The position numbers and the translations under genes are program-made. A stretch of DNA of 64,000 nt, taken from assembly GCA_018262795.1 (NCBI GenBank), contig JADFDM010000002.1, positions 62,001 to 126,000 on the forward strand. The letters are read 5' to 3'. The stretch comes from Sphingobacteriales bacterium. GTDB taxonomy: Bacteria; Bacteroidota; Bacteroidia; Chitinophagales; LD1. Numbering within the stretch: position 1 is the stretch's first letter; every line of letters begins with the position of its first letter. The notes below the pieces were generated by a model. The model made no database searches, was not told where the DNA came from, and worked only from the letters and a program-made list of their open reading frames with translations. This document shows, one piece after another, positions 1 through 64,000 of this stretch.

Positions 1-903
1 AAAGGGTCTTTCGTCCACATCGTCCTCATAATACACTGAAAAAGATTTGATGGGAGTATCGGGCAACAAAGTGGAGTAAACGGAAGCTATTGCGGAGGAA
101 TCTAATCCTCCACTCAGGCAGGTGCCGTTCTGCACATCGCTTCGGGAATGCAATTTTACCGACTCGGTAAATAGAGTCTGAAACTTTTCCTTCTTCTCCT
201 CCCAACTCAAATTAGAGTTCCCCTGATCCAACTGAATGTCCCAATATTTTTTGACAGTTATTCGCGAGTCTTCCCATATCAGATTATGAGCCGGGCGAAG
301 AGTCATGATTTGGGTATAGAAAGTTTCATCGCGATAAACGCTCCATACCATTTGCAGCCCACGGTTAATCTGTTCCTTATTCAATTTTCCATCAAATACG
401 GGGAGTGCTTTCAACGCTTTGTATTCCGAAGCAAAGTAAAGATCCCACCCCTTCTTGATATAGTAAAAGGGTTTGATGCCGAAACGGTCGCGCGAACAGA
501 ACAGTCGCTTTCGATTTTTATCCCAAAGTGCAAATGCCCACATCCCCATAAAGTGATTGACGCAATCATCTCCGTAAAGTTTGTAGGCTGCGCAGACAAC
601 TTCGGTATCGCTTTGCGTGCGAAAACGGTAGCCTTTTGCCTCCAACTCTTGACGCAATTCCAAGTAGTTGTATATCTCTCCGTTGAATACCAACACCACC
701 TTATTATATTCAAAGGGCTGGTTGGCCGTATCGGAAAGGTCAATAATTTTTAAGCGATTGTGACCGAGTGCGCAAACTCCTTCGCTATAAGCTGCAGAAG
801 CCTCCGGCCCACGGTGGGTAATAGTCTGAAGCATCCGATGCGTCAGATCGAGTTTCTTTTCTTCCGTAAGTTGTTTCTCTATTAAGCCGGCTATACCGCA
901 CAT
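1..903 (-). CDS. asnB: Asparagine synthase (glutamine-hydrolysing), C-terminus beyond the window edge
   Basis: The first 301 residues are present; the rest runs off the left edge. The protein makes asparagine from aspartate, using ammonia released from glutamine and ATP. It starts MCGIAG, so Cys2 becomes the N-terminal nucleophile of a class II glutamine amidotransferase domain (about residues 2-190). The synthetase domain follows, with the ATP pyrophosphatase loop SGGLDSS at residues 264-270. The start is fixed by the need to expose Cys2 after Met removal. Bacteroidota often carry several AsnB-like paralogues in surface-polysaccharide loci. The truncated end and missing left neighbours mean a role in sugar or peptide amidation cannot be excluded, but the two domains seen are canonical. 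Confidence 0.93.
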   Translation of the reverse strand, partial: MCGIAGLIEKQLTEEKKLDLTHRMLQTITHRGPEASAAYSEGVCALGHNRLKIIDLSDTANQPFEYNKVVLVFNGEIYNYLELRQELEAKGYRFRTQSDTEVVCAAYKLYGDDCVNHFMGMWAFALWDKNRKRLFCSRDRFGIKPFYYIKKGWDLYFASEYKALKALPVFDGKLNKEQINRGLQMVWSVYRDETFYTQIMTLRPAHNLIWEDSRITVKKYWDIQLDQGNSNLSWEEKKEKFQTLFTESVKLHSRSDVQNGTCLSGGLDSSAIASVYSTLLPDTPIKSFSVYYEDDVDERPF

Positions 904-975
904 ATTAATCGCAGGTTAGAACTAACAGGCGCTAATTAAATACAATTCCCATTCATCGTTCCAGTGATTGTGTTT

Positions 976-1773
976 CTAAAAGCCGTCACCATCCAACATG
1001 TTGCCGAGACCGCCTAACACACTGCCTTCTTCTTTGCGCTTTCCAAACTGTGGTGAATATTGAATAATGCGCGAAGCCAACCGCGAGATGGGCAAGGTTT
1101 GCAGCCACACTTTGCCGGGGCCGCGCAATACGGCAAAGAAGAATCCTTCGCCACCGAAAATAGTGTTGCGAATACCTCCTATCATTTGTATGTCGAAATC
1201 AATATCCTTGGTGTAAGCAACTACGCAGCCGGTATCAATATGCAGCGTTTCCCCGAGGGCAAGCGTGCGCTCCATAATGTGACCTCCTGCATGAACGAAG
1301 GCCATGCCGTCTCCTTCTAATTTTTCCATGATAAAACCCTCGCCACCAAACAGACCGGTACCCAAGCGTTTCTGAAAATTGATTCCCAGAGAAACTCCTT
1401 TGGCCGCACACAGAAAGGCATCCTTTTGCGCAATTACCTTCCCCTCTAACTGCTGCAAATCGAGCGGAATAATTTTGCCGGGATAAGGCGAAGCAAATGC
1501 GACTCTCGCTTTTCCGGAACCGGAGTGAGTAAAGGCGGTCATAAATAAACTCTCCCCTGTTAACACTCGCTTACCGGCTGAGAGTAACTTGCCAAATATG
1601 CCGTCACTATCCTTGCTGCCATCTCCGAATATGGTTTGCATCTGCACGCTGTTGTCTTTATACATAAAGGCACCGGCTTCGGCAATAACGGTTTCCTGTG
1701 GGTCTAACTCTATCTCTACGCATTGCATCTCCTCTCCGAAAATGCGGTAGTCTATTTCTTGATTACTTCTCAT
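976..1773 (-). CDS. AIM24 / TIGR00266 family protein
   Basis: A 265-residue protein of the TIGR00266 (AIM24-like) family, built of beta-strands with glycine-rich turns such as GDGMAFVHAGG and IFGGEGFF. No signal peptide or membrane segment is evident, so it is probably cytoplasmic. The biochemical role of the bacterial family is not established. An in-frame upstream ATG would add 46 residues of unlikely composition. The start at 1773 gives the family-typical N-terminus MRSNQEIDYRIFG and lies about 20 bases after a promoter-like TATATTCG. It is separated from asnB by 72 bases and may be co-transcribed with it. Confidence 0.85.
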   Translation of the reverse strand: MRSNQEIDYRIFGEEMQCVEIELDPQETVIAEAGAFMYKDNSVQMQTIFGDGSKDSDGIFGKLLSAGKRVLTGESLFMTAFTHSGSGKARVAFASPYPGKIIPLDLQQLEGKVIAQKDAFLCAAKGVSLGINFQKRLGTGLFGGEGFIMEKLEGDGMAFVHAGGHIMERTLALGETLHIDTGCVVAYTKDIDFDIQMIGGIRNTIFGGEGFFFAVLRGPGKVWLQTLPISRLASRIIQYSPQFGKRKEEGSVLGGLGNMLDGDGF

Positions 1774-1792
1774 GGGCTGTGTTTTTATTTTG

Positions 1793-1822
1793 CGAATATA
1801 GGTGATGGAGAAATATGGGGAA
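1793..1822 (-). promoter_or_regulatory. Candidate promoter of the AIM24-family gene
   Basis: On the minus strand TTC, 19 bases, then TATATTCG approximates the Bacteroidota consensus (TTG, 19-21 bases, TAnnTTTG), with one mismatch in each element. It sits just upstream of the start chosen at 1773 and inside the rejected upstream extension. Confidence 0.4.
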
Positions 1823-2041
1823 CAGTTACCTTTGGTGATTGCTGGTATCAATGGCGGTATAATCATGGTGGGTCGTAGCCTATCCCGGTCGTAAACTGTA
1901 GAACATCTCAAATGCCTCGTTCCCTCAAAAGAGACTTCGTATTTAAACCTATAAAACCTGCGGCTGTTAGTTCATTGCCCTTTGTTTCTACTCCTCTATT
2001 TCCCAATTTGCTTCCCGCCAATGCTGTGATTCCTTTTTTGA

Positions 2042-2049
2042 TACATTTG
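2042..2049 (+). promoter_or_regulatory. Candidate -7 element of rseP
   Basis: TACATTTG matches the Bacteroidota -7 consensus TAnnTTTG exactly, 21 bases before the rseP ATG. No TTG lies at the expected distance upstream, so the -33 element is weak or absent. Confidence 0.42.
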
Positions 2050-2070
2050 CCGCTCAATTTAAAGTGGTAG

Positions 2071-3426
2071 ATGGAAACATTGATCAAAGTATTACAATTC
2101 ATTCTCAGCCTTTCCATACTGGTTTCGATACATGAATTTGGACATTATTTAGCTGCTCGGATATTCAAAACCCGCGTAGAGAAATTCTATCTTTTCTTCG
2201 ACTTTCTCTTTCCCTTCCCTACCATTGCCAACTTTGCTTTGTGGAAGAAGAAGATAGGGGATACGGAATACGGTTTAGGATGGTTCCCGCTCGGAGGCTA
2301 TGTGAAGATTGCCGGAATGATAGATGAGAGTATGGATGAGGAGCAGATGAAGCAGCCCGCTAAGCCGGATGAGTTTCGCGCCAAGAAAGCCTGGCAACGC
2401 CTTATTATCATGTTAGGAGGTATTATCATGAATTTCCTTCTCGCCTTTTTAATATACGGTCAAATGTTGTATTGGTATGGCGAAAGCTACCTACCGGCCG
2501 AGAATGCTAAATACGGCTATGCCTGTGATTCCACCGCACAAAAAATAGGATTGCGGGATGGCGACAAACTGCTTTCGTATGATGGCGGCCACAAATTCAA
2601 AAGTGTAAATACGATTGGTATTGATCTGTTGCTGAACGATGCTCAAAGCATAGAAATTGAAAGAGCAGGAGAGAAGAAATCTATCTATGTGCCACCTACC
2701 ATCTACAAAGAAATTTTAGCTACTAAAGGAGCCGACTTTGTTACTCCCATTGTTCCCTGTATGGTAGATACGATGATACCGGGGATGGCGCTCGCCAATG
2801 CAGGAGGCAAACAAGGCGATCGCATTATTGATATTGATTCGGTGCGCATCAACTTTTTCCATGAGTTTAAGCGCACATTACCCGAATTTAAAGGGCAGCC
2901 TGTTACACTTACTGTATTGCGCGGAACGGATACGTTAAATCTTTCTCTCACTGTTCCTGATTCCGCCAAGGTTGGTTTTATGACCTACAAATACGATGAT
3001 TACTTTGATGTGGTAGAGAAGAAATACAGCTTGCTGGCCTCTTTCCCTGCCGGAGTATCTAAAACGTACGAAACCTTAGTGAACTACATCAAACAATTCC
3101 GAATTATTTTTAATCCCGATCTAAAAGGCTACAAACAGGTGGGCAGTTTCTTTACCATTGCTCAGCAGTTTTCCCCTAAGTGGGACTGGATTCGCTTTTG
3201 GAATCTCACCGCCTTTCTTTCTATCGCACTGGCTTTTGTGAATTTACTCCCCATTCCGGCTTTGGATGGCGGTCATGCGCTGTTTACCTTAGTGGAAATG
3301 ATTACTGGTCGTGCTCCAAGTGATAAGTTTTTAGAACGAGCGCAGATTATAGGAATGATTATCATTTTTGCACTCATGATATTTGCTCTTGGAAATGACT
3401 TGCTGAGGCTATTCGGATTTCATTAA
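2071..3426 (+). CDS. rseP: Site-2 intramembrane zinc metalloprotease RseP
   Basis: A 451-residue M50-family membrane protease that cuts transmembrane substrates such as anti-sigma factors or remnant signal peptides. The zinc motif HEFGH is at residues 21-25 in the first membrane segment. The third ligand lies in NLLPIPALDGGH at 391-402. PDZ-like regions occupy roughly residues 130-320 between the membrane segments, and the C-terminus ends in a hydrophobic helix. Length and domain order match bacterial RseP. It is followed after 59 bases by pruA on the same strand, so read-through is possible, though the functions are not obviously linked. The identification is firm; the substrate in this organism is unknown. 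Confidence 0.95.
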   Translation: METLIKVLQFILSLSILVSIHEFGHYLAARIFKTRVEKFYLFFDFLFPFPTIANFALWKKKIGDTEYGLGWFPLGGYVKIAGMIDESMDEEQMKQPAKPDEFRAKKAWQRLIIMLGGIIMNFLLAFLIYGQMLYWYGESYLPAENAKYGYACDSTAQKIGLRDGDKLLSYDGGHKFKSVNTIGIDLLLNDAQSIEIERAGEKKSIYVPPTIYKEILATKGADFVTPIVPCMVDTMIPGMALANAGGKQGDRIIDIDSVRINFFHEFKRTLPEFKGQPVTLTVLRGTDTLNLSLTVPDSAKVGFMTYKYDDYFDVVEKKYSLLASFPAGVSKTYETLVNYIKQFRIIFNPDLKGYKQVGSFFTIAQQFSPKWDWIRFWNLTAFLSIALAFVNLLPIPALDGGHALFTLVEMITGRAPSDKFLERAQIIGMIIIFALMIFALGNDLLRLFGFH

Positions 3427-3485
3427 ACGCTAATTAATGAGCAAGGAGCAAGTAGCGATGAATAATTAATAACTCAAAACTCTAT

Positions 3486-5117
3486 ATGGCTACAGGATTT
3501 TTTAAAGTTCCCGTTGCGAAGAACGAAGCAATTAAGAACTACGCTCCGGGTTCCCCCGAAAGAAAAGCAGTAAAAGAAAAATTGGCTGAAATGCGCGCTG
3601 AAGTGCGCGACATTCCTATGTTTATTGGTGGGGAAGAAGTTAGGGACGGCAAAAAAACTGCCCTTCATCCACCGCATGATCACCAACATTTGTTGGGGTA
3701 TTACTATAAAAGCGACAAAGGCCATGTGCTCAAAGCCATTGATGCCGCTTTATCGGCACGGGATAGATGGACAAAGATGAGTTGGGAAAATCGCGCGGCC
3801 ATTTTTCTAAAAGCAGCCGATCTGCTTGCAGGCCCTTACCGCGCAGAGATAAATGCGGCTACCATGTTGGGGCAATCAAAAAATGCGTTTCAGGCCGAGA
3901 TTGATTCTGCCTGCGAGATGATTGACTTTCTGCGTTTCAATGTGCAATACATGAGTGAGATTTATGCCATACAGCCGGAGAGTTCGCCCGGCATCTGGAA
4001 CCGCTTAGAGTGGCGACCCCTCGAAGGTTTTGTGTACGCGCTTACTCCTTTCAACTTTACGGCTATTGCCGGTAATCTGCCCAGCAGTGTAGCTATGATG
4101 GGCAATGTGGTGGTGTGGAAACCTTCGAACACACAAGTGTATGCAGCTTACGTGCTGATGAAAGTTTTTAGAGAAGCTGGCATGCCGGATGGTGTCATTA
4201 ACTTGATTTATCCCAGCGGTCCCGATGCGGCCGATGTTGTTTTTTCGCATCCTGACTTTGCTGGAATTCATTTTACCGGCTCTACTGCGGTATTTCAGAA
4301 TATCTGGAAAAATATTGGCGATCATATTCATCTCTACAAAACCTATCCGCGCATCGTGGGTGAAACAGGAGGGAAGGACTTCATATTTGCCCACAAAAGT
4401 GCCGATGTAAAAGCGTTGAGCACTGCCATTTCGCGCGGAGCTTTTGAATATCAGGGGCAAAAATGTTCGGCTGCTTCACGAGCTTACATCCCGGCCAGTT
4501 TGTGGCCCAGCGTAAAGGAATTAGTGAAAGCAGATTTAAAAAGCATGAAGATGGGCGGCACCGAAGATTTCGCCAACTTTATTAATGCCGTGATTGATGA
4601 AAACAGTTTCGACAAATTAGCCAAGTATATTGACGATGCCCGGAAGGATAGTACCGCAGAAATAATTGTGGGAGGGAAATGTGATAAGACGAAGGGTTAT
4701 TTTATTGAACCAACTATTATTCAGGTGCAAAATCCTCGCTATGTGACTATGTGCGAAGAGATTTTTGGCCCGGTGCTTACGGTGAATGTGTACGAAGATG
4801 ACCGGTACGAAGAAATGTTAGAAATAGCGGATGCTACTTCTATCTATGCGCTTACCGGATCTATTATCGCACAGGATCGGTATGCTATTGAACTGGCTAC
4901 TACAAAACTTCAAAACGCAGCCGGAAACTTTTATGTGAATGATAAGCCTACCGGTGCGGTAGTTGGGCAGCAACCTTTTGGCGGCAGCCGAGGCTCCGGC
5001 ACCAATGATAAGGCGGGAAGTATGATTAACCTCTTGCGCTGGGTATCGCCTCGTACTATCAAAGAAACCTTTGTACCTCCGGTAGATTATCGCTATCCGT
5101 TTTTAGAAAAGGAGTAA
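3486..5117 (+). CDS. pruA: L-glutamate gamma-semialdehyde dehydrogenase (P5C dehydrogenase)
   Basis: A 543-residue aldehyde dehydrogenase that oxidises glutamate-5-semialdehyde (from pyrroline-5-carboxylate) to glutamate with NAD, the second step of proline breakdown. The catalytic Cys is C327 in QGQKCSAASR and the general base is E293 in VGETGGKD. The C-terminal QQPFGGSRGSGTNDKAG motif is typical of the PruA branch. Its length fits the stand-alone eukaryote/Bacteroidota-type enzyme rather than the fused PutA. No proline dehydrogenase gene is adjacent. The ATG follows an AT-rich spacer without a clear Shine-Dalgarno sequence, which is common in this phylum. Confidence 0.95.
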   Translation: MATGFFKVPVAKNEAIKNYAPGSPERKAVKEKLAEMRAEVRDIPMFIGGEEVRDGKKTALHPPHDHQHLLGYYYKSDKGHVLKAIDAALSARDRWTKMSWENRAAIFLKAADLLAGPYRAEINAATMLGQSKNAFQAEIDSACEMIDFLRFNVQYMSEIYAIQPESSPGIWNRLEWRPLEGFVYALTPFNFTAIAGNLPSSVAMMGNVVVWKPSNTQVYAAYVLMKVFREAGMPDGVINLIYPSGPDAADVVFSHPDFAGIHFTGSTAVFQNIWKNIGDHIHLYKTYPRIVGETGGKDFIFAHKSADVKALSTAISRGAFEYQGQKCSAASRAYIPASLWPSVKELVKADLKSMKMGGTEDFANFINAVIDENSFDKLAKYIDDARKDSTAEIIVGGKCDKTKGYFIEPTIIQVQNPRYVTMCEEIFGPVLTVNVYEDDRYEEMLEIADATSIYALTGSIIAQDRYAIELATTKLQNAAGNFYVNDKPTGAVVGQQPFGGSRGSGTNDKAGSMINLLRWVSPRTIKETFVPPVDYRYPFLEKE

Positions 5118-5129
5118 ACTGAAATTTTC

Positions 5130-5155
5130 TTCTTAGCGCTGAATGGCGCAAAGAA
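5130..5155 (+). terminator. Imperfect hairpin after pruA
   Basis: TTCTT-A-GCGC and GCGC-A-AAGAA form a nine-pair stem with one A-A mismatch and a six-base loop, 12 bases after the pruA stop. No clear T-run follows, so it is at best a weak terminator or a 3'-end stabiliser. Confidence 0.3.
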
Positions 5156-5389
5156 TTATGAATTGCGGACGGCTAATTATACTTCTCGAAGTATAGAGAG
5201 GTAATCTTCTTTTCTAAAATCATCCGAAACTGAACTTCAAGAGAGTAATTCTCTTTTCTCATCCTGTTAATTGATTTTAATCACTGTCATAGTATTGTTT
5301 TCAATTTACCTTTGTGAACATACCGACAGCCAATAGTGCGACTCGATCAAGTAGTACTGTTTTTTGTAACTACTTTTAATTTTACTTGA

Positions 5390-6316
5390 ATGGAGTACAA
5401 AGATTATTACCAGATATTAGGGGTTGATAAGAAAGCCTCTGCCGAAGAGATTAAGAAAGCTTACCGCAAATTAGCCAAGCAATTTCATCCCGATAGAAAT
5501 GCAGGGGATAAGGCGGCTGAAGAAAAATTTAAGCAGATCAGTGAGGCATACGGAGTGCTGAACGACCCGGCCAACCGAAAGAAGTACGATGAACTTGGTG
5601 AGAACTGGCAGCAGTTTGAGCAGAGTGGCCCACAGAATAGAGGCGGCTCGGGATCGCAGGGACATCAGCAGTATTATTATGAGGGAGATATTAACGACCT
5701 CTTTGGCGGTGGTGGTGCCTCTTCCGGTTATTCCGATTTTTTTGAACAGTTTTTTGGCGCGCGAGCCGGTAGTTCACAACAACGCGGGCGCAGTCGCCAA
5801 TACAAGGGCAATGATTTTGAAACCGAAATGGAAATAACGCTAAAGGAAGCTTACCACGGCACCAGTCGCATTATTCAATTAGAAAAGGAAAAATTGCGCA
5901 TCAGCACCAAACCCGGTGCTTATGATGGGCAATTGTTGCGCATTAAAGGTAAAGGCGGTAAGGGTAGCAGCCCCGAGCATCACGGAGATTTGTTCGTGCG
6001 CATCCGGTTGTTACCGCACCCATTATTTAACCGAAAAGGCGATGATTTACACAGCATTCATTCCGTGGATTTATACACAGCCGTATTAGGAGGCGATACC
6101 ATTGTAGAGACCCTCACCGGGAAAGTGAAAGTGAAGATAGAGGCAGGTACGCAGAACGGCAAAACCATCCGCATAAAAGGGAAGGGTATGCCGGTATATA
6201 ACAAGCCAGGCTCGCAGGGCGATTTATATGTGCAGTTACAGGTATCGCTTCCTGAAACACTCACCGAACAGCAGCGCGAGTTATTCGAACAATTACAAAA
6301 GCTAAATAATTCTTAG
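5390..6316 (+). CDS. CbpA-type J-domain co-chaperone (DnaJ-like, no zinc finger)
   Basis: A 308-residue class II J-protein that would deliver substrates to DnaK and stimulate its ATPase. The J-domain spans residues 4-68 with HPD at 33-35. A Gly/Phe/Ser-rich linker follows (about 80-140, including [15 protein letters not shown] and a [10 protein letters not shown] stretch). Two C-terminal beta-sandwich client-binding domains then run from about 148 to 300. The CxxCxGxG zinc repeats of class I DnaJ are absent, so this is the CbpA type. A small gene of unknown function starts three bases after the stop and is almost certainly co-translated, a position often held by the modulator CbpM in other phyla. 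Confidence 0.9.
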
Positions 6317-6319
6317 GCT

Positions 6320-6673
6320 ATGGAAACTTACGCAATCACCTTGTATTTGCAACAGCAACGATCCCATGCTATTGATGAATTTGACGAAGCCCTTCGCTAC
6401 CGGGAGCTACGCTTTCAATTGCGACATTTGTTGCAGGCGGGTTTCTCGCCCACGAGTAATATCTCTGAGGCTTTGCAAAAAGCGATGGAGGTTTGTCGCC
6501 TTGCGGGTATTAATCCCCGCGAACATTTTCGCCCTTTGTATGTGTTTGATGCGGTTACCGGAAATCTTACTCTTGACTGGATGATGAGCAAACGCGGATT
6601 CACTCTGTTGCTGATGCAACTGCCTGCCACCGAACTTACCGCGTGTTGGTTGTGGAAATTGGCGGATGTGTAA
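6320..6673 (+). CDS. Small protein of unknown function coupled to the J-protein gene
   Basis: A 117-residue soluble protein that I do not recognise. It is predicted mainly helical in the first 75 residues, with charged helices such as SHAIDEFDEALRYRELRF, and has a hydrophobic C-terminal part rich in Leu and Trp. No signal peptide, cysteine cluster or DNA-binding motif stands out. The start lies three bases after the CbpA-type J-protein stop, which implies translational coupling and probably a partner or adaptor role. It lacks the obvious MerR-like helix-turn-helix of classical CbpM, so that name is not applied. Two overlapping frames of about 70 codons here are shadows. Confidence 0.7.
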   Translation: METYAITLYLQQQRSHAIDEFDEALRYRELRFQLRHLLQAGFSPTSNISEALQKAMEVCRLAGINPREHFRPLYVFDAVTGNLTLDWMMSKRGFTLLLMQLPATELTACWLWKLADV

Positions 6674-6750
6674 AGAGAAAATTCTAACGAACCACTAAAA
6701 GCCCGATACTTTCCTTCTAAACCCTACTCAAAGCCGCTATTTCGTGTAAC

Positions 6751-6780
6751 CTGCACCGCTTCAATATTCTGTTATATTTG
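6751..6780 (+). promoter_or_regulatory. Candidate promoter of yidC
   Basis: TATATTTG at 6773-6780 is an exact TAnnTTTG element. CTG at 6751-6753 sits 19 bases upstream, one base off the TTG consensus. The yidC ATG is 29 bases downstream. Confidence 0.5.
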
Positions 6781-6809
6781 CGCTCCCTTTTTTAGCACAT
6801 CTGTATTCT

Positions 6810-8705
6810 ATGAAGAACAAGGAAACCGTAATAGGCTGGCTCTTAATCGCTGTTTTAATGATAGGCTTTATTTTCTATCAGCAAAAGACAATGAAGGAGG
6901 ATCAACTGAAAAAAGCAGCGCTGAAACAAACTGAGCAAGCTGATTCTCTGCGTGCAAAAAAATCTTCAACGGTCTCTACCCCGGTTATCACTTCTACTGA
7001 TTCTACTCGCGTTATTTCCCCCGAAAAAGAGGAAGTGGTTTCGACTGATTCATCTTCCCTTTACAAAGAATTTGGCCCTTTTGCCGATGCTTCAAAAGGA
7101 GAAGCAAAGACTTTTGTGATTGAAAACAAGCTACAAAAGATCACGCTCTCTACTAAAGGGGGGCAGGTGATAAGTGTGGAGCTGAAGGAATATAAAACTT
7201 GGGATAAAAAACCCTTGATTCTTTTCACTGACTCTACCAATTCGCTCAGTTATCAGTTTGCGATAGATGATGACCGCGTGATTGATACCAAGGACTTTTA
7301 TTTTGAACCGCTGAGCGAAGACTTTGTAGTGAGTGGCGATAGCACAAAAACTTTTGTGATGCGCCTGAATGCCGGTGATGGAAAATACTTTGAGCAGAAA
7401 TACACTCTCAGCGGTAATTCCTACATGCTGAATTATGATGTTACACTGGTAGGGATGAATAAAGTGATTCCTCTGAATAATACTTTCATCGGTATTACGT
7501 GGAAAAATTCACAGCCAAAATTGGAGCATAGTTTGGAATTGGAGCGGAGATACTCTGCCCTCTATTATCGTTTCAACAACAGTGATGTAGATCACTTAGA
7601 TGAAGGCAAAGAAGATGTGGAATATGTATTCGATTCACCTTTAGAATGGATTTCGTTTAAGCAACAGTTCTTCAACAGCACCCTTTTGAGCCAGGGGCAG
7701 TTCAGCCGAGGGAAACTGAAATCGCACTACCATAAGGACGATTTAGGTTATGTAAAACAGTATGAGGCCAATTTTACAATTCCGTATAAAAGTGCCGATA
7801 GCACCAACTATGCTTTTCAATATTATTATGGTCCCAATAGTTTTAATACACTGGCATCCTATAAACGCGACTTGCAAAGTATCATCAAGTTGAGTCCTGA
7901 TTTCTGGCTGTTCTCTTGGATGAAATATATCACGCGCTTTATCATTTTCATTTTTACGCTGTTCGATAAACTTCATCTCAACTATGGCATTATCATTTTG
8001 TTGATGACGCTGATCTTGAAATTAGCGCTGCACCCGCTTACTGCCAAGAGTATCGAAAGTTCAGCAAAAATGAAAATATTAGCTCCTGAGCTGGCCGCAT
8101 TGAAGGAAAAATACGGAGAGGATCAAACTCGTTTTAGTCAAGAACAAATGAAACTGTATCAGCGAGCGGGAGTTAGCCCATTGGGCGGCTGCTTGCCCAT
8201 GCTGTTACAGATGCCTATTCTGATGGCGATGTATTATTTTTTCCCGGCTTCCATAGAGTTACGACAAAAAGCATTTCTCTGGGCACCTGATTTATCCTCC
8301 TACGATGCTATCCTTACTTGGGCTACGCCTGTATTAGGACAAACGCACCTGAGTTTATTCACGGTACTGATGACCATCACTTCGGTGATGCAGGCGGTGA
8401 TGAACAACCAGATGAACGCGATGGGGAATCAGCAACCCGGCATGAAATACATCCCTTACTTTATGCCGCTCATGCTCATGTTCGTGTTCAATTCATTCCC
8501 CGCAGCACTTACCTACTATTATCTGTTGCAGAATTTGCTGGGAGTAGGGCATCAGTGGGTGATTCAGAAATTTGTGATTAACGATGAGAAACTCCGAAAG
8601 CAAATTGAAGAGAACAAGAAGAATCCAAAAAAGAAGAGCGGTTTAATGAAACGCTTCGAGGATATGCAGAAGCAAGCAGAGCAGCGGAGTAAACCACGGA
8701 AATAA
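6810..8705 (+). CDS. yidC: Membrane protein insertase YidC
   Basis: A 631-residue insertase that places and folds inner-membrane proteins, alone or with SecYEG. The N-terminal anchor is at about residues 7-24, followed by a Ser/Thr/Lys-rich linker. The large periplasmic beta-domain (about 100-350) is typical of Gram-negative YidC. The conserved C-terminal membrane core (about 370-590) includes the PLTAKSIESSAKMK loop and GGCLPMLLQMPI. The tail is Lys/Arg-rich, as expected for ribosome contact. Length is normal for Bacteroidota. It stands alone: the J-protein operon ends upstream and a lipoprotein gene follows after 70 bases. Confidence 0.96.
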   Translation: MKNKETVIGWLLIAVLMIGFIFYQQKTMKEDQLKKAALKQTEQADSLRAKKSSTVSTPVITSTDSTRVISPEKEEVVSTDSSSLYKEFGPFADASKGEAKTFVIENKLQKITLSTKGGQVISVELKEYKTWDKKPLILFTDSTNSLSYQFAIDDDRVIDTKDFYFEPLSEDFVVSGDSTKTFVMRLNAGDGKYFEQKYTLSGNSYMLNYDVTLVGMNKVIPLNNTFIGITWKNSQPKLEHSLELERRYSALYYRFNNSDVDHLDEGKEDVEYVFDSPLEWISFKQQFFNSTLLSQGQFSRGKLKSHYHKDDLGYVKQYEANFTIPYKSADSTNYAFQYYYGPNSFNTLASYKRDLQSIIKLSPDFWLFSWMKYITRFIIFIFTLFDKLHLNYGIIILLMTLILKLALHPLTAKSIESSAKMKILAPELAALKEKYGEDQTRFSQEQMKLYQRAGVSPLGGCLPMLLQMPILMAMYYFFPASIELRQKAFLWAPDLSSYDAILTWATPVLGQTHLSLFTVLMTITSVMQAVMNNQMNAMGNQQPGMKYIPYFMPLMLMFVFNSFPAALTYYYLLQNLLGVGHQWVIQKFVINDEKLRKQIEENKKNPKKKSGLMKRFEDMQKQAEQRSKPRK

Positions 8706-8775
8706 GACTTTCGCATTTTCCTTTTTATCAATAGCTTTATCGCTGCATTGTTTTTTGTAACTACAATTTCTTTGG

Positions 8776-9258
8776 GTGCCGCTACGTGTTTTTATTTTTT
8801 TTCTGCTGCTGTTTTATGGCTCTTCGTGCAAGCCCACCCAATATAACTTGAACCAACCCGATAAAAATGGGCGCGTGATCATGAGGATGGAGCGAACTGC
8901 CTGCTTTGGATCCTGTCCGGTTTTTGACGCGACTTTGTATGAAAACGGATTGCTGATTTATAATGGCAAGCGGTTTACCTATAGTTTGGGTTGCCATTAT
9001 GCGATCATTTCAAAAGACCAAGTCAAAAAATTACAAGCTTGGTTTGCTGATGCCAATTTTTGGGATTTGAAAGATAAATATCCTGAAGAGGACATTGCGC
9101 CCACTGACTTACCGGGTTGTGTTATTTTTTTTAACAACGGTAAACAACAAAAAAACATCCTTGACCGTGGTTGGAAAACGCCTAAAACCCTTACTGAGCT
9201 TGAATCTAAGGTGGATACTTGGATAAGTATTCAGAATTTACAATCCTGTGGTAAATAA
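8776..9258 (+). CDS. DUF6438 domain lipoprotein
   Basis: A 160-residue predicted lipoprotein. The N-terminus has a hydrophobic stretch ending in YGSSC-K, giving a plausible lipobox with Cys at about residue 18. The body shows the DUF6438 pattern RTACFGSCPVFDATLYENG, in which two Cys flank a short turn. The function of the family is unknown. GTG at 8776 is chosen because an in-frame TAA lies 16 bases upstream and no ATG gives a complete signal peptide. The gene is monocistronic, between yidC and a T9SS cargo gene. Confidence 0.78.
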   Translation: MPLRVFIFFLLLFYGSSCKPTQYNLNQPDKNGRVIMRMERTACFGSCPVFDATLYENGLLIYNGKRFTYSLGCHYAIISKDQVKKLQAWFADANFWDLKDKYPEEDIAPTDLPGCVIFFNNGKQQKNILDRGWKTPKTLTELESKVDTWISIQNLQSCGK

Positions 9259-9293
9259 TTGATGCACGTTTCATGCTGATTAGATTTTTCGTT

Positions 9294-9301
9294 TAAATTT
9301 G
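9294..9301 (+). promoter_or_regulatory. Candidate -7 element of the T9SS cargo gene
   Basis: TAAATTTG is an exact TAnnTTTG match, 45 bases before the ATG. No good TTG is placed 19-21 bases upstream. Confidence 0.42.
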
Positions 9302-9346
9302 ACCCCTCAATATTTTTAAATTAACTAAAACTAAAAACCACTGACA

Positions 9347-11818
9347 ATGAAAAAGTTTTTACTGTTTTTGCCTGTCCTCGGTATTGGTTTGCTTACTCAG
9401 GCTCAACAGTCCTACAGAGATAACAAACTGAATATGTTTTTACAGGACGGCTCTGTGGTAACGCAGCACAACAATCACTATACTCCTGCGGCTACTACTC
9501 ATCAACACCGTAATGGAGGAGGTCGCGCTCTTTCCGCAGTTCTTCATTCACAAAGAATTGGTAGTGCCGGAAATATGTTAAGCGTATTGCAAGATGAGTG
9601 TAATCAAATAGATGTAAACGACTCTCTGAATGTCGTTACATTTATTCACCGGAATGATCCTTTCCTTCTTCCGGGATCTAACGTAGCACAGTATCGTTAC
9701 GATGCTTCAAAAGACAGAGGCTTAACATGGACGAATGATATTGGCCCTATTACCAATGATATTAGTATTGATAATGTTTCGGTAAACGGACGTTTTCCGC
9801 AAGCTTTAATTTATAACCCTGCCGGAAACACAAACGTGGATAGTGCGTACTTAATTTACAGCGGAACTTGGCACGACAACAATACATGGTCTGGTGAAAT
9901 GAGAGGTCGTGGTCAACTGAGTGGAGATACCGCGTCTTTCAATGTTCATATTGATCCTGTTAACAACCAGCATGTAAGTATAGCCAATGGATTAACGCAA
10001 GGTGCTCCGGGAGTTTTTTGGAATGTAAATACTGATTACACCGGAACTTTTACAGCCGGAACTAATGCTATTACCAGTGGTCTTATAGTTTATAAAGGTG
10101 TTTGGAATAATTCAACAAAGGATGTGGACTGGACGAACACTACTATTCCTCAAACTTTTGTGGTTAGTGACAATGGAGGTTCTCAGGTATCGGTTGCTAC
10201 CTCACAGCAGATTGCTTTTGACCCAAGCGGTCAGTTCGGTTGGATATCTATTCTTGGTGATATCGTTCCCGATAACGACAGCGTTTATACTCCTATTTTC
10301 TGGAACACTACCGATGGCGGACAAACTTGGAACGGCCCAATCGTAGTGAGTTTAGATAGCATCCAAGGTTTGTTAGCCGAAATGAATCCTACGCTTGTAA
10401 ATGGCGATCCGGCTTCTATGAATCCAACTACCTCATTTGACGCTGACCTTACTGTTGACGTGAATGGCAATCCTCACTTGTTAGTGATTGTAGGTAGCGG
10501 TGACTCCTACTCCATTCAGGCTGCCGGTTACGATGTTTGGGATATTACTTACGATGCCGGTGCTGTTCAAGGATGTAACTGGAAAGGAATCCACTTAGCT
10601 GATATTATGACGCTAAGAGGAACCTTTACTAATGATGCTACTCCTTACACCGAAGATAACAGACCTCAAGTTTCTCGCTCTGCTGACGGAAGTAAAGTAT
10701 TCTTCTTCTGGAATGAGTCAGATTTCACGATTCTTCAAAGCACGGATAATGACATCCCAAATCTTTTTGGAAGAGCTATTGATGTCGTGCAGAATAAAAT
10801 GACTCCGGTTTACAACTTTACCGAAGGCGACACACTTTGGGGAGGCGAAACAGCTAACTCCGGTGGTGGTGTATTCGGAGGGGCGGTATTCCCAGTAGCC
10901 AGCCAAAAGGCTTGGGAAAATGGCTCCAACTGGAATGTGCCTTATGTAATGACTCAAATAGATTATAACCACGATCCTTCTTTGGGCTTAGGTTCGGGAG
11001 AGCAGCCTGCTGCTTTCTGGTATATCAACAATATTGATTTTCCTACTGCTGATTTCAATCAGCCTTTAGATCAGGTGCCACCTTCCATTACTTTAAATGG
11101 CCCTGATACAGTAACTGTATTAGTGAATAACAGCTATACCGAATTAGGAGCAACTGCTTTTGATTGCACCGATGGAGCGATTACTCCAACCATTCAAAAT
11201 GTTCCGGATACGGCTCAAATAGGCATTTACAATGTGCTATACATTGCAACTGATGCAGCCGGTAACAGCGATACCGTTACTCGTGTGGTAATAGTAGGAG
11301 CTATTCCGGTATCAGACTTTACTTGGAGCTTCCCTTCAGTGGGTTATAAAGCACAATTCCAAGATCTAAGCATTAACATGCCAACCTCTTGGTTGTGGAC
11401 ATTTGGAGACGGAGGCGGCTCTGTACTACAAAATCCTATTCATACTTACGCGGCTGATGGTACTTATAATGTATGTCTTACCGTGTCGAACAGTTTTGGT
11501 TCCTCCTCTCAGGTTTGTCACGATGTAGTAATTACTCAGGTAGGTATTAATGAAACTGAGTTCTCTACTCATCTTGGTTTGTTCCCGAACCCTGCAAACG
11601 GTAAAGTATTCATTACGGTAGAAGGAGACTTTTTACCGGAAATGACTGTAAGCGTTTACAATGTGTTAGGCGAATTAGTGAAAGAGCCGGTAACCTATGG
11701 CGTGGGTACTGCTAAAATGGAACTCAATATGTCGGATGTTACAAATGGTTTGTACTTGGTGAAAATTCAAAGCATCAAAGGCACAGCCGTGAAGCCTCTG
11801 ACTATTAGTCATAAATAA
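9347..11818 (+). CDS. Secreted T9SS cargo protein with Ig-like and PKD domains
   Basis: An 823-residue exported protein. It has a Sec signal peptide (MKKFLLFLPVLGIGLLTQAQ), then about 560 residues of beta-rich sequence with Asp- and Trp-containing repeats suggestive of a sialidase/BNR-like propeller. A DUF5011/HYR-like Ig domain follows (about 575-655, with VNNSYTELGATAFDC). Next is a PKD domain (about 655-735, with the signature WLWTFGDGG). The last 80 residues are a type A T9SS sorting domain (LFPNPANGKVFI to TNGLYLVKI). It should be secreted across the outer membrane and anchored to the surface or released. The substrate or ligand is not evident. A strong terminator follows the stop. Confidence 0.85.
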   Translation: MKKFLLFLPVLGIGLLTQAQQSYRDNKLNMFLQDGSVVTQHNNHYTPAATTHQHRNGGGRALSAVLHSQRIGSAGNMLSVLQDECNQIDVNDSLNVVTFIHRNDPFLLPGSNVAQYRYDASKDRGLTWTNDIGPITNDISIDNVSVNGRFPQALIYNPAGNTNVDSAYLIYSGTWHDNNTWSGEMRGRGQLSGDTASFNVHIDPVNNQHVSIANGLTQGAPGVFWNVNTDYTGTFTAGTNAITSGLIVYKGVWNNSTKDVDWTNTTIPQTFVVSDNGGSQVSVATSQQIAFDPSGQFGWISILGDIVPDNDSVYTPIFWNTTDGGQTWNGPIVVSLDSIQGLLAEMNPTLVNGDPASMNPTTSFDADLTVDVNGNPHLLVIVGSGDSYSIQAAGYDVWDITYDAGAVQGCNWKGIHLADIMTLRGTFTNDATPYTEDNRPQVSRSADGSKVFFFWNESDFTILQSTDNDIPNLFGRAIDVVQNKMTPVYNFTEGDTLWGGETANSGGGVFGGAVFPVASQKAWENGSNWNVPYVMTQIDYNHDPSLGLGSGEQPAAFWYINNIDFPTADFNQPLDQVPPSITLNGPDTVTVLVNNSYTELGATAFDCTDGAITPTIQNVPDTAQIGIYNVLYIATDAAGNSDTVTRVVIVGAIPVSDFTWSFPSVGYKAQFQDLSINMPTSWLWTFGDGGGSVLQNPIHTYAADGTYNVCLTVSNSFGSSSQVCHDVVITQVGINETEFSTHLGLFPNPANGKVFITVEGDFLPEMTVSVYNVLGELVKEPVTYGVGTAKMELNMSDVTNGLYLVKIQSIKGTAVKPLTISHK

Positions 11819-12166
11819 TTAATTGGTTTTAGTTGATGAAAGCGGCTCTCTGAAAATGAGAGCCGTTTTTATTTTAGGAAGTGCAAAGCAATAGCTTGCA
11901 ATATGGTTTTTCTCTTACTCCCTGATGTCTGCTTAAAAAAGCATTGGATTCTTTTCAAAGAGCTTGCCTTTAGTAGAATTTGTCAGGAGTTGCTGATTCG
12001 CTGACTTTGATTTTGGTCGGATTAATCTTTAATAGTTTCCCCCACACTTACCGTTTTGGAATAATAATACAGGAAGGAAGATATATAGTTCGGGAGGGGA
12101 AAGTGCGCAGCTAATTGCTTCTATGTTTCTATGAGGGGAGGTAGAATAAGGAAAGTGAAATGGAGT
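11819..12166. other. Gene-free interval between convergent genes
   Basis: 348 bases between two convergent genes. It holds the terminator at 11841-11870. I see no ORF, repeat or RNA signature in the rest. Confidence 0.6.
11841..11870 (+). terminator. Rho-independent terminator after the T9SS cargo gene
   Basis: CGGCTCTC (11843-11850) pairs perfectly with GAGAGCCG (11858-11865) across a seven-base loop, followed by five T. It lies 25 bases after the stop codon. Confidence 0.85.
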
Positions 12167-13039
12167 TTAAAGAATGGTGATGGTGAAATCCATCTTCTCT
12201 ACCTTGTCGAATTTGACGTTGATATTTGCTCCGCTCAGTAGCTGCATTTCATTAATATCGACTTTAAAAGTGCCTATTTTATCGCTGTAACTGCTTACGT
12301 CAAAGTCATCTACTTCAAAATAAAAGATGTCGTCTTTTGAGATAGTAAACTCAAAATCATAGCGACCATCCGGATCGCTGTAAGTGTAGCTGTTTACTTC
12401 GTAAGGAGATCGGCTCAGTAGCTTGCCGGCATAATTAATTGACCAACAAACTTCCGGTTTCACCGACTCCGGGCTGGTGAGTTGGTAGTCCCAGTTTTCT
12501 CCCTTCTGATCTTTTTCGGCTGCAAGAATATCTCTTACAGAAACACGGAGATGAAGTTTAGGCGGAACTTCCAAACTGAAATATTCTCCCCCGAAACCGG
12601 GCTTAATAATGCGGCCTGTCTGATCCACTATTTTGATAACCGGTTTAATTCTTTGAAGGCCCGAAGGAATCTGCATTGCGGCAAACGGAATATAAACGGT
12701 AAAGGCTCCATACATTTTTACATCATAGCGTAACACAATTGGACCGCTGCATTTGAGCCGGCCAATAGAATCGGTCATGGTGCCAAAACCTTTTGAGGAT
12801 TGCATGTAATCAACACTGTCTTTTAGCCACACCTCAAAGAAATATACTTCAGAACTGTCGCCTACTCGGATGCGTTCATTATAAGTTTGACTCAATAAAA
12901 TATCACATTGCACTGCGAGGCAACTCACATTGCTGTGCGCAACGCTTTGCAATGAAATATTCTGTACCGTAATTTCCTGACGGGCAAAAATAGACGCAGT
13001 AACGAATAGCAAAAAAGGTAGTAGTGTATGTTTCCTCAC
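12167..13039 (-). CDS. Exported protein of unknown function
   Basis: A 290-residue protein with a clear Sec signal peptide (about residues 1-19, ending in SIFARQ). The mature part is beta-rich with alternating hydrophobic strands and many Tyr/Asp residues (for example SYTYSDPDGRYDFEFTI), suggesting one or two Ig- or jelly-roll-like domains. No lipobox Cys follows the signal, and no T9SS sorting domain is present, so it is probably periplasmic. I do not recognise the family. It begins 21 bases after the enoyl-CoA hydratase stop and is the last gene of a four-gene minus-strand group. Confidence 0.7.
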   Translation of the reverse strand: MRKHTLLPFLLFVTASIFARQEITVQNISLQSVAHSNVSCLAVQCDILLSQTYNERIRVGDSSEVYFFEVWLKDSVDYMQSSKGFGTMTDSIGRLKCSGPIVLRYDVKMYGAFTVYIPFAAMQIPSGLQRIKPVIKIVDQTGRIIKPGFGGEYFSLEVPPKLHLRVSVRDILAAEKDQKGENWDYQLTSPESVKPEVCWSINYAGKLLSRSPYEVNSYTYSDPDGRYDFEFTISKDDIFYFEVDDFDVSSYSDKIGTFKVDINEMQLLSGANINVKFDKVEKMDFTITIL

Positions 13040-13060
13040 GGTAGTGTGCCGCTAAAGGTA

Positions 13061-13846
13061 CTATTTTCCTTTAAAATCGGGCATCCTCTTCTCTACAAAA
13101 GCGACCATGCCTTCTTTCTGGTCTTCGGAGGCAAAGGTGAGGTAGAAGTTTTTTCGTTCAAAAACTAATCCTTCATCAAGGGTAGAATTGAAAGCATTGT
13201 TCACCGATTCCTTTGCGAGTTTCACAGCTACCGGAGAAAGTTTGGCAATTTCTCCGGCTAATTTTAGCGTTTCACTCAGCAGTAATTCTGCCGGCACAAT
13301 TCGGTTGATTAATCCAAAGCGCAAGGCTTCATCTGCCGAAATGAATTTACCCGTGAGCACCATTTCCATCGCCCTTACTTTGCCTATGGCGCGGGTGAGT
13401 CGTTGCGTGCCACCTGCCCCCGGCATGGTTCCTATTTTAATTTCCGGCTGCCCAAAGCGCGCTGTTTCTGAAGCTACAATCATATCGCAGGTCATTGCTA
13501 ATTCACAACCTCCGCCTAATGCAAAACCGGAGACCGCAGCAAGAATAGGCTTTCGCGTTTTTTTTATCTGATCCCAAGTGCTAAACTGGTCAATGTTCAG
13601 CATATCAATAGCACCTGCGTTGGCCATTTGTTTGATATCTGCACCGGCTGCAAATACTTTTGTGCCTCCGGTGAGTACTACTACCCGCACTGTTTCATCT
13701 TCATCCAATTCCCGAAGGGCATCGCGAATCTCTAACATCAGTTGGCGGTTCAGCGCATTCAACTCTTTCGGGCGATTGAGTTCAATAAGTGCGATGTGTT
13801 TTTCTATCTGTGGATTTACTTTAATAAACTTAAAGGCCATGATCAT
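13061..13846 (-). CDS. Enoyl-CoA hydratase (crotonase family)
   Basis: A 261-residue crotonase-fold enzyme that adds water to trans-2-enoyl-CoA, as in beta-oxidation or degradation of branched or aromatic acids. The oxyanion-hole segments AAGADIKQM and GGGCELAMTCD are intact. Both catalytic glutamates of true hydratases are present, in GGGCELAM and in GQPEIKIGTMPGAGG. The C-terminal EGMVAFVEKRMPDFKG is typical of short-chain enoyl-CoA hydratases. An internal ATG two codons in is an equally good start. It lies 28 bases after the PAP2 gene, in a group whose members share no obvious pathway. Confidence 0.92.
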   Translation of the reverse strand: MIMAFKFIKVNPQIEKHIALIELNRPKELNALNRQLMLEIRDALRELDEDETVRVVVLTGGTKVFAAGADIKQMANAGAIDMLNIDQFSTWDQIKKTRKPILAAVSGFALGGGCELAMTCDMIVASETARFGQPEIKIGTMPGAGGTQRLTRAIGKVRAMEMVLTGKFISADEALRFGLINRIVPAELLLSETLKLAGEIAKLSPVAVKLAKESVNNAFNSTLDEGLVFERKNFYLTFASEDQKEGMVAFVEKRMPDFKGK

Positions 13847-13874
13847 TTATTTAATGGTGAGAAGAAAGTCAAAT

Positions 13875-14444
13875 TTAGTTTTTGGCGGAGGCCGGTGCAA
13901 CATATTTCCTCCCAAACAACGCTACTGAAAAACCAATTGCAGTTCCCAACAGTGCACCGGCTGTTACATCTATCGGGAAATGAACGCCTACATAAATCTG
14001 TGAAACGGAAACAAGAAAGGCCCAAACAAAAAGCAGGGGAACGCAAATTCCTTTTCGATTTACAAACACACTGAGAAAGGCAGCGATGCCAAAATGATTT
14101 GCTGCGTGTGACGAAACAAAACTGTAACCGGCTCCGCAATACTCAATCACTAAACGAGCGTGAATAGCGGGGTTGTTGCAAGGTCGGGCGCGATGTATAA
14201 AAGGCTTGATGAGTGAGCTGGAAATTTGATCGCTGAGCAGTATGGTGATCGCTGCGAGTATTCCGAGCAGAATAATTTTATGGCCAACCCTTCTGTAAAA
14301 TAAAAATGCAATGAGCAGATAGAGAGGGAGCCATGTCAGTTTGTTTCGCAATACCGGACAGACTACATCCAATACTGGATTGGCCATGTCAGTATTCATG
14401 AAATGAAATAAGCGGTGATCTATCTGTCGGAGTAGTTCAATCAT
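13875..14444 (-). CDS. PAP2-family membrane phosphatase
   Basis: A 189-residue integral membrane phosphatase with about five hydrophobic segments. The three PAP2 motifs are present in order: KPFIHRARP (KxxxxxxRP), SSHAANH (PSGH-type, phosphoryl-transfer His) and SQIYVGVHFPIDV (SRxxxxxHxxxD-type, nucleophile His). Such enzymes remove phosphate from lipid phosphates such as phosphatidic acid or undecaprenyl diphosphate. Short bacterial members often act in undecaprenyl-phosphate recycling, which is not provable here. Its start overlaps the end of the methyltransferase gene by eight bases. Confidence 0.9.
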   Translation of the reverse strand: MIELLRQIDHRLFHFMNTDMANPVLDVVCPVLRNKLTWLPLYLLIAFLFYRRVGHKIILLGILAAITILLSDQISSSLIKPFIHRARPCNNPAIHARLVIEYCGAGYSFVSSHAANHFGIAAFLSVFVNRKGICVPLLFVWAFLVSVSQIYVGVHFPIDVTAGALLGTAIGFSVALFGRKYVAPASAKN

Positions 14445-15174
14445 TTCGCTGGGCTATCAAAATTAAACGAGGGGAAGTAGCTGACTGAAAGGGGTGGAGT
14501 TCGTAATCTCCCAAAATCTCACGGATAGTAAAGCCCGCATTTTCTAACATTGCTCTAAAGCGAGTTCTGTTTATCACCTTCAGTTGTTCTTCAAACTCAT
14601 TGTTCGCTCCGTCCACCAGAAATTCAATTCGCTTTTTTATAAAGCCTTTCTCTACCCGCTTGCTGATGTGAAACTGAGTTGCTCCGCGCTGAATTATTTC
14701 ACGAGCCTTCATGTTTCTCACTGCGTATTCGGTATTTAGATAATCCAGCATTAGTGTTCCTCCCGGTTTCAGCGCATCGTGCATAGCTTTAATCGCGGCC
14801 TCATCCTCTTCGGGAGTATCAAAATATCCGAAACTGCTGAAAAGGTTAAAGACATAATCGAAGGTATTTCTTTGATACACTTTGCGCATATCCCACACGG
14901 CAAAATGCAACTGTTCGTTTGCTGATTGCTTGGCTTCTTCAATGCTGTTGTGGGAGAGGTCAATACCGCACACCGTAAAGCCGAGCTTGGCTAATGTTTT
15001 AGAATGTCGGCCTTTGCCGCAAGCTACATCCAATACCTTACTTCCGGCAGGCATTTGAAGATATTTAGCAATGCCGGTGATAAAAGATTCTGCTTCCGAT
15101 TCGCTCCGATTGGCGTAAAGCAAGTGATAATAGGGGGAATCGAACCATTCTTCAAACCAACTTTTATGCATCAT
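14437..15174 (-). CDS. Class I SAM-dependent methyltransferase
   Basis: A 245-residue soluble protein with the Rossmann methyltransferase fold. Motif I is VLDVACGKGRHSKTLAKLG at about residue 42, followed by the acidic ribose-binding turn in CGIDLSHNSIEEA and motif IV-like NLFSSFGYFDTPEEDE. The substrate cannot be told from sequence. It resembles small-molecule methyltransferases of the UbiE/TehB-like type. It is the first gene of a minus-strand group with the PAP2 phosphatase, the hydratase and an exported protein, and is divergent from glmM. The ATG at 15174 gives the expected short N-terminal helix (HKSWFEEWFDSPYYHLLYA). Confidence 0.88.
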   Translation of the reverse strand: MMHKSWFEEWFDSPYYHLLYANRSESEAESFITGIAKYLQMPAGSKVLDVACGKGRHSKTLAKLGFTVCGIDLSHNSIEEAKQSANEQLHFAVWDMRKVYQRNTFDYVFNLFSSFGYFDTPEEDEAAIKAMHDALKPGGTLMLDYLNTEYAVRNMKAREIIQRGATQFHISKRVEKGFIKKRIEFLVDGANNEFEEQLKVINRTRFRAMLENAGFTIREILGDYELHPFQSATSPRLILIAQRND

Positions 15175-15230
15175 TCACTGTTTGTGTATAAGTAAGGGAT
15201 AGGCTACCTACCGCAAAAAAGCGAATTTTT

Positions 15231-15238
15231 TAGCTTTG
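15231..15238 (+). promoter_or_regulatory. Candidate -7 element of glmM
   Basis: TAGCTTTG matches TAnnTTTG. It ends 22 bases before the TTG start of glmM. No TTG is found 19-21 bases upstream. Confidence 0.42.
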
Positions 15239-15260
15239 CGCTCCTCAAAAATTAGAATAC

Positions 15261-16646
15261 TTGACTTTAATAAAATCTATTTCCGGTATTCGCGGCACCA
15301 TTGGTGGAGCACCCGGCTCTAATCTAACACCCGTTGACATTCTCAAATTCACCCTCGCTTTTGGCGAGTGGGTGAAAAAAGAATCGGGTATTGCTAAAGT
15401 GGTGATCGGCCGCGATGCACGAATCAGCGGCCCAATGGTCAACCATATAGTGGTGGGGGCTTTGCAATCTATCGGTATTGATGTGGTGGATCTCGGTCTC
15501 TCTACCACCCCTACTGTTGAGCTGGCGGTGGTAGAAGAAAAAGCCGGAGGTGGAATTATTATCACCGCTTCGCATAACCCCAAGCAATGGAACGCGCTCA
15601 AATTACTAAACGCAGCAGGTGAATTTCTTTCCAGTGCAGCCGGTGAAGAGGTGTTGCAAATAGCAGAGATAGGTCTGCCGGAATTTGCGGAGGTGAACGC
15701 GCTGGGCAAACACACTTTTGTGACTAATTATATTGATCGCCACATAGAGCAGATTCTGAAATTGAAACTGGTGGATGTGAAAGCCATTAAAGAGCGGAAG
15801 TTTAAAATAGTGATTGACTGTGTGAACTCTACCGGAGGTATTGCGGTGCCTAAATTGCTAAAGGCTTTGGGAGTGGAAGAAGTAGAAGAGCTATACACCG
15901 AACCCAATGGTTTGTTTCCGCATGGGCCGGAGCCGCTGCCCGAAAATCTTTCGGAGTTGGCGATGACGGTGAAAAAGAAGAAAGCCGATCTCGGTATTTC
16001 TGTTGACCCCGATGTGGATCGCTTAGCTTTGGTGTGTGAGGACGGCAATATGTTTGGCGAAGAATATACGCTGGTAGCGGTGGCCGATTATGTGTTGGGC
16101 CATAAGAAAGGGAATGCAGTTTCTAATCTTTCCTCTACTCGTGCTTTGCGCGATGTGACCGAAAAGAAAGGCGGAGTGTATCACGCCTCGGCAGTAGGAG
16201 AGGTGAACGTGGTGGAGAAGATGAAGGAAGTGAAAGCGGTGATTGGCGGGGAGGGAAACGGAGGGGTAATATACCCCGAACTGCATTATGGCCGCGATGC
16301 CTTAGTGGGGATTGCTTTATTCTTATCTCACTTAGCTAAAACAGGGAAAACTGCCTCGCTGTTGCGCTCTTCGTACCCGGGCTACTTTATTGCCAAAAAG
16401 AAAATAGACTTAGATGCTTCAGTAGATATAGATCAACTGTTTGCCGAGGTGCAGAAAAAGTATAAGAAGTATCCGATCAATACCATTGATGGAATTAAGA
16501 TTGAGTTCGATACCGATTGGGTGCATCTGCGCAGGTCTAATACCGAGCCTATCATCCGCATATATGCCGAGAGCAATTCAGAAACCACTGCCGATAACAT
16601 CGCTAATCAGTTGATGTTGGATTTGAGTAATTTTTCGAAAGGATAG
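15261..16646 (+). CDS. glmM: Phosphoglucosamine mutase
   Basis: A 461-residue alpha-D-phosphohexomutase that converts glucosamine-6-phosphate to glucosamine-1-phosphate for UDP-GlcNAc, peptidoglycan and LPS. The phosphoserine is S104 in TASHNP. The magnesium loop DPDVDR is at 249-254, the sugar loop GEGNGG at about 330, and the phosphate-binding RRSNTEP near 424-430. A TTG start is used because it gives the canonical N-terminus MTLIKSISGIRGTIG and no in-frame ATG lies upstream. The family also includes phosphomannomutases, and Bacteroidota members of this length are usually called GlmM. It is monocistronic. Confidence 0.9.
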   Translation: MTLIKSISGIRGTIGGAPGSNLTPVDILKFTLAFGEWVKKESGIAKVVIGRDARISGPMVNHIVVGALQSIGIDVVDLGLSTTPTVELAVVEEKAGGGIIITASHNPKQWNALKLLNAAGEFLSSAAGEEVLQIAEIGLPEFAEVNALGKHTFVTNYIDRHIEQILKLKLVDVKAIKERKFKIVIDCVNSTGGIAVPKLLKALGVEEVEELYTEPNGLFPHGPEPLPENLSELAMTVKKKKADLGISVDPDVDRLALVCEDGNMFGEEYTLVAVADYVLGHKKGNAVSNLSSTRALRDVTEKKGGVYHASAVGEVNVVEKMKEVKAVIGGEGNGGVIYPELHYGRDALVGIALFLSHLAKTGKTASLLRSSYPGYFIAKKKIDLDASVDIDQLFAEVQKKYKKYPINTIDGIKIEFDTDWVHLRRSNTEPIIRIYAESNSETTADNIANQLMLDLSNFSKG

Positions 16647-17101
16647 TTTAACGTAACTACCTCTATCCCTGACTTTGTCGTTTCCGCCAAAACTATTCTT
16701 TCAAAGTTGGCAGGAAACGGTGCACATGTTTTGTGAGGACTTTGTTACAGGCGCGAACGAATAGGATTAAATCCGTTTTTGTTCAGCGAATAAAAGATAC
16801 TCAACCGGACGACCGTTTTGTCTTAGTGCTCGACTAACGTGTCCCCTCCTCCTTATCTTATTTGTATTCAATCTTTTGGTATCTGATTCTATTCTCCTGC
16901 TCATTGCTTTGGTAGCAAGAAAAATGCTACTGCCAAAAACTCCTAAAATAATAGTAGCGGATTAAGCTGTTTCCTTTTATTTCCTCTAAGCAGAGTCAGT
17001 TTCACCGGTGATTACAGAAATGACATTCCTAAAACTGAATGTTTGACTTTCTTTGCGCCCTGCTGTGTCAATTGTGAGAAGAGGCAATTATTTATAGGTA
17101 T
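16647..17101. other. Gene-free interval upstream of the OMP gene
   Basis: 455 bases between glmM and the OMP beta-barrel gene. I see no ORF with coding character, no tRNA and no strong terminator. A degenerate -7-like TTTCTTTG at 17048-17055 lies 46 bases before the downstream ATG. Confidence 0.5.
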
Positions 17102-19876
17102 ATGAAATCATTTTTCGCATTTATTTTTATGCTCGCCAATCTCCACAGTTGGGGGCAATCGTATATAGTTAGTGGATTGCTAAAAGATGCCACCGATCAA
17201 AGCCCTTTGATTGGTGCCAGCATCATTCTATTCCCGACAAATGATACCACTGATAAGCACGGAACTATTAGCGATACAAACGGAGATTTTGAAATAGATG
17301 TAGTGTTCAGTGGGTCCTACAAAATCAGAGTGAGTTATATTGGTTATACCTCAGTAGAGAAATTTGTGAAGGTGCAAAATTATCGCACCCTCTTAGGAGA
17401 GATTAAGTTACAACCCGGCTCCACTATGTTAGGCGATGTAAATATTGTGGAGAAGCAGATTAGGGTAACGCAGAAAGGAGATACTTCGGAGTACAATGCC
17501 AATGCGTATAAAACAAACCCGGATGCCACAGCCGAAGATTTAATTAAGAAAATGCCCGGTATCACCGCTGAAAACGGAACCATTAAAGCGCAAGGAGAGG
17601 AGGTGAAGAAAGTGTTGGTGGATGGAAAGGAATTTTTTGGGGATGATGCAAACCTTGCCTTGAAGAACCTTCCGGCAGAGGTGATAGACAAAGTACAAGT
17701 GTTTGATAAAATGAGCGACCAGGCGCAGTTTACAAAATTTGATGATGGCAATTCTCAAAAGGCACTAAACATAGTAACCAAGAAAGGGAAAAGCGAAGGC
17801 GTGTTCGGAAAGTTTTATGCCGGCTATGGTTATCTCACAGATAGTCGGTACGCTGCCGGTGCTACTCTTAACTGGTTTAATGGCGACAGGAAATTATCTG
17901 TGCTCGGTATGCTGAATAATGTAAATGAGCAAAATTTTTCGACCCAGGATTTGCTCGGAGCAATGGGAGGCGGCCAATTGCGCGGAGGGGGAGGAGGGCA
18001 TTATTCCCGAAACTCCCCGATCAATAATTTCTTGGTGGGCCAGCAAAGTGGAATCTCTACCACCGGTTCGGTGGGGGTAAATTATTCTGACAACTGGGGA
18101 AAGAAATTGAAAGTAACAGGCAGTTATTTCTTTAACTCTACTTCCGCTACCGGCAACACTGATTTAAACCGGAAGTATTTCGACAAAGGGGATAGTTCCT
18201 CGGTTTATCAGGAAAGCAGTGCCTCCTCTTCCCGCAATCTGAATCATCGAATTAATTTGCGGTTAGAATACAAAATTGATACAAATAACTCCCTCATTTT
18301 TACTCCGCGTTTAAGCGTACAGCAGAATAAGCAAGATAACACACTCAGCGGAGTTACTTCACAGGCGGAGAATATTATTCTCAGCAATACCCAAAGTCAA
18401 TATCACTCAAAAGGGCTGGGGTATAATTTTTCGGCTGATCTCTTGTATCAACATAAATTCAAAGTGCAGGGAAGAACATTTTCAGTAAATGCTTCCGGTT
18501 CGGTGAACAATAAAACCGGAACTGCCTCGCAGGTTTCTCAAAGCAGTTATAGCAGCGGGAATGATTTAAAGGATTTAGATCAGCAATCCAATACCAAGAA
18601 CAACAGCTATTCGGTTTCGGGAAGAATGTCCTACACTGAGCCTATTGGAGATATAGGAATTTTACAATTCAGTTATGAGCCATCTTACAACAAAAATCAA
18701 TCAGACATTGCCACCAATAATTATGACACTCTTAGCGAAGCGTATAGTGTTCGGGATACACTTTTAAGCAATCGCTACGATTATGATTATATGACTCAGC
18801 GAGCGGGGATTCAGTATCGGGTTAAAACTGAGAAAGTGAATTTTATGATAGGGGTAAACTTGCAGTATGCTATTCTTAGCGGAGAAAGAATTTTTCCGGT
18901 AGCCTCCGGCACCCGCAAAACATTTGAGAGCGCATTGCCCATCGCCATGTTTAATTACAAATTTACCAAGACCAGCAACTTGCGCATATTTTACAGAGCT
19001 TCTACCAATGCGCCATCTATGACACAACTACAGAGCGTGATAGACAATAGCAACCCTTTGTTACTTAGGTCAGGGAATGCTGACTTAAAGCAGAATTACA
19101 GCCACTTTTTGATGATGCGTTACGGGCTTACAAACCCTGAAACGGCTCAGTCATTTTTTGCTTTTGTATCGGGAAGTTACGTTCAAAATTACATTGCCAA
19201 CTCTACCTTTATAGCGCAGAAGGATACGCTACTGAACAATGAAGTAGTGCTTCATGCCGGGTCGCAGTTTACTCAACCGGTTAATCTGAACGGGAATTTA
19301 ATGGTGAATAGTTTCTTCACTTATGGGCTGCCGCTGAATAAAATAAAATGCAACCTTAACTTAAATGCAGGCGTTGGTTACTCCCTCACGCCCGGTCTTA
19401 TTAACCGGCAAACAAATCTTTCGAACACTTACAACATGAACGGAGGCGCTGTGCTCAGCAGCAACATCAGTGAAAAAATTGATTTCACACTAAGTTATTC
19501 GGCCAACTATAACATTGTAAAAAACAGCCTTCAGAAAAATTCTGATAACAATTATTTCTATCACACTGCCGGACTTAAAGTAAACTGGAACTTCTGGAAA
19601 GGGTTTGTGTTTAATACCGCCTTGCAAAATGTTTTATACACCGGTATTTCACAGGGATATAATCAAAATTATTTTTTGTGGAATGCCGAGTTGGGGTATA
19701 AATTTCTTAAAGACAGATCGCTGGAATTAAAATTTGGAGCGTATGACATGCTGAATCAAAACAGCGGCATCAGCCGCACCGTTACCGAAACTTATGTAGA
19801 GGATGCTAAGAACGATGTGTTGAAACGGTACGTGTTGTTTACGCTTACTTACAATCTTCGCTTTTTCAAAAAGTAG
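17102..19876 (+). CDS. TonB-receptor-like outer-membrane beta-barrel protein
   Basis: A 924-residue outer-membrane protein. It has a signal peptide (about 1-18, ending in HSWGQS) and a carboxypeptidase-regulatory-like domain at about 22-105 (IVSGLLKDATDQSPLIGASI). A plug-like region follows (about 120-230, including IKKMPGITAENGTIKAQGE), then a long barrel with a Gly-rich loop GGGQLRGGGGG near 295. The last residues end in Phe-Phe-Lys-Lys. This arrangement is the 'outer membrane beta-barrel protein' family of Bacteroidota, related to TonB-dependent receptors but without an obvious partner SusD. Substrate is unknown. It is monocistronic. Confidence 0.85.
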   Translation: MKSFFAFIFMLANLHSWGQSYIVSGLLKDATDQSPLIGASIILFPTNDTTDKHGTISDTNGDFEIDVVFSGSYKIRVSYIGYTSVEKFVKVQNYRTLLGEIKLQPGSTMLGDVNIVEKQIRVTQKGDTSEYNANAYKTNPDATAEDLIKKMPGITAENGTIKAQGEEVKKVLVDGKEFFGDDANLALKNLPAEVIDKVQVFDKMSDQAQFTKFDDGNSQKALNIVTKKGKSEGVFGKFYAGYGYLTDSRYAAGATLNWFNGDRKLSVLGMLNNVNEQNFSTQDLLGAMGGGQLRGGGGGHYSRNSPINNFLVGQQSGISTTGSVGVNYSDNWGKKLKVTGSYFFNSTSATGNTDLNRKYFDKGDSSSVYQESSASSSRNLNHRINLRLEYKIDTNNSLIFTPRLSVQQNKQDNTLSGVTSQAENIILSNTQSQYHSKGLGYNFSADLLYQHKFKVQGRTFSVNASGSVNNKTGTASQVSQSSYSSGNDLKDLDQQSNTKNNSYSVSGRMSYTEPIGDIGILQFSYEPSYNKNQSDIATNNYDTLSEAYSVRDTLLSNRYDYDYMTQRAGIQYRVKTEKVNFMIGVNLQYAILSGERIFPVASGTRKTFESALPIAMFNYKFTKTSNLRIFYRASTNAPSMTQLQSVIDNSNPLLLRSGNADLKQNYSHFLMMRYGLTNPETAQSFFAFVSGSYVQNYIANSTFIAQKDTLLNNEVVLHAGSQFTQPVNLNGNLMVNSFFTYGLPLNKIKCNLNLNAGVGYSLTPGLINRQTNLSNTYNMNGGAVLSSNISEKIDFTLSYSANYNIVKNSLQKNSDNNYFYHTAGLKVNWNFWKGFVFNTALQNVLYTGISQGYNQNYFLWNAELGYKFLKDRSLELKFGAYDMLNQNSGISRTVTETYVEDAKNDVLKRYVLFTLTYNLRFFKK

Positions 19877-20179
19877 GGTGACCCGAAACGGTTGAGATAT
19901 GCCGAGAATTGTGTTCCCATTGCCCGATGATATAGCTGCAAGTATTTATGCCGTTCTCCTTATTCTGTAGATTGAAGGGGTGATGAATTTAATAGTGCGG
20001 CTTCCATATCCCTTCTTTCTACTTCCATCAAAAAATTATCTTTGGCAAATGGATCATCCACTACCGGAATATCCCTATTCAACATCAACAACCATCGAAA
20101 TAATCTCAAGCAGTTGTTTCACAAATCACAAACTTCTGGAGCGTAAAAGCGTAATTCATTAGCGATAACAGACAAAAGA
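19877..20179. other. Gene-free interval upstream of the YitT gene
   Basis: 303 bases. A 60-codon frame at 19980-20162 lacks coding character and any recognisable domain, so it is not called. No clear promoter or terminator was seen. Confidence 0.5.
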
Positions 20180-21154
20180 ATGAACCCATTTTGGTCACAA
20201 GTCATTATACAAACTACACTTAGGCACAAGCGCAAGCTGAATGGACAAACCCGCTATTCAGATTTCGAATTGGCAAAAGGCCATCGAGAATTTATTATCG
20301 GTCTTAAAAGACATGTCAAGGACTTTATTCTTATCAGTGCCGGCATATTTTCAGCCGCCTTTGGGTTTAAGGGTTTTCTGCTCACCAACCATTTTATTGA
20401 TGGAGGGGCCACCGGTATTTCGCTGCTCATCTCTGCTCTCACGGGAATTGAACTTTATATCCTTATCCTCTGTATCAACATCCCCTTTATTGCACTTGCC
20501 TACAACGTTATCGGAAAACAATTTGCTATCAAAACAGCTTTGTCTATTTCGGGATTGGCGCTGTGCTTGGCCACCGTCACTTTCCCCAACGTGACCAACG
20601 ACAACATTCTGGTGGCTGCTTTCGGTGGGTTCTTTTTAGGTGCAGGCATTGGGCTGGCTATCAGAGGCGGTGCCGTGATAGATGGCACCGAGGTGCTCGC
20701 CATTTTTTTAAGCCGAAAGTTCGGGACTACCATCGGGGATATCATTATCGTGATCAATGTGCTGATATTTTCTACTGCGGCTTATTTCCTGGGGGTAGAG
20801 ATTGCCCTTTATTCCATCATTACCTATCTCGCGGCTTCCAAAACTTTAGACTTTATTGTAGAGGGAATCGAGGAGTATATTGGAGTTACTATCATTTCAT
20901 CGAGGCACGAGGAAGTTCGGCAAATGGTCATTAGCATTATGGGTCGCGGAGTTACGGTGTACAAAGGCCAGCGCGGCTTTGGCAAGCATGGCGAGCAAAA
21001 AGAGATTAACATTGTTTATTCCGTAGTCACCCGTTTAGAATTGAGCAAGCTGAATACTGAAATAGAGAAAATTGACCCCAACGCATTTGTGGTGATGAGC
21101 AGCGTGAAGGACATCAAAGGCGGCATGACCAAGAGAAGACCCTTGAAGCATTGA
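20180..21154 (+). CDS. YitT-family membrane protein (DUF2179 C-terminal domain)
   Basis: A 324-residue protein with five or six membrane helices (about residues 48-210, with GFLLTNHFIDGGATGISLL typical of YitT) and a C-terminal cytoplasmic DUF2179 domain (about 235-310, with GRGVTVYKGQRGFGK). Family members are inner-membrane proteins of unsettled transport function. The N-terminus is about 40 residues longer than usual (NGQTRYSDFELAKGHREFIIG precedes the first helix). A later start is possible, but no better ATG is in frame. It converges with rpmE2 across a shared terminator region. Confidence 0.85.
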   Translation: MNPFWSQVIIQTTLRHKRKLNGQTRYSDFELAKGHREFIIGLKRHVKDFILISAGIFSAAFGFKGFLLTNHFIDGGATGISLLISALTGIELYILILCINIPFIALAYNVIGKQFAIKTALSISGLALCLATVTFPNVTNDNILVAAFGGFFLGAGIGLAIRGGAVIDGTEVLAIFLSRKFGTTIGDIIIVINVLIFSTAAYFLGVEIALYSIITYLAASKTLDFIVEGIEEYIGVTIISSRHEEVRQMVISIMGRGVTVYKGQRGFGKHGEQKEINIVYSVVTRLELSKLNTEIEKIDPNAFVVMSSVKDIKGGMTKRRPLKH

Positions 21155-21202
21155 GCGATTGGTGAAGTGTTAGCGCATTTCATGGTAACAAACGTTCCCC
21201 CC

Positions 21203-21236
21203 AAATAAAAATGCCTCCCCTACAAGGGAAGGCATC
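21203..21236 (-). terminator. Terminator of rpmE2
   Basis: On the minus strand ATGCCTT-CCC pairs with GGGG-AGGCAT (arms at 21226-21235 and 21211-21220), followed by a T-rich tail. It lies 26 bases after the rpmE2 stop and may also serve the convergent YitT gene. Confidence 0.75.
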
Positions 21237-21261
21237 TCGATTTTTAAGAGGTAAGAGATTT

Positions 21262-21507
21262 CTATTTCTGGTATTTCTTCTTGAACTTATCAATACGACC
21301 TGCGGTATCTACAAACTTCATCTTTCCAGTGAAGAAGGGATGCGATTCGTTAGAAATCTCCAACTTTATAAGTGGATAATCGTTTCCGTCTTCCCATTTC
21401 ATAGTTTCTTTAGAGTTAGCAGTGCTTTTTCCTAACCATGATTTATCCTGAGAAATATCTTTAAAGATAACGGTTCTGTAGTTCGTTGGATGAATGTCTT
21501 TCTTCAT
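21262..21507 (-). CDS. rpmE2: 50S ribosomal protein L31, type B
   Basis: An 81-residue ribosomal protein. It begins [13 protein letters not shown] and contains [15 protein letters not shown] and the C-terminal [22 protein letters not shown], all characteristic of L31. The CxxC zinc residues of type A L31 are missing, so this is the zinc-independent type B form. An upstream in-frame ATG would add eight residues and fall beyond the predicted transcription start, so the downstream ATG is chosen. It is monocistronic with its own -7 element and terminator. Confidence 0.95.
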
Positions 21508-21528
21508 TTTTACCTGAATTTTGGGACG

Positions 21529-21536
21529 CAAATCTA
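21529..21536 (-). promoter_or_regulatory. -7 element of rpmE2
   Basis: TAGATTTG on the minus strand is an exact TAnnTTTG match. It places the transcription start about 15 bases before the rpmE2 ATG. The expected -33 position is A/T-only, without TTG. Confidence 0.5.
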
Positions 21537-21707
21537 ACCTTTTTACCGAAAAATAAAATATTTAACTCGGCAGAATCAGGAGTTTTTTACCTCGAAACCC
21601 AATACTGCGCTAAACTCTGTGAGTCACAGAGGCTTTAGCTAAAACATCTTTCGATTTCTCGCTCCATGCTGTCTTTTCGGCTTTACTAAAAAGTCGGCTG
21701 TTCTACA

Positions 21708-21743
21708 AAAAAAGCCGCTGCTCGAAATCGAACAACGGCTTTT
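21708..21743 (-). terminator. Terminator of the Ig-repeat T9SS gene
   Basis: An inverted repeat with arms AAAAGCCG-ctgc-TCGA and TCGA-aca-ACGGCTTTT, imperfect in the middle, lies 20 bases after the stop of the 21764-24763 gene. On the minus strand the stem is followed by a run of T. Confidence 0.7.
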
Positions 21744-21763
21744 AATTCGAGGGGGAATTAAGA

Positions 21764-24763
21764 TTAGTGAATCACCAATTTACCGGTGTTTGTTTGATGA
21801 CCATCCGTCAATCGGAAAAGATAAACGCCTTCTGAAAGTGCTGAGGGCAGCGTATTCAACGCATTGGATTGCAAGTGTTGCTTAAACACTATTTGTCCGC
21901 TAATGTTTAGCAGTTCTATTGTTGCTTGGTTCATTTCTGAACTCCGCAGATCCACTACTACTTGTCCATGATCGGCAAATACTTTCACTATGCCGCCTAC
22001 CTCCTCTATGCCATTCGGCTCTTGCGCAATAATGACCACTTCTTGTGATGTAATTTCATCGCTGTAACTGTTGGTCATTTTACAAACCACATAGTAAGTA
22101 TTGGCCACTGCAAAATTTGGGAGGTAAGTCGCATTGGTCTGCACGGGATTTAAATCGGCATAGGCAATGCCCGATATTTCAGTATATAACCAATGATAGG
22201 TGCAAGGCTGCGTAGCGTTGGCAGTAATAACGGTGCCATCGGTGCCTTTCACGATCCATTGAGTATCGGCAGGGCTTAGATTCACTTCAAAAGGAACAAT
22301 CTCCAAATCGCTGCCGTTGTCCGTTCCGGTGATAGCCGGGTCGGTGCTTACTACGCGAATGCGATAAGCCGTGCCCGCTGCGGCATTGTTCGGGATAGTC
22401 GCTGCGATGGTTCCGATTGCCGAGCCGTTGAGCGTTCCAATCTCCACAGGATTGCTGAAGCTGCCGTTCGCATCTGATAATTGTGCTTTGAACACGTTGC
22501 CGCCATTGAATACTACATCCGAAGTGAAATCTACATTCACCCCCACGTTGGCACTGGACGAAATCAAATAAGGAGAGCCGCTTACAGTCGAGGTGGTAAT
22601 AGATGTTCCATTCTGCACCGCTATCTCCACTTCATTGCTGCTCACGGTGTCGCTGTACTGATTGACCGAAAGGCAAATCACATAGTAAGTGCCGGGAGTG
22701 GCGAAGTTGGGGGTGTAGGTAGCCCCTGTTTCAGCCGTTCCGAAACTCTGGTAACCGCTTCCGCTGGTGGTAGAATATTTCCATTCCTGCGTAGCATTTT
22801 GAGAAGCGGAAACGCTGATAGCCGAACCGTTGGTGCTGTGCGCAATAGTTTGTGTAGTTGCCGGAGCTACTGAGTTATGAAACTGGTCTATCACCAAATC
22901 GGTGCCATTATCAGTACCCAATACCGATGGATTATCGGCCACTACGCGAATGCGGTAGCCGGTTCCTGCCGGTGTGTTGGCAGGGATGGTAGCTCCAAAA
23001 CTGCCGGAGCCGGTTGCACTGATAGAACCTAAATTGGTAGGGGAAGCAAAGGAGCCATTTGCATCAGAAAGTTGAGCGCTGAACACATTTCCACCATTAA
23101 AAGCACTGCTGGTGGTGTAAGGTACCGTAATAGAAGCACCGGGTGCAGAAGCGCTAAACTCAAAAGGGGAACCGGTGATGGTTCCGGTGCTCAGCGTTAC
23201 AGAGCTGACCGAAATCAATACTTCATTGCTGGTAGCAGTTAATCCATTGATAAGGCTTTGGCAAACGATATAGTAATTGCCTGCGCTGTTGAAATTAGGC
23301 ATGTAAGTAGTTCCCGTTTCAGCCGTGCCGAAACTGGAGTAACCACTACCGCTGGTGGTAGAGTATCTCCACTCGCGAGAGGTACCTGCGGGCGATTCTG
23401 TCACCGTGAGCACGCTGCCATTTGAGTTAGTCAAAATGCTTTGAGCCGAAGTGGGGGCAATACTATTCGCCACCACATTTATTTGCACTTCATTCGTAGT
23501 CATCGTTAAAGAGCCGGGGAAAGTAGAAACACAAACCACATAGTAAGTGCCTGAGGTATTGAAGTTAGGTGTGTAGGTAGTGCCCGTTTGTGCGGTGCCG
23601 AAACTCACATAACCGCTACCGCTGGTAGTCGAGTATTTCCACTCGCGCGAAGTAGCGGTTGGGGTTTCAGTAATCGTTAACACAGAACCATTGGTATTAG
23701 CCGCAAGGTTCTGCACAGCGGTAGGGGTAATAGAATTGCTACAAGGAACGATAGTGATATCAGAGCCGTTGTCGGTAGCCGTTAAAGCAGGGTTGCTACT
23801 CACTACTCTGATGCGATATGCAGTTCCCGCAGCAGCGCCCGCAGGAATAGTGGCAGTGATGGTGCCCGATGTGGTAGCAGTGACCGAACCGATGGTGACC
23901 GGTGAAGCAAAAGAACCCGAAGCATCACTTAACTGAGCCGTCACGGTATTTCCTCCATTAAAAGTGCCGCCCAATGTGAAAGGCACCGTTACCGAAGCAC
24001 CGGCAGAAGCCGATACATAATAGGTGAGCGGGTTGATAGTACCGGTAGCGATGGTGGGGTTATAAATCACGTCAAAGTCATCCACAAAAATGGTACTGTT
24101 ATTCGTAGGGCTGCTATTAGCTGAAGATGTCACCGTAATTAAAATGTATTGCGGAATGCGGGCATCTACATAATCAAAAGGTAGGGCCAAACGGGTCCAA
24201 CTGCTTACTGAACTACTCGCTCCGTTCCAATCAGCACGGGCAATAATATTGACCGAACTGTCGGGGTGATTACTGTTCACCGGAATTTCGGGAAGATAGG
24301 CAGTACCCACATGTAATAAGGCAGTGATACTCGGGAAGTCCGACCCTTGCTTAACGTATTGATACCATACCACTAAAGAATCGGGGCGACCAATAAACGG
24401 CATGCTATAATTGGCATCTCCGGGAATCGTCATAATATAGCCATCACTGGCAGATAAGTTAGGCACCATTACTCTGCCCGTAGTAAGCGAGCCGGGTGCG
24501 CCCTGGCCTAATGCACTTCCCGTAATCACTTTGGCACTATATGAACCGCTATGGTGCAAGGCATCTCGAAAGCACGACTGCGGGGCAAAGGTGATAGCAG
24601 TGTTATTCCCTGATCCATTTTTAATACTGTTGAAATTGGATGGCTCTTCTTTACTGGTGCCAAGACCGGTCCAGCTTTCCATGTTGCCATTGGTAATTGT
24701 TGTTTGAGCACTCAGCCACATCAGGGCTGCCGTTGCTACGATACTCAGTGTAATTTTTTTCAT
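21764..24763 (-). CDS. Large T9SS cargo protein with Ig-like repeats
   Basis: A 999-residue exported protein. The signal peptide is MKKITLSIVATAALMWLSAQ. The N-terminal ~240 residues resemble a carbohydrate-binding or PCMD-type jelly roll, with paired Trp/Tyr strands and IFVDDFDVIY. The middle is built from two alternating modules. One, about 85 residues, has GGNxFxAQLSDxNGSF and AGTxYRIRVVSxxP. The other, about 75 residues, has SREWKYSTTSGSGYxSFGTA and YTPNFxxxGTYYVVC. Each occurs three or four times. The C-terminal 80 residues are a type A T9SS sorting domain. It is a likely surface adhesin or filament, with no catalytic motif. It has its own promoter and terminator. Confidence 0.87.
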   Translation of the reverse strand: MKKITLSIVATAALMWLSAQTTITNGNMESWTGLGTSKEEPSNFNSIKNGSGNNTAITFAPQSCFRDALHHSGSYSAKVITGSALGQGAPGSLTTGRVMVPNLSASDGYIMTIPGDANYSMPFIGRPDSLVVWYQYVKQGSDFPSITALLHVGTAYLPEIPVNSNHPDSSVNIIARADWNGASSSVSSWTRLALPFDYVDARIPQYILITVTSSANSSPTNNSTIFVDDFDVIYNPTIATGTINPLTYYVSASAGASVTVPFTLGGTFNGGNTVTAQLSDASGSFASPVTIGSVTATTSGTITATIPAGAAAGTAYRIRVVSSNPALTATDNGSDITIVPCSNSITPTAVQNLAANTNGSVLTITETPTATSREWKYSTTSGSGYVSFGTAQTGTTYTPNFNTSGTYYVVCVSTFPGSLTMTTNEVQINVVANSIAPTSAQSILTNSNGSVLTVTESPAGTSREWRYSTTSGSGYSSFGTAETGTTYMPNFNSAGNYYIVCQSLINGLTATSNEVLISVSSVTLSTGTITGSPFEFSASAPGASITVPYTTSSAFNGGNVFSAQLSDANGSFASPTNLGSISATGSGSFGATIPANTPAGTGYRIRVVADNPSVLGTDNGTDLVIDQFHNSVAPATTQTIAHSTNGSAISVSASQNATQEWKYSTTSGSGYQSFGTAETGATYTPNFATPGTYYVICLSVNQYSDTVSSNEVEIAVQNGTSITTSTVSGSPYLISSSANVGVNVDFTSDVVFNGGNVFKAQLSDANGSFSNPVEIGTLNGSAIGTIAATIPNNAAAGTAYRIRVVSTDPAITGTDNGSDLEIVPFEVNLSPADTQWIVKGTDGTVITANATQPCTYHWLYTEISGIAYADLNPVQTNATYLPNFAVANTYYVVCKMTNSYSDEITSQEVVIIAQEPNGIEEVGGIVKVFADHGQVVVDLRSSEMNQATIELLNISGQIVFKQHLQSNALNTLPSALSEGVYLFRLTDGHQTNTGKLVIH

Positions 24764-24782
24764 TTGCGAATTTTTTGCTGGC

Positions 24783-24812
24783 GAAATTTACGCGAAGTTT
24801 CTAATTCTCCAA
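24783..24812 (-). promoter_or_regulatory. Promoter of the Ig-repeat T9SS gene
   Basis: On the minus strand TTG (24812-24810), 19 bases, then TAAATTTC (24790-24783). This is the Bacteroidota promoter with one mismatch in the last base of the -7 element, 19 bases from the start codon. Confidence 0.6.
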
Positions 24813-24873
24813 ATAATAGTTTTGAAAAGTGTGGTGGATAAGTGGTCTCTCATCGACTATCTCTCCCCACCTG

Positions 24874-24977
24874 AAAGTTGAGCAGGTGCTAGTGGTGTTT
24901 GTGCTTCCATCAGTGTTTTTTTAGTCCTCTGCCCAAAAGTCAGACAGGCACCAGTGGAGTTTGCAGTTCTATCTGAG
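24874..24977. repeat. Degenerate 62-bp direct repeat
   Basis: Segments of about 42 bases starting at 24874 and 24936 align at roughly two thirds identity. They share AAAGT, CAGG, AGTGG and GTTTG in order. Confidence 0.4.
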
Positions 24978-25164
24978 AGGTTTGCGATTCCACCTAGCCG
25001 CCTATATTTAGCAGGGAATTGTCTGTGAGAAATGGTGGGGCAGGAAATTGGTGTATTTGTACAAGGTCGCCTATGGCAGAATGCGAAGGGAAAGAAGTAT
25101 TTCTAAAAAATAAATCCAGGTAGCCGAAAAGGGGATATAGAGTAGGCAAAAAAAAGAAAACAGT

Positions 25165-25872
25165 ATGAACGTTAATGAATGGCAAAGCAAAATTGAATTA
25201 CTCGATGAAAAAATTAAAAAAAACATTTTTGACTCGACAGGTGACTCACTACCTATATCAGACGGCATTGTTGATGTAGATAAATATTTAAGTGCTAAGT
25301 ATAAAATACTATGGATTATGAAGGAGGCTAATGATCCTAACTATCATGAAGAATATGACCATAAGAGAGGCGGGTGGGATATGCGAAAATTTATGCTTAA
25401 TGTGACCGAATATGATAATTGGAAAAGGACCTATGAACCAATTATACAATCCACCTACGGCATAAATAATAATGGTTGTGATTGGGATGACGTTCCCGAT
25501 ATGAATGATCAGAATAAGAACGAAATGGTCTCCTTATTGCATCAGATTGCATTTATCAATATTAAAAAATTACCGGGATTAGCATCAAGTTGGTGGGAAA
25601 CCATAAACGATGCCTACCAAAAGCACAAAGAGATTATTCTTGAACAGATAGAAGTTATCAATCCTGAAATTATTATAGGAGGAGGAACCCTCCCGTTTTT
25701 ATGTCAAGATTTAAATCTTCCCGCAGATGAACTTGAATGCAATGGAAGTTATTTTACCAAATCGAGAGTTTACTTAGATGTGTACCATCCTAATCAGCGG
25801 AAAATTACCCATAAAGCGTACTATGAAAACATTATCGAGCCTGTCAAATATTGGATAAATAATTACCGTTAA
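25165..25872 (+). CDS. Uracil-DNA-glycosylase-like protein of unknown function
   Basis: A 235-residue soluble protein. The order of motifs suggests the uracil-DNA-glycosylase-like fold: ILWIMKEAND near residue 49 (where UDGs have the water-activating loop), AFINIKKLPG near 131, a strand plus glycine turn INPEIIIGGG near 168, and YHPNQR near 212 (where UDGs have the HPS-type loop). The canonical catalytic residues are not all recognisable, so DNA glycosylase activity is not claimed. The gene is AT-rich compared with its neighbours, and two other accessory-looking genes follow. Other options are a restriction-associated or nucleotide-binding member of the same fold. Confidence 0.65.
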   Translation: MNVNEWQSKIELLDEKIKKNIFDSTGDSLPISDGIVDVDKYLSAKYKILWIMKEANDPNYHEEYDHKRGGWDMRKFMLNVTEYDNWKRTYEPIIQSTYGINNNGCDWDDVPDMNDQNKNEMVSLLHQIAFINIKKLPGLASSWWETINDAYQKHKEIILEQIEVINPEIIIGGGTLPFLCQDLNLPADELECNGSYFTKSRVYLDVYHPNQRKITHKAYYENIIEPVKYWINNYR

Positions 25873-26021
25873 GACACCCAGCTACCCTCCTTTCTTTGTT
25901 AATGTTTCAAACTGATTTTTCCTCGGGATGCCCCACCAACAACAAAGCAACACGAATAGAACCATTTTTCCTGCGTAAATAGGTTGCGTTGTAAGGCATT
26001 ACTATTGCAGAAAAAAGAGTC

Positions 26022-26654
26022 ATGAGTAACACGATATTAAACACAAGCGATAGGATTAAAAATTTTCTCGAAAAAACTTTAAAGGAGAATCTTCAACAAG
26101 AAATTGATGGTTATATCAGACGGTATGTTCATCCAGATGGTAAAGCTGACGAAGTTATAACCTATAATGAGGTGGCGATCCTTAGCTTAGTAAAATCCGC
26201 TTTGGTAAGGCGTGAAAAACCGGATGAAGTGTGGGCGATGCAAGAATACCAAGTTTACGACTCTATAAATAAATATGGAGGTCGGGCTGATTTATATGTG
26301 TTTTTCCGTAAACCACCTTTTGATTGTGAACTTTTGATTGAAGCAAAACGGGATGGAAAATTTCATCCTAATCTTCGGTATGACCAAAACGTATGGAAGA
26401 GCGAAGTGAAGAAAGTTATGGAACAATGTAGAAGATACTTTGAAATGGAAGAGTCCTATTTTTCAAGCCCTACCTACTTAATTACAATGTTTTTAGAAAC
26501 TTTAGAAATTGAAGAAAAAGAGGATTACCAAATCCATAAATTAGAATTGAAACAAGATGTAATAGATTCTGCAGAATATACTTTTTATATCCAGCCACAA
26601 GGTTCCTCTAAATTACTTTGTGTTTACGGACAAATTCAAAAAGCAAAAGATTGA
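26022..26654 (+). CDS. Putative PD-(D/E)XK-fold nuclease-like protein
   Basis: A 210-residue protein that I do not recognise by name. Residues 86-111 show GGRADLYVFF, then ELLIEAKRDG. D90, E107 and K109 fit the D-(X)n-E-X-K active site of the PD-(D/E)XK nuclease superfamily, and E50 in an upstream helix could be the extra acidic residue. A helical C-terminal half follows (MEQCRRYFEMEESYF). No helicase or methylase accompanies it. It sits 149 bases after the UDG-like gene and three bases before the UVR-motif gene. The AT-rich composition and small size suggest an accessory, possibly horizontally acquired, gene. Confidence 0.6.
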   Translation: MSNTILNTSDRIKNFLEKTLKENLQQEIDGYIRRYVHPDGKADEVITYNEVAILSLVKSALVRREKPDEVWAMQEYQVYDSINKYGGRADLYVFFRKPPFDCELLIEAKRDGKFHPNLRYDQNVWKSEVKKVMEQCRRYFEMEESYFSSPTYLITMFLETLEIEEKEDYQIHKLELKQDVIDSAEYTFYIQPQGSSKLLCVYGQIQKAKD

Positions 26655-26657
26655 TTT

Positions 26658-27080
26658 ATGGACGGAAATAAAATAAGCGATTGTGTTAGCATACTAAACA
26701 AATTATTAAAACCCGCTACCATATTGTCTTCCTATGAACGAAAAGAGCTTCTTAATTTTTTTGTGGAAGAAAAAATTAAGTCTGTAAAAATTTGCGATAA
26801 GCCTCAAACGATTATTTCTATTATTAAAGAGAAAAAGAAAAATTTAGCAGAAGAAAAACGCTATGAAGAAATAGCTCGGCTTCGTGACTTAGAGAAATCG
26901 TATGAGTACATTGTTGCTGTAACAGATGAATTTAGGCGAAATAAACTTGCAGCTTCCTTTCGCTATGGTATAAATGGTCTAATGCTAATAATTGTTGAAG
27001 GAGAATATAACCACACAATTGAAGAACTTAAAATTTTAGGGTTGCATCTTTCCTTTTTCCCCTCGAAAGGGCTACCATAA
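26658..27080 (+). CDS. UVR-motif-like small protein
   Basis: A 140-residue protein. Residues 52-82 (IISIIKEKKKNLAEEKRY, then EEIARLRDLEKSY) closely resemble the UVR helical hairpin found in UvrB, UvrC and McsA, including the pattern K/R-Y-E-E-I-A-x-L-R-D. The rest is unassigned; a C-terminal beta-rich segment (about 100-140) includes GINGLMLIIVEGEYN. The start lies three bases after the nuclease-like gene stop, so the two are co-translated. UVR motifs mediate protein-protein contact, so this may be an interaction partner of the upstream product. That role is inferred. Confidence 0.62.
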   Translation: MDGNKISDCVSILNKLLKPATILSSYERKELLNFFVEEKIKSVKICDKPQTIISIIKEKKKNLAEEKRYEEIARLRDLEKSYEYIVAVTDEFRRNKLAASFRYGINGLMLIIVEGEYNHTIEELKILGLHLSFFPSKGLP

Positions 27081-27171
27081 GCAATTCTGCGCAATCTAAA
27101 ATCTAACTCTGCTATTTTTAGTTCTCTATCCAAATTATCAGATAAGCAAAGCAGACTTTTCCCAACATTAA

Positions 27172-27295
27172 CTCCAGCCTTTAAGCCGGAGGCAACAGCA
27201 TATCTATCTCATGGGCGTTAGCCCTGCCTGCCTTGAAAATAATGGCTCAAGCCGTTATAGTTTGTGGCAGCTTTTCTCCGCCATAAATGACGGAG
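27172..27295. repeat. Cluster of four short stem-loops (REP-like element)
   Basis: Four hairpins lie within 124 bases: 27172-27191 (CTCC/GGAG ends, inner GC/GC), 27213-27224 (GGGC-GTTA-GCCC), 27239-27258 (ATAATGGC-TCAA-GCCGTTAT, eight pairs with one G-T), and 27276-27295 (CTCCG/CGGAG with CA/TG and loop TAAA). The two outer hairpins and their CATTAACTCC/GGAGTTAATG flanks form an imperfect inverted repeat of about 26 bases. No transposase is nearby. Confidence 0.65.
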
Positions 27296-27438
27296 TTAAT
27301 GATTGTCTGCGCCCGAATCTGTCTCCGCACAAACATGCCTGATACCTAAAAAAATGTCTGTGGAGATAGAGACACAATCATTGGCTTCTTTCCTTCGCGT
27401 TTATAACCCAATTCGCTAAAAAATCTTCGGACAATTTC

Positions 27439-27457
27439 ATTTAGATTAATTCTAAAT
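27439..27457. promoter_or_regulatory. Operator palindrome 1 of the metal-uptake operon
   Basis: ATTTAGA, five bases, TCTAAAT is a perfect seven-base inverted repeat. It ends four bases before the -33 TTG of the operon promoter. The arms resemble DtxR/MntR-type boxes (TTAGG...CCTAA) more than the E. coli Fur box. Confidence 0.7.
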
Positions 27458-27461
27458 AAAT

Positions 27462-27491
27462 TTGGATTCTCCATGCGGGCTTATAAATTTG
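27462..27491 (+). promoter_or_regulatory. Promoter of the metal-uptake operon
   Basis: TTG (27462-27464), 19 bases, TAAATTTG (27484-27491) is an exact match to the Bacteroidota primary sigma consensus. Transcription should begin near 27498, about 30 bases before the first ATG. Confidence 0.8.
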
Positions 27492-27504
27492 CAGCCATTA
27501 TTTA

Positions 27505-27521
27505 TTTAGACTAAATCTAAA
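27505..27521. promoter_or_regulatory. Operator palindrome 2 of the metal-uptake operon
   Basis: TTTAGA, five bases, TCTAAA repeats the palindrome at 27439 with six-base arms. It lies just after the predicted transcription start and six bases before the ATG. The two centres are 65 bases apart. Confidence 0.7.
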
Positions 27522-27527
27522 CTTTCA

Positions 27528-28577
27528 ATGAAGAAAACCATTTTACCCCTGCTGGCTTTAAGTCTGGCATTCTTTATTCAATCCTGTAAAAAGGATACAG
27601 CATCTTATGACATTCCTACTACTTACAATTTCACCGGAGCCGATTTTAGCGTCTCTACTACCCGCTTAGCTATGATTTCGGCCTTGGTGAGTGAAATCAA
27701 GAAAGGAAACGTGTCCGGCACTCCGGTGAATGCGCAGTTACTGAAAAATATGTTTTCCAATACAGGGTCGCCTTTTACCAATGATACACTCAATACTTCG
27801 GGCTTGCAGTTGAAAGACCAAACTGCATTGGCCGATCAATCTGCTATTGAAACCATTTTTGATAATGCCGCTGCTGCCAATCAGGCAAATGCTACGGCTG
27901 CCGATGGAACTGCTGGATTTTTAACCGGTGGCACTAAAAGTTATTTGGTAGATGCCAATGGTCGCGAATACAAAGAAGCTACTGAAAAGGCATTGCAGGG
28001 CGCACTTATTTATTATCAGATAACGGCTGTTTGTTTAAGCGAAAGCAAAGTAGGCGAACAAGTAGCAATGGCCGAGCGGCAACATAATTGGGATGCAGCC
28101 TTCGGGTATTTTGGTATCCCTATTGATTACCCTACGAACACTGCCGGAACTCAACAAGTGGGTAAATATGCCAATGACAGAAACACCTTAGTAGGGAATG
28201 CTACGGCAGTGATGAATGCATTTTTAAAAGGAAGAGCCGCTATTAATCATGGAGATAATGAAACCGTCACAGCGCAAATTCAGATTATTCGCGAAAATAT
28301 AGAGAAGGGAATTGCTGCCACTACCGTGCATTACATCAATGCCTCATTGGCAAACGTAAGTGATGCTCCTACTTACCATCATAACATGTCTGAAGGTTAT
28401 TACTTAGTGAATTCTTTAAAATACAATCCGGTTAAAAAGATTAGCGATACGCAAATACAAACTCTGTTAAGCTATTTTGGCTCCAGTTTCTATGCCACTA
28501 ATTTAGCCGACCTTCAATCCGCCAAAGATTTGCTGAGTTCTATCTATGGTTTAGATGCGGTAAAAGATCAACTTTAA
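27528..28577 (+). CDS. DUF4856 lipoprotein
   Basis: A 349-residue lipoprotein and first gene of a metal-uptake operon. The signal peptide ends in IQSC-KKD, with the lipid-bearing Cys at about residue 20. The mature protein is mostly helical and matches the DUF4856 pattern seen beside imelysins in Bacteroidota: GADFSVSTTRLAMIS near the N-terminus, then GREYKEATEKALQGALIYYQ, and a C-terminal LLSYFGSSFYATN. It likely acts at the outer membrane in capture of iron or haem, judged by its neighbours. It is controlled by the twin-operator promoter just upstream and is followed after nine bases by the imelysin gene. Confidence 0.85.
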   Translation: MKKTILPLLALSLAFFIQSCKKDTASYDIPTTYNFTGADFSVSTTRLAMISALVSEIKKGNVSGTPVNAQLLKNMFSNTGSPFTNDTLNTSGLQLKDQTALADQSAIETIFDNAAAANQANATAADGTAGFLTGGTKSYLVDANGREYKEATEKALQGALIYYQITAVCLSESKVGEQVAMAERQHNWDAAFGYFGIPIDYPTNTAGTQQVGKYANDRNTLVGNATAVMNAFLKGRAAINHGDNETVTAQIQIIRENIEKGIAATTVHYINASLANVSDAPTYHHNMSEGYYLVNSLKYNPVKKISDTQIQTLLSYFGSSFYATNLADLQSAKDLLSSIYGLDAVKDQL

Positions 28578-28586
28578 ATATCTGCT

Positions 28587-29660
28587 ATGCGCCACCATTT
28601 CGTTGTTCTCGTTTGTATACTCTTAGTCATTTCAGGTTGCCACCCAAAAAACAAAGACCAGTTTGATCGCACATCGCTTTTGACAAATTTGGGAAACAAC
28701 ATTATTGTGCCCGCCTATCAAAATTTCAATGCAACAGTTTTGGTTTTAAAACAAAAAGGAGATGCCTTTGCGGCATCTCCTTCTTTAACATCGTTGGATT
28801 CACTAAAGCAAGCCTACTTGGCTTCTTATTTGAGTTTTCAGGCGGTGGAAGCGTACGATTTTTCTGCCTCACACGATTTACGCACTGCGCTCAATTCATT
28901 TCCCGCAGATACTGCGCAGATGAAAAGCAATATTCTAAGCGGCAGCTACGACTTTAATACCGTCAATAATCTTCGCGCAAAAGGATTTCCTGCCATAGAC
29001 TATTTATTATTTGCCACCTCGGCACAAGAAGTGGTGAGCTTGTTTACTACCGATGCAAATGCACCAAACCGCAAACAATATTTGAATGATGTAATGAGTG
29101 AGATCACTTCAAAATCAAACGCAGCGAGTTCGGAATGGAGTAGCACTTTTATCGGAACTTTTATAGCCGCTTCGGGGATGGATGTGGGTAGCTCAGTAGG
29201 AATGTTAGTGAATGATATGAGTTTTGAGATGGAGCGAAACCGCAGAGAACGGGTAGGCAACTCTTTGGGCTATGTAGGAAGTCTCAGTTCGGGAGTATTA
29301 TCACCTTATTCTGTAGAAGCCTATTACAGCGGTTACTCGAAGGAATTGTTGATTGAAAACCTGCAACAATCTAAAACCCTTTACACCGGTGCTGCCGGTA
29401 ACGGATTTGATGATTATCTCGATTATTTGAATGCCACTTACTACAATGACCCTTTATCCACTTCCATCAGCCATCAGTTTGATGTTGTGATTCAAGCTGC
29501 TCAGGATGTACAAGGCAACTTTTCCGATGCCCTGGTAAATGACAAACCAACTATGGAAACTCTTTTTCTGGAGTTGAAAAAATTGACCGTGATGCTGAAA
29601 GTTGATATGAGCTCTCAACTGGGGGTAGTAATTAACTACAGTGACAACGATGGTGACTAA
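28587..29660 (+). CDS. Imelysin-family lipoprotein
   Basis: A 357-residue lipoprotein with lipobox VISGC (Cys at about residue 18). The body is the all-helical imelysin (M75, EfeM-like) fold. The family's GxHxxE position reads G133-F-P135-A-I-D138, so the canonical His and Glu are replaced by Pro and Asp. Similar replacements are known in Bacteroidota imelysin-like proteins, and proteolysis is not expected. Role: probably an iron- or haem-related periplasmic or surface protein acting with the TonB receptor downstream. It lies nine bases after the DUF4856 gene, and its 3' end overlaps the next gene by 11 bases. Confidence 0.88.
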   Translation: MRHHFVVLVCILLVISGCHPKNKDQFDRTSLLTNLGNNIIVPAYQNFNATVLVLKQKGDAFAASPSLTSLDSLKQAYLASYLSFQAVEAYDFSASHDLRTALNSFPADTAQMKSNILSGSYDFNTVNNLRAKGFPAIDYLLFATSAQEVVSLFTTDANAPNRKQYLNDVMSEITSKSNAASSEWSSTFIGTFIAASGMDVGSSVGMLVNDMSFEMERNRRERVGNSLGYVGSLSSGVLSPYSVEAYYSGYSKELLIENLQQSKTLYTGAAGNGFDDYLDYLNATYYNDPLSTSISHQFDVVIQAAQDVQGNFSDALVNDKPTMETLFLELKKLTVMLKVDMSSQLGVVINYSDNDGD

Positions 29661-30957
29661 ACGAAAGAGCCGCTTTGCGTTTCTTTTTGCAGAAGTTAGC
29701 GCAGCGCCTTTGCTTGTATTTCGCTTTGCTTTTGGGATAATGATGTTTTTATCTACCCTTCGGTTTATACTGAAAGGGTGGGTAGATGTGTTGTACGTAA
29801 AGCCCACTTTTTTCTTTCCCTTTTATGGATTTGAGTGGATAAAACCGATGGGGGCTGTAGGTATGTATTCGGTATTTACGTTGTTGGTGCTCACCGCTTT
29901 TTTAGTCGCCTTCGGGTGGTTTTACCGGGCGAGCATTATTACGTTCTTCTTGTTGTTCACTTACGTTGAACTGATAGACAAAACAAACTACCTCAACCAT
30001 TATTACTTTATAAGCATCGTCAGTTTTTTGTTGTGCTTTATGCCCCCTGTGAATCGAAAAACTAAATCAGTTCCTCGCTGGACGGTGCTTACCTTGCAAT
30101 TGCAAATGGCTTTGGTTTATTTCTTTGCAGGCATTGCCAAAATAAATACGGATTGGCTATTTCACGCATTACCCTTAAAGATTTGGCTGCCCAGCCGGTA
30201 TAATGTGCCGATACTCGGCTCTTTCTTAAATGAAAATTGGATAGCGTATGTATTTAGTTGGTGCGGCATGTTGTTCGATACACTGATTCCCTTCTTACTG
30301 TTTAACCGGAAAACGGTTTGGTATGCCTATGCTTTCGTAATTATATTCCATGTACTCACCTCCATTTTATTTCCATTTATAGGAGTGTTTCCATTTGTAA
30401 TGATTGTGTGTGCCACCATCTTTTTGCCGAAAGAATTTCACGAACGACTCATCCGAAAAAGTGCCGTAGTCGAAAGGTCGGAGACAACCCTTGTTCCACC
30501 GGCTCCTAATCTTCGCACAAAACTGATTCTTCTCATCCTTTGCTTGCACTTCATCATTCAGTTTGCACTTCCGTTCCGTTATCTGCTATATCCCGGAAAA
30601 CTTTTTTATAGCGAACAGGGCTTTCGCTTTTCATGGCGGGTAATGTTGATGGAAAAGGCCGGTTATGTCATATTCTATATCAAAGATTCCTATACGGGGA
30701 AAATCATAGAGGTGAATAGCCGCGAATTTCTTACTATGCAGCAGCTAAAACAAATGAGCACTCAGCCCGATATGATATTGCAATTTGCCCATTACTTACA
30801 TGATTTGTATGCCCCTTCTTTAAGCAACCCTCAAGTATTTGCAGAAGCGTATGTAACGGTAAACGGACGTGGCAGCCGCCTGCTAATTGACCCTACGGTT
30901 GACTTGGCGAGCAAAGAGGATGGTTTTATCAATAAAAAATGGATACTGACGCAGTAG
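29650..30957 (+). CDS. HTTM-domain membrane protein
   Basis: A 435-residue protein with about eight membrane helices in the first 320 residues and a globular C-terminal part, matching the HTTM domain shared with vitamin K-dependent gamma-carboxylase. The N-terminal FAEVSAAPLLVFRFAFGIMM and the segment YFFAGIAKINTDWL are typical. In Bacteroidota such proteins are often encoded with imelysin and TonB receptors; their reaction is not established. GTG at 29641 would add three residues; the ATG at 29650 is preferred. The start lies inside the imelysin gene, so translation is coupled. It is followed after eight bases by the receptor gene. Confidence 0.85.
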   Translation: MVTKRKSRFAFLFAEVSAAPLLVFRFAFGIMMFLSTLRFILKGWVDVLYVKPTFFFPFYGFEWIKPMGAVGMYSVFTLLVLTAFLVAFGWFYRASIITFFLLFTYVELIDKTNYLNHYYFISIVSFLLCFMPPVNRKTKSVPRWTVLTLQLQMALVYFFAGIAKINTDWLFHALPLKIWLPSRYNVPILGSFLNENWIAYVFSWCGMLFDTLIPFLLFNRKTVWYAYAFVIIFHVLTSILFPFIGVFPFVMIVCATIFLPKEFHERLIRKSAVVERSETTLVPPAPNLRTKLILLILCLHFIIQFALPFRYLLYPGKLFYSEQGFRFSWRVMLMEKAGYVIFYIKDSYTGKIIEVNSREFLTMQQLKQMSTQPDMILQFAHYLHDLYAPSLSNPQVFAEAYVTVNGRGSRLLIDPTVDLASKEDGFINKKWILTQ

Positions 30958-30965
30958 AATAAAGA

Positions 30966-33404
30966 ATGAAAAGTGTTTGGTGTGTTGTCTTCCTATTATT
31001 GTATGGTTCCTTAAGTGCGAAGTACTACACGATTAGCGGCTACGTGTACAACGCCAATGATTCTTTGCCGCTAACCAATTTTACGGTCGTGTTAGAGAAG
31101 GGAGAAATAAAAGCGATGACCGACTCTACCGGCTATTTCTCCTTTCATAATTTATATGCCGGGAAGTACAAACTTGCATTTCGCAACATGCTGTTTGAAC
31201 GGAAAGTGATAGACGTAACCGTTACAGATAAATCGGTGCTACTCAACAACATCTTGCTGACTCCTCAGGTGAAGCAGTTAGAAGAAGTAACTATTAACGG
31301 TGGCGATAAAACCTTTGGCGTTACTCACCTCCGATCGGTGGAAGGAGTGGCTATCTACGAAGGGAAAAAGAATGAAGTGATTGTGATGAAGGATATGGAT
31401 GCTAATCTTTCCGTAAATAGTTCCCGACAAATTTTTTCAAAAGTACCCGGTATTAATGTATGGGAAAGCGATGCTGCCGGTATTCAGTTAGGCATTGCTA
31501 CTCGCGGACTGGACCCCAACCGCACTAATAATTTTGATGCGCGGCAGAACGGATATGATATGAGTGCCGATGCGCTGGGTTATCCGGATATGTATTATGT
31601 GCCGCCTGCCGAAGGGGTGGAGCGCATTGAAGTAATTCGCGGAGCGGCATCTTTACAATATGGCCCTCAGTTTGGCGGAATGCTCAATTATATCATACAG
31701 AAACCACCTGCCGATAAAAAAGTAGAGTGGACTTCATACACAACAGCCGGTGCTTATAAATTAGTGAGCACTTTCAATAGCATCGGTGGCACGGTAAAAT
31801 GCTTTCGTTACTATGGCTATTATCAATACAAGCAGGGGGATAGCTGGCGGCCTAACGGGAACTATACTTTGCAAAATGTGTTTGCATCGGTAGGCTACCA
31901 ATGCACGGAACGATTGTCGGTAAATGTAGAGTACACGCATTCGCAATACTTAGCAAAACAACCGGGCGGTTTAACAGACTCTCAATTCGATAACAATCCG
32001 CAAGAATCGTTGCGCACGCGCAATTGGTTCAGCACACATTGGAACATCTTAGCCCTGCATTTAGATTACAAGCACAATGCTTTTCATCTTTTTAATTTTC
32101 GTGCGTGGGGGTTTTTAGGAGGCAGAAATGCAGTGGGCTATCACGGCCCCGCTAATCGCGTGGATGATGTGACTACCAGCCGCGATTTTATAAAGGATAA
32201 ATACAAAAACTTTGGAACCGAGGCGCGTTACATGTTTAAATATTACTTGGGCAAAAGCATTTCATCGCTATTGGTAGGAGGTAGATTTTATATTGGTGAA
32301 ACTCACAAACAACAAGGGTTTGCCGATAATAGCAATGAGCCTCACTTTACTTTTATCAGCGATAGCGCTATTATTTCCAATTACCAATTTCCCGGTACCA
32401 ACGTAGCCCTGTTCAGTGAGAATGTGTTCAATATTTTCAATCGGGTAAAAATCACTCCTGGCATTCGCTATGAGTACATCAATACAAAAGCAAAAGGTTT
32501 TTACAGAGATCAATACAACGGTGTCATTGATTCGATGCAAAATTTTGAAACACGGGCATTCAGCCGCCACTTTGTGTTGCTGGGCTTGGGTATTTCTGCT
32601 CCGGTGTGGAAAGCAACCGAGTTGTATTTTAATATGTCGCAAAACTATCGGGGCATCACCTTTACCGATATGCGAGTAGTGCGCGCCAGCGAAGTGGTAG
32701 ATCCTAACTTGAAAGATGAGAAAGGCTTTAACATGGATATAGGTTATCGAGGCACCTTGTCCAACTGGTTCAATTTTGATGTGAGCGGTTTTTGGCTTCA
32801 GTATAATAACCGGATTGGTCAACTGCAGCAGACCGACAGCGCTTACAACATTTATCGCTTTACCACCAATATTGGTAGTTCGCGAGGGTTGGGCATAGAA
32901 GCATACTTAGAAGCTAATCTGCTGCGTGCAGCGAAAGTGCAACATCGGGCGGGCGACTTGGTCATGTATATTTCTACAGGTTATACACACGCGGTTTATA
33001 CAAAGTCCAACTATAAAAATGTAGTAGGAAAATTTTTGGAATCAGCCCCACAGGTGACAATCAGAGGAGGCCTTACTTATCGGTATAAAAAATTCAGCAC
33101 TACTTTCTCTGCTTCCTTTACCGGAGAGCAATTTACCGATGCTACCAATGCTACATTTACGCCAACTGCCGTCAATGGCCTTATCCCCGCTTTTTATGTG
33201 CTTGACTTTAATGCCAAGTATGCGTGGAAATGCCTGCAACTGATGGCAGGCATCAGCAACTTGAGCAATAACAAATACTTTACTCGCAGAGCTACCAGCT
33301 ATCCGGGGCCCGGGATTATTCCCTCTGAGCCACTGACTTTTTATGTAACACTTGGGATAAAGTTGAATGAAAAAGTGAAGCAAAATAAATTTGAAACTTT
33401 CTAA
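30966..33404 (+). CDS. TonB-dependent receptor, FecA-like, probably iron/siderophore uptake
   Basis: An 812-residue outer-membrane receptor. It has a signal peptide (about 1-18), then a carboxypeptidase-regulatory-like domain (about 22-98, TISGYVYNANDSLPL). The plug domain (about 140-240) contains RQIFSKVPGINVWES and VERIEVIRGAASLQYGPQFGGMLNYI. A 22-strand barrel completes the protein. The plug resembles the ferric-citrate receptor FecA group. It is energised by TonB-ExbBD, encoded elsewhere. It is the fourth gene of the operon with the twin palindromes, which supports metal-dependent repression. The stop codon overlaps the start of a Cys-rich small gene (TAATG). Confidence 0.9.
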   Translation: MKSVWCVVFLLLYGSLSAKYYTISGYVYNANDSLPLTNFTVVLEKGEIKAMTDSTGYFSFHNLYAGKYKLAFRNMLFERKVIDVTVTDKSVLLNNILLTPQVKQLEEVTINGGDKTFGVTHLRSVEGVAIYEGKKNEVIVMKDMDANLSVNSSRQIFSKVPGINVWESDAAGIQLGIATRGLDPNRTNNFDARQNGYDMSADALGYPDMYYVPPAEGVERIEVIRGAASLQYGPQFGGMLNYIIQKPPADKKVEWTSYTTAGAYKLVSTFNSIGGTVKCFRYYGYYQYKQGDSWRPNGNYTLQNVFASVGYQCTERLSVNVEYTHSQYLAKQPGGLTDSQFDNNPQESLRTRNWFSTHWNILALHLDYKHNAFHLFNFRAWGFLGGRNAVGYHGPANRVDDVTTSRDFIKDKYKNFGTEARYMFKYYLGKSISSLLVGGRFYIGETHKQQGFADNSNEPHFTFISDSAIISNYQFPGTNVALFSENVFNIFNRVKITPGIRYEYINTKAKGFYRDQYNGVIDSMQNFETRAFSRHFVLLGLGISAPVWKATELYFNMSQNYRGITFTDMRVVRASEVVDPNLKDEKGFNMDIGYRGTLSNWFNFDVSGFWLQYNNRIGQLQQTDSAYNIYRFTTNIGSSRGLGIEAYLEANLLRAAKVQHRAGDLVMYISTGYTHAVYTKSNYKNVVGKFLESAPQVTIRGGLTYRYKKFSTTFSASFTGEQFTDATNATFTPTAVNGLIPAFYVLDFNAKYAWKCLQLMAGISNLSNNKYFTRRATSYPGPGIIPSEPLTFYVTLGIKLNEKVKQNKFETF

Positions 33405-33544
33405 TGGAAACCCTTCAACTTCCTCCTCTCTTTTCTGTTACCTCCATCAGAGACTCTGCCAATAAACATTGTTGCGATAAAACGAAAAAATGCTGTAAGA
33501 GCTACCGCGATGGGAAACGCTGCAAGAAATGTCCGAAGCGCTAA
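33404..33544 (+). CDS. 46-residue Cys-rich, Lys-rich small protein
   Basis: A short gene whose ATG overlaps the TAA of the TonB receptor (TAATG), implying translational coupling. The first 22 residues are METLQLPPLFSVTS-rich and neutral. The second half is Cys- and Lys/Arg-rich, with C23 C24, C30 C31 and C40-K-K-C43 and the C-terminal KRCKKCPKR. Six Cys in 21 residues suggest metal or Fe-S binding, or disulfide structure. No signal peptide is present, so it should be cytoplasmic unless exported by an unknown route. I do not recognise a named family. Its position in a metal-uptake operon supports a metal-buffering or sensor role by inference only. Confidence 0.7.
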   Translation: METLQLPPLFSVTSIRDSANKHCCDKTKKCCKSYRDGKRCKKCPKR

Positions 33545-33647
33545 GCGATTTCATTTAGGCTATCCACACCGGCAAATTTTATTGCTTCTCTCTAAACGGA
33601 TATCAGTATATTCAATAGTGAATAAAGAAATTATCAGCAGAAAAGTA

Positions 33648-35834
33648 ATGCGAAAGTTAAGCCTGTTCTGTTTCATTCTTCTGCAACTGTGCAGTGCAAT
33701 AGCGCAGAACTGGACTTGGGCAGAAACTGCCGGAGGGATTTTGCCCGATGAAGCAAATGGTTGTGCTATTGACCGAAACGGCAATAGGTATATGAGCGGT
33801 TTTTTCTTCAGTAGTTCTATTGATTTCGGACATGGCAACTCTATTAGCAATGGAGGTATTTGCGATGGCTTTATTGTAAAATACGATGCTGGGGGAAACG
33901 CGGTATGGGCATCGAAAGTAAAAGGCACCGGTGAAGATAAAGCCACTAAATGTGCAGTGGATGATTCCGGTAATGTAATCATCACCGGCTACTTCGACAG
34001 CCCTTCTATTCAATTTGGCGGAAACAATGCCAACAAGGTTTCCAATTATGACGGCAGTGGCAATACTTTCGACTGCTTCATTGCAAAATATAGCGCTGTG
34101 GGAACTCCTCTTTGGTTTCATGCTATTGGCGAAACCGATGATGATGGCGGGAGCGGTGTAGCTACAGATAGCAGCGGGAATATTTTTCTCACTGGATGGT
34201 TCAGAGCAACCTCCATCACTTTGGGCAGTTTTACTTTGTATAACCGAGGTACCGTTGGAACATCGGATATGTTTGTGGTGAAATATAATCCCAGCGGCCA
34301 AGTGTTATGGGCAAGAAATGCCGGCAGCACCGATGATGATAAAGGAAACGGATGCGCAGTGGATCGTTTCGGCAATGTGATAGTGACCGGCTATTCTAAA
34401 GGCGATTCCATTCACTTTGATTCCAATGCTTTTGCGAATCACGGTGGTAAAGATGCATTTGTGGCCAAGTATAATCCGAATGGTTTATTGTTGGAAGCCG
34501 CTTCCTTTGGTGGCGCATCGGGAGAGGAAGCCTTTGCTTGCTCTGCCGATGCCAACGGTAATATTTTTGTAGCGGGCAATTTTTCAGATGCTGCGTTTAT
34601 GTTTGACACAGTCGCCTTTACCAATACAGGAAGTAGCTCTGCTGCTTTTCTTGTTAAGCTCAATCCTTCGTTGGTTCCTCTTTGGGCAATATGCGCCAGT
34701 AGCAATGCAAACGATGAGGCCAGAGGATGCGCAACAGATAGTTATGGCAACACCGTGATTACCGGTGTATTTACCGGCTCTTCTATTTCTTTCGGAAACA
34801 CCGTGCTGAATAATAATGGTGGAGAAGAAATTTTTTTGGTAAAATACAATCCGCAAGGGCAACAGTTCTGGGCAAAGAAGGTGGGGAAAAGCAAAGATGA
34901 CGGATCGAATGATTGCGCGGTAGGTGTTAGTGGGCAAGTAGTGGTGGCCGGTTATTACAACAGTTCTACACTTACTTTCGGAAACATTGATCTCGATAAC
35001 TCTTATGTGGGAATTTCTACCTCCGATGTTTTTATAGCGAGCACCTGCCTCACAGAAAAAAGTAATGATACCCAAACAGCCTGCAATTCTTTTACTTGGA
35101 TAGATGGCCACACTTATACTTCCAATAATAACATGGCTACCTTCAGTCTCCCTGCCGGTGCAACAAATGGCTGTGATAGCGTAGTCACTCTCAATCTCAC
35201 TATTCTGAGTCCTGCTGTAGGTACTGACACGGTAACTGCTTGCGACTTCTACACATGGATAGATGGAATCACCTACGATTCCAACAATTATGCTGCTACT
35301 TATCATATAATTGGGGGGGCGGCTAACACTTGCGACTCCATAGTAACACTTCATCTAACTATTGATACTGTTGATAAGGGAGTTACGGTGGCGGGTCAAC
35401 TCCTTACCGCCCAAGCAGTAAATGTTGCTTACCGTTGGTTAGATTGTGATAATGGATTTGCTGCATTGCTCAGTGATACTTTGCAAACTTTTATTGCATC
35501 CGCTAATGGGCATTATGCGGTGGAAATAAGAAGAAATAACTGTATTGATACTTCTGCTTGTGTGACTGTTAACTCAGTGGGAATTGTTTCGCCCCGAGTA
35601 GTCGAAGGCATAAAGGTTTATCCCAACCCAAATAAAGGGATCGTGTATTTCAGCTTAGGTTCCTTGCAGAATGTATCTATCCGCGTAAGCAATGTAAATG
35701 GACAAGTAGTTTACCAAAAAGAAAATGTTCAGGCAGCAGAATTTGAGGTTCTATTAAAAGTAGCTTCGGGAATTTATTTTGCGGAAGTAAGGACCGAAGC
35801 CGGAGAGCAACGATTCAAATTAGTAGTGCAGTAA
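33648..35834 (+). CDS. T9SS cargo protein with SBBP beta-propeller repeats
   Basis: A 728-residue exported protein. The signal peptide is MRKLSLFCFILLQLCSAIAQ. About nine SBBP-type repeats (residues 25-470) each show a version of CAVDSSGNVIITGYF and DAFVAKYNPxGxxLWA, building one or more beta-propellers. Two copies of a Bacteroidota module (SFTWIDGxTYxSNN ... GCDSIVTLNLTI) follow at about 475-580. The last 75 residues are a T9SS type A sorting domain (IKVYPNPNKGIVYFS to ASGIYFAEV). The upstream in-frame start at 33510 overlaps the Cys-rich gene and would bury the signal peptide, so the ATG at 33648 is chosen. No enzymatic motif is seen. Confidence 0.85.
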   Translation: MRKLSLFCFILLQLCSAIAQNWTWAETAGGILPDEANGCAIDRNGNRYMSGFFFSSSIDFGHGNSISNGGICDGFIVKYDAGGNAVWASKVKGTGEDKATKCAVDDSGNVIITGYFDSPSIQFGGNNANKVSNYDGSGNTFDCFIAKYSAVGTPLWFHAIGETDDDGGSGVATDSSGNIFLTGWFRATSITLGSFTLYNRGTVGTSDMFVVKYNPSGQVLWARNAGSTDDDKGNGCAVDRFGNVIVTGYSKGDSIHFDSNAFANHGGKDAFVAKYNPNGLLLEAASFGGASGEEAFACSADANGNIFVAGNFSDAAFMFDTVAFTNTGSSSAAFLVKLNPSLVPLWAICASSNANDEARGCATDSYGNTVITGVFTGSSISFGNTVLNNNGGEEIFLVKYNPQGQQFWAKKVGKSKDDGSNDCAVGVSGQVVVAGYYNSSTLTFGNIDLDNSYVGISTSDVFIASTCLTEKSNDTQTACNSFTWIDGHTYTSNNNMATFSLPAGATNGCDSVVTLNLTILSPAVGTDTVTACDFYTWIDGITYDSNNYAATYHIIGGAANTCDSIVTLHLTIDTVDKGVTVAGQLLTAQAVNVAYRWLDCDNGFAALLSDTLQTFIASANGHYAVEIRRNNCIDTSACVTVNSVGIVSPRVVEGIKVYPNPNKGIVYFSLGSLQNVSIRVSNVNGQVVYQKENVQAAEFEVLLKVASGIYFAEVRTEAGEQRFKLVVQ

Positions 35835-35927
35835 TCTTTGCTTCAGAAAATTCAAAACAAACTTATTGGCGATGCTGATATTATCGGGTTATTCAAAGTA
35901 ATTTGAAGCAGGGGTGGTTGTAGAAGT

Positions 35928-36641
35928 TTAGGCAAAGTTGGTGGAAGAGCTTTCATTGCTTTCGGTGCGTAGCAATAAGGCCAACCTCACACTTACGGTG
36001 ACAATCCAAATACAAATAAACAGGCAATACGTCCATTCCATCACCGTCAGCGGCCATACCTGAGGGCGAACAAAATGCGAAGGATTATAGATGTATTCGG
36101 TATAAGTAGCCTTGGGCCAGAACAATACCATAAAATAAAGTACCGTCATGATTGCCGCTATCAAAGCCAAAAATGGATGGTACAAACGATTTTCACGATG
36201 CCGCCACATCTCGTAACTAAAAAGCACTATCGAAAGTAGCACCCCCGTAAAAAACACGATAGAAGTGAACTTGTGCAAAATCCATTTATCCGCAGTGAAA
36301 TACCCGACCGATGAAAAGCTGAGAGTGGCTACCATTCCTATATAAGTAGCATACTTTACTACCCGATTCTTTTTAAGAAAGATACCCAAGCCAAGTGTAA
36401 AAAACAGCAGCAGCAGCCCGGCCACCATCAAGCTATGATCAAACACATTAGCCAAACTGCTGGCATGGGCAAGCCCCAACTCTGATATAAAATGGTTTTT
36501 GGGAGAATAGCAACCGGTGCGTGTATAGTGAGAAGCCGATTCAAACAAACCAAACAACACCGTGAGGCAACCAACAACCCCCGCTACCGGGGTCAGGTAA
36601 GTCAAATACCAATCTGGTGTATGTTTGTTTACTGTTCTCAT
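35928..36641 (-). CDS. DUF998-like six-helix membrane protein
   Basis: A 237-residue integral membrane protein with six predicted helices. The loop after the first helix has YSPKNHFISELGLAHASSLANVFDHSLMVAG, which fits the DUF998 pattern (S-E-L-G followed by a second helix). Function of the family is unknown. The first ~15 residues are hydrophilic. It is convergent with the T9SS gene on its 3' side and divergent from the ABC-F gene, so it is probably monocistronic. The assignment rests on pattern only; a generic frpC-like or other six-helix family is the alternative. Confidence 0.7.
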   Translation of the reverse strand: MRTVNKHTPDWYLTYLTPVAGVVGCLTVLFGLFESASHYTRTGCYSPKNHFISELGLAHASSLANVFDHSLMVAGLLLLFFTLGLGIFLKKNRVVKYATYIGMVATLSFSSVGYFTADKWILHKFTSIVFFTGVLLSIVLFSYEMWRHRENRLYHPFLALIAAIMTVLYFMVLFWPKATYTEYIYNPSHFVRPQVWPLTVMEWTYCLFICIWIVTVSVRLALLLRTESNESSSTNFA

Positions 36642-38572
<1,931 letters not shown>

Positions 38573-38931
38573 CCCCCGCTCTTTCCACTCGTTTGAAGAA
38601 GCTTCTCCACTGGTCTATGTTTATAGCCTATACACTTCCGCAAGTGTCTGCTTGCACCAATTGCTAAACAAACTTCCTCCCTCTTGTAGGTTGCAGTAGG
38701 CACTGGGAATCGCTCGGCTCATTTAGGCAGATTACTGCTGACAGTTTGACCCCGCCCAAGTCATTCAGCAAATGATAATGAATCACTAAGAACACAAAGG
38801 ATTCACGGTGAACACAAGGGAAACCCATAGTGATCTTTGTGCTTTTATCTTTGTGGCCTTTGTGGTAAGATAGAGTCTTTACACAGAAGGGAAGTAAATG
38901 ATAGTTGAAAATTATGCGCGGTAGGTAATTC
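38573..38931. other. Gene-free interval with an intergenic repeat
   Basis: 359 bases between convergent genes. It contains the ACAAAG-rich repeat at 38784-38870. No clear terminator or ORF was found in the remainder. Confidence 0.5.
38784..38870. repeat. ACAAAG-rich imperfect inverted repeat
   Basis: The words ACACAAAGG and ACACAAGGG on one side and, on the opposite strand, CCACAAAGG, CCACAAAGA and GCACAAAGA on the other give five related words in 87 bases, arranged head-to-head. Repeats of this style are common between genes in Bacteroidota. Confidence 0.55.
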
Positions 38932-39981
38932 TTAATTGCCCCCCCCTCTTTCCAACAACATAAAGCTGTGTTGCTCTCCGTGATAGTTATTGTAAACCAA
39001 CACGCGATTCAGTCCGTTTCTATCTCCAATATACTTTACTGCATGTGCCGGAATGCTTTGAGTTTGCAAGAAGTGACAACCCAGCCAAAGAGCAAGAGCC
39101 GATGCGGTTTGAAACTCGCCCGTTAGATGTTTAAAGCGGGCAATGGTAGTATTGGGGCCAATTACCTTTTCGCAAGCAGCGTAGTATTTAAAGAATCGCT
39201 GATCGCCATTCTCGCCCGAGAGAAACAAGTCAATAGGTTCTGTATCGGAAAGGTGCTGTTGCATAAATTGAGACAGTTGTGCAGCTATCGCTTTCGGTTC
39301 CAGCACGTTCAGCAGTTGTATGGCTCGCAACTTGGCTATGGCTTCATCTTTTTTGTGGTTCACTATAAACATGGCAGCGCCTTCGCCCGGCAATGAACCG
39401 GGAGTTTCTGTTTGATATAAATCAAGATTAGACACCTCCTCCGTTTTATACCAACCTGCCATTGCCTCCATGCGGTAGTTGCGCACCGATATTTCATCTA
39501 CCCCGCCAATCAAATAAGAATGTTCGGGGTTTTCGTTGAGCCGCATGATAGCGTCTAACATCACATTCTCAAATGCCAACCCTCGGTGCACGTGAGTGGC
39601 GTTGTAGCCGGTGTTCTTCGTAATCATTCCCAGCAAACCGGCAATAGCGTTAAAGGTGCTCTGCACAAAATTGGTAGGTGTTAAGCGACCCTCTTGGTAG
39701 TCGAGAATCTGATTCAGGAAAGTAATGCTATCCTCAATGCCGCTGTTAGCAGTGCCGATGATGATGCCGTCTGTCTGGTTATGCTCCAACAACTGCATAC
39801 CTGTGCCCACGCCCATGCGCAAGGCGCGCCCCATTCTGCGCAACTGCCCGATGGGGATGTTGCTGTACTTCGGTTCAACGGCTAATAGCTGATTATTGTC
39901 GGAGCGATTCAAATTTTCCAAGTCCACCTCGTGAAAGGTGGGTTGATGTGATATGCAGGAAGTTTGATGAATGTAGAACAT
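38932..39981 (-). CDS. Chain-length-factor-like ketosynthase (inactive partner)
   Basis: A 349-residue thiolase-fold protein related to beta-ketoacyl-ACP synthases. At the active-site nucleophile the sequence reads FVQSTFNAIAG, where the partner KAS has TACSSSANAL; the Cys is replaced by Gln, the hallmark of chain-length factors. The two catalytic His segments of KAS (THGTGT and KSNIGH) are also lost. It is likely to form a heterodimer with the upstream KAS, six bases away, and set product length. It is the last gene of the eight-gene cluster. It is shorter than full-length KAS by about 45 residues, mostly in the N-terminal half. Confidence 0.82.
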   Translation of the reverse strand: MFYIHQTSCISHQPTFHEVDLENLNRSDNNQLLAVEPKYSNIPIGQLRRMGRALRMGVGTGMQLLEHNQTDGIIIGTANSGIEDSITFLNQILDYQEGRLTPTNFVQSTFNAIAGLLGMITKNTGYNATHVHRGLAFENVMLDAIMRLNENPEHSYLIGGVDEISVRNYRMEAMAGWYKTEEVSNLDLYQTETPGSLPGEGAAMFIVNHKKDEAIAKLRAIQLLNVLEPKAIAAQLSQFMQQHLSDTEPIDLFLSGENGDQRFFKYYAACEKVIGPNTTIARFKHLTGEFQTASALALWLGCHFLQTQSIPAHAVKYIGDRNGLNRVLVYNNYHGEQHSFMLLERGGGN

Positions 39982-39987
39982 ATTCTT

Positions 39988-41175
39988 TTACACTTTAGAA
40001 AACACCAGCGAACTGCAATTGCCTCCAAATCCGAAAGAGTTGCTCATCACATGATGGATGGTTTTCTTCTCGTATTGAGGAACGGGATACAAGCCGGTGG
40101 TTTCAATAGGGTGGGAGAAATGAAGGCTTGGATACACCTCCTGATGAATCAGATTTAAAAGGCAGAAAGCTGCTTCAATTCCGCCTGCTGCCCCGAGGGT
40201 GTGACCAATGTTGGATTTAGTAGAAGCAAAAGCCGGTGGTGTTTGAAATAAACGCTGCATGGCTATGCTTTCCTTTTCGTCATTGTTCTCAGTGCCCGTT
40301 CCGTGAGTGTTGATGAAGTCAATTTGATTTGGTTGAAGGCCGGCTACTTCTAAAGCCTTCTTCATAGCGAGATAAGGACCTTCTCCATTATCTGAAATCG
40401 AAGAAGGATGGAAGGCATCGTTGGTGTTGGCCCATCCGCTCAGTTCGGCATATATCTTTTTACCCTTAACCTCTTCTTCTTTTTCTAACACCAGAAAAGC
40501 GGATCCTTCTCCGAGATTCAATCCGGAACGTTCGGCATCAAAAGGGCGGCAAGGAGCGGAGGACAGAATATTCAGTGAGTTAAATCCATTGATAGTAAAC
40601 TTAGCGAGGCTATCTACCCCACCGGCAATCACTCTTTTGGCAAAACCGTTTTGAATTAAACGGGCTCCGTACATCAACGCATTTGCGGAAGAAGAGCAAG
40701 CGGTGTTGAAGGTGTCGGTAATTCCTTGTATGCCGTATCGTTTTTGAATGTAAATACTAACCGAGCCAAGATCGTAAGAGTTCAGATAAGCTGAACCCAC
40801 CTTGTTGTGATTGGCATCGTGGTAAAGTTCATCAGAAATACACATGCCGCCCACAGTTGTGCCGCTGATAAAGCCAGTGTCGAAGGATTGAATTTCTTCG
40901 GCTGATAAACCGCTATCAGTGATGGCTTGCTCGAAAGCATGTAGCGCCAACAGTGTAGTTCGGGTCACCCCCGGCTCGCTTACGTTGAGTTGATCTTTGA
41001 AATTCTGATTGGTTGTTTTTATTTCTCCAAAGGGGAGTAAAGTGGCGTAGCGGGAATCAAATATTTCAATAGAAGAGAGTGCACACAAACCATCTTTCAA
41101 TGCTTCGCGGTTTTGGCGAAGAGTGTTTCCCAGCGGAGTAATAATGCCGACACCCGTCACTACAATTTTGCTCAT
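39988..41175 (-). CDS. Beta-ketoacyl-ACP synthase, KAS II/FabF type
   Basis: A 395-residue condensing enzyme that extends an acyl chain on ACP by decarboxylative Claisen condensation. The nucleophile is C160 in NTACSSSANAL. The catalytic His residues are in NTHGTGTENND and in KSNIGHTLGAAGG, so all three active residues are present. Its start overlaps the ACP stop by four bases (ATGA) and the inactive partner gene follows six bases after its stop, the classical KAS-CLF arrangement of type II polyketide and aryl-polyene systems. The primary FabF of fatty acid synthesis would be expected beside fabD/fabG/acpP, which are absent, so a specialised role is favoured. Confidence 0.92.
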   Translation of the reverse strand: MSKIVVTGVGIITPLGNTLRQNREALKDGLCALSSIEIFDSRYATLLPFGEIKTTNQNFKDQLNVSEPGVTRTTLLALHAFEQAITDSGLSAEEIQSFDTGFISGTTVGGMCISDELYHDANHNKVGSAYLNSYDLGSVSIYIQKRYGIQGITDTFNTACSSSANALMYGARLIQNGFAKRVIAGGVDSLAKFTINGFNSLNILSSAPCRPFDAERSGLNLGEGSAFLVLEKEEEVKGKKIYAELSGWANTNDAFHPSSISDNGEGPYLAMKKALEVAGLQPNQIDFINTHGTGTENNDEKESIAMQRLFQTPPAFASTKSNIGHTLGAAGGIEAAFCLLNLIHQEVYPSLHFSHPIETTGLYPVPQYEKKTIHHVMSNSFGFGGNCSSLVFSKV

Positions 41176-41447
41176 GCCTCGTTCTGCTTCGCTCGTCCTT
41201 GTTCAATAAACTCCATCATGCTGTTCACGTCTGTTAGTATTCTTCTTCCCTCTTTTGGGTTTTCAATTTTTAGGCCGTACTCTCTTTCGAGCATTACTAC
41301 CAGTTCAATAGAGTCAATAGAATCGAGCCCAAGTCCTTCGCGAAACATGGGCATATCATCTTTAATATCATCGGGAGTTACCTGTAGTAAATTCAAGTAC
41401 CGGATGATGTGTTCTTTCAGTTTGAGTTTTTCTGCCTCTTTATCCAT
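41172..41447 (-). CDS. Acyl carrier protein of the cluster
   Basis: A 91-residue ACP. The phosphopantetheine attachment Ser is S43 in GLDSIDSIEL, followed by the usual helix III and an acidic surface. It carries the growing acyl chain between the ketosynthases and the BtrH-like transferase. An in-frame upstream ATG would extend it by 52 residues into the permease gene with unlikely composition; the ATG at 41447 gives MDKEAEKLKLKEHIIRYL, a normal ACP helix I. It lies 11 bases after the permease stop and overlaps the KAS start. It is divergent enough from housekeeping AcpP to suggest specialisation. Confidence 0.93.
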   Translation of the reverse strand: MDKEAEKLKLKEHIIRYLNLLQVTPDDIKDDMPMFREGLGLDSIDSIELVVMLEREYGLKIENPKEGRRILTDVNSMMEFIEQGRAKQNEA

Positions 41448-41458
41448 TTCCAATAGTA

Positions 41459-42745
41459 TTAAATTAAGTGTTGTCTTTTCAATCTTATGAGCGAAATTAT
41501 TTGGAGGGCTAAAATAATTATTACAAGTGGCAGCAAACTGTAGAGAACATCTTTTAGGTGCCCTCCTTCCAGAAATAGGGTGTAGTAGGCTTCGAGGCAC
41601 CAATGCAGTGGGGATATTTTCATCAACAACCGAAGTGATTCAGGCATGGCAAAGGCCGGAACAATGATTCCTCCAATAGCGGCTAAAATAACTACCGACA
41701 CGGCTCCAAAGCCGATGGCTTGCTCCATAGTTTTTGCAAATACTCCCACAATGATTCCGTAACTCACCGCACACCATCCGCACACTAACGATACCACTAT
41801 TAAGCCTATCCAATCGGAGGGCAAGTTTAATCGGGGCAGACCTATTAACGGGAATAAAAAGATACCCAGCGAGAATATAACTACGACTTGCGCAAGAGTC
41901 ACTCCGATGTATGTGATTTGCTTTGCCAGCAGCACTAAGGTGTAATTAGTCGGTAAGGTTTTAAGGCGCACAAAGCTGCCGCTCAGTTTTTCCTTCACCA
42001 CATTTGTACTCAGCGAAACCACAATGAAGAACATGGCGAAGATGGTCCATGCCGGTACGTTGTGTTGCGTGGTATTGGGAATCACGATGCTGCCGTTGCG
42101 GGCAACGGGTATTTGGCGAATAGCCGAGCGATTATTTAGGATAGATTGCTCTAAGGAGTCAGAAAGTTTTGCATTGTTCAGCGCTTGATATAAGGCTTGC
42201 AATACCTCGCGGTTTTCAGTGAACTGCTGCGCGCTTTGCAAGGCTCCTTGCACGGAATAGCGAAAGGACTCTTGTAATACAGGATTGTAAAACATAGTGA
42301 CCGGAGGCACCTCACCGGTGGCCTTGCTGCTATCACTTTTAGCCGCCTCTATCCCCAACTCATCCAATGCTTTGCCTGCCACCGATTGCGCTTTGTGTTG
42401 CACGGCCTGTGAAAAACCATTGGGAATCACCACGGCTACCATGACATCTTTCTTTTGCATGGCAGCGCCCAACTGCTTATCGTTGAGTGTTGAATCTTCG
42501 GGGAGTACATCGAACATGCCGATTTTGCGCAAGGCGACTACTAATTGTTGGCTGCCTTCGCCTCCATCGCGGTTGCATATCAGCAGTGGTATTTTGTTAT
42601 CGTTCACCAACTGAAAGGTGCTGTTTTGAATGCTTGCAATCACCACTACTAACAATACCGGCATGGCAAACATCACCGCCAATCCGGCTTTGTCGCGGAT
42701 AAGAATGCGCGCATCTTTCAATATGGCTGTCCAGAGTTTAAACAT
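41459..42745 (-). CDS. ABC-2 type transporter permease
   Basis: A 428-residue permease with the layout of the ABC-2 family: one N-terminal helix (about 22-38, AGLAVMFAMPVLLVVVIA), a large extracytoplasmic region (about 45-225), then five helices near the C-terminus (about 230-425). Members export lipids, polyketides or drugs. It pairs with the ATPase encoded just upstream (stop and start overlap as TAATG) and sits between the BtrH-like transferase and the ACP, so export of the cluster product is the natural reading. The substrate is inferred from context only. Confidence 0.9.
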   Translation of the reverse strand: MFKLWTAILKDARILIRDKAGLAVMFAMPVLLVVVIASIQNSTFQLVNDNKIPLLICNRDGGEGSQQLVVALRKIGMFDVLPEDSTLNDKQLGAAMQKKDVMVAVVIPNGFSQAVQHKAQSVAGKALDELGIEAAKSDSSKATGEVPPVTMFYNPVLQESFRYSVQGALQSAQQFTENREVLQALYQALNNAKLSDSLEQSILNNRSAIRQIPVARNGSIVIPNTTQHNVPAWTIFAMFFIVVSLSTNVVKEKLSGSFVRLKTLPTNYTLVLLAKQITYIGVTLAQVVVIFSLGIFLFPLIGLPRLNLPSDWIGLIVVSLVCGWCAVSYGIIVGVFAKTMEQAIGFGAVSVVILAAIGGIIVPAFAMPESLRLLMKISPLHWCLEAYYTLFLEGGHLKDVLYSLLPLVIIILALQIISLIRLKRQHLI

Positions 42746-43491
42746 TAGGAGTCGCGATACGATTTGCCGGTCAGTTTTAAAAATAATCCTTCCAGCCCGC
42801 CCTGTGGATGAGAGGTGAGCAGCGCATTCAAATCATTGTGTACAATTAATTTTCCGGCATCCATCAGTGCTACCTTCGTGCAAAGGTTCTCGGCTTCACT
42901 CATCAGGTGCGAAGTGTAAACCAAAGTAGTGCCGGTTTTATTTAATTCTTTCAAATATTCTACAATGGCATGGCGGGTTTGCACATCCACCCCGGTGGTG
43001 GGTTCATCTAAGAAAAGCAGCGATGGTTTATGAATCACTCCGATAGCTAAGTTTACTCTTCCTTTCATTCCACCCGAAAATTTTGACACTGCTTTATCGC
43101 GAACGGAAGTCAAGCCCAACACTTCGAGTAACTCATCCGTGCGTTGCTTTATTTCCTGCTTGTTTAACCCGGCCCAGGCTCCGAAAAACTCCAAATTCTC
43201 CACCGGGCTTAACTCTTGATAGAAAGAATAGAACTGAGGCACGAAACCAAACATTCGCTTGACTTCCTTCTCGTCTGTGCGAATGTCTTTGCCCATCAAA
43301 TCTATTTTTCCTTTATCGGCTTTCAACACACCGGTCATTAAGTTGATGAGTGTGGTTTTACCCGCACCATTTGGACCTAATAATCCAAAGCGCTCTCCTT
43401 TAGCAATCTCCAGATTAAAATCATCGAAGATTACTCCCGTGTTTTCGGCATATCGAAAGTGAAGATGTTGTATGTGAAGTGCCAGTGACAT
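42745..43491 (-). CDS. ABC transporter ATP-binding protein
   Basis: A 248-residue nucleotide-binding protein that powers the ABC-2 permease. All motifs are intact: Walker A GPNGAGKTT, Q-loop in FVPQFYSFY, signature SGGMKGRVN, Walker B LLFLDEPTTGVD and switch His in YTSHLMSEAE. It belongs to the DrrA/NodI-like group linked with export of lipids and polyketides. Its stop overlaps the permease ATG by one base (TAATG). It follows the BtrH-like gene by 37 bases. Confidence 0.94.
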   Translation of the reverse strand: MSLALHIQHLHFRYAENTGVIFDDFNLEIAKGERFGLLGPNGAGKTTLINLMTGVLKADKGKIDLMGKDIRTDEKEVKRMFGFVPQFYSFYQELSPVENLEFFGAWAGLNKQEIKQRTDELLEVLGLTSVRDKAVSKFSGGMKGRVNLAIGVIHKPSLLFLDEPTTGVDVQTRHAIVEYLKELNKTGTTLVYTSHLMSEAENLCTKVALMDAGKLIVHNDLNALLTSHPQGGLEGLFLKLTGKSYRDS

Positions 43492-43528
43492 GGTGTAACT
43501 AAAAATTTATAGAAGGAAGTTGAAGTGC

Positions 43529-44539
43529 TTACCACTTAATTTTTAAAAGTTCTCTGAATGCAATCTGCTCCTTCTCGGCAATTTCCAAAAGATAGTTTCC
43601 CATGGTATCAAATTCTTTTTGTCCGCTCAGTCGTCCTTTATAAATGCCTGCGGCCTGCACAGCCGAGTTTCTCCACATGTCGCCAATAGCGGTAAACTCT
43701 TTTGAAACTTCTAATAAGGTTTCATTCGGAAGATAGCGATAGGCCTGTTGTAAAAATGCAGCATATACGAAACGAAATCCGGCACCACCGGTACCTATTT
43801 CTTCCTGCATACGAACCAATTGAGCCAAATTGGTGCGCGCTCTGCGCTCGCCAACTTCGCCCGGCCATTGTTTTATTTTTTTTGCCACATACTTAATCCC
43901 GTTTGTGCCAATGATAGGCACCGGAGTTTCGGCCATAAACCACGCGGCATGTTTTATTCCCTTTTTAATCGCTTTCTTTAGCTGTTCATCACTAACTTGC
44001 TTGTGTTCTTTTGGGAAATAAATTTGTCCGTTAGGAGCTAATGCTCCTTTGGTAAAACGGGCTTTCTCTAAGTCGGCAGCACTGATGGTGGTGGCCGTTT
44101 CCATGATGGGGTCGCTGACCAAGTAGGTGTCGTTTTCTTTGCCATACACCACCAGATTATGCGCATTAAAATGAAAGCGATATTCCACCGGAAAGTAAGG
44201 AAGATAGTACACGCCAACCTGACAACCGGCAGGCTGCCCGTTCTGTAAACATTCATCTAAAAATTGTTGTGCTTTTTCTTTTGAGCGAAAGGTCTTCCGC
44301 TCTACCGAAATATCTAAAGCCTTACAAGTTCGCTTAAAAATGGTGCCCGGCATGGAGCGAAAAGAAATAGCCGGGCCATTGCTTATTTTAAGATAAGGGA
44401 TGTGTATGAAAAAGATACCGGCACCAATACCGAAAGCCAACGGCTCTGTCATTTGATGAACGCCTGCATGTTGCAGTAAATTGGTGGCTACTCCGTTTTC
44501 GCAATGCGCTGCCTGAATATGTTTGAATTCAACTTTCAT
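43529..44539 (-). CDS. BtrH-like acyltransferase (BtrH N-terminal + DUF4872)
   Basis: A 336-residue protein. The N-terminal part begins KVEFKHIQAAHCENGVATNLL and contains EPLAFGIGAGIFF and CQVGVYYLPYFPVEYRFHFNAHNLVVYG, the pattern of the BtrH N-terminal domain. The C-terminal half (about 165-336) fits DUF4872. BtrH in butirosin biosynthesis transfers an acyl group from an ACP to an amino sugar, and the fold recalls papain-like cysteine enzymes: Cys (AAHCENG) and His (FNAHN) are both present. Placed with an ACP and ketosynthases, it likely transfers the ACP-bound chain to an unknown acceptor. The start at 44539 is preferred over ATGs 24 bases upstream. Confidence 0.8.
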   Translation of the reverse strand: MKVEFKHIQAAHCENGVATNLLQHAGVHQMTEPLAFGIGAGIFFIHIPYLKISNGPAISFRSMPGTIFKRTCKALDISVERKTFRSKEKAQQFLDECLQNGQPAGCQVGVYYLPYFPVEYRFHFNAHNLVVYGKENDTYLVSDPIMETATTISAADLEKARFTKGALAPNGQIYFPKEHKQVSDEQLKKAIKKGIKHAAWFMAETPVPIIGTNGIKYVAKKIKQWPGEVGERRARTNLAQLVRMQEEIGTGGAGFRFVYAAFLQQAYRYLPNETLLEVSKEFTAIGDMWRNSAVQAAGIYKGRLSGQKEFDTMGNYLLEIAEKEQIAFRELLKIKW

Positions 44540-44559
44540 GGGTCTTCTGCACCTGCTCA

Positions 44560-44988
44560 TCAACGAAAAGGAGAAGCGTCAACTTTTATAGGTGGAGAAA
44601 ACCGAATTAACTCATCGGTGCTGATATTGAATACTTCAGCGTACTTGTTCAGCCTCTTATTCGATAGCTTTTTAAAGATGTGGGGGTTCAGATGTCGCTT
44701 GATAGTCCATTGCCAAAAACCGGTATAAGCTGAAAGTGTAGCCAAATCCATCATGTTCAATTCCATATAATAAAGTACGGGGCTGGCTTCGCCCTTTTTT
44801 ACTTTTTGTCGAGCGCTTTCAATATTCTGTTGTACCTCTTCCCAAGTGATGCCCAAGGCATCAGCCTTTACTTGCCATCCTCTGCTCAATGCTGTTTCAT
44901 ATTCTCCTTTTTCATTGACTGCGTAGCATACCTCTTTAGTAAACTTATCTAATGGACTGGGATCCTGAGGTATTTCGTCTTTTTTCAT
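44560..44988 (-). CDS. Small protein with an XRE-like helix-turn-helix pattern
   Basis: A 142-residue protein that I do not recognise by name. The C-terminal half (about 80-135), with DLATLSAYTGFWQWTIKRHL and then KRLNKYAEVFNISTDELIRF, has the spacing of an XRE/Cro helix-turn-helix domain, including the closing 'N-I-S-T-D-E-L' turn. The N-terminal half is helical and charged. It may be a regulator of the cluster or a non-DNA-binding adaptor using the same fold. It lies 50 bases after the StlD/DarB-like gene and 20 bases before the BtrH-like gene. No homologue was identified, so the assignment is tentative. Confidence 0.6.
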   Translation of the reverse strand: MKKDEIPQDPSPLDKFTKEVCYAVNEKGEYETALSRGWQVKADALGITWEEVQQNIESARQKVKKGEASPVLYYMELNMMDLATLSAYTGFWQWTIKRHLNPHIFKKLSNKRLNKYAEVFNISTDELIRFSPPIKVDASPFR

Positions 44989-45038
44989 GCTGTATTAGGC
45001 AAAAGTATAAGCGCTCAAAAAATTTTAAAAAGGAATTA

Positions 45039-46187
45039 TCAGCAAACGGTTAACAGGGCATAAACGTAAGAGAATCGAGCACTTTCCGGAACCATCAGCA
45101 AAAGCTTTTGTCCTTTTTGCAGTTTACGACTTTCCATTAACTCATCCACCATCAGATACACGGAGCCTGCTCCCACATTCCCCACATAGCTCAGGTTGAT
45201 ACACCATTTTTCTGCGGGTATGCCCATCCCGTTCTCTTCTAATTTAGCAGCGATTTTTTTTCGGAAAAACTCACTTGAAATGTGTGGGATAAAGTAGTCC
45301 ACTTCATTCACGCTAAACTTCTTTTTATCCAATATTTTTTTTAGTGTTTCATACCCTAATTGTACAATGTGCTTATCTAAAAGTTTCACATCTTGCTTCA
45401 TGCTCAAGGTGCTATTCATCGCTATTTCGTGCGAGGTGAAATCCATATAGCTCTTCAAGGTGCCATCGGGTTGTTTTTCGCTGGCCATATACATACAAGT
45501 TTCCACCTGATGAGCATACGAGGCACTTTCTATCCATTCTATTCTAAGGCTAACTCCTTCTGTGTTGGGTTTATTACTCACCAGAAACGCACCGGCACCG
45601 TCTGAAAGCATCCAGCGAAGGAAGTCCTTATCAAAAGAAAGAATAGGGTTTTCCTGTAACATCGCCAACTGCTTCGCTTCATCTTCAAACGTATCGGCAG
45701 AAAGCACGCGCGATACCCTTTCTGAACCGGTGACTACTGCTTTTTGAGCGCCTCCACTTTTTATTGACAGATAAGCATATTTCAGGGCATACATCCCCGC
45801 ACAGCAATTTGCAGCAGGTGAAATTACTTCAATGGCTTCCGTATCGGGCAACCATCCGTGAATCATCACGGCATGGGAAGGCATCATTTGGTCAGGGGAG
45901 GAAGTGCCACAGGAAAGTAAGTCCACTTCTTTTATTTCATTAGGGTCAGCTTCAAAAAGATTTTTGATGGCGAGTGCCGCCATTTGTGCATTGGTGTGAG
46001 TGGGGATCCCACCTTTTTTAAGCGCATAAAATCTTCGCTTAATGCCGTTGTTGCGAAGCACAATAGCTTTCGACTTGCTTTTTCTTCCATTTATCAAACC
46101 CATGTATTCTTCCATCTCTTCGTTAGAGACAGGTTGGTTAGGGAAAAAATGGGCTGTTCGTGTTATGTAAACCTCACTCAATGACAT
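45039..46187 (-). CDS. StlD/DarB-like 3-oxoacyl-ACP synthase III
   Basis: A 382-residue KAS III-fold enzyme. The N-terminus (FPNQPVSNEEMEEYMGLINGR and LRNNGIKRRFYAL) matches the StlD/DarB group that joins two acyl units in dialkylresorcinol biosynthesis. The nucleophile is C129 (ANCCAGM), the His is in FIPHISSEFF and the Asn in YVGNVGAGS, so the KAS III triad is complete. It is the first gene of the cluster and probably starts or joins acyl chains. No DarA-like aromatase lies in the window, so a resorcinol product is not assured. A -7 element lies 58 bases upstream of its ATG. Confidence 0.88.
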   Translation of the reverse strand: MSLSEVYITRTAHFFPNQPVSNEEMEEYMGLINGRKSKSKAIVLRNNGIKRRFYALKKGGIPTHTNAQMAALAIKNLFEADPNEIKEVDLLSCGTSSPDQMMPSHAVMIHGWLPDTEAIEVISPAANCCAGMYALKYAYLSIKSGGAQKAVVTGSERVSRVLSADTFEDEAKQLAMLQENPILSFDKDFLRWMLSDGAGAFLVSNKPNTEGVSLRIEWIESASYAHQVETCMYMASEKQPDGTLKSYMDFTSHEIAMNSTLSMKQDVKLLDKHIVQLGYETLKKILDKKKFSVNEVDYFIPHISSEFFRKKIAAKLEENGMGIPAEKWCINLSYVGNVGAGSVYLMVDELMESRKLQKGQKLLLMVPESARFSYVYALLTVC

Positions 46188-46605
46188 TCTGCTTTTAATT
46201 ATGCGACCCCTATGCTTACTCTTTTTTCAAAATACGAGGCGCGGCAAATATAACATGCCACCGCAAAAAGTTCTGAAAATTATTGCTAATGCTAAGATAG
46301 TTTCGTTCAGTTGGTCGCCATCTGTTGGTGTAATGTAGTGATATCATGAATTATTATCTGGTCTAAGAGGTTGTTTGGAGATAATCAAAAGTGGAGAGGA
46401 GAACGCTTCATTGTGAGCGTTTTTATATAATTGCATATAGGAGAATTGCGAATTTCAAGACTATTCTTAACAAGCAAGCTACTTCGCTTTGCTCTGTATA
46501 TTTTTTTGTGGAATACTGACAAATGATTCATCCATCATTTCTGTAAGGAAAACGAAAAAATCGTTTTTTTTTAAGACCGTTAAAGTTTTAAGTTTACTAC
46601 CGCTG
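46188..46605. other. Gene-free interval between divergent genes
   Basis: 418 bases between the ketosynthase cluster and the caspase-TPR gene. It contains the cluster promoter element at 46245-46252. TAAGTTTA at 46589-46596 is a near-match to the -7 consensus close to the caspase gene start, without a -33 element. Confidence 0.5.
46245..46252 (-). promoter_or_regulatory. -7 element of the ketosynthase cluster
   Basis: TATATTTG on the minus strand exactly matches TAnnTTTG, placing transcription start about 50 bases before the first gene of the cluster. No TTG is found at the expected -33 position. Confidence 0.5.
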
Positions 46606-49600
46606 ATGAAACGCCTATACTTTATAATTTTTGCACTTGGTTTACTTGCCACAGCAATGGCACAAGCTGATGGACAGCGCGGGGCAGTAGTCACCAACAC
46701 AACTCCCGCCCCCACTGGAAAGGTATATGCGTTAGTAGTCGGCATTTCGAAATACAGCCAAGTGGTGGAGTTGAAATATGCCAACCGGGATGCCGATGCC
46801 TTTGTGGATTTTCTGGAGTCGAAAGCAGGGGGAAGTGTGCCGCCTGACAACATTAAAAAGTACACCGATCAGGATGCTACCCGCGCCAATATCTTCGATG
46901 AACTGTATTATCTCAAGTCTATTATTCAACCAGGCGACTTACTCTATTTTTATTTTGCGGGACATGGGGATATAGAGCAAGACTTGTCGGAAGGGGAAGA
47001 TGCCTTACTGCTGCTGGCAAAATCATTACCAAAAAACTATCTGAGCGGAAGCGAATTTATTGAGTTGGATAAACTGCGATCCTACATCAGCAACTTTGCT
47101 AAGAAGGGGGTAAATGTGGTGTTTATTGCCGATGCCTGCCACAGTGGCGCGATGTTGAGCGGAGGTGCCAGCGGAAGAGAAAGAACTCTTCATGCATTGG
47201 AAGAAACATGGGGAAATGAAATTAAGTTCCTTTCCTGTCAGCCCAATGAAGTGAGTGAGGAAAATACAAAGTGGGGAGGTGGTCGCGGCATCTTTTCATA
47301 CACTTTAGAAGAAGGGTTAAAAGGATTAGCCGATAAGAACGGAGATAGTGTAGTAACGGTAGGAGAGATTAAACGATACCTCGAATCGGAAGTAGCGAGG
47401 CAAACAGATGATTCGCAGAACCCGGACGTAAGAGGCGATCCTAAACGAGCCATTGCCAAAGTGGATATGGATGTGTTGCTGGCTTTAAGAAGTGAAAAGC
47501 AGAAAGCGCTGCCACAAATGATAGCCATGAACACCGGGCGATCAGCAGAGGATAATTTATTAGCTAAAGCCTCTCCGGAGGTGAAGGAAATATATCATCA
47601 ATTTACCACTGCCATTGATAAAGGAGATTTACTGCATCCGGAAGGAAGTTCAGCAATGGATTTATTTAATCAACTGAGCAAATTGGAGGCTCCTGCTGAA
47701 CTGAAGCGAGTGGCAAAACGCAATTTTGTTTCTTCTCTTCAGGATGGAGCGATGTTATTTATCCAAAATCAGTTAGGAGGAAAAAAGGATGTGGACGACT
47801 TTAACGAGAAGGTGGTGAATGAACAGTTAGCGAAGTGGAATTCAGCGATCGAAAATTTAGGGGCAGCGATTCATATACTGGGAGAAGATCACTACTTAAC
47901 TCCATCGTACAAGGCTCGCAAATTATATCTTGAGGCGTATGTATTGTATTTTAAAATCAGCAGTTATACCAGAGAATACACCACAGCCAATCGCGATTCA
48001 TGTATTGAGAAATTAGAACAGGCGGTGCAATTAGAAGAGAATGCCAGCTATGCTTATTATTTATTGGGAGAGGTTTACTCTTATGTGGGCAGAGAGCAAA
48101 AGGCGATACTCAATTATGAGAAATATTTGAAACTAAATCCGAATGACGGATATGCTTTTATCAATTTAGCTTCGCTGGCGCGCAGAGAGGGCAACCTGAA
48201 AAGAGCAGACAGTTTGGTAGCCGTTGCGGTGAAAGTAGGCTCTACTCTTAAAGACGAATTTACCGATTATGTAGCCGGTTATTATTACAACTGGGAAGAC
48301 TATGACAGTGCGAAAGTGTATTACAAAAAGGCTATCGAATATAATCCTAAACTGATGAGCTCGTATCTGAACCTCGGAGTAATTACGAAGATGGAGAAAG
48401 ATTACACCAATGCCGAAAAGTATTACTTGAAAGCATTAGAGATTGACTCTACTTATGCCTGGGCCTATAATAATTTAGCGAATGTGTATTCCGTACTTAA
48501 GAAGCCTGAAAAAGCGATTGAATATTACGCGAAGGCTATCCGCTACGATTCTTCCTATCATGTGGCCATCACTAATCTTGCTATACAGTATGAAAATATG
48601 AAGGAATATGACAAGGCTAATCGTTTGTACCACCTTTCCAAATCCATCGAACCTTATTATTCTAGCACCTACTACGGCATCGGAAATATTCATTATAACC
48701 GGGCTAATTACGACTCTGCTATTCTGTATTATTATTACTGCACTCGCTTAGATACCGGAGATGCGAAAGCCTATTACTGGTTGGGTAAATCATACGAAAT
48801 GAAAAAGGATGTAGAGGATGCTTTGTATTACTACCAAGAGGCCACCGCGCACGATACCGCTTATGCTGCTGCTTGGAACGCTATCGGGAATGTGTATTAC
48901 AATCAGAAGGAGTATGATAAAGCAATATTGTATTATAGCATGGCGGTGGTCATAGATACTGCAGAGGCTGCTTATTGGACAAATTTGGGAAAGGCCTATC
49001 AGTATTCGGATAGCGTGGATCTTGCTCTAAGGATTTTCACCAACAAGGCACTGCGAATAGATTCTACCTATTCGACTCCTTATATTCAAATAGGGAATAT
49101 CTTTTACGACAGCAGTGAATATAAATTAGCAGCCGGGTATTATCTAAAGGCCTTGCATTTCGACAGCACCTCTGTTACCGCACTTTATAATTTGGGTTTG
49201 ATATGCGATAACCTACACCAATACGATACTTCTATTTATTACTATCGGAAAGTTTTGAAATTAGATTCGACTTATTTAAATGCTTACAGTTCCTTAGCCG
49301 AAGCTTATAATAAGCTTCAACAAAATGACAGCAGCAAGTATTATTATCTGCTCTCTTTAAAGTATGATACAACTTTTAGCCGCGATGTTTACTACAATCT
49401 GGGCAACATCTGTTATTTGCAAAAGGATTCAGCGGATGCGGTGAAGTATTTTAAAAAGGTGTTGGAGCGCACGGAGGATGCTATCACCAGTTATATGCTG
49501 GGTACGGTATATCAGGAGGGGGGTAATTTTGAGGAGGCGCGTAAATGGTATCTGCCCATTGAAAATGATAAAGTATTCAGACCCTATGTGCTTTCTCAAT

Positions 49601-50097
49601 ACGGCTATATGGAAGAATTGGATAGCAACTATGAGAAATCGCTTGATTATTACAAGCAGTCATTAAGCCTAGATTCGGCATCTGTTTATTCATGGCTGCG
49701 GATTGGTTATTTGCTCGGTTATTATTTGAAGAACCCACAGGAAGGCAAACTTTACATTGATGTCGCCTTACTTTTAGACACTGCGAATAAAAACCAGAGC
49801 TATACCTACATGGCCAGCAATTACTTTTTGATGGGCGACACTGCCACTTCCTTACAATGGTATTTCAAAGCAATTGAAAAAAATCCGAACGACTTGCAGG
49901 CTGTCTATAATATTGGATGTATTTACTCCCTTACAGGGAATCCAACAGAAGCCTTAAAGTATCTGGAGAAGAGTTTTATGCAGGGGTACGATAACTTCGA
50001 TCATATAGCCATAGATACCGATCTCGACAATATCCGAAATCTGAAGGAGTTCAAAGCGCTGGTGAGCAAATACAAAGCGAAGAAGAAGAAAGGATAA
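46606..50097 (+). CDS. Exported caspase-like protease with long TPR array
   Basis: An 1163-residue protein. A Sec signal peptide (MKRLYFIIFALGLLATAMAQA) is followed by a peptidase C14 (caspase/orthocaspase) domain at about 38-290. The dyad is H120 in YFAGHGDIEQ and C178 in IADACHSGAM. A linker of about 150 residues precedes at least 15 TPR-like 34-residue repeats (about 470-1140), unusually rich in paired Tyr (YYxKAL, YYYYC). Such proteins occur in Bacteroidota and cyanobacteria, but roles are mostly unknown. An in-frame start at 46489 would bury the signal peptide and is rejected. No T9SS domain is present, so it should be periplasmic. It is monocistronic. Confidence 0.85.
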   Translation: MKRLYFIIFALGLLATAMAQADGQRGAVVTNTTPAPTGKVYALVVGISKYSQVVELKYANRDADAFVDFLESKAGGSVPPDNIKKYTDQDATRANIFDELYYLKSIIQPGDLLYFYFAGHGDIEQDLSEGEDALLLLAKSLPKNYLSGSEFIELDKLRSYISNFAKKGVNVVFIADACHSGAMLSGGASGRERTLHALEETWGNEIKFLSCQPNEVSEENTKWGGGRGIFSYTLEEGLKGLADKNGDSVVTVGEIKRYLESEVARQTDDSQNPDVRGDPKRAIAKVDMDVLLALRSEKQKALPQMIAMNTGRSAEDNLLAKASPEVKEIYHQFTTAIDKGDLLHPEGSSAMDLFNQLSKLEAPAELKRVAKRNFVSSLQDGAMLFIQNQLGGKKDVDDFNEKVVNEQLAKWNSAIENLGAAIHILGEDHYLTPSYKARKLYLEAYVLYFKISSYTREYTTANRDSCIEKLEQAVQLEENASYAYYLLGEVYSYVGREQKAILNYEKYLKLNPNDGYAFINLASLARREGNLKRADSLVAVAVKVGSTLKDEFTDYVAGYYYNWEDYDSAKVYYKKAIEYNPKLMSSYLNLGVITKMEKDYTNAEKYYLKALEIDSTYAWAYNNLANVYSVLKKPEKAIEYYAKAIRYDSSYHVAITNLAIQYENMKEYDKANRLYHLSKSIEPYYSSTYYGIGNIHYNRANYDSAILYYYYCTRLDTGDAKAYYWLGKSYEMKKDVEDALYYYQEATAHDTAYAAAWNAIGNVYYNQKEYDKAILYYSMAVVIDTAEAAYWTNLGKAYQYSDSVDLALRIFTNKALRIDSTYSTPYIQIGNIFYDSSEYKLAAGYYLKALHFDSTSVTALYNLGLICDNLHQYDTSIYYYRKVLKLDSTYLNAYSSLAEAYNKLQQNDSSKYYYLLSLKYDTTFSRDVYYNLGNICYLQKDSADAVKYFKKVLERTEDAITSYMLGTVYQEGGNFEEARKWYLPIENDKVFRPYVLSQYGYMEELDSNYEKSLDYYKQSLSLDSASVYSWLRIGYLLGYYLKNPQEGKLYIDVALLLDTANKNQSYTYMASNYFLMGDTATSLQWYFKAIEKNPNDLQAVYNIGCIYSLTGNPTEALKYLEKSFMQGYDNFDHIAIDTDLDNIRNLKEFKALVSKYKAKKKKG

Positions 50098-50128
50098 AAA
50101 TTATTCCTCCTTACACATAGTGTTTATT

Positions 50129-50662
50129 TTACTTCTCCGGGTCGGCTTCTTCTTTCTTAAAATCTAATGAAACAGAATTGACGCAATAGCGCACTCCTGT
50201 TTCAGTGGGGCCATCATCGAAAATATGGCCTAGATGCGAGCCGCACCGGGCACATAAAATTTCAGTGCGGATCATTCCGTGTGATTTGTCGGTCTTCGTT
50301 TTAATATGCCCACCTGCTACTTCGCGATCGAAACTGGGCCAACCGCAGCGCGAATCAAATTTCATATCAGATGTAAACAGTTCATTGCCACAAGCCGCAC
50401 ATACATACACTCCCTTCTCTTTGTTTAGGTAATACTTCCCGGTAAAAGGCGCTTCGGTGCCAGCTTCGCGCAATACCGAATATTGATTGGGTGTCAAAAT
50501 CTTTTTCCACTCTTCTTCTGAGTGTTCCACTTTCGTTGTGTCCTTGTTATCGCTCATGGTAATTTGTTTCTCTGGTAATTGTTTATCGGTTTTGAAATCT
50601 TGTTGTCCGCAGGAATGGAGGGCAGTGCCAGCCAATACAAAAATTAAAATACTTGCTTTCAT
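50129..50662 (-). CDS. msrB: Peptide-methionine (R)-S-oxide reductase, lipoprotein
   Basis: A 177-residue MsrB that reduces the R-form of methionine sulfoxide in oxidised proteins. The N-terminus is a lipoprotein signal (LAGTALHSC-GQQ), so the enzyme is tethered to the envelope. The MsrB domain (about 50-170) has two zinc-binding CxxC motifs (CAACG and CARCG), SRCGWPSF, and the catalytic Cys in RYCVNSVSLDF (usual form RYCINSASL). The start at 50662 is chosen because it gives the signal peptide; an upstream in-frame ATG adds 13 residues. It is monocistronic and convergent with the caspase gene. Confidence 0.93.
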   Translation of the reverse strand: MKASILIFVLAGTALHSCGQQDFKTDKQLPEKQITMSDNKDTTKVEHSEEEWKKILTPNQYSVLREAGTEAPFTGKYYLNKEKGVYVCAACGNELFTSDMKFDSRCGWPSFDREVAGGHIKTKTDKSHGMIRTEILCARCGSHLGHIFDDGPTETGVRYCVNSVSLDFKKEEADPEK

Positions 50663-50748
50663 CGTCCGAGATTTGCTATTTAGTCGCTGAATACAACGCA
50701 AACTTACAGGTATCTGAATGCCTAACAGTTTTTTAATTTCATTGTTCT

Positions 50749-51312
50749 ATGTTCAATAAAGTTTCTTCTTACCTGCGGCAGATAGCCGGGCTTAAAACAT
50801 CCCTTGCCGCCCTGTTATTTTATAGTTTTTTTGGTTTTTACATTATGCCACATGGTGCCAAAATGGTTTCAATGTTTGCCGGGAAACCGGTGCAGTTATT
50901 TGACCTTCAGTTCTGCTATTCTCCCTCACAGGCAATGGAAATACTTTCAGACTATAATGAACCCGCCCGAAAGTTTGCCGCCACCTTTAGCTATTTAGCC
51001 GATACCGTGTATCCCGTAGCCTACACCTTTCTGTTTGTAATGGCTTTGGCTTGGGTGTTTAAGAATATTCGCAATTTGCCCCCTTTGTATCAGCACATTC
51101 ATTTGTTCCCTGTGTTGGCAGCGGTGGCAGATTTAATAGAGAATGCTTTTGTGGGAGCAATGATGCATAGCTACCCCGACATCAGCGATAGCATCGTATA
51201 TACGGCTTCTTTTTTCACTTCTGCCAAGTGGTGTTTGGTAGCGCTGCAAACTATTATTTTAGTTGGCGGCATTGTTCAACTGCTGGTACAGCGTTTTCAG
51301 CGAAGTAAATAA
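50749..51312 (+). CDS. Four-helix membrane protein of unknown function
   Basis: A 187-residue integral membrane protein with four predicted helices (about 17-35, 82-105, 117-137 and 158-178). The first periplasmic loop of about 45 residues (VQLFDLQFCYSPSQAMEILSD) and paired Tyr/Pro residues (DTVYPVAYTFLFVMALAWVF) are notable. I do not recognise the family. It is the first gene in the plus-strand pair before the Wzi/RemB-like gene, which has its own promoter 27 bases after this stop, so they are separate units. Confidence 0.75.
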   Translation: MFNKVSSYLRQIAGLKTSLAALLFYSFFGFYIMPHGAKMVSMFAGKPVQLFDLQFCYSPSQAMEILSDYNEPARKFAATFSYLADTVYPVAYTFLFVMALAWVFKNIRNLPPLYQHIHLFPVLAAVADLIENAFVGAMMHSYPDISDSIVYTASFFTSAKWCLVALQTIILVGGIVQLLVQRFQRSK

Positions 51313-51338
51313 GTAGAGTAATGAAACCCTGCTGCGGC

Positions 51339-51368
51339 TTGTCAGCGAAACAAAAATTACTAAGTTTG
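51339..51368 (+). promoter_or_regulatory. Promoter of the Wzi/RemB-like gene
   Basis: TTG (51339-51341), 19 bases, TAAGTTTG (51361-51368) is an exact Bacteroidota promoter match, 25 bases before the ATG. Confidence 0.75.
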
Positions 51369-51393
51369 GTACCTTAGTTTTTATCATTTGCTT

Positions 51394-53142
51394 ATGCGGA
51401 ATATCTTGATTATTGCACTTGCGCTGGCCACTTCATTGATGGCATATTCGCAAGGAACCTTTATTCCGCTCGGCTCTGATGCTTACAACATCATTGACCG
51501 GATGGATATAAAATACAGCAAAATACTTCCGGTGACTCACACAGGCGATCAACCCTATTTTCGGGGAAAGGCTGCCAACTTTGCCGAGACGCTGCTGCTT
51601 TCCAATCTCCGCTTCAATAAAGTGCAGCAGTATCAATTAAAATGGCTGGTGGATGAAGATGCGGATTGGTTAGACAGCCTCACCAGCAAAACCCGCAGGC
51701 CTCTATGGAAGTTTTACAGAGAGCCGGCCAGTTTTCTTCATGTTACCTCTAAAAAGAAAAATTTATTTGACATCCGACTCAACCCTGTGTTCGATTTGAA
51801 AGTGGGAGTGGAGTCGTACGATAAGCGCTTTGTTTTCTCCAGTGTGCGCGGTCTTGAAGTACGCGGAAATATTAAGCGGATTTTTAGTTTTTACTTCAAT
51901 GTGTTGGGCAATGCGGCCCGCTTGCCGCATTATGTAGAGAATAAAATCAACAGCCGAAAGTATAAGAACATTGACGGGATAGACGATTACCTCTATGTGC
52001 CGGGGCAGAGTTATTGGAAGGATTATTCCTCCAAGATATTTAAGTTCAATGATGGGATTGATTACTTCGATGCACGGGGGTATATCAACGTAAACGTGTT
52101 GAAGTATATCAACGTTTCGTTTGGACGCGATAAATTCTTTATTGGCAACGGGCAGCGCTCCTTCTTCCTCTCCGATAATTCAGCCCCTTATCTTTTTCTG
52201 CGCACCGACATTGCTTTCTGGCGGGTAAAGTACACCAGTTTGCTGGCCGAGTTGAATGGCCAATACGTTCGCGGAGTTGACAATCTGCTTCCCAAAAAAT
52301 ATATGGCGGTGCATCATCTGAGCATACAAGCTACTCACTATCTCAACTTCGGATTGTTTGAAGGAGTGGTGTCGCAGCGCAGCAATCACTTTGAATTGCA
52401 ATATTTGAATCCGATTATTTTCTATCGGGCTGTAGAGCACGCTATCGGCAGCCCCGATAACGTGTTGCTGGGAATAGATCTCAAGGTAAATCTGTTTAAC
52501 CACTTACAGTTTTACAGTCAGTTTGTGCTCGATGAATTTAACTTCAAGAATTTCACTAAACACAATGGTTGGTGGGCAAACAAGTGGGCGCTGCAAGTGG
52601 GTCTTAAATACATAGACATTGTGCCGAATTTGGATGCGCAGTTTGAGTTTAACATGGCGCGTCCGTTTATCTATACTCACGGGGCAGGTATTAACTACAG
52701 TAACTACAATCAGCCTTTGGCACATCCGCTTGGAGCTAATTTTTACGAAGCTATTATCAACTTACATTATCAACCTATCCCACAGTTTGCTATGAACCTG
52801 AAATACATGGTGGCTCGCGTGGGGGATGATACTTTGAAAAACGGAGCACTGACCAATTACGGGGGCGATATTCTTCGCAACACCAATGGCGGCACTACGG
52901 TAACGCAGGAATACAATAACAAGATAGGGCAAGGTGCTCGCGGCACCGTTAACTACTTTCACTTTACGGCCAGCTACCAGCCCTGGCATAATATCTATGT
53001 AGAAACTGAAATGATTTACCGCAGCAAGGGTAGTCAAAAGCCGCAAAACCCCGCATCGGTAGCGCTACTGCAAGATGAATCTTCCTTTGTTTTTCTACTG
53101 GGAGTGCGAATGAATATTGGTATGCGGAAGTATGAGTTTTAG
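51394..53142 (+). CDS. Wzi/RemB-like outer-membrane beta-barrel protein
   Basis: A 582-residue outer-membrane protein. It has a signal peptide (about 1-19, ending in AYSQG), then a short N-terminal domain (about 20-120) and a barrel. The segment ISVSFGRD-like YINVSFGRDKFFIGNGQRS and the Tyr/Phe-rich alternating strands resemble the capsule-assembly Wzi family and RemB, a gliding-associated protein of Flavobacterium johnsoniae. The resemblance is from recall and not proven. A role in surface polysaccharide attachment or motility is possible. Start: ATG at 51394, six bases after a TTG that is in frame but would lengthen the signal only slightly. Confidence 0.75.
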   Translation: MRNILIIALALATSLMAYSQGTFIPLGSDAYNIIDRMDIKYSKILPVTHTGDQPYFRGKAANFAETLLLSNLRFNKVQQYQLKWLVDEDADWLDSLTSKTRRPLWKFYREPASFLHVTSKKKNLFDIRLNPVFDLKVGVESYDKRFVFSSVRGLEVRGNIKRIFSFYFNVLGNAARLPHYVENKINSRKYKNIDGIDDYLYVPGQSYWKDYSSKIFKFNDGIDYFDARGYINVNVLKYINVSFGRDKFFIGNGQRSFFLSDNSAPYLFLRTDIAFWRVKYTSLLAELNGQYVRGVDNLLPKKYMAVHHLSIQATHYLNFGLFEGVVSQRSNHFELQYLNPIIFYRAVEHAIGSPDNVLLGIDLKVNLFNHLQFYSQFVLDEFNFKNFTKHNGWWANKWALQVGLKYIDIVPNLDAQFEFNMARPFIYTHGAGINYSNYNQPLAHPLGANFYEAIINLHYQPIPQFAMNLKYMVARVGDDTLKNGALTNYGGDILRNTNGGTTVTQEYNNKIGQGARGTVNYFHFTASYQPWHNIYVETEMIYRSKGSQKPQNPASVALLQDESSFVFLLGVRMNIGMRKYEF

Positions 53143-53239
53143 AAGAATATAGGATAGATATTAGAAGAAAGATGTTAGACGAAAGACAACAGACTTCTAA
53201 CTTTTAATTACTAACTACTCTCTACTTATTTATTACTCA

Positions 53240-55168
53240 CTACTTATATTCCGCCACTTCTTGTAACACCTGCTCCACAAACTCCCCCAACTGTTTTACT
53301 CCCTGATCGCCATGACCCTGTCTGCGAATCGCAACGGTTTTGTCGGCTGCTTCCTTTTCGCCTACTATGAGCATGTAAGGCACTTTGCGCAATTCTGTAT
53401 CGCGAATTTTCTTCCCTATCTTCTCGGGACGCTGATCTAATGTCACTTCTAATTCGTTTTGGCGCAGTGTGGACTGCACTTCTTTGGCATACTCTAAATA
53501 TTTATCGCTGATGGGCAGCACCGCCACTTGCTCGGGCGCTAACCACACCGGAAATTTTCCGGCATAGTGTTCTAGTAGAAAGCCAATAAAGCGTTCGTGG
53601 GTACTCAGTGGTGCGCGGTGAATAATCAGCGGACGTTCTTTCTCATTCTTCTCGTTGGTAAACGAAAGATCAAAACGCTCAGCTTGGGCAAAGTCCACCT
53701 GATTGGTAGCAATGGTAAACTCACGACCAATGGCGCTCCATATTTGAATATCAATCTTAGGACCGTAAAAGGCGGCTTCATCCGCCACTTCTACAAATGG
53801 AAGTCCCGATTTCACCAATACCTTGCGCACCATCTCCTCGGTTTCTTTCCACATTTCAGCATTGTCAATGTATTTCTGGCCCAGCTTCTCCGGAGCATGA
53901 GTGCTGTAACGCATCTGGTATTTATCTATCCCAAATATTTTGAAATACTTTACATACAACTCGTTCACCTTCATAAACTCTTCTTCAAATTGTGCACGGG
54001 TGCAGTAGATGTGGGCATCATTCATTTGCAAGCTGCGTACGCGCATCAGTCCAAACAACTCACCGCTTTGCTCATAGCGGTAGCAAGTGCCATATTCGGC
54101 AAATCGCTGCGGCATGTCGCGGTAACTCTTAGGTGTAGCTCCAAAAATTTTGTGGTGGTGTGGGCAGTTCATCGCCTTCAGGTAATACTTTGTGCCTTCC
54201 ATCTCCATCGGTGGAAACATACTCTCGGCATAGTACGGCAGGTGACCGCTGCGGATGTATAAAGCCTCTTTGGCAATGTGTGGACTTTTTACGCGCACAT
54301 AGCCCTGCTCGTGCTCGTTTTTCTTGGCAAGAGCTTCTAACTTTTCAATGATAGCCGCGCCTTTAGGCAGCCACAACGGAAGTCCCGGCCCCACCTCATC
54401 ATCGAAGGTGAATATCTCTAAGTCTTTGCCGAGCGTGCGGTGATCGCGCTTCTTGCGCTCTTCTAAAAGCGCCAGATATTCATCCAACATGCTTGCCTTC
54501 GGGAAGGTGATGCCGTAAATTCGAGTCAGTTGTTTGTTTTTTTCATCGCCTCGCCAGTAGGCTCCGGCAATACTTAACAGCTTAATACTTTTGATGTAAG
54601 AAGTGGAGGGAATATGCGGCCCGCGGCACAGGTCGGTAAAGTTGCCCTGTTGGTAGAAAGTGATTTCGCCATCCTTCAAATCCTGCAACAATTCAATTTT
54701 ATAAGGATCGTTTTTTTGGGTGAAATAACTAATGGCATCGGCCTTGCTCACCTCGCTGCGGATGTATTTGCTATCCTTGTTGGCCAGTTCCTTCATCTTG
54801 ATTTCGAGTTGCTTCAGTTCCTCTTCAGTAAGTTTGCGGCCTCCGAGGTCAATATCGTAATAAAAACCTTCATCAATCGGAGGACCAATGCCGAACTTCA
54901 CATCGGGGAAGGTTGCTTCCAAGGCTTCGGCCATCAGGTGCGCACTCGAATGCCAAAAGGTTTTTTTGCCCCATTCATCTTCCCATTTTAAAAGTTTAAG
55001 AGTGGAATCTTTGGTAATGAGCCGAGTAAGATCCCATACTACCCCATTCACTTCGGCACTCAATACATTTCTTGCCAGCCCGGGGCTGATGCTCATGGCC
55101 ACGTCATAGGCACTCACGGCATTTTCGTATTCGCGGAGGCTGCCATCTGGTAGAGTAATCTTTATCAT
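53240..55168 (-). CDS. thrS: Threonyl-tRNA synthetase
   Basis: A 642-residue class II aminoacyl-tRNA synthetase that charges tRNA-Thr. The TGS domain (about 1-62) and the editing domain (about 63-225, with HSSAHLMAEALEATFP, the HxxxH site) are followed by the catalytic core. That core has the Cys/His zinc site around NCPHHH, class II motif 2 near RYEQSGELFGL, and motif 3 GxxR-type HERFIGFLLEHYAG. The anticodon-binding domain (about 535-640, APEQVAVLPIS) ends the protein. Length is normal. No translation-factor gene infC lies beside it. TATATTCG upstream of the start resembles a -7 element with one mismatch. Confidence 0.97.
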   Translation of the reverse strand: MIKITLPDGSLREYENAVSAYDVAMSISPGLARNVLSAEVNGVVWDLTRLITKDSTLKLLKWEDEWGKKTFWHSSAHLMAEALEATFPDVKFGIGPPIDEGFYYDIDLGGRKLTEEELKQLEIKMKELANKDSKYIRSEVSKADAISYFTQKNDPYKIELLQDLKDGEITFYQQGNFTDLCRGPHIPSTSYIKSIKLLSIAGAYWRGDEKNKQLTRIYGITFPKASMLDEYLALLEERKKRDHRTLGKDLEIFTFDDEVGPGLPLWLPKGAAIIEKLEALAKKNEHEQGYVRVKSPHIAKEALYIRSGHLPYYAESMFPPMEMEGTKYYLKAMNCPHHHKIFGATPKSYRDMPQRFAEYGTCYRYEQSGELFGLMRVRSLQMNDAHIYCTRAQFEEEFMKVNELYVKYFKIFGIDKYQMRYSTHAPEKLGQKYIDNAEMWKETEEMVRKVLVKSGLPFVEVADEAAFYGPKIDIQIWSAIGREFTIATNQVDFAQAERFDLSFTNEKNEKERPLIIHRAPLSTHERFIGFLLEHYAGKFPVWLAPEQVAVLPISDKYLEYAKEVQSTLRQNELEVTLDQRPEKIGKKIRDTELRKVPYMLIVGEKEAADKTVAIRRQGHGDQGVKQLGEFVEQVLQEVAEYK

Positions 55169-55371
55169 TTTGAATTGCTGATTTTAGTGTTCAATCTTTA
55201 GATAAATAAGAGTCGCGAATATAGAGAATGTATGGATTTGGCAGGCATCCGTATTTTAGTCAGCACAGGCAATATAGTGACGCTAACATTGCGTAACAAA
55301 AAAATCAGTAGCAACATTAGTGTGAAGGGAATGGAGATAATCCATAATGGCCAACGGATTGGTAAAATATT

Positions 55372-55408
55372 AAAAAACCTCGCAGTTTCTTGAGAGCTGC
55401 GAGGTTTT
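55372..55408 (-). terminator. Terminator of the giant HYR-repeat gene
   Basis: AAAACCTCGCAG (55374-55385) and CTGCGAGGTTTT (55397-55408) form a perfect 12-pair stem with an 11-base loop. On the minus strand it is followed by a T-run. It lies 49 bases after the stop. Confidence 0.88.
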
Positions 55409-55456
55409 ACTTTTAGGACGAATTTGTATTCGCTCTTTGTTGTAGCTTATCTAATG

Positions 55457-58400
55457 CTATTGCACTTTCATTACCTTCGCATTCCATACGCCTTGTGTAG
55501 TTTGGATACGCAGTTCGTAGGCTTCACTCGCTAACTGATCTAACGAAAGTGAATATACCTGCGGCATATTTTTCAGATGAATATCTCGAACTAATTTACC
55601 CGTTAGATCATACAATTGAATCTGCACAGTTCCGCTGATACTTCCCACTGACTGAATATACACTACATCTGAAGCGGGGTTAGGGAACACTTTGATACTA
55701 CTATTTGCCAGATGATTGCTGATCGAAGTGTACACAAAGTTGAAGCAGCCCGAAGTGTCGGAACAACTACCTTGAGTAAGAATCACGGTATAAGAGCCGG
55801 AGGAGGTCGGTGTAAATGTTTGACCGGTAGCACCTGCGACAACTGTGTTAGTGGAGCAATTATACCATTGATACGAAGCTGCTGAATCATTGGCCGCAAA
55901 GGTGGTTCCATTGAAAGTAACAGAAGTATCAATGGAAGAATTCACGGTTACCATCTGTACGCATGAAGCGGTGTTGCCGTAATGGTCGGTAGCTGTCCAA
56001 GTAACTATCGTAGTTCCAACTGGGAACACCGAAGGGGCATCGCTCGTCACTGTGTCTATTCCGCAATTGTCCAAAGCAGTAGGTGTGCTAAGGTTTACAT
56101 TACTGGCAGAACACTGTCCGGCATCTGCCTCGGTAACTACATCTAAAGGACAGAGAATGCTTGGCGCAATGGTATCCAATACCGTTACCGTAGTGCTGCA
56201 AGAAGAAGAATTACCACTTGAATCGGTGACGGTTAATATGACTGTATTTGCCCCGGTGTTAGCACAAGTGAAGGCAGTTTGAGAAGCAGACAGAGAAGCA
56301 ATGCCACAATTATCAGCACTACCTCCATCAATAGCAGCAGCAGCGATGGAAGCATTCCCGGTCGCATCTAAATACACAGTTGCACTTTGGCAAACAGCTG
56401 TTGGCGCAATGGTATCCAATACCGTTACCGTAGTGCTGCAAGAAGAAGAATTACCGCTTGAATCGGTGACGGTTAATATGACTGTATTTGCCCCGGTGTT
56501 AGCACAAGTGAAGGCAGTTTGAGAAGCAGACAGAGAAGCTATGCCACAATTATCAGCACTACCTCCATCAATAGCAGCAACAGCGATGGAAGCATTCCCG
56601 GTCGCATCTAAATACACAGTTGCACTTTGGCAAACAGCTGTTGGCGCAATGGTATCCAATACCGTTACCAATTGGGTGCAGGTAGCCGTGTTGCCGTGAA
56701 TATCTGTGGCGATCCAAGTGACGGTAGTAATACCTTTTGCAAAAACCATTGGCGCATTGTTAGTGACTGTATCCACTCCACAATTATCACTCACTGATGG
56801 AGTTCCCAAGACTACTCCACTCGCTGAGCACAGACCTGAATCTGTACTAACCGTTATATCACCCGGGCAGGTAATATGCGGTGGCTGATTATCTGTTACC
56901 GTTACATTTTGAGTGCAAGTAGCCGTATTCCCGTTTACATCGGTGGCAGTCCATGTTACGGTAGTAATGCCTACCGGGAATGTAGCCGGGGCATCACTGG
57001 TGATGCTATCTATTCCACAGGCATCGGTTGCAGTAGCAGTAATTGGGCCTATAGAAAAATTGGATATTACCGTGGTTGCGGCTCCGAAGCTATTGTCAGT
57101 TGAATTAATGCTGAAGCCAAATAGATCACCGGGTTGGACACTAACAGTAGCACTGCCATTTCCCGAAATGCCGGAGTTAAAGAGGGGAGTAAATACTCCA
57201 TTGAGAATATAACCGAACGGATCGTAAAGCGCATCCTCATCCACAGTACTGTAGCTCCAGTTAAAGGTAATCACTCCACCACAAGTAGGGCTTATCTGAT
57301 AGTTCGTGTAAGAAAAGTCAGCCGAACCGTTATCACTTCCTGTTAAGGTAACCGAAGCCGGAGCAGTCGAAGTGTTTACACTTCCGGTCCCTCCATTAGT
57401 GTTTGTCAAATTCCAATTAGCCGGGGAGTAGTTTCCTGCAAAGTTGCTCTGTGGGCTGCAAGAAGGTGGTGCGGTTGCTGTGCATAATCCTGAATCCGCT
57501 AGTAAAGTTATATCAGCCGGGCAGGTAATAAGAGGTGGCTGATTATCTGTTACCGTAACATTTTGGGTGCAGGTAGCCGTATTCCCGTTTACATCGGTAG
57601 CAGTCCATGTTACGGTAGTAATGCCTACCGGGAATGTAGCCGGGGCATTGTTGGTAATAGTATCTATCCCGCAGCTGGAGGTAGTGGAAACAGAGTCTAT
57701 ATAAAAATTGGATATTGCTACGGAAGGGGCACCGCCTACATTATCCAATGTGTAAACACTAAAACCAAATACATCACCAGGTTGAACCGAAACGGTAGCA
57801 CTGCCATTTCCCACAATGCCGTAACTGAAAAGAGGAGTAAATACTCCATTGAGAATATAACCGAACGGATCCCAACTTGCATCCTCATCCACTGTGCTGT
57901 AGCTCCAGTTAAAGGTAATCACTCCACCGCAAGCGGGACTTATTTGATAATTCGTGTACGAATTAGCGGATGAACCGTTATTGCTTCCGGTTAAGGTAAC
58001 CGAAGCAGGAGCAGCCGAAGAGTTTACACTTCCGGTTCCTCCGTTAGTATTTACCAAAGTCCAATTAGCAGGGGCGTAGTTTCCCGCAAAGTTACTTTGT
58101 GGACTACAAGAAGGTGGTGCCGTTGCTGTGCATAATCCTGAGTCGGTCTGTAGGGTTAACGCAGCGGGGCAATTAATAGTTAAAGTGACGGAAGCTTGGC
58201 TTTCAAAAGCTCCAATATCTTTTCTCCCAGCATATACAGATTCCCCTCGTTGGTCGGCACTCACATCTGCGGGATCGGCTGCATTGTAAGCCGGGCTACA
58301 AGGAGCTATGGCCATGGTTAGAGTTGAGCCACCATTATCAGATAGTGTATCTAACATGGGGTTAATAGGGTTAGCGGTGCTGCCTAATAAGTTGCCATTA

Positions 58401-59332
58401 CCTGAGGGTAGTCCGAAATCTGTATTATCGCCTATGAGATTATAAGAAAGAGCTCCGAAAAGGTTGCTACCGAGGTTATCAACATCAGGCCCGGTGGTGG
58501 CGCTGTTTCCTGCTATCATAGAATTATTGATAGATAGATTACTGTATTGTAATTCTATGGCACCTCCTTTGGTAGCCGTATTGTTGGTGAACGTACTGTG
58601 GTTAATAGTTAGGGTCGAACCACTTTGGAAAATAGCTCCCCCTATTGCCCCGGATACAACATTGTTTCCGGTGAAAGTGCAATTATCAATCGTTAAGGGG
58701 CCGTAAAAATTGGTAATCGCCCCACCATAGTTGCTTCCGGTATTACTGTTGTTTGCAAAGGTGCAATTAGTAAAGTGGAGAGGCCCTTGATAGTTGTGTA
58801 ATACCCCTCCATCCGAAGAAACCGTATTATTATAAAACCCACAATTTACTGCGGTAACTGAACCTTTGTTATTATCACATACGCCCCCATCAATGGCTTG
58901 ATTATCTTTAAAATTACAATTCGATAGCGAAAGAATACCTCTGTTTAGAAATACACCACCTCCTAAGTAGAATCCTCCAAAACTTTGCATCGTTATGCCA
59001 CTCATTGCTACCGTAATACCGGTGTCTATGATGGCTAATCGGTCATAGCTGCTCTCTATAATAGTATTGTTTACCCCATTGCCAATAAATGTGAGGTTTT
59101 TATTGAAAGGGATATAACCCGATATCACGATGGAGCTACCATTAATACCGGAATCAAAAACAATAGTATCGCCCGAAGCGGCATTGGTTACCTGCTCCCG
59201 TAAACTGCCCGATCCGGAGTCAGCGGTGTTTAATACCGTAAAGGTAGCTGCCGATGAAATAACGGTAAATAATGTCAAAAACACAGTGAGTGTTACTGCA
59301 AATAATTTAGCAGGCGTAGATGCTTTTTCCAT
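55457..59332 (-). CDS. Giant T9SS cargo protein with beta-helix and HYR repeats
   Basis: A 1291-residue exported protein. After a signal sequence (about 6-28) comes a parallel beta-helix region (about 30-340) with repeated NCTFxxN units, ending in a choice-of-anchor-Q-like segment (YNAADPADVSADQRGESVYAGRKDIGAFES). Then HYR-type Ig domains, each with CPADITxxTDSGLC and NNAPxxFPxGITTVTWTATDxNGNTATCTQ, interleave with two long Trp/Tyr-rich inserts (CSPQSNFAGNYxPANW). Two nearly identical 80-residue units follow (about 898-1057). The last 75 residues are a T9SS type A sorting domain. ATG at 59332 is preferred over the in-frame start at 59431, which buries the signal. Likely adhesin. Confidence 0.85.
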   Translation of the reverse strand: MEKASTPAKLFAVTLTVFLTLFTVISSAATFTVLNTADSGSGSLREQVTNAASGDTIVFDSGINGSSIVISGYIPFNKNLTFIGNGVNNTIIESSYDRLAIIDTGITVAMSGITMQSFGGFYLGGGVFLNRGILSLSNCNFKDNQAIDGGVCDNNKGSVTAVNCGFYNNTVSSDGGVLHNYQGPLHFTNCTFANNSNTGSNYGGAITNFYGPLTIDNCTFTGNNVVSGAIGGAIFQSGSTLTINHSTFTNNTATKGGAIELQYSNLSINNSMIAGNSATTGPDVDNLGSNLFGALSYNLIGDNTDFGLPSGNGNLLGSTANPINPMLDTLSDNGGSTLTMAIAPCSPAYNAADPADVSADQRGESVYAGRKDIGAFESQASVTLTINCPAALTLQTDSGLCTATAPPSCSPQSNFAGNYAPANWTLVNTNGGTGSVNSSAAPASVTLTGSNNGSSANSYTNYQISPACGGVITFNWSYSTVDEDASWDPFGYILNGVFTPLFSYGIVGNGSATVSVQPGDVFGFSVYTLDNVGGAPSVAISNFYIDSVSTTSSCGIDTITNNAPATFPVGITTVTWTATDVNGNTATCTQNVTVTDNQPPLITCPADITLLADSGLCTATAPPSCSPQSNFAGNYSPANWNLTNTNGGTGSVNTSTAPASVTLTGSDNGSADFSYTNYQISPTCGGVITFNWSYSTVDEDALYDPFGYILNGVFTPLFNSGISGNGSATVSVQPGDLFGFSINSTDNSFGAATTVISNFSIGPITATATDACGIDSITSDAPATFPVGITTVTWTATDVNGNTATCTQNVTVTDNQPPHITCPGDITVSTDSGLCSASGVVLGTPSVSDNCGVDTVTNNAPMVFAKGITTVTWIATDIHGNTATCTQLVTVLDTIAPTAVCQSATVYLDATGNASIAVAAIDGGSADNCGIASLSASQTAFTCANTGANTVILTVTDSSGNSSSCSTTVTVLDTIAPTAVCQSATVYLDATGNASIAAAAIDGGSADNCGIASLSASQTAFTCANTGANTVILTVTDSSGNSSSCSTTVTVLDTIAPSILCPLDVVTEADAGQCSASNVNLSTPTALDNCGIDTVTSDAPSVFPVGTTIVTWTATDHYGNTASCVQMVTVNSSIDTSVTFNGTTFAANDSAASYQWYNCSTNTVVAGATGQTFTPTSSGSYTVILTQGSCSDTSGCFNFVYTSISNHLANSSIKVFPNPASDVVYIQSVGSISGTVQIQLYDLTGKLVRDIHLKNMPQVYSLSLDQLASEAYELRIQTTQGVWNAKVMKVQ
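56161..56640. repeat. Near-perfect 240-bp tandem duplication inside the HYR gene
   Basis: Two head-to-tail units, 56161-56400 and 56401-56640, differ at only three positions (about 98.8% identity). The first 29 bases recur at 56641. Each encodes one 80-residue HYR/Ig-like domain. No frame shift is introduced. Confidence 0.95.
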
Positions 59333-59648
59333 TAAATTTAATTTTCTCGATGTCCTAAAAAGAGGAGTCAAAAATAAATCTTTGGCTTTATTTTTCCACT
59401 GCATCAATATTTTATTTATTCGTATAAACATTTTTTAACCGAGTTTAAGCCTTGAAATATACCGTAAGTGAATTTTTAATTAGATGGGTAATTCTTCTTC
59501 TATAGTTTCTTCCCAGCGCTCACTTTAGAAACCCTTTATTTGTTGATAGTTCATGGTCAAATACCCTTGTAAGCGGGCAACTTATTTATTTGATGGTCGT
59601 GCAGGTATGCTAAAGGCGGGGTATCACTTATCACCGAATTGCAGCCTT

Positions 59649-59927
59649 TTATGACAGCATGTAATACTTAATAGCAAGCATCCCCATTATTGTCATTATT
59701 GCTATCGAAGTGACCAAGACATAACGTGAAAAAAAATACAACAACAGCATCAGTAGCAGTGAAATTGAGGTCATCATCGCAGCAATCGCAAACGGTTTTA
59801 TATCTGCAAAGAGCAGCGGAGTGGAAGAGTAGTATTGTAAACGAAATAACTCTCCAATAGTGCGGATAAGCGCCAGCAAAAGAATGATAATTGCTATCTG
59901 CGAAGTAAGTAGTTCCCGCTTTTTCAT
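59649..59927 (-). CDS. Small hydrophobic membrane protein
   Basis: A 92-residue protein with three predicted helices (about 9-27, 44-64 and 68-90). A short positively charged start (MKKRELLTSQ) orients the N-terminus inside the cell. I do not recognise the family. The reading frame has plausible codon use and an ATG. The overlapping frame in the same place gives a poorer protein. No neighbours are on the same strand and close enough to form an operon. Confidence 0.55.
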   Translation of the reverse strand: MKKRELLTSQIAIIILLLALIRTIGELFRLQYYSSTPLLFADIKPFAIAAMMTSISLLLMLLLYFFSRYVLVTSIAIMTIMGMLAIKYYMLS

Positions 59928-60261
59928 AGTATGCTATTAGTGACCCCAAACATAAGTATTGCTAATTTATGGAGTGAAATTTTGCAGGCTACGATGAAAT
60001 AATCCCTTTATAGTTTTAGAATCGTTTGCTAATTCCCAATCCTCTTTTTTTCTTGTGGATCCTTAGTAATCCGAGGTTTTGCAACCCTGTGAGTCAAACC
60101 CCATTGCTTTCAACTTAATGACGATGTAGTGGAGGTCGGGATAGGAAAACATATTTTGGGATTAGGAAATTACAGAAGAGGCCTTATTTTTGCGCCCTCA
60201 AATTTTATTCAGCCTTCGCTGATATTTTTATTTGAATTCCGTAAAATTCAACCCATAAACA
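59928..60261. other. Gene-free interval upstream of queA
   Basis: 334 bases between divergent genes. TATTTTTG at 60185-60192 matches the -7 consensus. TTA at 60162-60164 lies 20 bases upstream as a weak -33. The queA start is 69 bases downstream. Nothing else is recognised. Confidence 0.45.
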
Positions 60262-61311
60262 ATGAAACTCTCCAGCTTTAATTTCAACCTGCCAAAAGAA
60301 TCTATCGCTATGTATCCGGCTAAAAACCGAGATGAAAGCAAATTGATGGTGATAGATCGCAAGACCCAAAAAATAGAACACAAGAAATTTTCTGATGTGC
60401 TGAAATACTTTGGCGAAGGCGATGTGCTTATTTTGAACAATACCAAAGTGTTTCCTGCCCGCTTGTATGGAACTAAAGAAAAAACGGGTGCCAAGATTGA
60501 AGTGTTCCTGCTTCGTGAGTTGAATGCCGGCCAGTTTCTGTGGGATGTACTGGTAGATCCTGCTCGAAAAATTCGCGTTGGGAATAAACTGTATTTCGGA
60601 GCCAATGATGAACTGATAGCAGAAGTAGTGGACAATACCACTTCTCGCGGAAGAACCATCCGTTTTCTTTTCGATGGGGAGCATGATAAATTCAAGAAAA
60701 TATTGTATGGTTTGGGTGAAACCCCACTTCCCAAATACATTAAGCGAGATGTAGAGCCTTTAGATGCCGAGCGCTTTCAAACTGTTTTTGCTCGTGAAGA
60801 GGGGGCTGTAGCGGCTCCTACTGCGGGGATGCACTTTAGCCGAGAGTTGCTCAAACGGATGGAAATTAAAGGAGTTGAATTGGCCGAAGTTACCCTGCAT
60901 ACCGGCTTGGGCACTTTCCGCACAATTGATGTAGAAGATCTGTCGAAACATAAAATGGATGCCGAGGCAATTATCATTCCGGAGAGAGCGGTAAAGGTGG
61001 TGAATGAAGCGAAAGCTAATTTGAAAAAAGTATGTGCCGTGGGTACCACTTCTATGCGAGCCATAGAGTCGGCAGTATCAGCCGATGGACACTTGAAATC
61101 TTATAGCGGTTGGACTAATCTTTTCATTCATCCTCCTCATGATTTCAGTATTGCCAACACGATGATTACTAACTTTCATCAACCCAAATCGAGTTTGATG
61201 ATTATGGCCTGTGCTTTTGGCGGTTATGATTTGATGATGAAAGCGTATGAAGTTGCGCTAAAAGAAAAATACCGATTTCTTACTTATGGTGATGCTATGC
61301 TGATTCTATAA
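60262..61311 (+). CDS. queA: S-adenosylmethionine:tRNA ribosyltransferase-isomerase
   Basis: A 349-residue enzyme that transfers the ribosyl part of SAM to preQ1-modified tRNA to make epoxyqueuosine in the queuosine pathway. The N-terminal segment [15 protein letters not shown], the conserved [17 protein letters not shown] near residue 51, and the C-terminal-half signatures [30 protein letters not shown] and [29 protein letters not shown] all match QueA. Length is typical. It is monocistronic, with a strong terminator downstream. Confidence 0.96.
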
Positions 61312-61330
61312 AAGAACTAATTTCCCGAAA

Positions 61331-61362
61331 CAGAAAAGCCGCTCTATTGGGCGGCTTTTCTG
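61331..61362. terminator. Bidirectional terminator between queA and the DUF2795 gene
   Basis: CAGAAAAGCCGC (61331-61342) and GCGGCTTTTCTG (61351-61362) form a perfect 12-pair stem with an eight-base loop. Runs of A and T in the stem base serve both convergent genes. Confidence 0.88.
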
Positions 61363-61378
61363 TTGTATAGAGTTGAGG

Positions 61379-61600
61379 TTAATGTTCGTCTTCATTAAAA
61401 AAGAAATCCTCTTTGGTGGGATAATCCGGCCAAATATCTTCTATCCCTTCGTACGTTTCTCCGTCATCATCCAGTTCCTGAAGGTTTTCTACAACTTCTA
61501 CCGGAGCTCCTGCACGGATAGCAAAGTCAATTAATTCATCTTTGGAGGATGGCCAAGGGGCTTCTTCAAGGTATGATGCTAATTCAAGTGTCCAAAACAT
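61379..61600 (-). CDS. DUF2795 domain protein
   Basis: A 73-residue acidic protein. It contains MFWTLELASYLEEAPWPSSKDELIDFAIRAGAP with paired Trp residues and a helical 'PVEVVENLQEL' stretch, matching DUF2795, a family of small proteins of unknown function that is widespread in bacteria. The C-terminus is strongly acidic (DDDGETYEGIEDIW and FFFNEDEH). The start at 61600 is chosen because the upstream in-frame ATG would add 17 residues with no homology and this one gives the conserved MFWTLEL. It is monocistronic. Confidence 0.8.
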   Translation of the reverse strand: MFWTLELASYLEEAPWPSSKDELIDFAIRAGAPVEVVENLQELDDDGETYEGIEDIWPDYPTKEDFFFNEDEH

Positions 61601-61777
61601 AGGCTTGCCTTTTTTGTTCAGCGCGCAAAAGTAATTTTTTCCATTTATCACCCAAGACCTTTAAAAAAAAATTGAGCAGTTTGTTTACAATATGTTTCTA
61701 TCTCGGTTTTCTGCAACGTTCCGTGAGATATATTAGACACGTTTTCATTTTTCAACAATAAACTTTTTTAAAAGGCA

Positions 61778-61808
61778 TTGTGACTGTAAGCAGATTGAAA
61801 TAAGTTTG
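61778..61808 (+). promoter_or_regulatory. Promoter of the ftsX operon
   Basis: TTG (61778-61780), 20 bases, TAAGTTTG (61801-61808) matches the Bacteroidota consensus. Transcription should begin near 61815, only about 13 bases before the TTG start codon. Confidence 0.72.
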
Positions 61809-61827
61809 ACCTTTCAAATTACATCTT

Positions 61828-62679
61828 TTGTCAGCAGGAAAAGGAACTTCTTACTTCTACGCCATCTTCGGAATCACCATGGTCATTTTTATGTTGGGCA
61901 TTGCCGGAGTGATTATTCTGGAAGCGAAAAAGACCTCCACTGAATTTAAAGAAAACTTAAATGTAGAGATTGTGCTGAGCGAAGGAATAGGCTTAGATAG
62001 TATTGCCGGTATTCAAAGCACCATCAAAGGCAAAAAGTATGTTAAAAGTATTCGCTTCGTATCGAAAGATGAGGCTGCTAAAACACTACAGCAAGATCTC
62101 GGAGAAGATTTTCTCGACATATTGGGATACAACCCACTCTACAATTCTTTTCTGATCAATGTGTATGAAGATTATTCTAATGAAGAGGCGTTTGAGAAAA
62201 TGAGTGTAGAGTTATCGGGGCTGGCAGGAGTGAAGCAAGTAAATTTTCAAAAGAACATTTTACAATCGCTCAACAAAGTTGCAGGAAGGGCCTCCCTCAT
62301 TGTGCTGGTAATAGCCGGATTGCTGCTGGCTTTTGCTATCTCTCTTATCTTTAGCACTATCCGTATGGCTATGTTCTCCAGACGATTTACCATTAAAACC
62401 ATGCAGCTTTTTGGCGCTACCCGCTGGTTTATTATTCGACCGTTTTTAGCGAAGAGCCTCCTGAACGGATTGCTCAGTGGGTTGATAGCTTGTACGTTTC
62501 TTGCTGCTCTCGTTTTCTATTTTGACTACACTATTCCTGAACTTGGTTTGAAAGGTGATTTGGTTACATTTGCCACGCTTTTTGGAGCGCTGATTTTATT
62601 TGGAATTTTGATTTCTTTTCTCAGCACTCTCACAGCGGTCTTCCGATACCTTCGATTGAAAGTAGAAGACCTTTACTAA
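61828..62679 (+). CDS. ftsX: Cell division protein FtsX (permease-like)
   Basis: A 283-residue membrane protein of the FtsX family, which with FtsE regulates septal peptidoglycan hydrolases. One N-terminal helix (about 10-30) is followed by an extracytoplasmic domain (about 33-150) and three helices in an FtsX/MacB-type permease domain (about 158-270, with MQLFGATRWFIIRPFL). The TTG start is used because the predicted transcription start is just 13 bases upstream and no ATG gives a complete first helix. No FtsE gene is adjacent. Its operon includes DUF3098, uppP and truB, an arrangement common in Bacteroidota. Confidence 0.88.
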   Translation: MSAGKGTSYFYAIFGITMVIFMLGIAGVIILEAKKTSTEFKENLNVEIVLSEGIGLDSIAGIQSTIKGKKYVKSIRFVSKDEAAKTLQQDLGEDFLDILGYNPLYNSFLINVYEDYSNEEAFEKMSVELSGLAGVKQVNFQKNILQSLNKVAGRASLIVLVIAGLLLAFAISLIFSTIRMAMFSRRFTIKTMQLFGATRWFIIRPFLAKSLLNGLLSGLIACTFLAALVFYFDYTIPELGLKGDLVTFATLFGALILFGILISFLSTLTAVFRYLRLKVEDLY

Positions 62680-62692
62680 ACGGTAAAATAGC

Positions 62693-62980
62693 ATGGCTAA
62701 ACAAGTTCAACAAAAGGAGAAGCAAACTACGATTGCTTCAAAATCACAAACCAACGCTGCCCCTTTTATCTTCGACAAAACAAATTACCTCATCATGGTA
62801 ACAGGCGTGGTGGTTATCCTTATCGGCTTTGCGCTGATGAGCGGTGGGGGTACAACTGATCCGAATATTTTTCCCCGGGAGGAACTATACAGTTTCAGAA
62901 GAATTACCTTGGCCCCTATTGTAGTGATGTTCGGTTTCGGAATTGAAATATTTGCCATTTTAAAACGCCCTAAAAAGTAA
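62693..62980 (+). CDS. DUF3098 membrane protein
   Basis: A 95-residue protein with a Lys/Gln-rich N-terminus (residues 1-25) and two helices (about 31-50 and 71-89). The segment [20 protein letters not shown] and [24 protein letters not shown] are the DUF3098 pattern. The family is found beside ftsX and uppP in Bacteroidota; function is unknown. It lies 13 bases after ftsX and its stop overlaps the uppP start by one base (TAATG). Confidence 0.9.
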
Positions 62981-63837
62981 TGACCACTGCCGAGGCGGTA
63001 ATACTGGCAATCGTTGAGGGACTTACCGAATTTCTTCCTGTTTCATCTACAGGACACATGATTCTTGCGGAAGCTCTCTTGAAAGTAGAACAGAGTAGCT
63101 TCTCCAAAGTTTTTATCATCAACATTCAATTTGGAGCCATCCTTTCAGTCGTGGTTTTGTACTGGCGAAGATTCTTCCAATCCATTGATTTGTATTTCAA
63201 ACTATTCGTAGCTTTTATTCCGGCTGCTGTTTTCGGTTTGTTATTGAATGATTATTTGGATGCGCTGCTATCCAGTGTTACGGTAGTGGCTATTTCGCTA
63301 ATTGTGGGCGGTGTAGTGCTCCTTTTTACCGATAGAATATTTCATCAACAGATAGCGGATGCGGTCAATGACAGAGACGAAATAGTAGTGAAAGAAATTG
63401 ATGAATTTGGGATAGAACGGAAAAAAGAAGTACTAAAGAAATTCAGGTTGGGTTGGATGCAAGCCTTTATCATTGGTTGTTTTCAATGTATCGCTATGAT
63501 CCCGGGAGTTTCTCGTTCAGCGGCAACAATCATCGGTGGACTTACTCAAAAGCTGAATATGAAAAGAGCAGCCGAGTTTTCTTTTCTATTAGCAGTGCCT
63601 ACCATTACAGCCGCAGCCGGGTACAAACTATTGAAGGGAGCAGATGCCATCCGCGCTACAGATATTAATCTTCTACTTATCGGAAACGTTATTTCATTTC
63701 TGGTGGGCTTAGTCGCTATCAAATTCTTCATTGGGCTTATTACCCGCTACGGTCTTAAATTCTTTGGTTATTACCGTATTCTACTTGGCATCATCATTCT
63801 AATTATGATGGCCAAAGGCTACAAGATGGAAATTTAA
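62980..63837 (+). CDS. uppP: Undecaprenyl-diphosphate phosphatase
   Basis: A 285-residue integral membrane enzyme that dephosphorylates undecaprenyl diphosphate to recycle the lipid carrier for peptidoglycan and surface polysaccharides. The two BacA/UppP signatures are present: [17 protein letters not shown] at about 12-28 and [13 protein letters not shown] near 180. About eight helices are predicted, with a charged cytoplasmic insert (about 125-155). Its start overlaps the DUF3098 stop by one base, and truB starts five bases after its stop. Confidence 0.96.
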
Positions 63838-63842
63838 AACGT

Positions 63843-64000
63843 ATGGACTTCGAATTGGGGGAAGTGCTGCTGATCAATAAGCCACTTCGTTGGACATCAT
63901 TTGATGTGGTAAACAAACTTCGCTTTGCTTTAAAAGGGGTGTACGGGAAAAAGATGAAAGTGGGTCATGCCGGCACTTTAGACCCATTGGCTACCGGCCT
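63843..64000 (+). CDS. truB: tRNA pseudouridine synthase B, N-terminal part
   Basis: The first 52 residues of TruB, which makes pseudouridine-55 in the T-loop of tRNAs; the remainder runs past the right edge. [19 protein letters not shown] and the catalytic segment [12 protein letters not shown] with its Asp are visible. It is the last visible gene of the ftsX operon, starting five bases after uppP. Confidence 0.93.

Follow-up and report, generated by a model that had tools for sequence, protein, structure and literature searches.

Flexirubins are orange pigments in which an aryl polyene half and a resorcinol half are ester-linked. The polyene is made from tyrosine via FlxA, reductases, and polyene ketosynthase (KS), acyl carrier protein (ACP), and dehydratase genes, and the 2,5-dialkylresorcinol is formed by DarA and DarB from two fatty-acid-derived chains. 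A cluster with the gene order found here is that of Azoarcus sp. BH72 (arcuflavin; azo0283-0293), for which the accessible part of the description gives darB, darD, darE (BtrH-like), darF (ABC), darI (permease), darC (ACP), darJ (KS), and darK, with darA adjoining darB and, inserted into the cluster, a prevent-host-death gene and a PilT-domain gene that the present operon lacks (PMC3949708). The same pathway is outlined for Chitinophaga pinensis (flxA-flxY; darB/darA at Cpin_6850-6851) and Flavobacterium johnsoniae in the available portions of PMC3992019, a likeness drawn from description, with DarA/DarB, a FlxA tyrosine ammonia-lyase (TAL), reductases, polyene KS, dehydratase, and thioesterase genes, and LolA in common.

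The window analyzed here, a 64 000-nucleotide stretch of a Sphingobacteriales genome (GCA_018262795.1), contains at positions 38932-46187 eight open reading frames (ORFs), all present in an ORF check and all on the minus strand, with 50 bases as the widest intergenic gap, as an earlier sequence-only reading had described. From upstream to downstream, they encode a StlD/DarB-family KAS III (darB, 45039..46187), a small protein (darG, 44560..44988), a BtrH-related acyltransferase with a predicted papain fold (darH, 43529..44539), an ABC exporter ATPase (42745..43491; PF00005), an ABC-2 permease (41459..42745; PF12698), a dedicated ACP (41172..41447; PF00550, with a GLDS motif in the translation), an active-looking KS (39988..41175; PF00109/PF02801), and a CLF-like KS partner (38932..39981; PF13723). 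By gene order, the last five are the positional counterparts of Azoarcus darF, darI, darC, darJ, and darK, the last of which is a hypothetical gene in the Azoarcus table (PMC3949708). On the strength of the NCBIfam models for DarB, DarG, and DarH, the Azoarcus order, the partner genes in the genome, and the co-occurrence of DarH, DarA, DarB, and FlxA, these eight genes are very probably the dar operon of a flexirubin-type pigment pathway, responsible for its resorcinol half.

The gene families named in the sequence-only reading agree with both Pfam and NCBIfam. The darB product matched NF053539 (resorcinol_DarB) at 612 bits (cut-off 550), its top PDB match was the ketosynthase StlD (5gk0, E 1.2e-102), and no differences from StlD/DarB ketosynthases were found in this comparison; it carries the motifs NCCAG, PHISS, and GNVGAGS, which we take to be the Cys, His, and Asn sites. 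DarG matched NF053545 (flexirubin_DarG) at 188.3 bits (cut-off 170) as well as NF053536 (DarG_fam), and its gene was found at 78 of the 80 relatives' loci (best 80 of 569 relatives); the HTH-like character of its product reflects a weak match to HTH_26 (16.9 bits, under the cut-off of 22). In alignment, the KS retains the Cys and both His motifs (TACSS, NTHGTGT, SNIGHT), and these catalytic Cys and His motifs are absent from the CLF-like partner, in keeping with the active and inactive pair proposed earlier. Three start/stop overlaps had also been proposed, and two are certain, KS/ACP (4 bases) and permease/ATPase (1 base). The third, darH/darG, holds only if darH starts at an in-frame TTG (44563) and not at ATG 44539, which leaves a 20-base gap to darG; in several relatives (e.g. 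loci L047, L048, and L050) the longest darH frame opens at the homologue of ATG 44539.

The sequence-only reading had interpreted these genes as a minimal stand-alone system in which an unknown acyl product is assembled on the ACP, passed to an amino acceptor through the BtrH-like protein, and exported; as an alternative it had offered a detached portion of a flexirubin cluster. The tightness of the eight-gene unit fits a stand-alone system, as does the scan of ten genes around the operon, among which no ketoreductase (KR), dehydratase (DH), or aromatase was found, and BtrH itself is described as an ACP:aminoglycoside acyltransferase (PMC10318531). Against this, three of the families bear dialkylresorcinol or flexirubin names in NCBIfam, partner genes lie elsewhere in the genome, and strong DarA and DarB matches occur in every genome with DarH over its cut-off (27 of 149). 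Together with the Azoarcus order, these observations lead us to reject the stand-alone interpretation, to which we now give hardly any credence, and the alternative of a split cluster proved the better description, as the partners lie on other contigs.

The pathway gene classes are spread over four contigs of the same genome: the dar operon (C12), a darA-type gene (C14), a polyene cluster (C6), and flxA-flxB (C17). The earlier statement that no KR, DH, DarA, lyase, or phosphopantetheinyl transferase (PPTase) gene is nearby therefore stands for the scanned neighbors and fails for the genome as a whole, where the search suggested at the time located a DarA-type gene, FlxA, the polyene cluster, and a single PPTase-family match in a 126-aa frame. 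The DarA-type candidate (G000:C14:50475-51365) is 62% identical to a gene near darB in a relative; it had no match among Pfam or NCBIfam models and no solved relative in a sequence search, and the DarA name is based on position and co-occurrence. Contig C17 encodes FlxA tyrosine ammonia-lyase (777.6 bits, cut-off 700) and FlxB reductase (381.5 bits, cut-off 340). The C6 cluster includes flexirubin LolA2 (LolA2_flexi; 196.3 bits, cut-off 125) and KS, ACP, FabZ-like, thioesterase, and acyltransferase classes, with the dehydratase represented solely by a weak hit to FabZ (25.8 bits, cut-off 113). A separation of the DAR genes from the polyene cluster is likewise described for C. pinensis (PMC3992019, in part).

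One C6 polyene ketosynthase contains an in-frame TAA, so pigment output in this strain may be impaired, unless the stop is an assembly error. A damaged polyene half would be compatible with the dar operon and could mean that the strain makes a free dialkylresorcinol as an antioxidant or signal, as with HPR, the free dialkylresorcinol produced by the Pseudomonas dar cluster (PMC6403133, in part). We consider this unlikely: open frames have been retained for FlxA, FlxB, and LolA2 and for additional KS, ACP, FabZ-like, thioesterase, and acyltransferase genes, and the Pseudomonas cluster, as far as the accessible description goes, consists of darA, darB, darC, and two regulators, with no BtrH-like gene (PMC6403133).

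Across the 149 Bacteroidia genomes surveyed, DarH, DarA, DarB, and FlxA co-occur almost perfectly. DarH over its cut-off and a strong DarA match mark the identical 27 genomes, each of which also matches DarB at 517 bits or more. The DarA profile was built from the genome's own gene and seven relatives, whose own matches are consequently strong by construction. A FlxA-type lyase of at least 685 bits occurs in 26 of the 27 DarH genomes versus 1 of the 122 others (Fisher p 9e-27, kinship ignored). With curated cut-offs alone, FlxA is present in 24 of the 27, DarB passes in 22 of all 149, and FlxA passes in 1 of 14 control genomes. One genome (G112) has DarH without a FlxA-type lyase, in another (G131) FlxA and a DarB-like gene occur with neither DarA nor DarH, and two (G099 and G104) hold weak or broken DarH-like matches only. 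Within the window's genus, DarH is found in 10 of 18 genomes, and DarA in the same 10.

Gene order was compared at 80 relatives' loci, a similarity-selected sample (best 80 of 569), of which 72 were eligible under an upstream flank limit of 3.5 kb and 62 under limits on both sides. Within this sample, darB lies within two detected genes upstream of darH in 68 of 72 eligible loci, and darA, detected at 71 of 80, stands directly beside darB in 61 of 72. Adjacency is thus customary but no defining trait: on different contigs here, darA and darB are also apart in four other genomes (G008, G018, G019, and G021); the present copy is unusual only in its unlinked darA, a trait common to some relatives. 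The sequence-only reading had named the presence of the same genes inside a flexirubin cluster as a finding that would count against a stand-alone system, and this is what the comparison showed, because in other genomes these genes have flexirubin polyene genes as neighbors: at six loci (L080, L107, L111, L119, L133, and L141), dar genes are accompanied by TAL/FlxB or LolA2 and by polyene KS genes.

The place of the downstream genes in the pathway is less firmly set. The ACP, KS, and CLF, and perhaps the ABC pair, could serve the polyene half and merely be co-transcribed with darB-darG-darH, a possibility that is compatible with the dar operon and to which we assign an appreciable but minority probability. 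At six loci of the window's own genus (L036, L037, L038, L039, L040, and L042), ACP-KS-CLF genes were not found past the permease, showing that DarB need not have them next door. Nevertheless, 28 of the 62 loci with sufficient flank (best 80 of 569) show all eight genes in this order, where the ACP, KS, and CLF counts, taken from tblastn at 1e-6, are probably lower bounds, and Azoarcus has the same tail according to the accessible part of PMC3949708. As components of the resorcinol half, the KS, CLF, and ACP would place a chain on the dedicated ACP or extend it there, the darB product would condense and cyclize two acyl chains, and the ABC pair may export the product.

DarH comprises the Pfam domains BtrH_N, in common with BtrH, and DUF4872, and matched NF053550 (DarH_acyl, "BtrH-related acyltransferase DarH") at 461.7 bits (cut-off 300). 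As sequence search gave no solved relative, a fold model was predicted and matched against solved structures, the model and alignment drawing on 35 sequences (the window's plus those of 34 of the best 80 loci, of 569 relatives). The predicted model (pLDDT 90.4) comes nearest to CtaG, CcbD, and AziU3, which like BtrH are papain-fold acyl/peptidyl transferases and appear to share with it a papain-like fold with Cys-His-Asp, at only 12–17% identity; the CtaG variant 9qvl aligns over most of its length (Z 24.8, 296 residues, rmsd 3.2). Cys13, His127, and Asp143 are invariant in all 35 aligned sequences, and correspond, in order and near-same spacing only, to the CtaG variants C11A, H128A, and D144N, which we read from PDB entry titles because the matches listed in a CtaG literature search showed no structure paper. 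DarH is thus predicted to be a papain-fold Cys-His-Asp acyltransferase.

Solved relatives of DarH make N-acyl bonds: the acceptor of BtrH, CtaG, CcbD, and AziU3 is an amine, whereas that of DarH is presumably a phenolic hydroxyl. We give even chances to a role in which DarH would take the polyene acyl group from an ACP onto Cys13 and pass it to a phenolic hydroxyl of the dialkylresorcinol, forming the flexirubin O-ester. The Chitinophaga paper, in its accessible part, tentatively assigns the ester-forming step to the ligase-like FlxW (PMC3992019). Judged by titles and abstract openings, no study of the enzyme for this step was among the matches listed, and a search combining DarH and dialkylresorcinol matched only the Azoarcus paper, where the name darH denotes the PilT-domain gene.

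As a single instance, the operon matters little, since DarH and DarA occur together in 27 of the 149 genomes sampled and NCBIfam models already exist for DarB, DarG, DarH, FlxA, FlxB, and LolA2. It illustrates that, seen through one window, a pathway dispersed across a genome may pass for a novel minimal cluster, and it suggests DarH as a candidate enzyme for ester formation.

All eight open reading frames are present on the minus strand at window positions 38932–46187, with intergenic gaps of at most 50 bases and with Pfam assignments that agree with the families named in the sequence-only reading. Two of the three start/stop overlaps described there are certain, and the third requires the BtrH-like gene to start at a TTG. 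The proposed pairing of an active ketosynthase (KS) with an inactive partner is supported by Cys/His motifs that are kept in the KS and lost in its CLF-like neighbor. Decisive for the predicted identity of the unit is the naming of three of its proteins by NCBIfam models: resorcinol_DarB (NF053539; 612 bits, cut-off 550), flexirubin_DarG (NF053545; 188.3 bits, cut-off 170), and DarH_acyl, “BtrH-related acyltransferase DarH” (NF053550; 461.7 bits, cut-off 300). The other five genes gave sub-cut-off NCBIfam matches to general KS, ACP, and ABC families, or no match, and StlD is the closest solved relative of DarB. The eight genes had been read as a compact cluster for an unknown acyl product or as a split part of a flexirubin cluster; given these names and the pathway partners elsewhere in the genome, a stand-alone system is not borne out, and the unit is a real, ordinary flexirubin dar operon of eight open frames. 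Adjoining darB on the opposite strand (46489–50097) is a 1202-aa ORF with a caspase-like Peptidase_C14 domain and many TPR repeats. Elsewhere in the window, a type IX secretion sorting tail (Por_Secre_tail) occurs on four large proteins (9347–11818, 21764–24763, 33510–35834, and 55457–59431).

One DarA-type gene is present in the 3.48-Mb genome (98.4% complete, in 19 contigs); it lies on contig C14 (50475–51365) and shares 62% identity with a relative's gene located near darB. Next come genes for an FAD-dependent oxidoreductase and a DUF1702 protein, an arrangement shared with several loci of the same genus. Contig C17 carries the tyrosine ammonia-lyase (TAL) FlxA (777.6 bits, cut-off 700), with the reductase FlxB (381.5 bits, cut-off 340) immediately downstream; the other aromatic lyase there is a histidine ammonia-lyase. 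The only PPTase-family match in the genome is a 126-aa frame, also on C17. A polyene cluster on C6 comprises two ACPs, several KS genes, a CLF-like protein, a lipid-A-type acyltransferase, a thioesterase, a halogenase-like FAD enzyme, a polysaccharide deacetylase, a glycosyltransferase adjoining a weakly FabZ-like gene, and LolA2_flexi (196.3 bits, cut-off 125). One KS of this cluster (L009:15506–16726, about 33.5–34.7 kb into C6) has an in-frame TAA; this is either an error of the assembly or a genuine pseudogene, in which case pigment production would be affected.

DarH exceeded its cut-off in 27 of 149 Bacteroidia genomes, with weaker or broken matches in two others (G099 and G104) and no match in 14 control genomes. 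DarA at E ≤ 1e-84 occurred in exactly these 27 (a weak 28th match, 3e-4, lies in G104), and DarB scored at least 517 bits in every one of them. Outside this set, DarB reached 499 bits in G131 and, in frames >600 aa, near 400 in G070 and G090. DarB passed the curated cut-off in 22 of 149 genomes, and 145 of 149 gave some weaker match, as expected of a KAS III model. FlxA was above cut-off in 25 of 149 genomes (including 24 of the 27) and in 1 of 14 controls; some lyase match was found in 133 of 149. At ≥ 685 bits, FlxA was found in 26 of the 27 DarH genomes and, among the other 122, in G131 only (26/1/1/121; Fisher p = 9e-27, uncorrected for relatedness).

The predicted DarH model (mean pLDDT 90.4) gave 19 Foldseek matches at E ≤ 0.001, all to AziU2-U3, CtaG, and CcbD entries. 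VIA-align matched it to a CtaG variant (Z 24.8, 296 residues, rmsd 3.2), with the ComA peptidase domain and other papain-like enzymes next at Z 14; BtrH_N is described as papain-like and close to C39 and C70 in excerpts of PMC10318531. Cys13, His127, and Asp143 are invariant in 35/35 aligned sequences, including the window's, and match in order, and nearly in spacing, the C11, H128, and D144 of CtaG, whose variants C11A, H128A, and D144N appear in PDB entry titles. In a looser set (n = 11), Asp is missing in one distant homologue. That homologue (L046:9418–10398, on contig C7 of G018; 29% identity) keeps the Cys and His, and the 12.8 kb fetched around it held no other dar matches. The Pseudomonas cluster for a free dialkylresorcinol, in the portion of PMC6403133 describing it, comprises darA, darB, and darC plus two regulators and includes no BtrH-like gene; this is consistent with DarH linking resorcinol and polyene acid but is no proof of it. 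Part of a Chitinophaga paper tentatively gives this step to the ligase-like FlxW (PMC3992019).

A named-genome profile search, of which the best 80 of 569 relatives were analyzed, detected darG in 78/80, darB in 76/80, darA in 71/80, and a TAL gene in 19/80. Within these 80, among the 72 loci with enough upstream sequence, darB lies at most two detected genes from darH in 68 and darA directly beside darB in 61, the remaining 11 having darA separated, reordered, or undetected. With enough flank on both sides (62 loci from the same 80), darB-darG-darH-ATPase-permease is kept in 52 and the full eight-gene order in 28. The operon comes after polyene KS, ACP, CLF, and LolA2 genes at four loci (L107, L111, L119, and L141), TAL and FlxB are also present at L080 and L133, and five loci (L105, L118, L122, L127, and L130) retain darG-darH, with or without darB, the other dar genes being undetected. 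At six loci of the same genus (L036–L040 and L042), the dar permease is not followed by the ACP-KS-CLF genes present in the window, so the operon tail varies within one genus. At L124 and L133, one labeled a Chitinophaga pinensis MAG, the dar order is rearranged: darA-darB come after darG-darH, and the ABC genes are preceded by a FabZ-like gene.

According to Table 1 of PMC3949708, the Azoarcus BH72 cluster runs darA, darB, darD (conserved hypothetical), darE (BtrH-like), darF (ABC ATPase), darG and darH (prevent-host-death and PilT-domain genes), darI (permease), darC (ACP), darJ (ketosynthase), and darK (hypothetical). As tabulated there, with letter names that differ from those of NCBIfam, this is the window's order plus darA and the darG-darH insert. 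In G008, darH and the ATPase are separated by two small ORFs (L044:10455–11047) whose position recalls that insert, and L041 has one small ORF at the same place. A dar operon accompanied by flx and ABC transporter genes is described for Dyadobacter HH091 in excerpts of PMC9606717.

DarH matched in 22 of 60 relatives searched. Within the window's own genus, DarH and DarA are found in the same 10 of 18 genomes; eight of these have darA no more than ∼4 kb from darB, in either the same or a divergent orientation. One exception is G008, with the two genes ∼37 kb apart on one contig. The other is the window's genome, where darB lies ∼108 kb into C12 and darA ∼50 kb into C14, and the two are therefore not neighbors. 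In other genera, they occupy separate contigs in G018, G019, and G021. The eight-gene unit is new only as one further dar operon, with darA unlinked.
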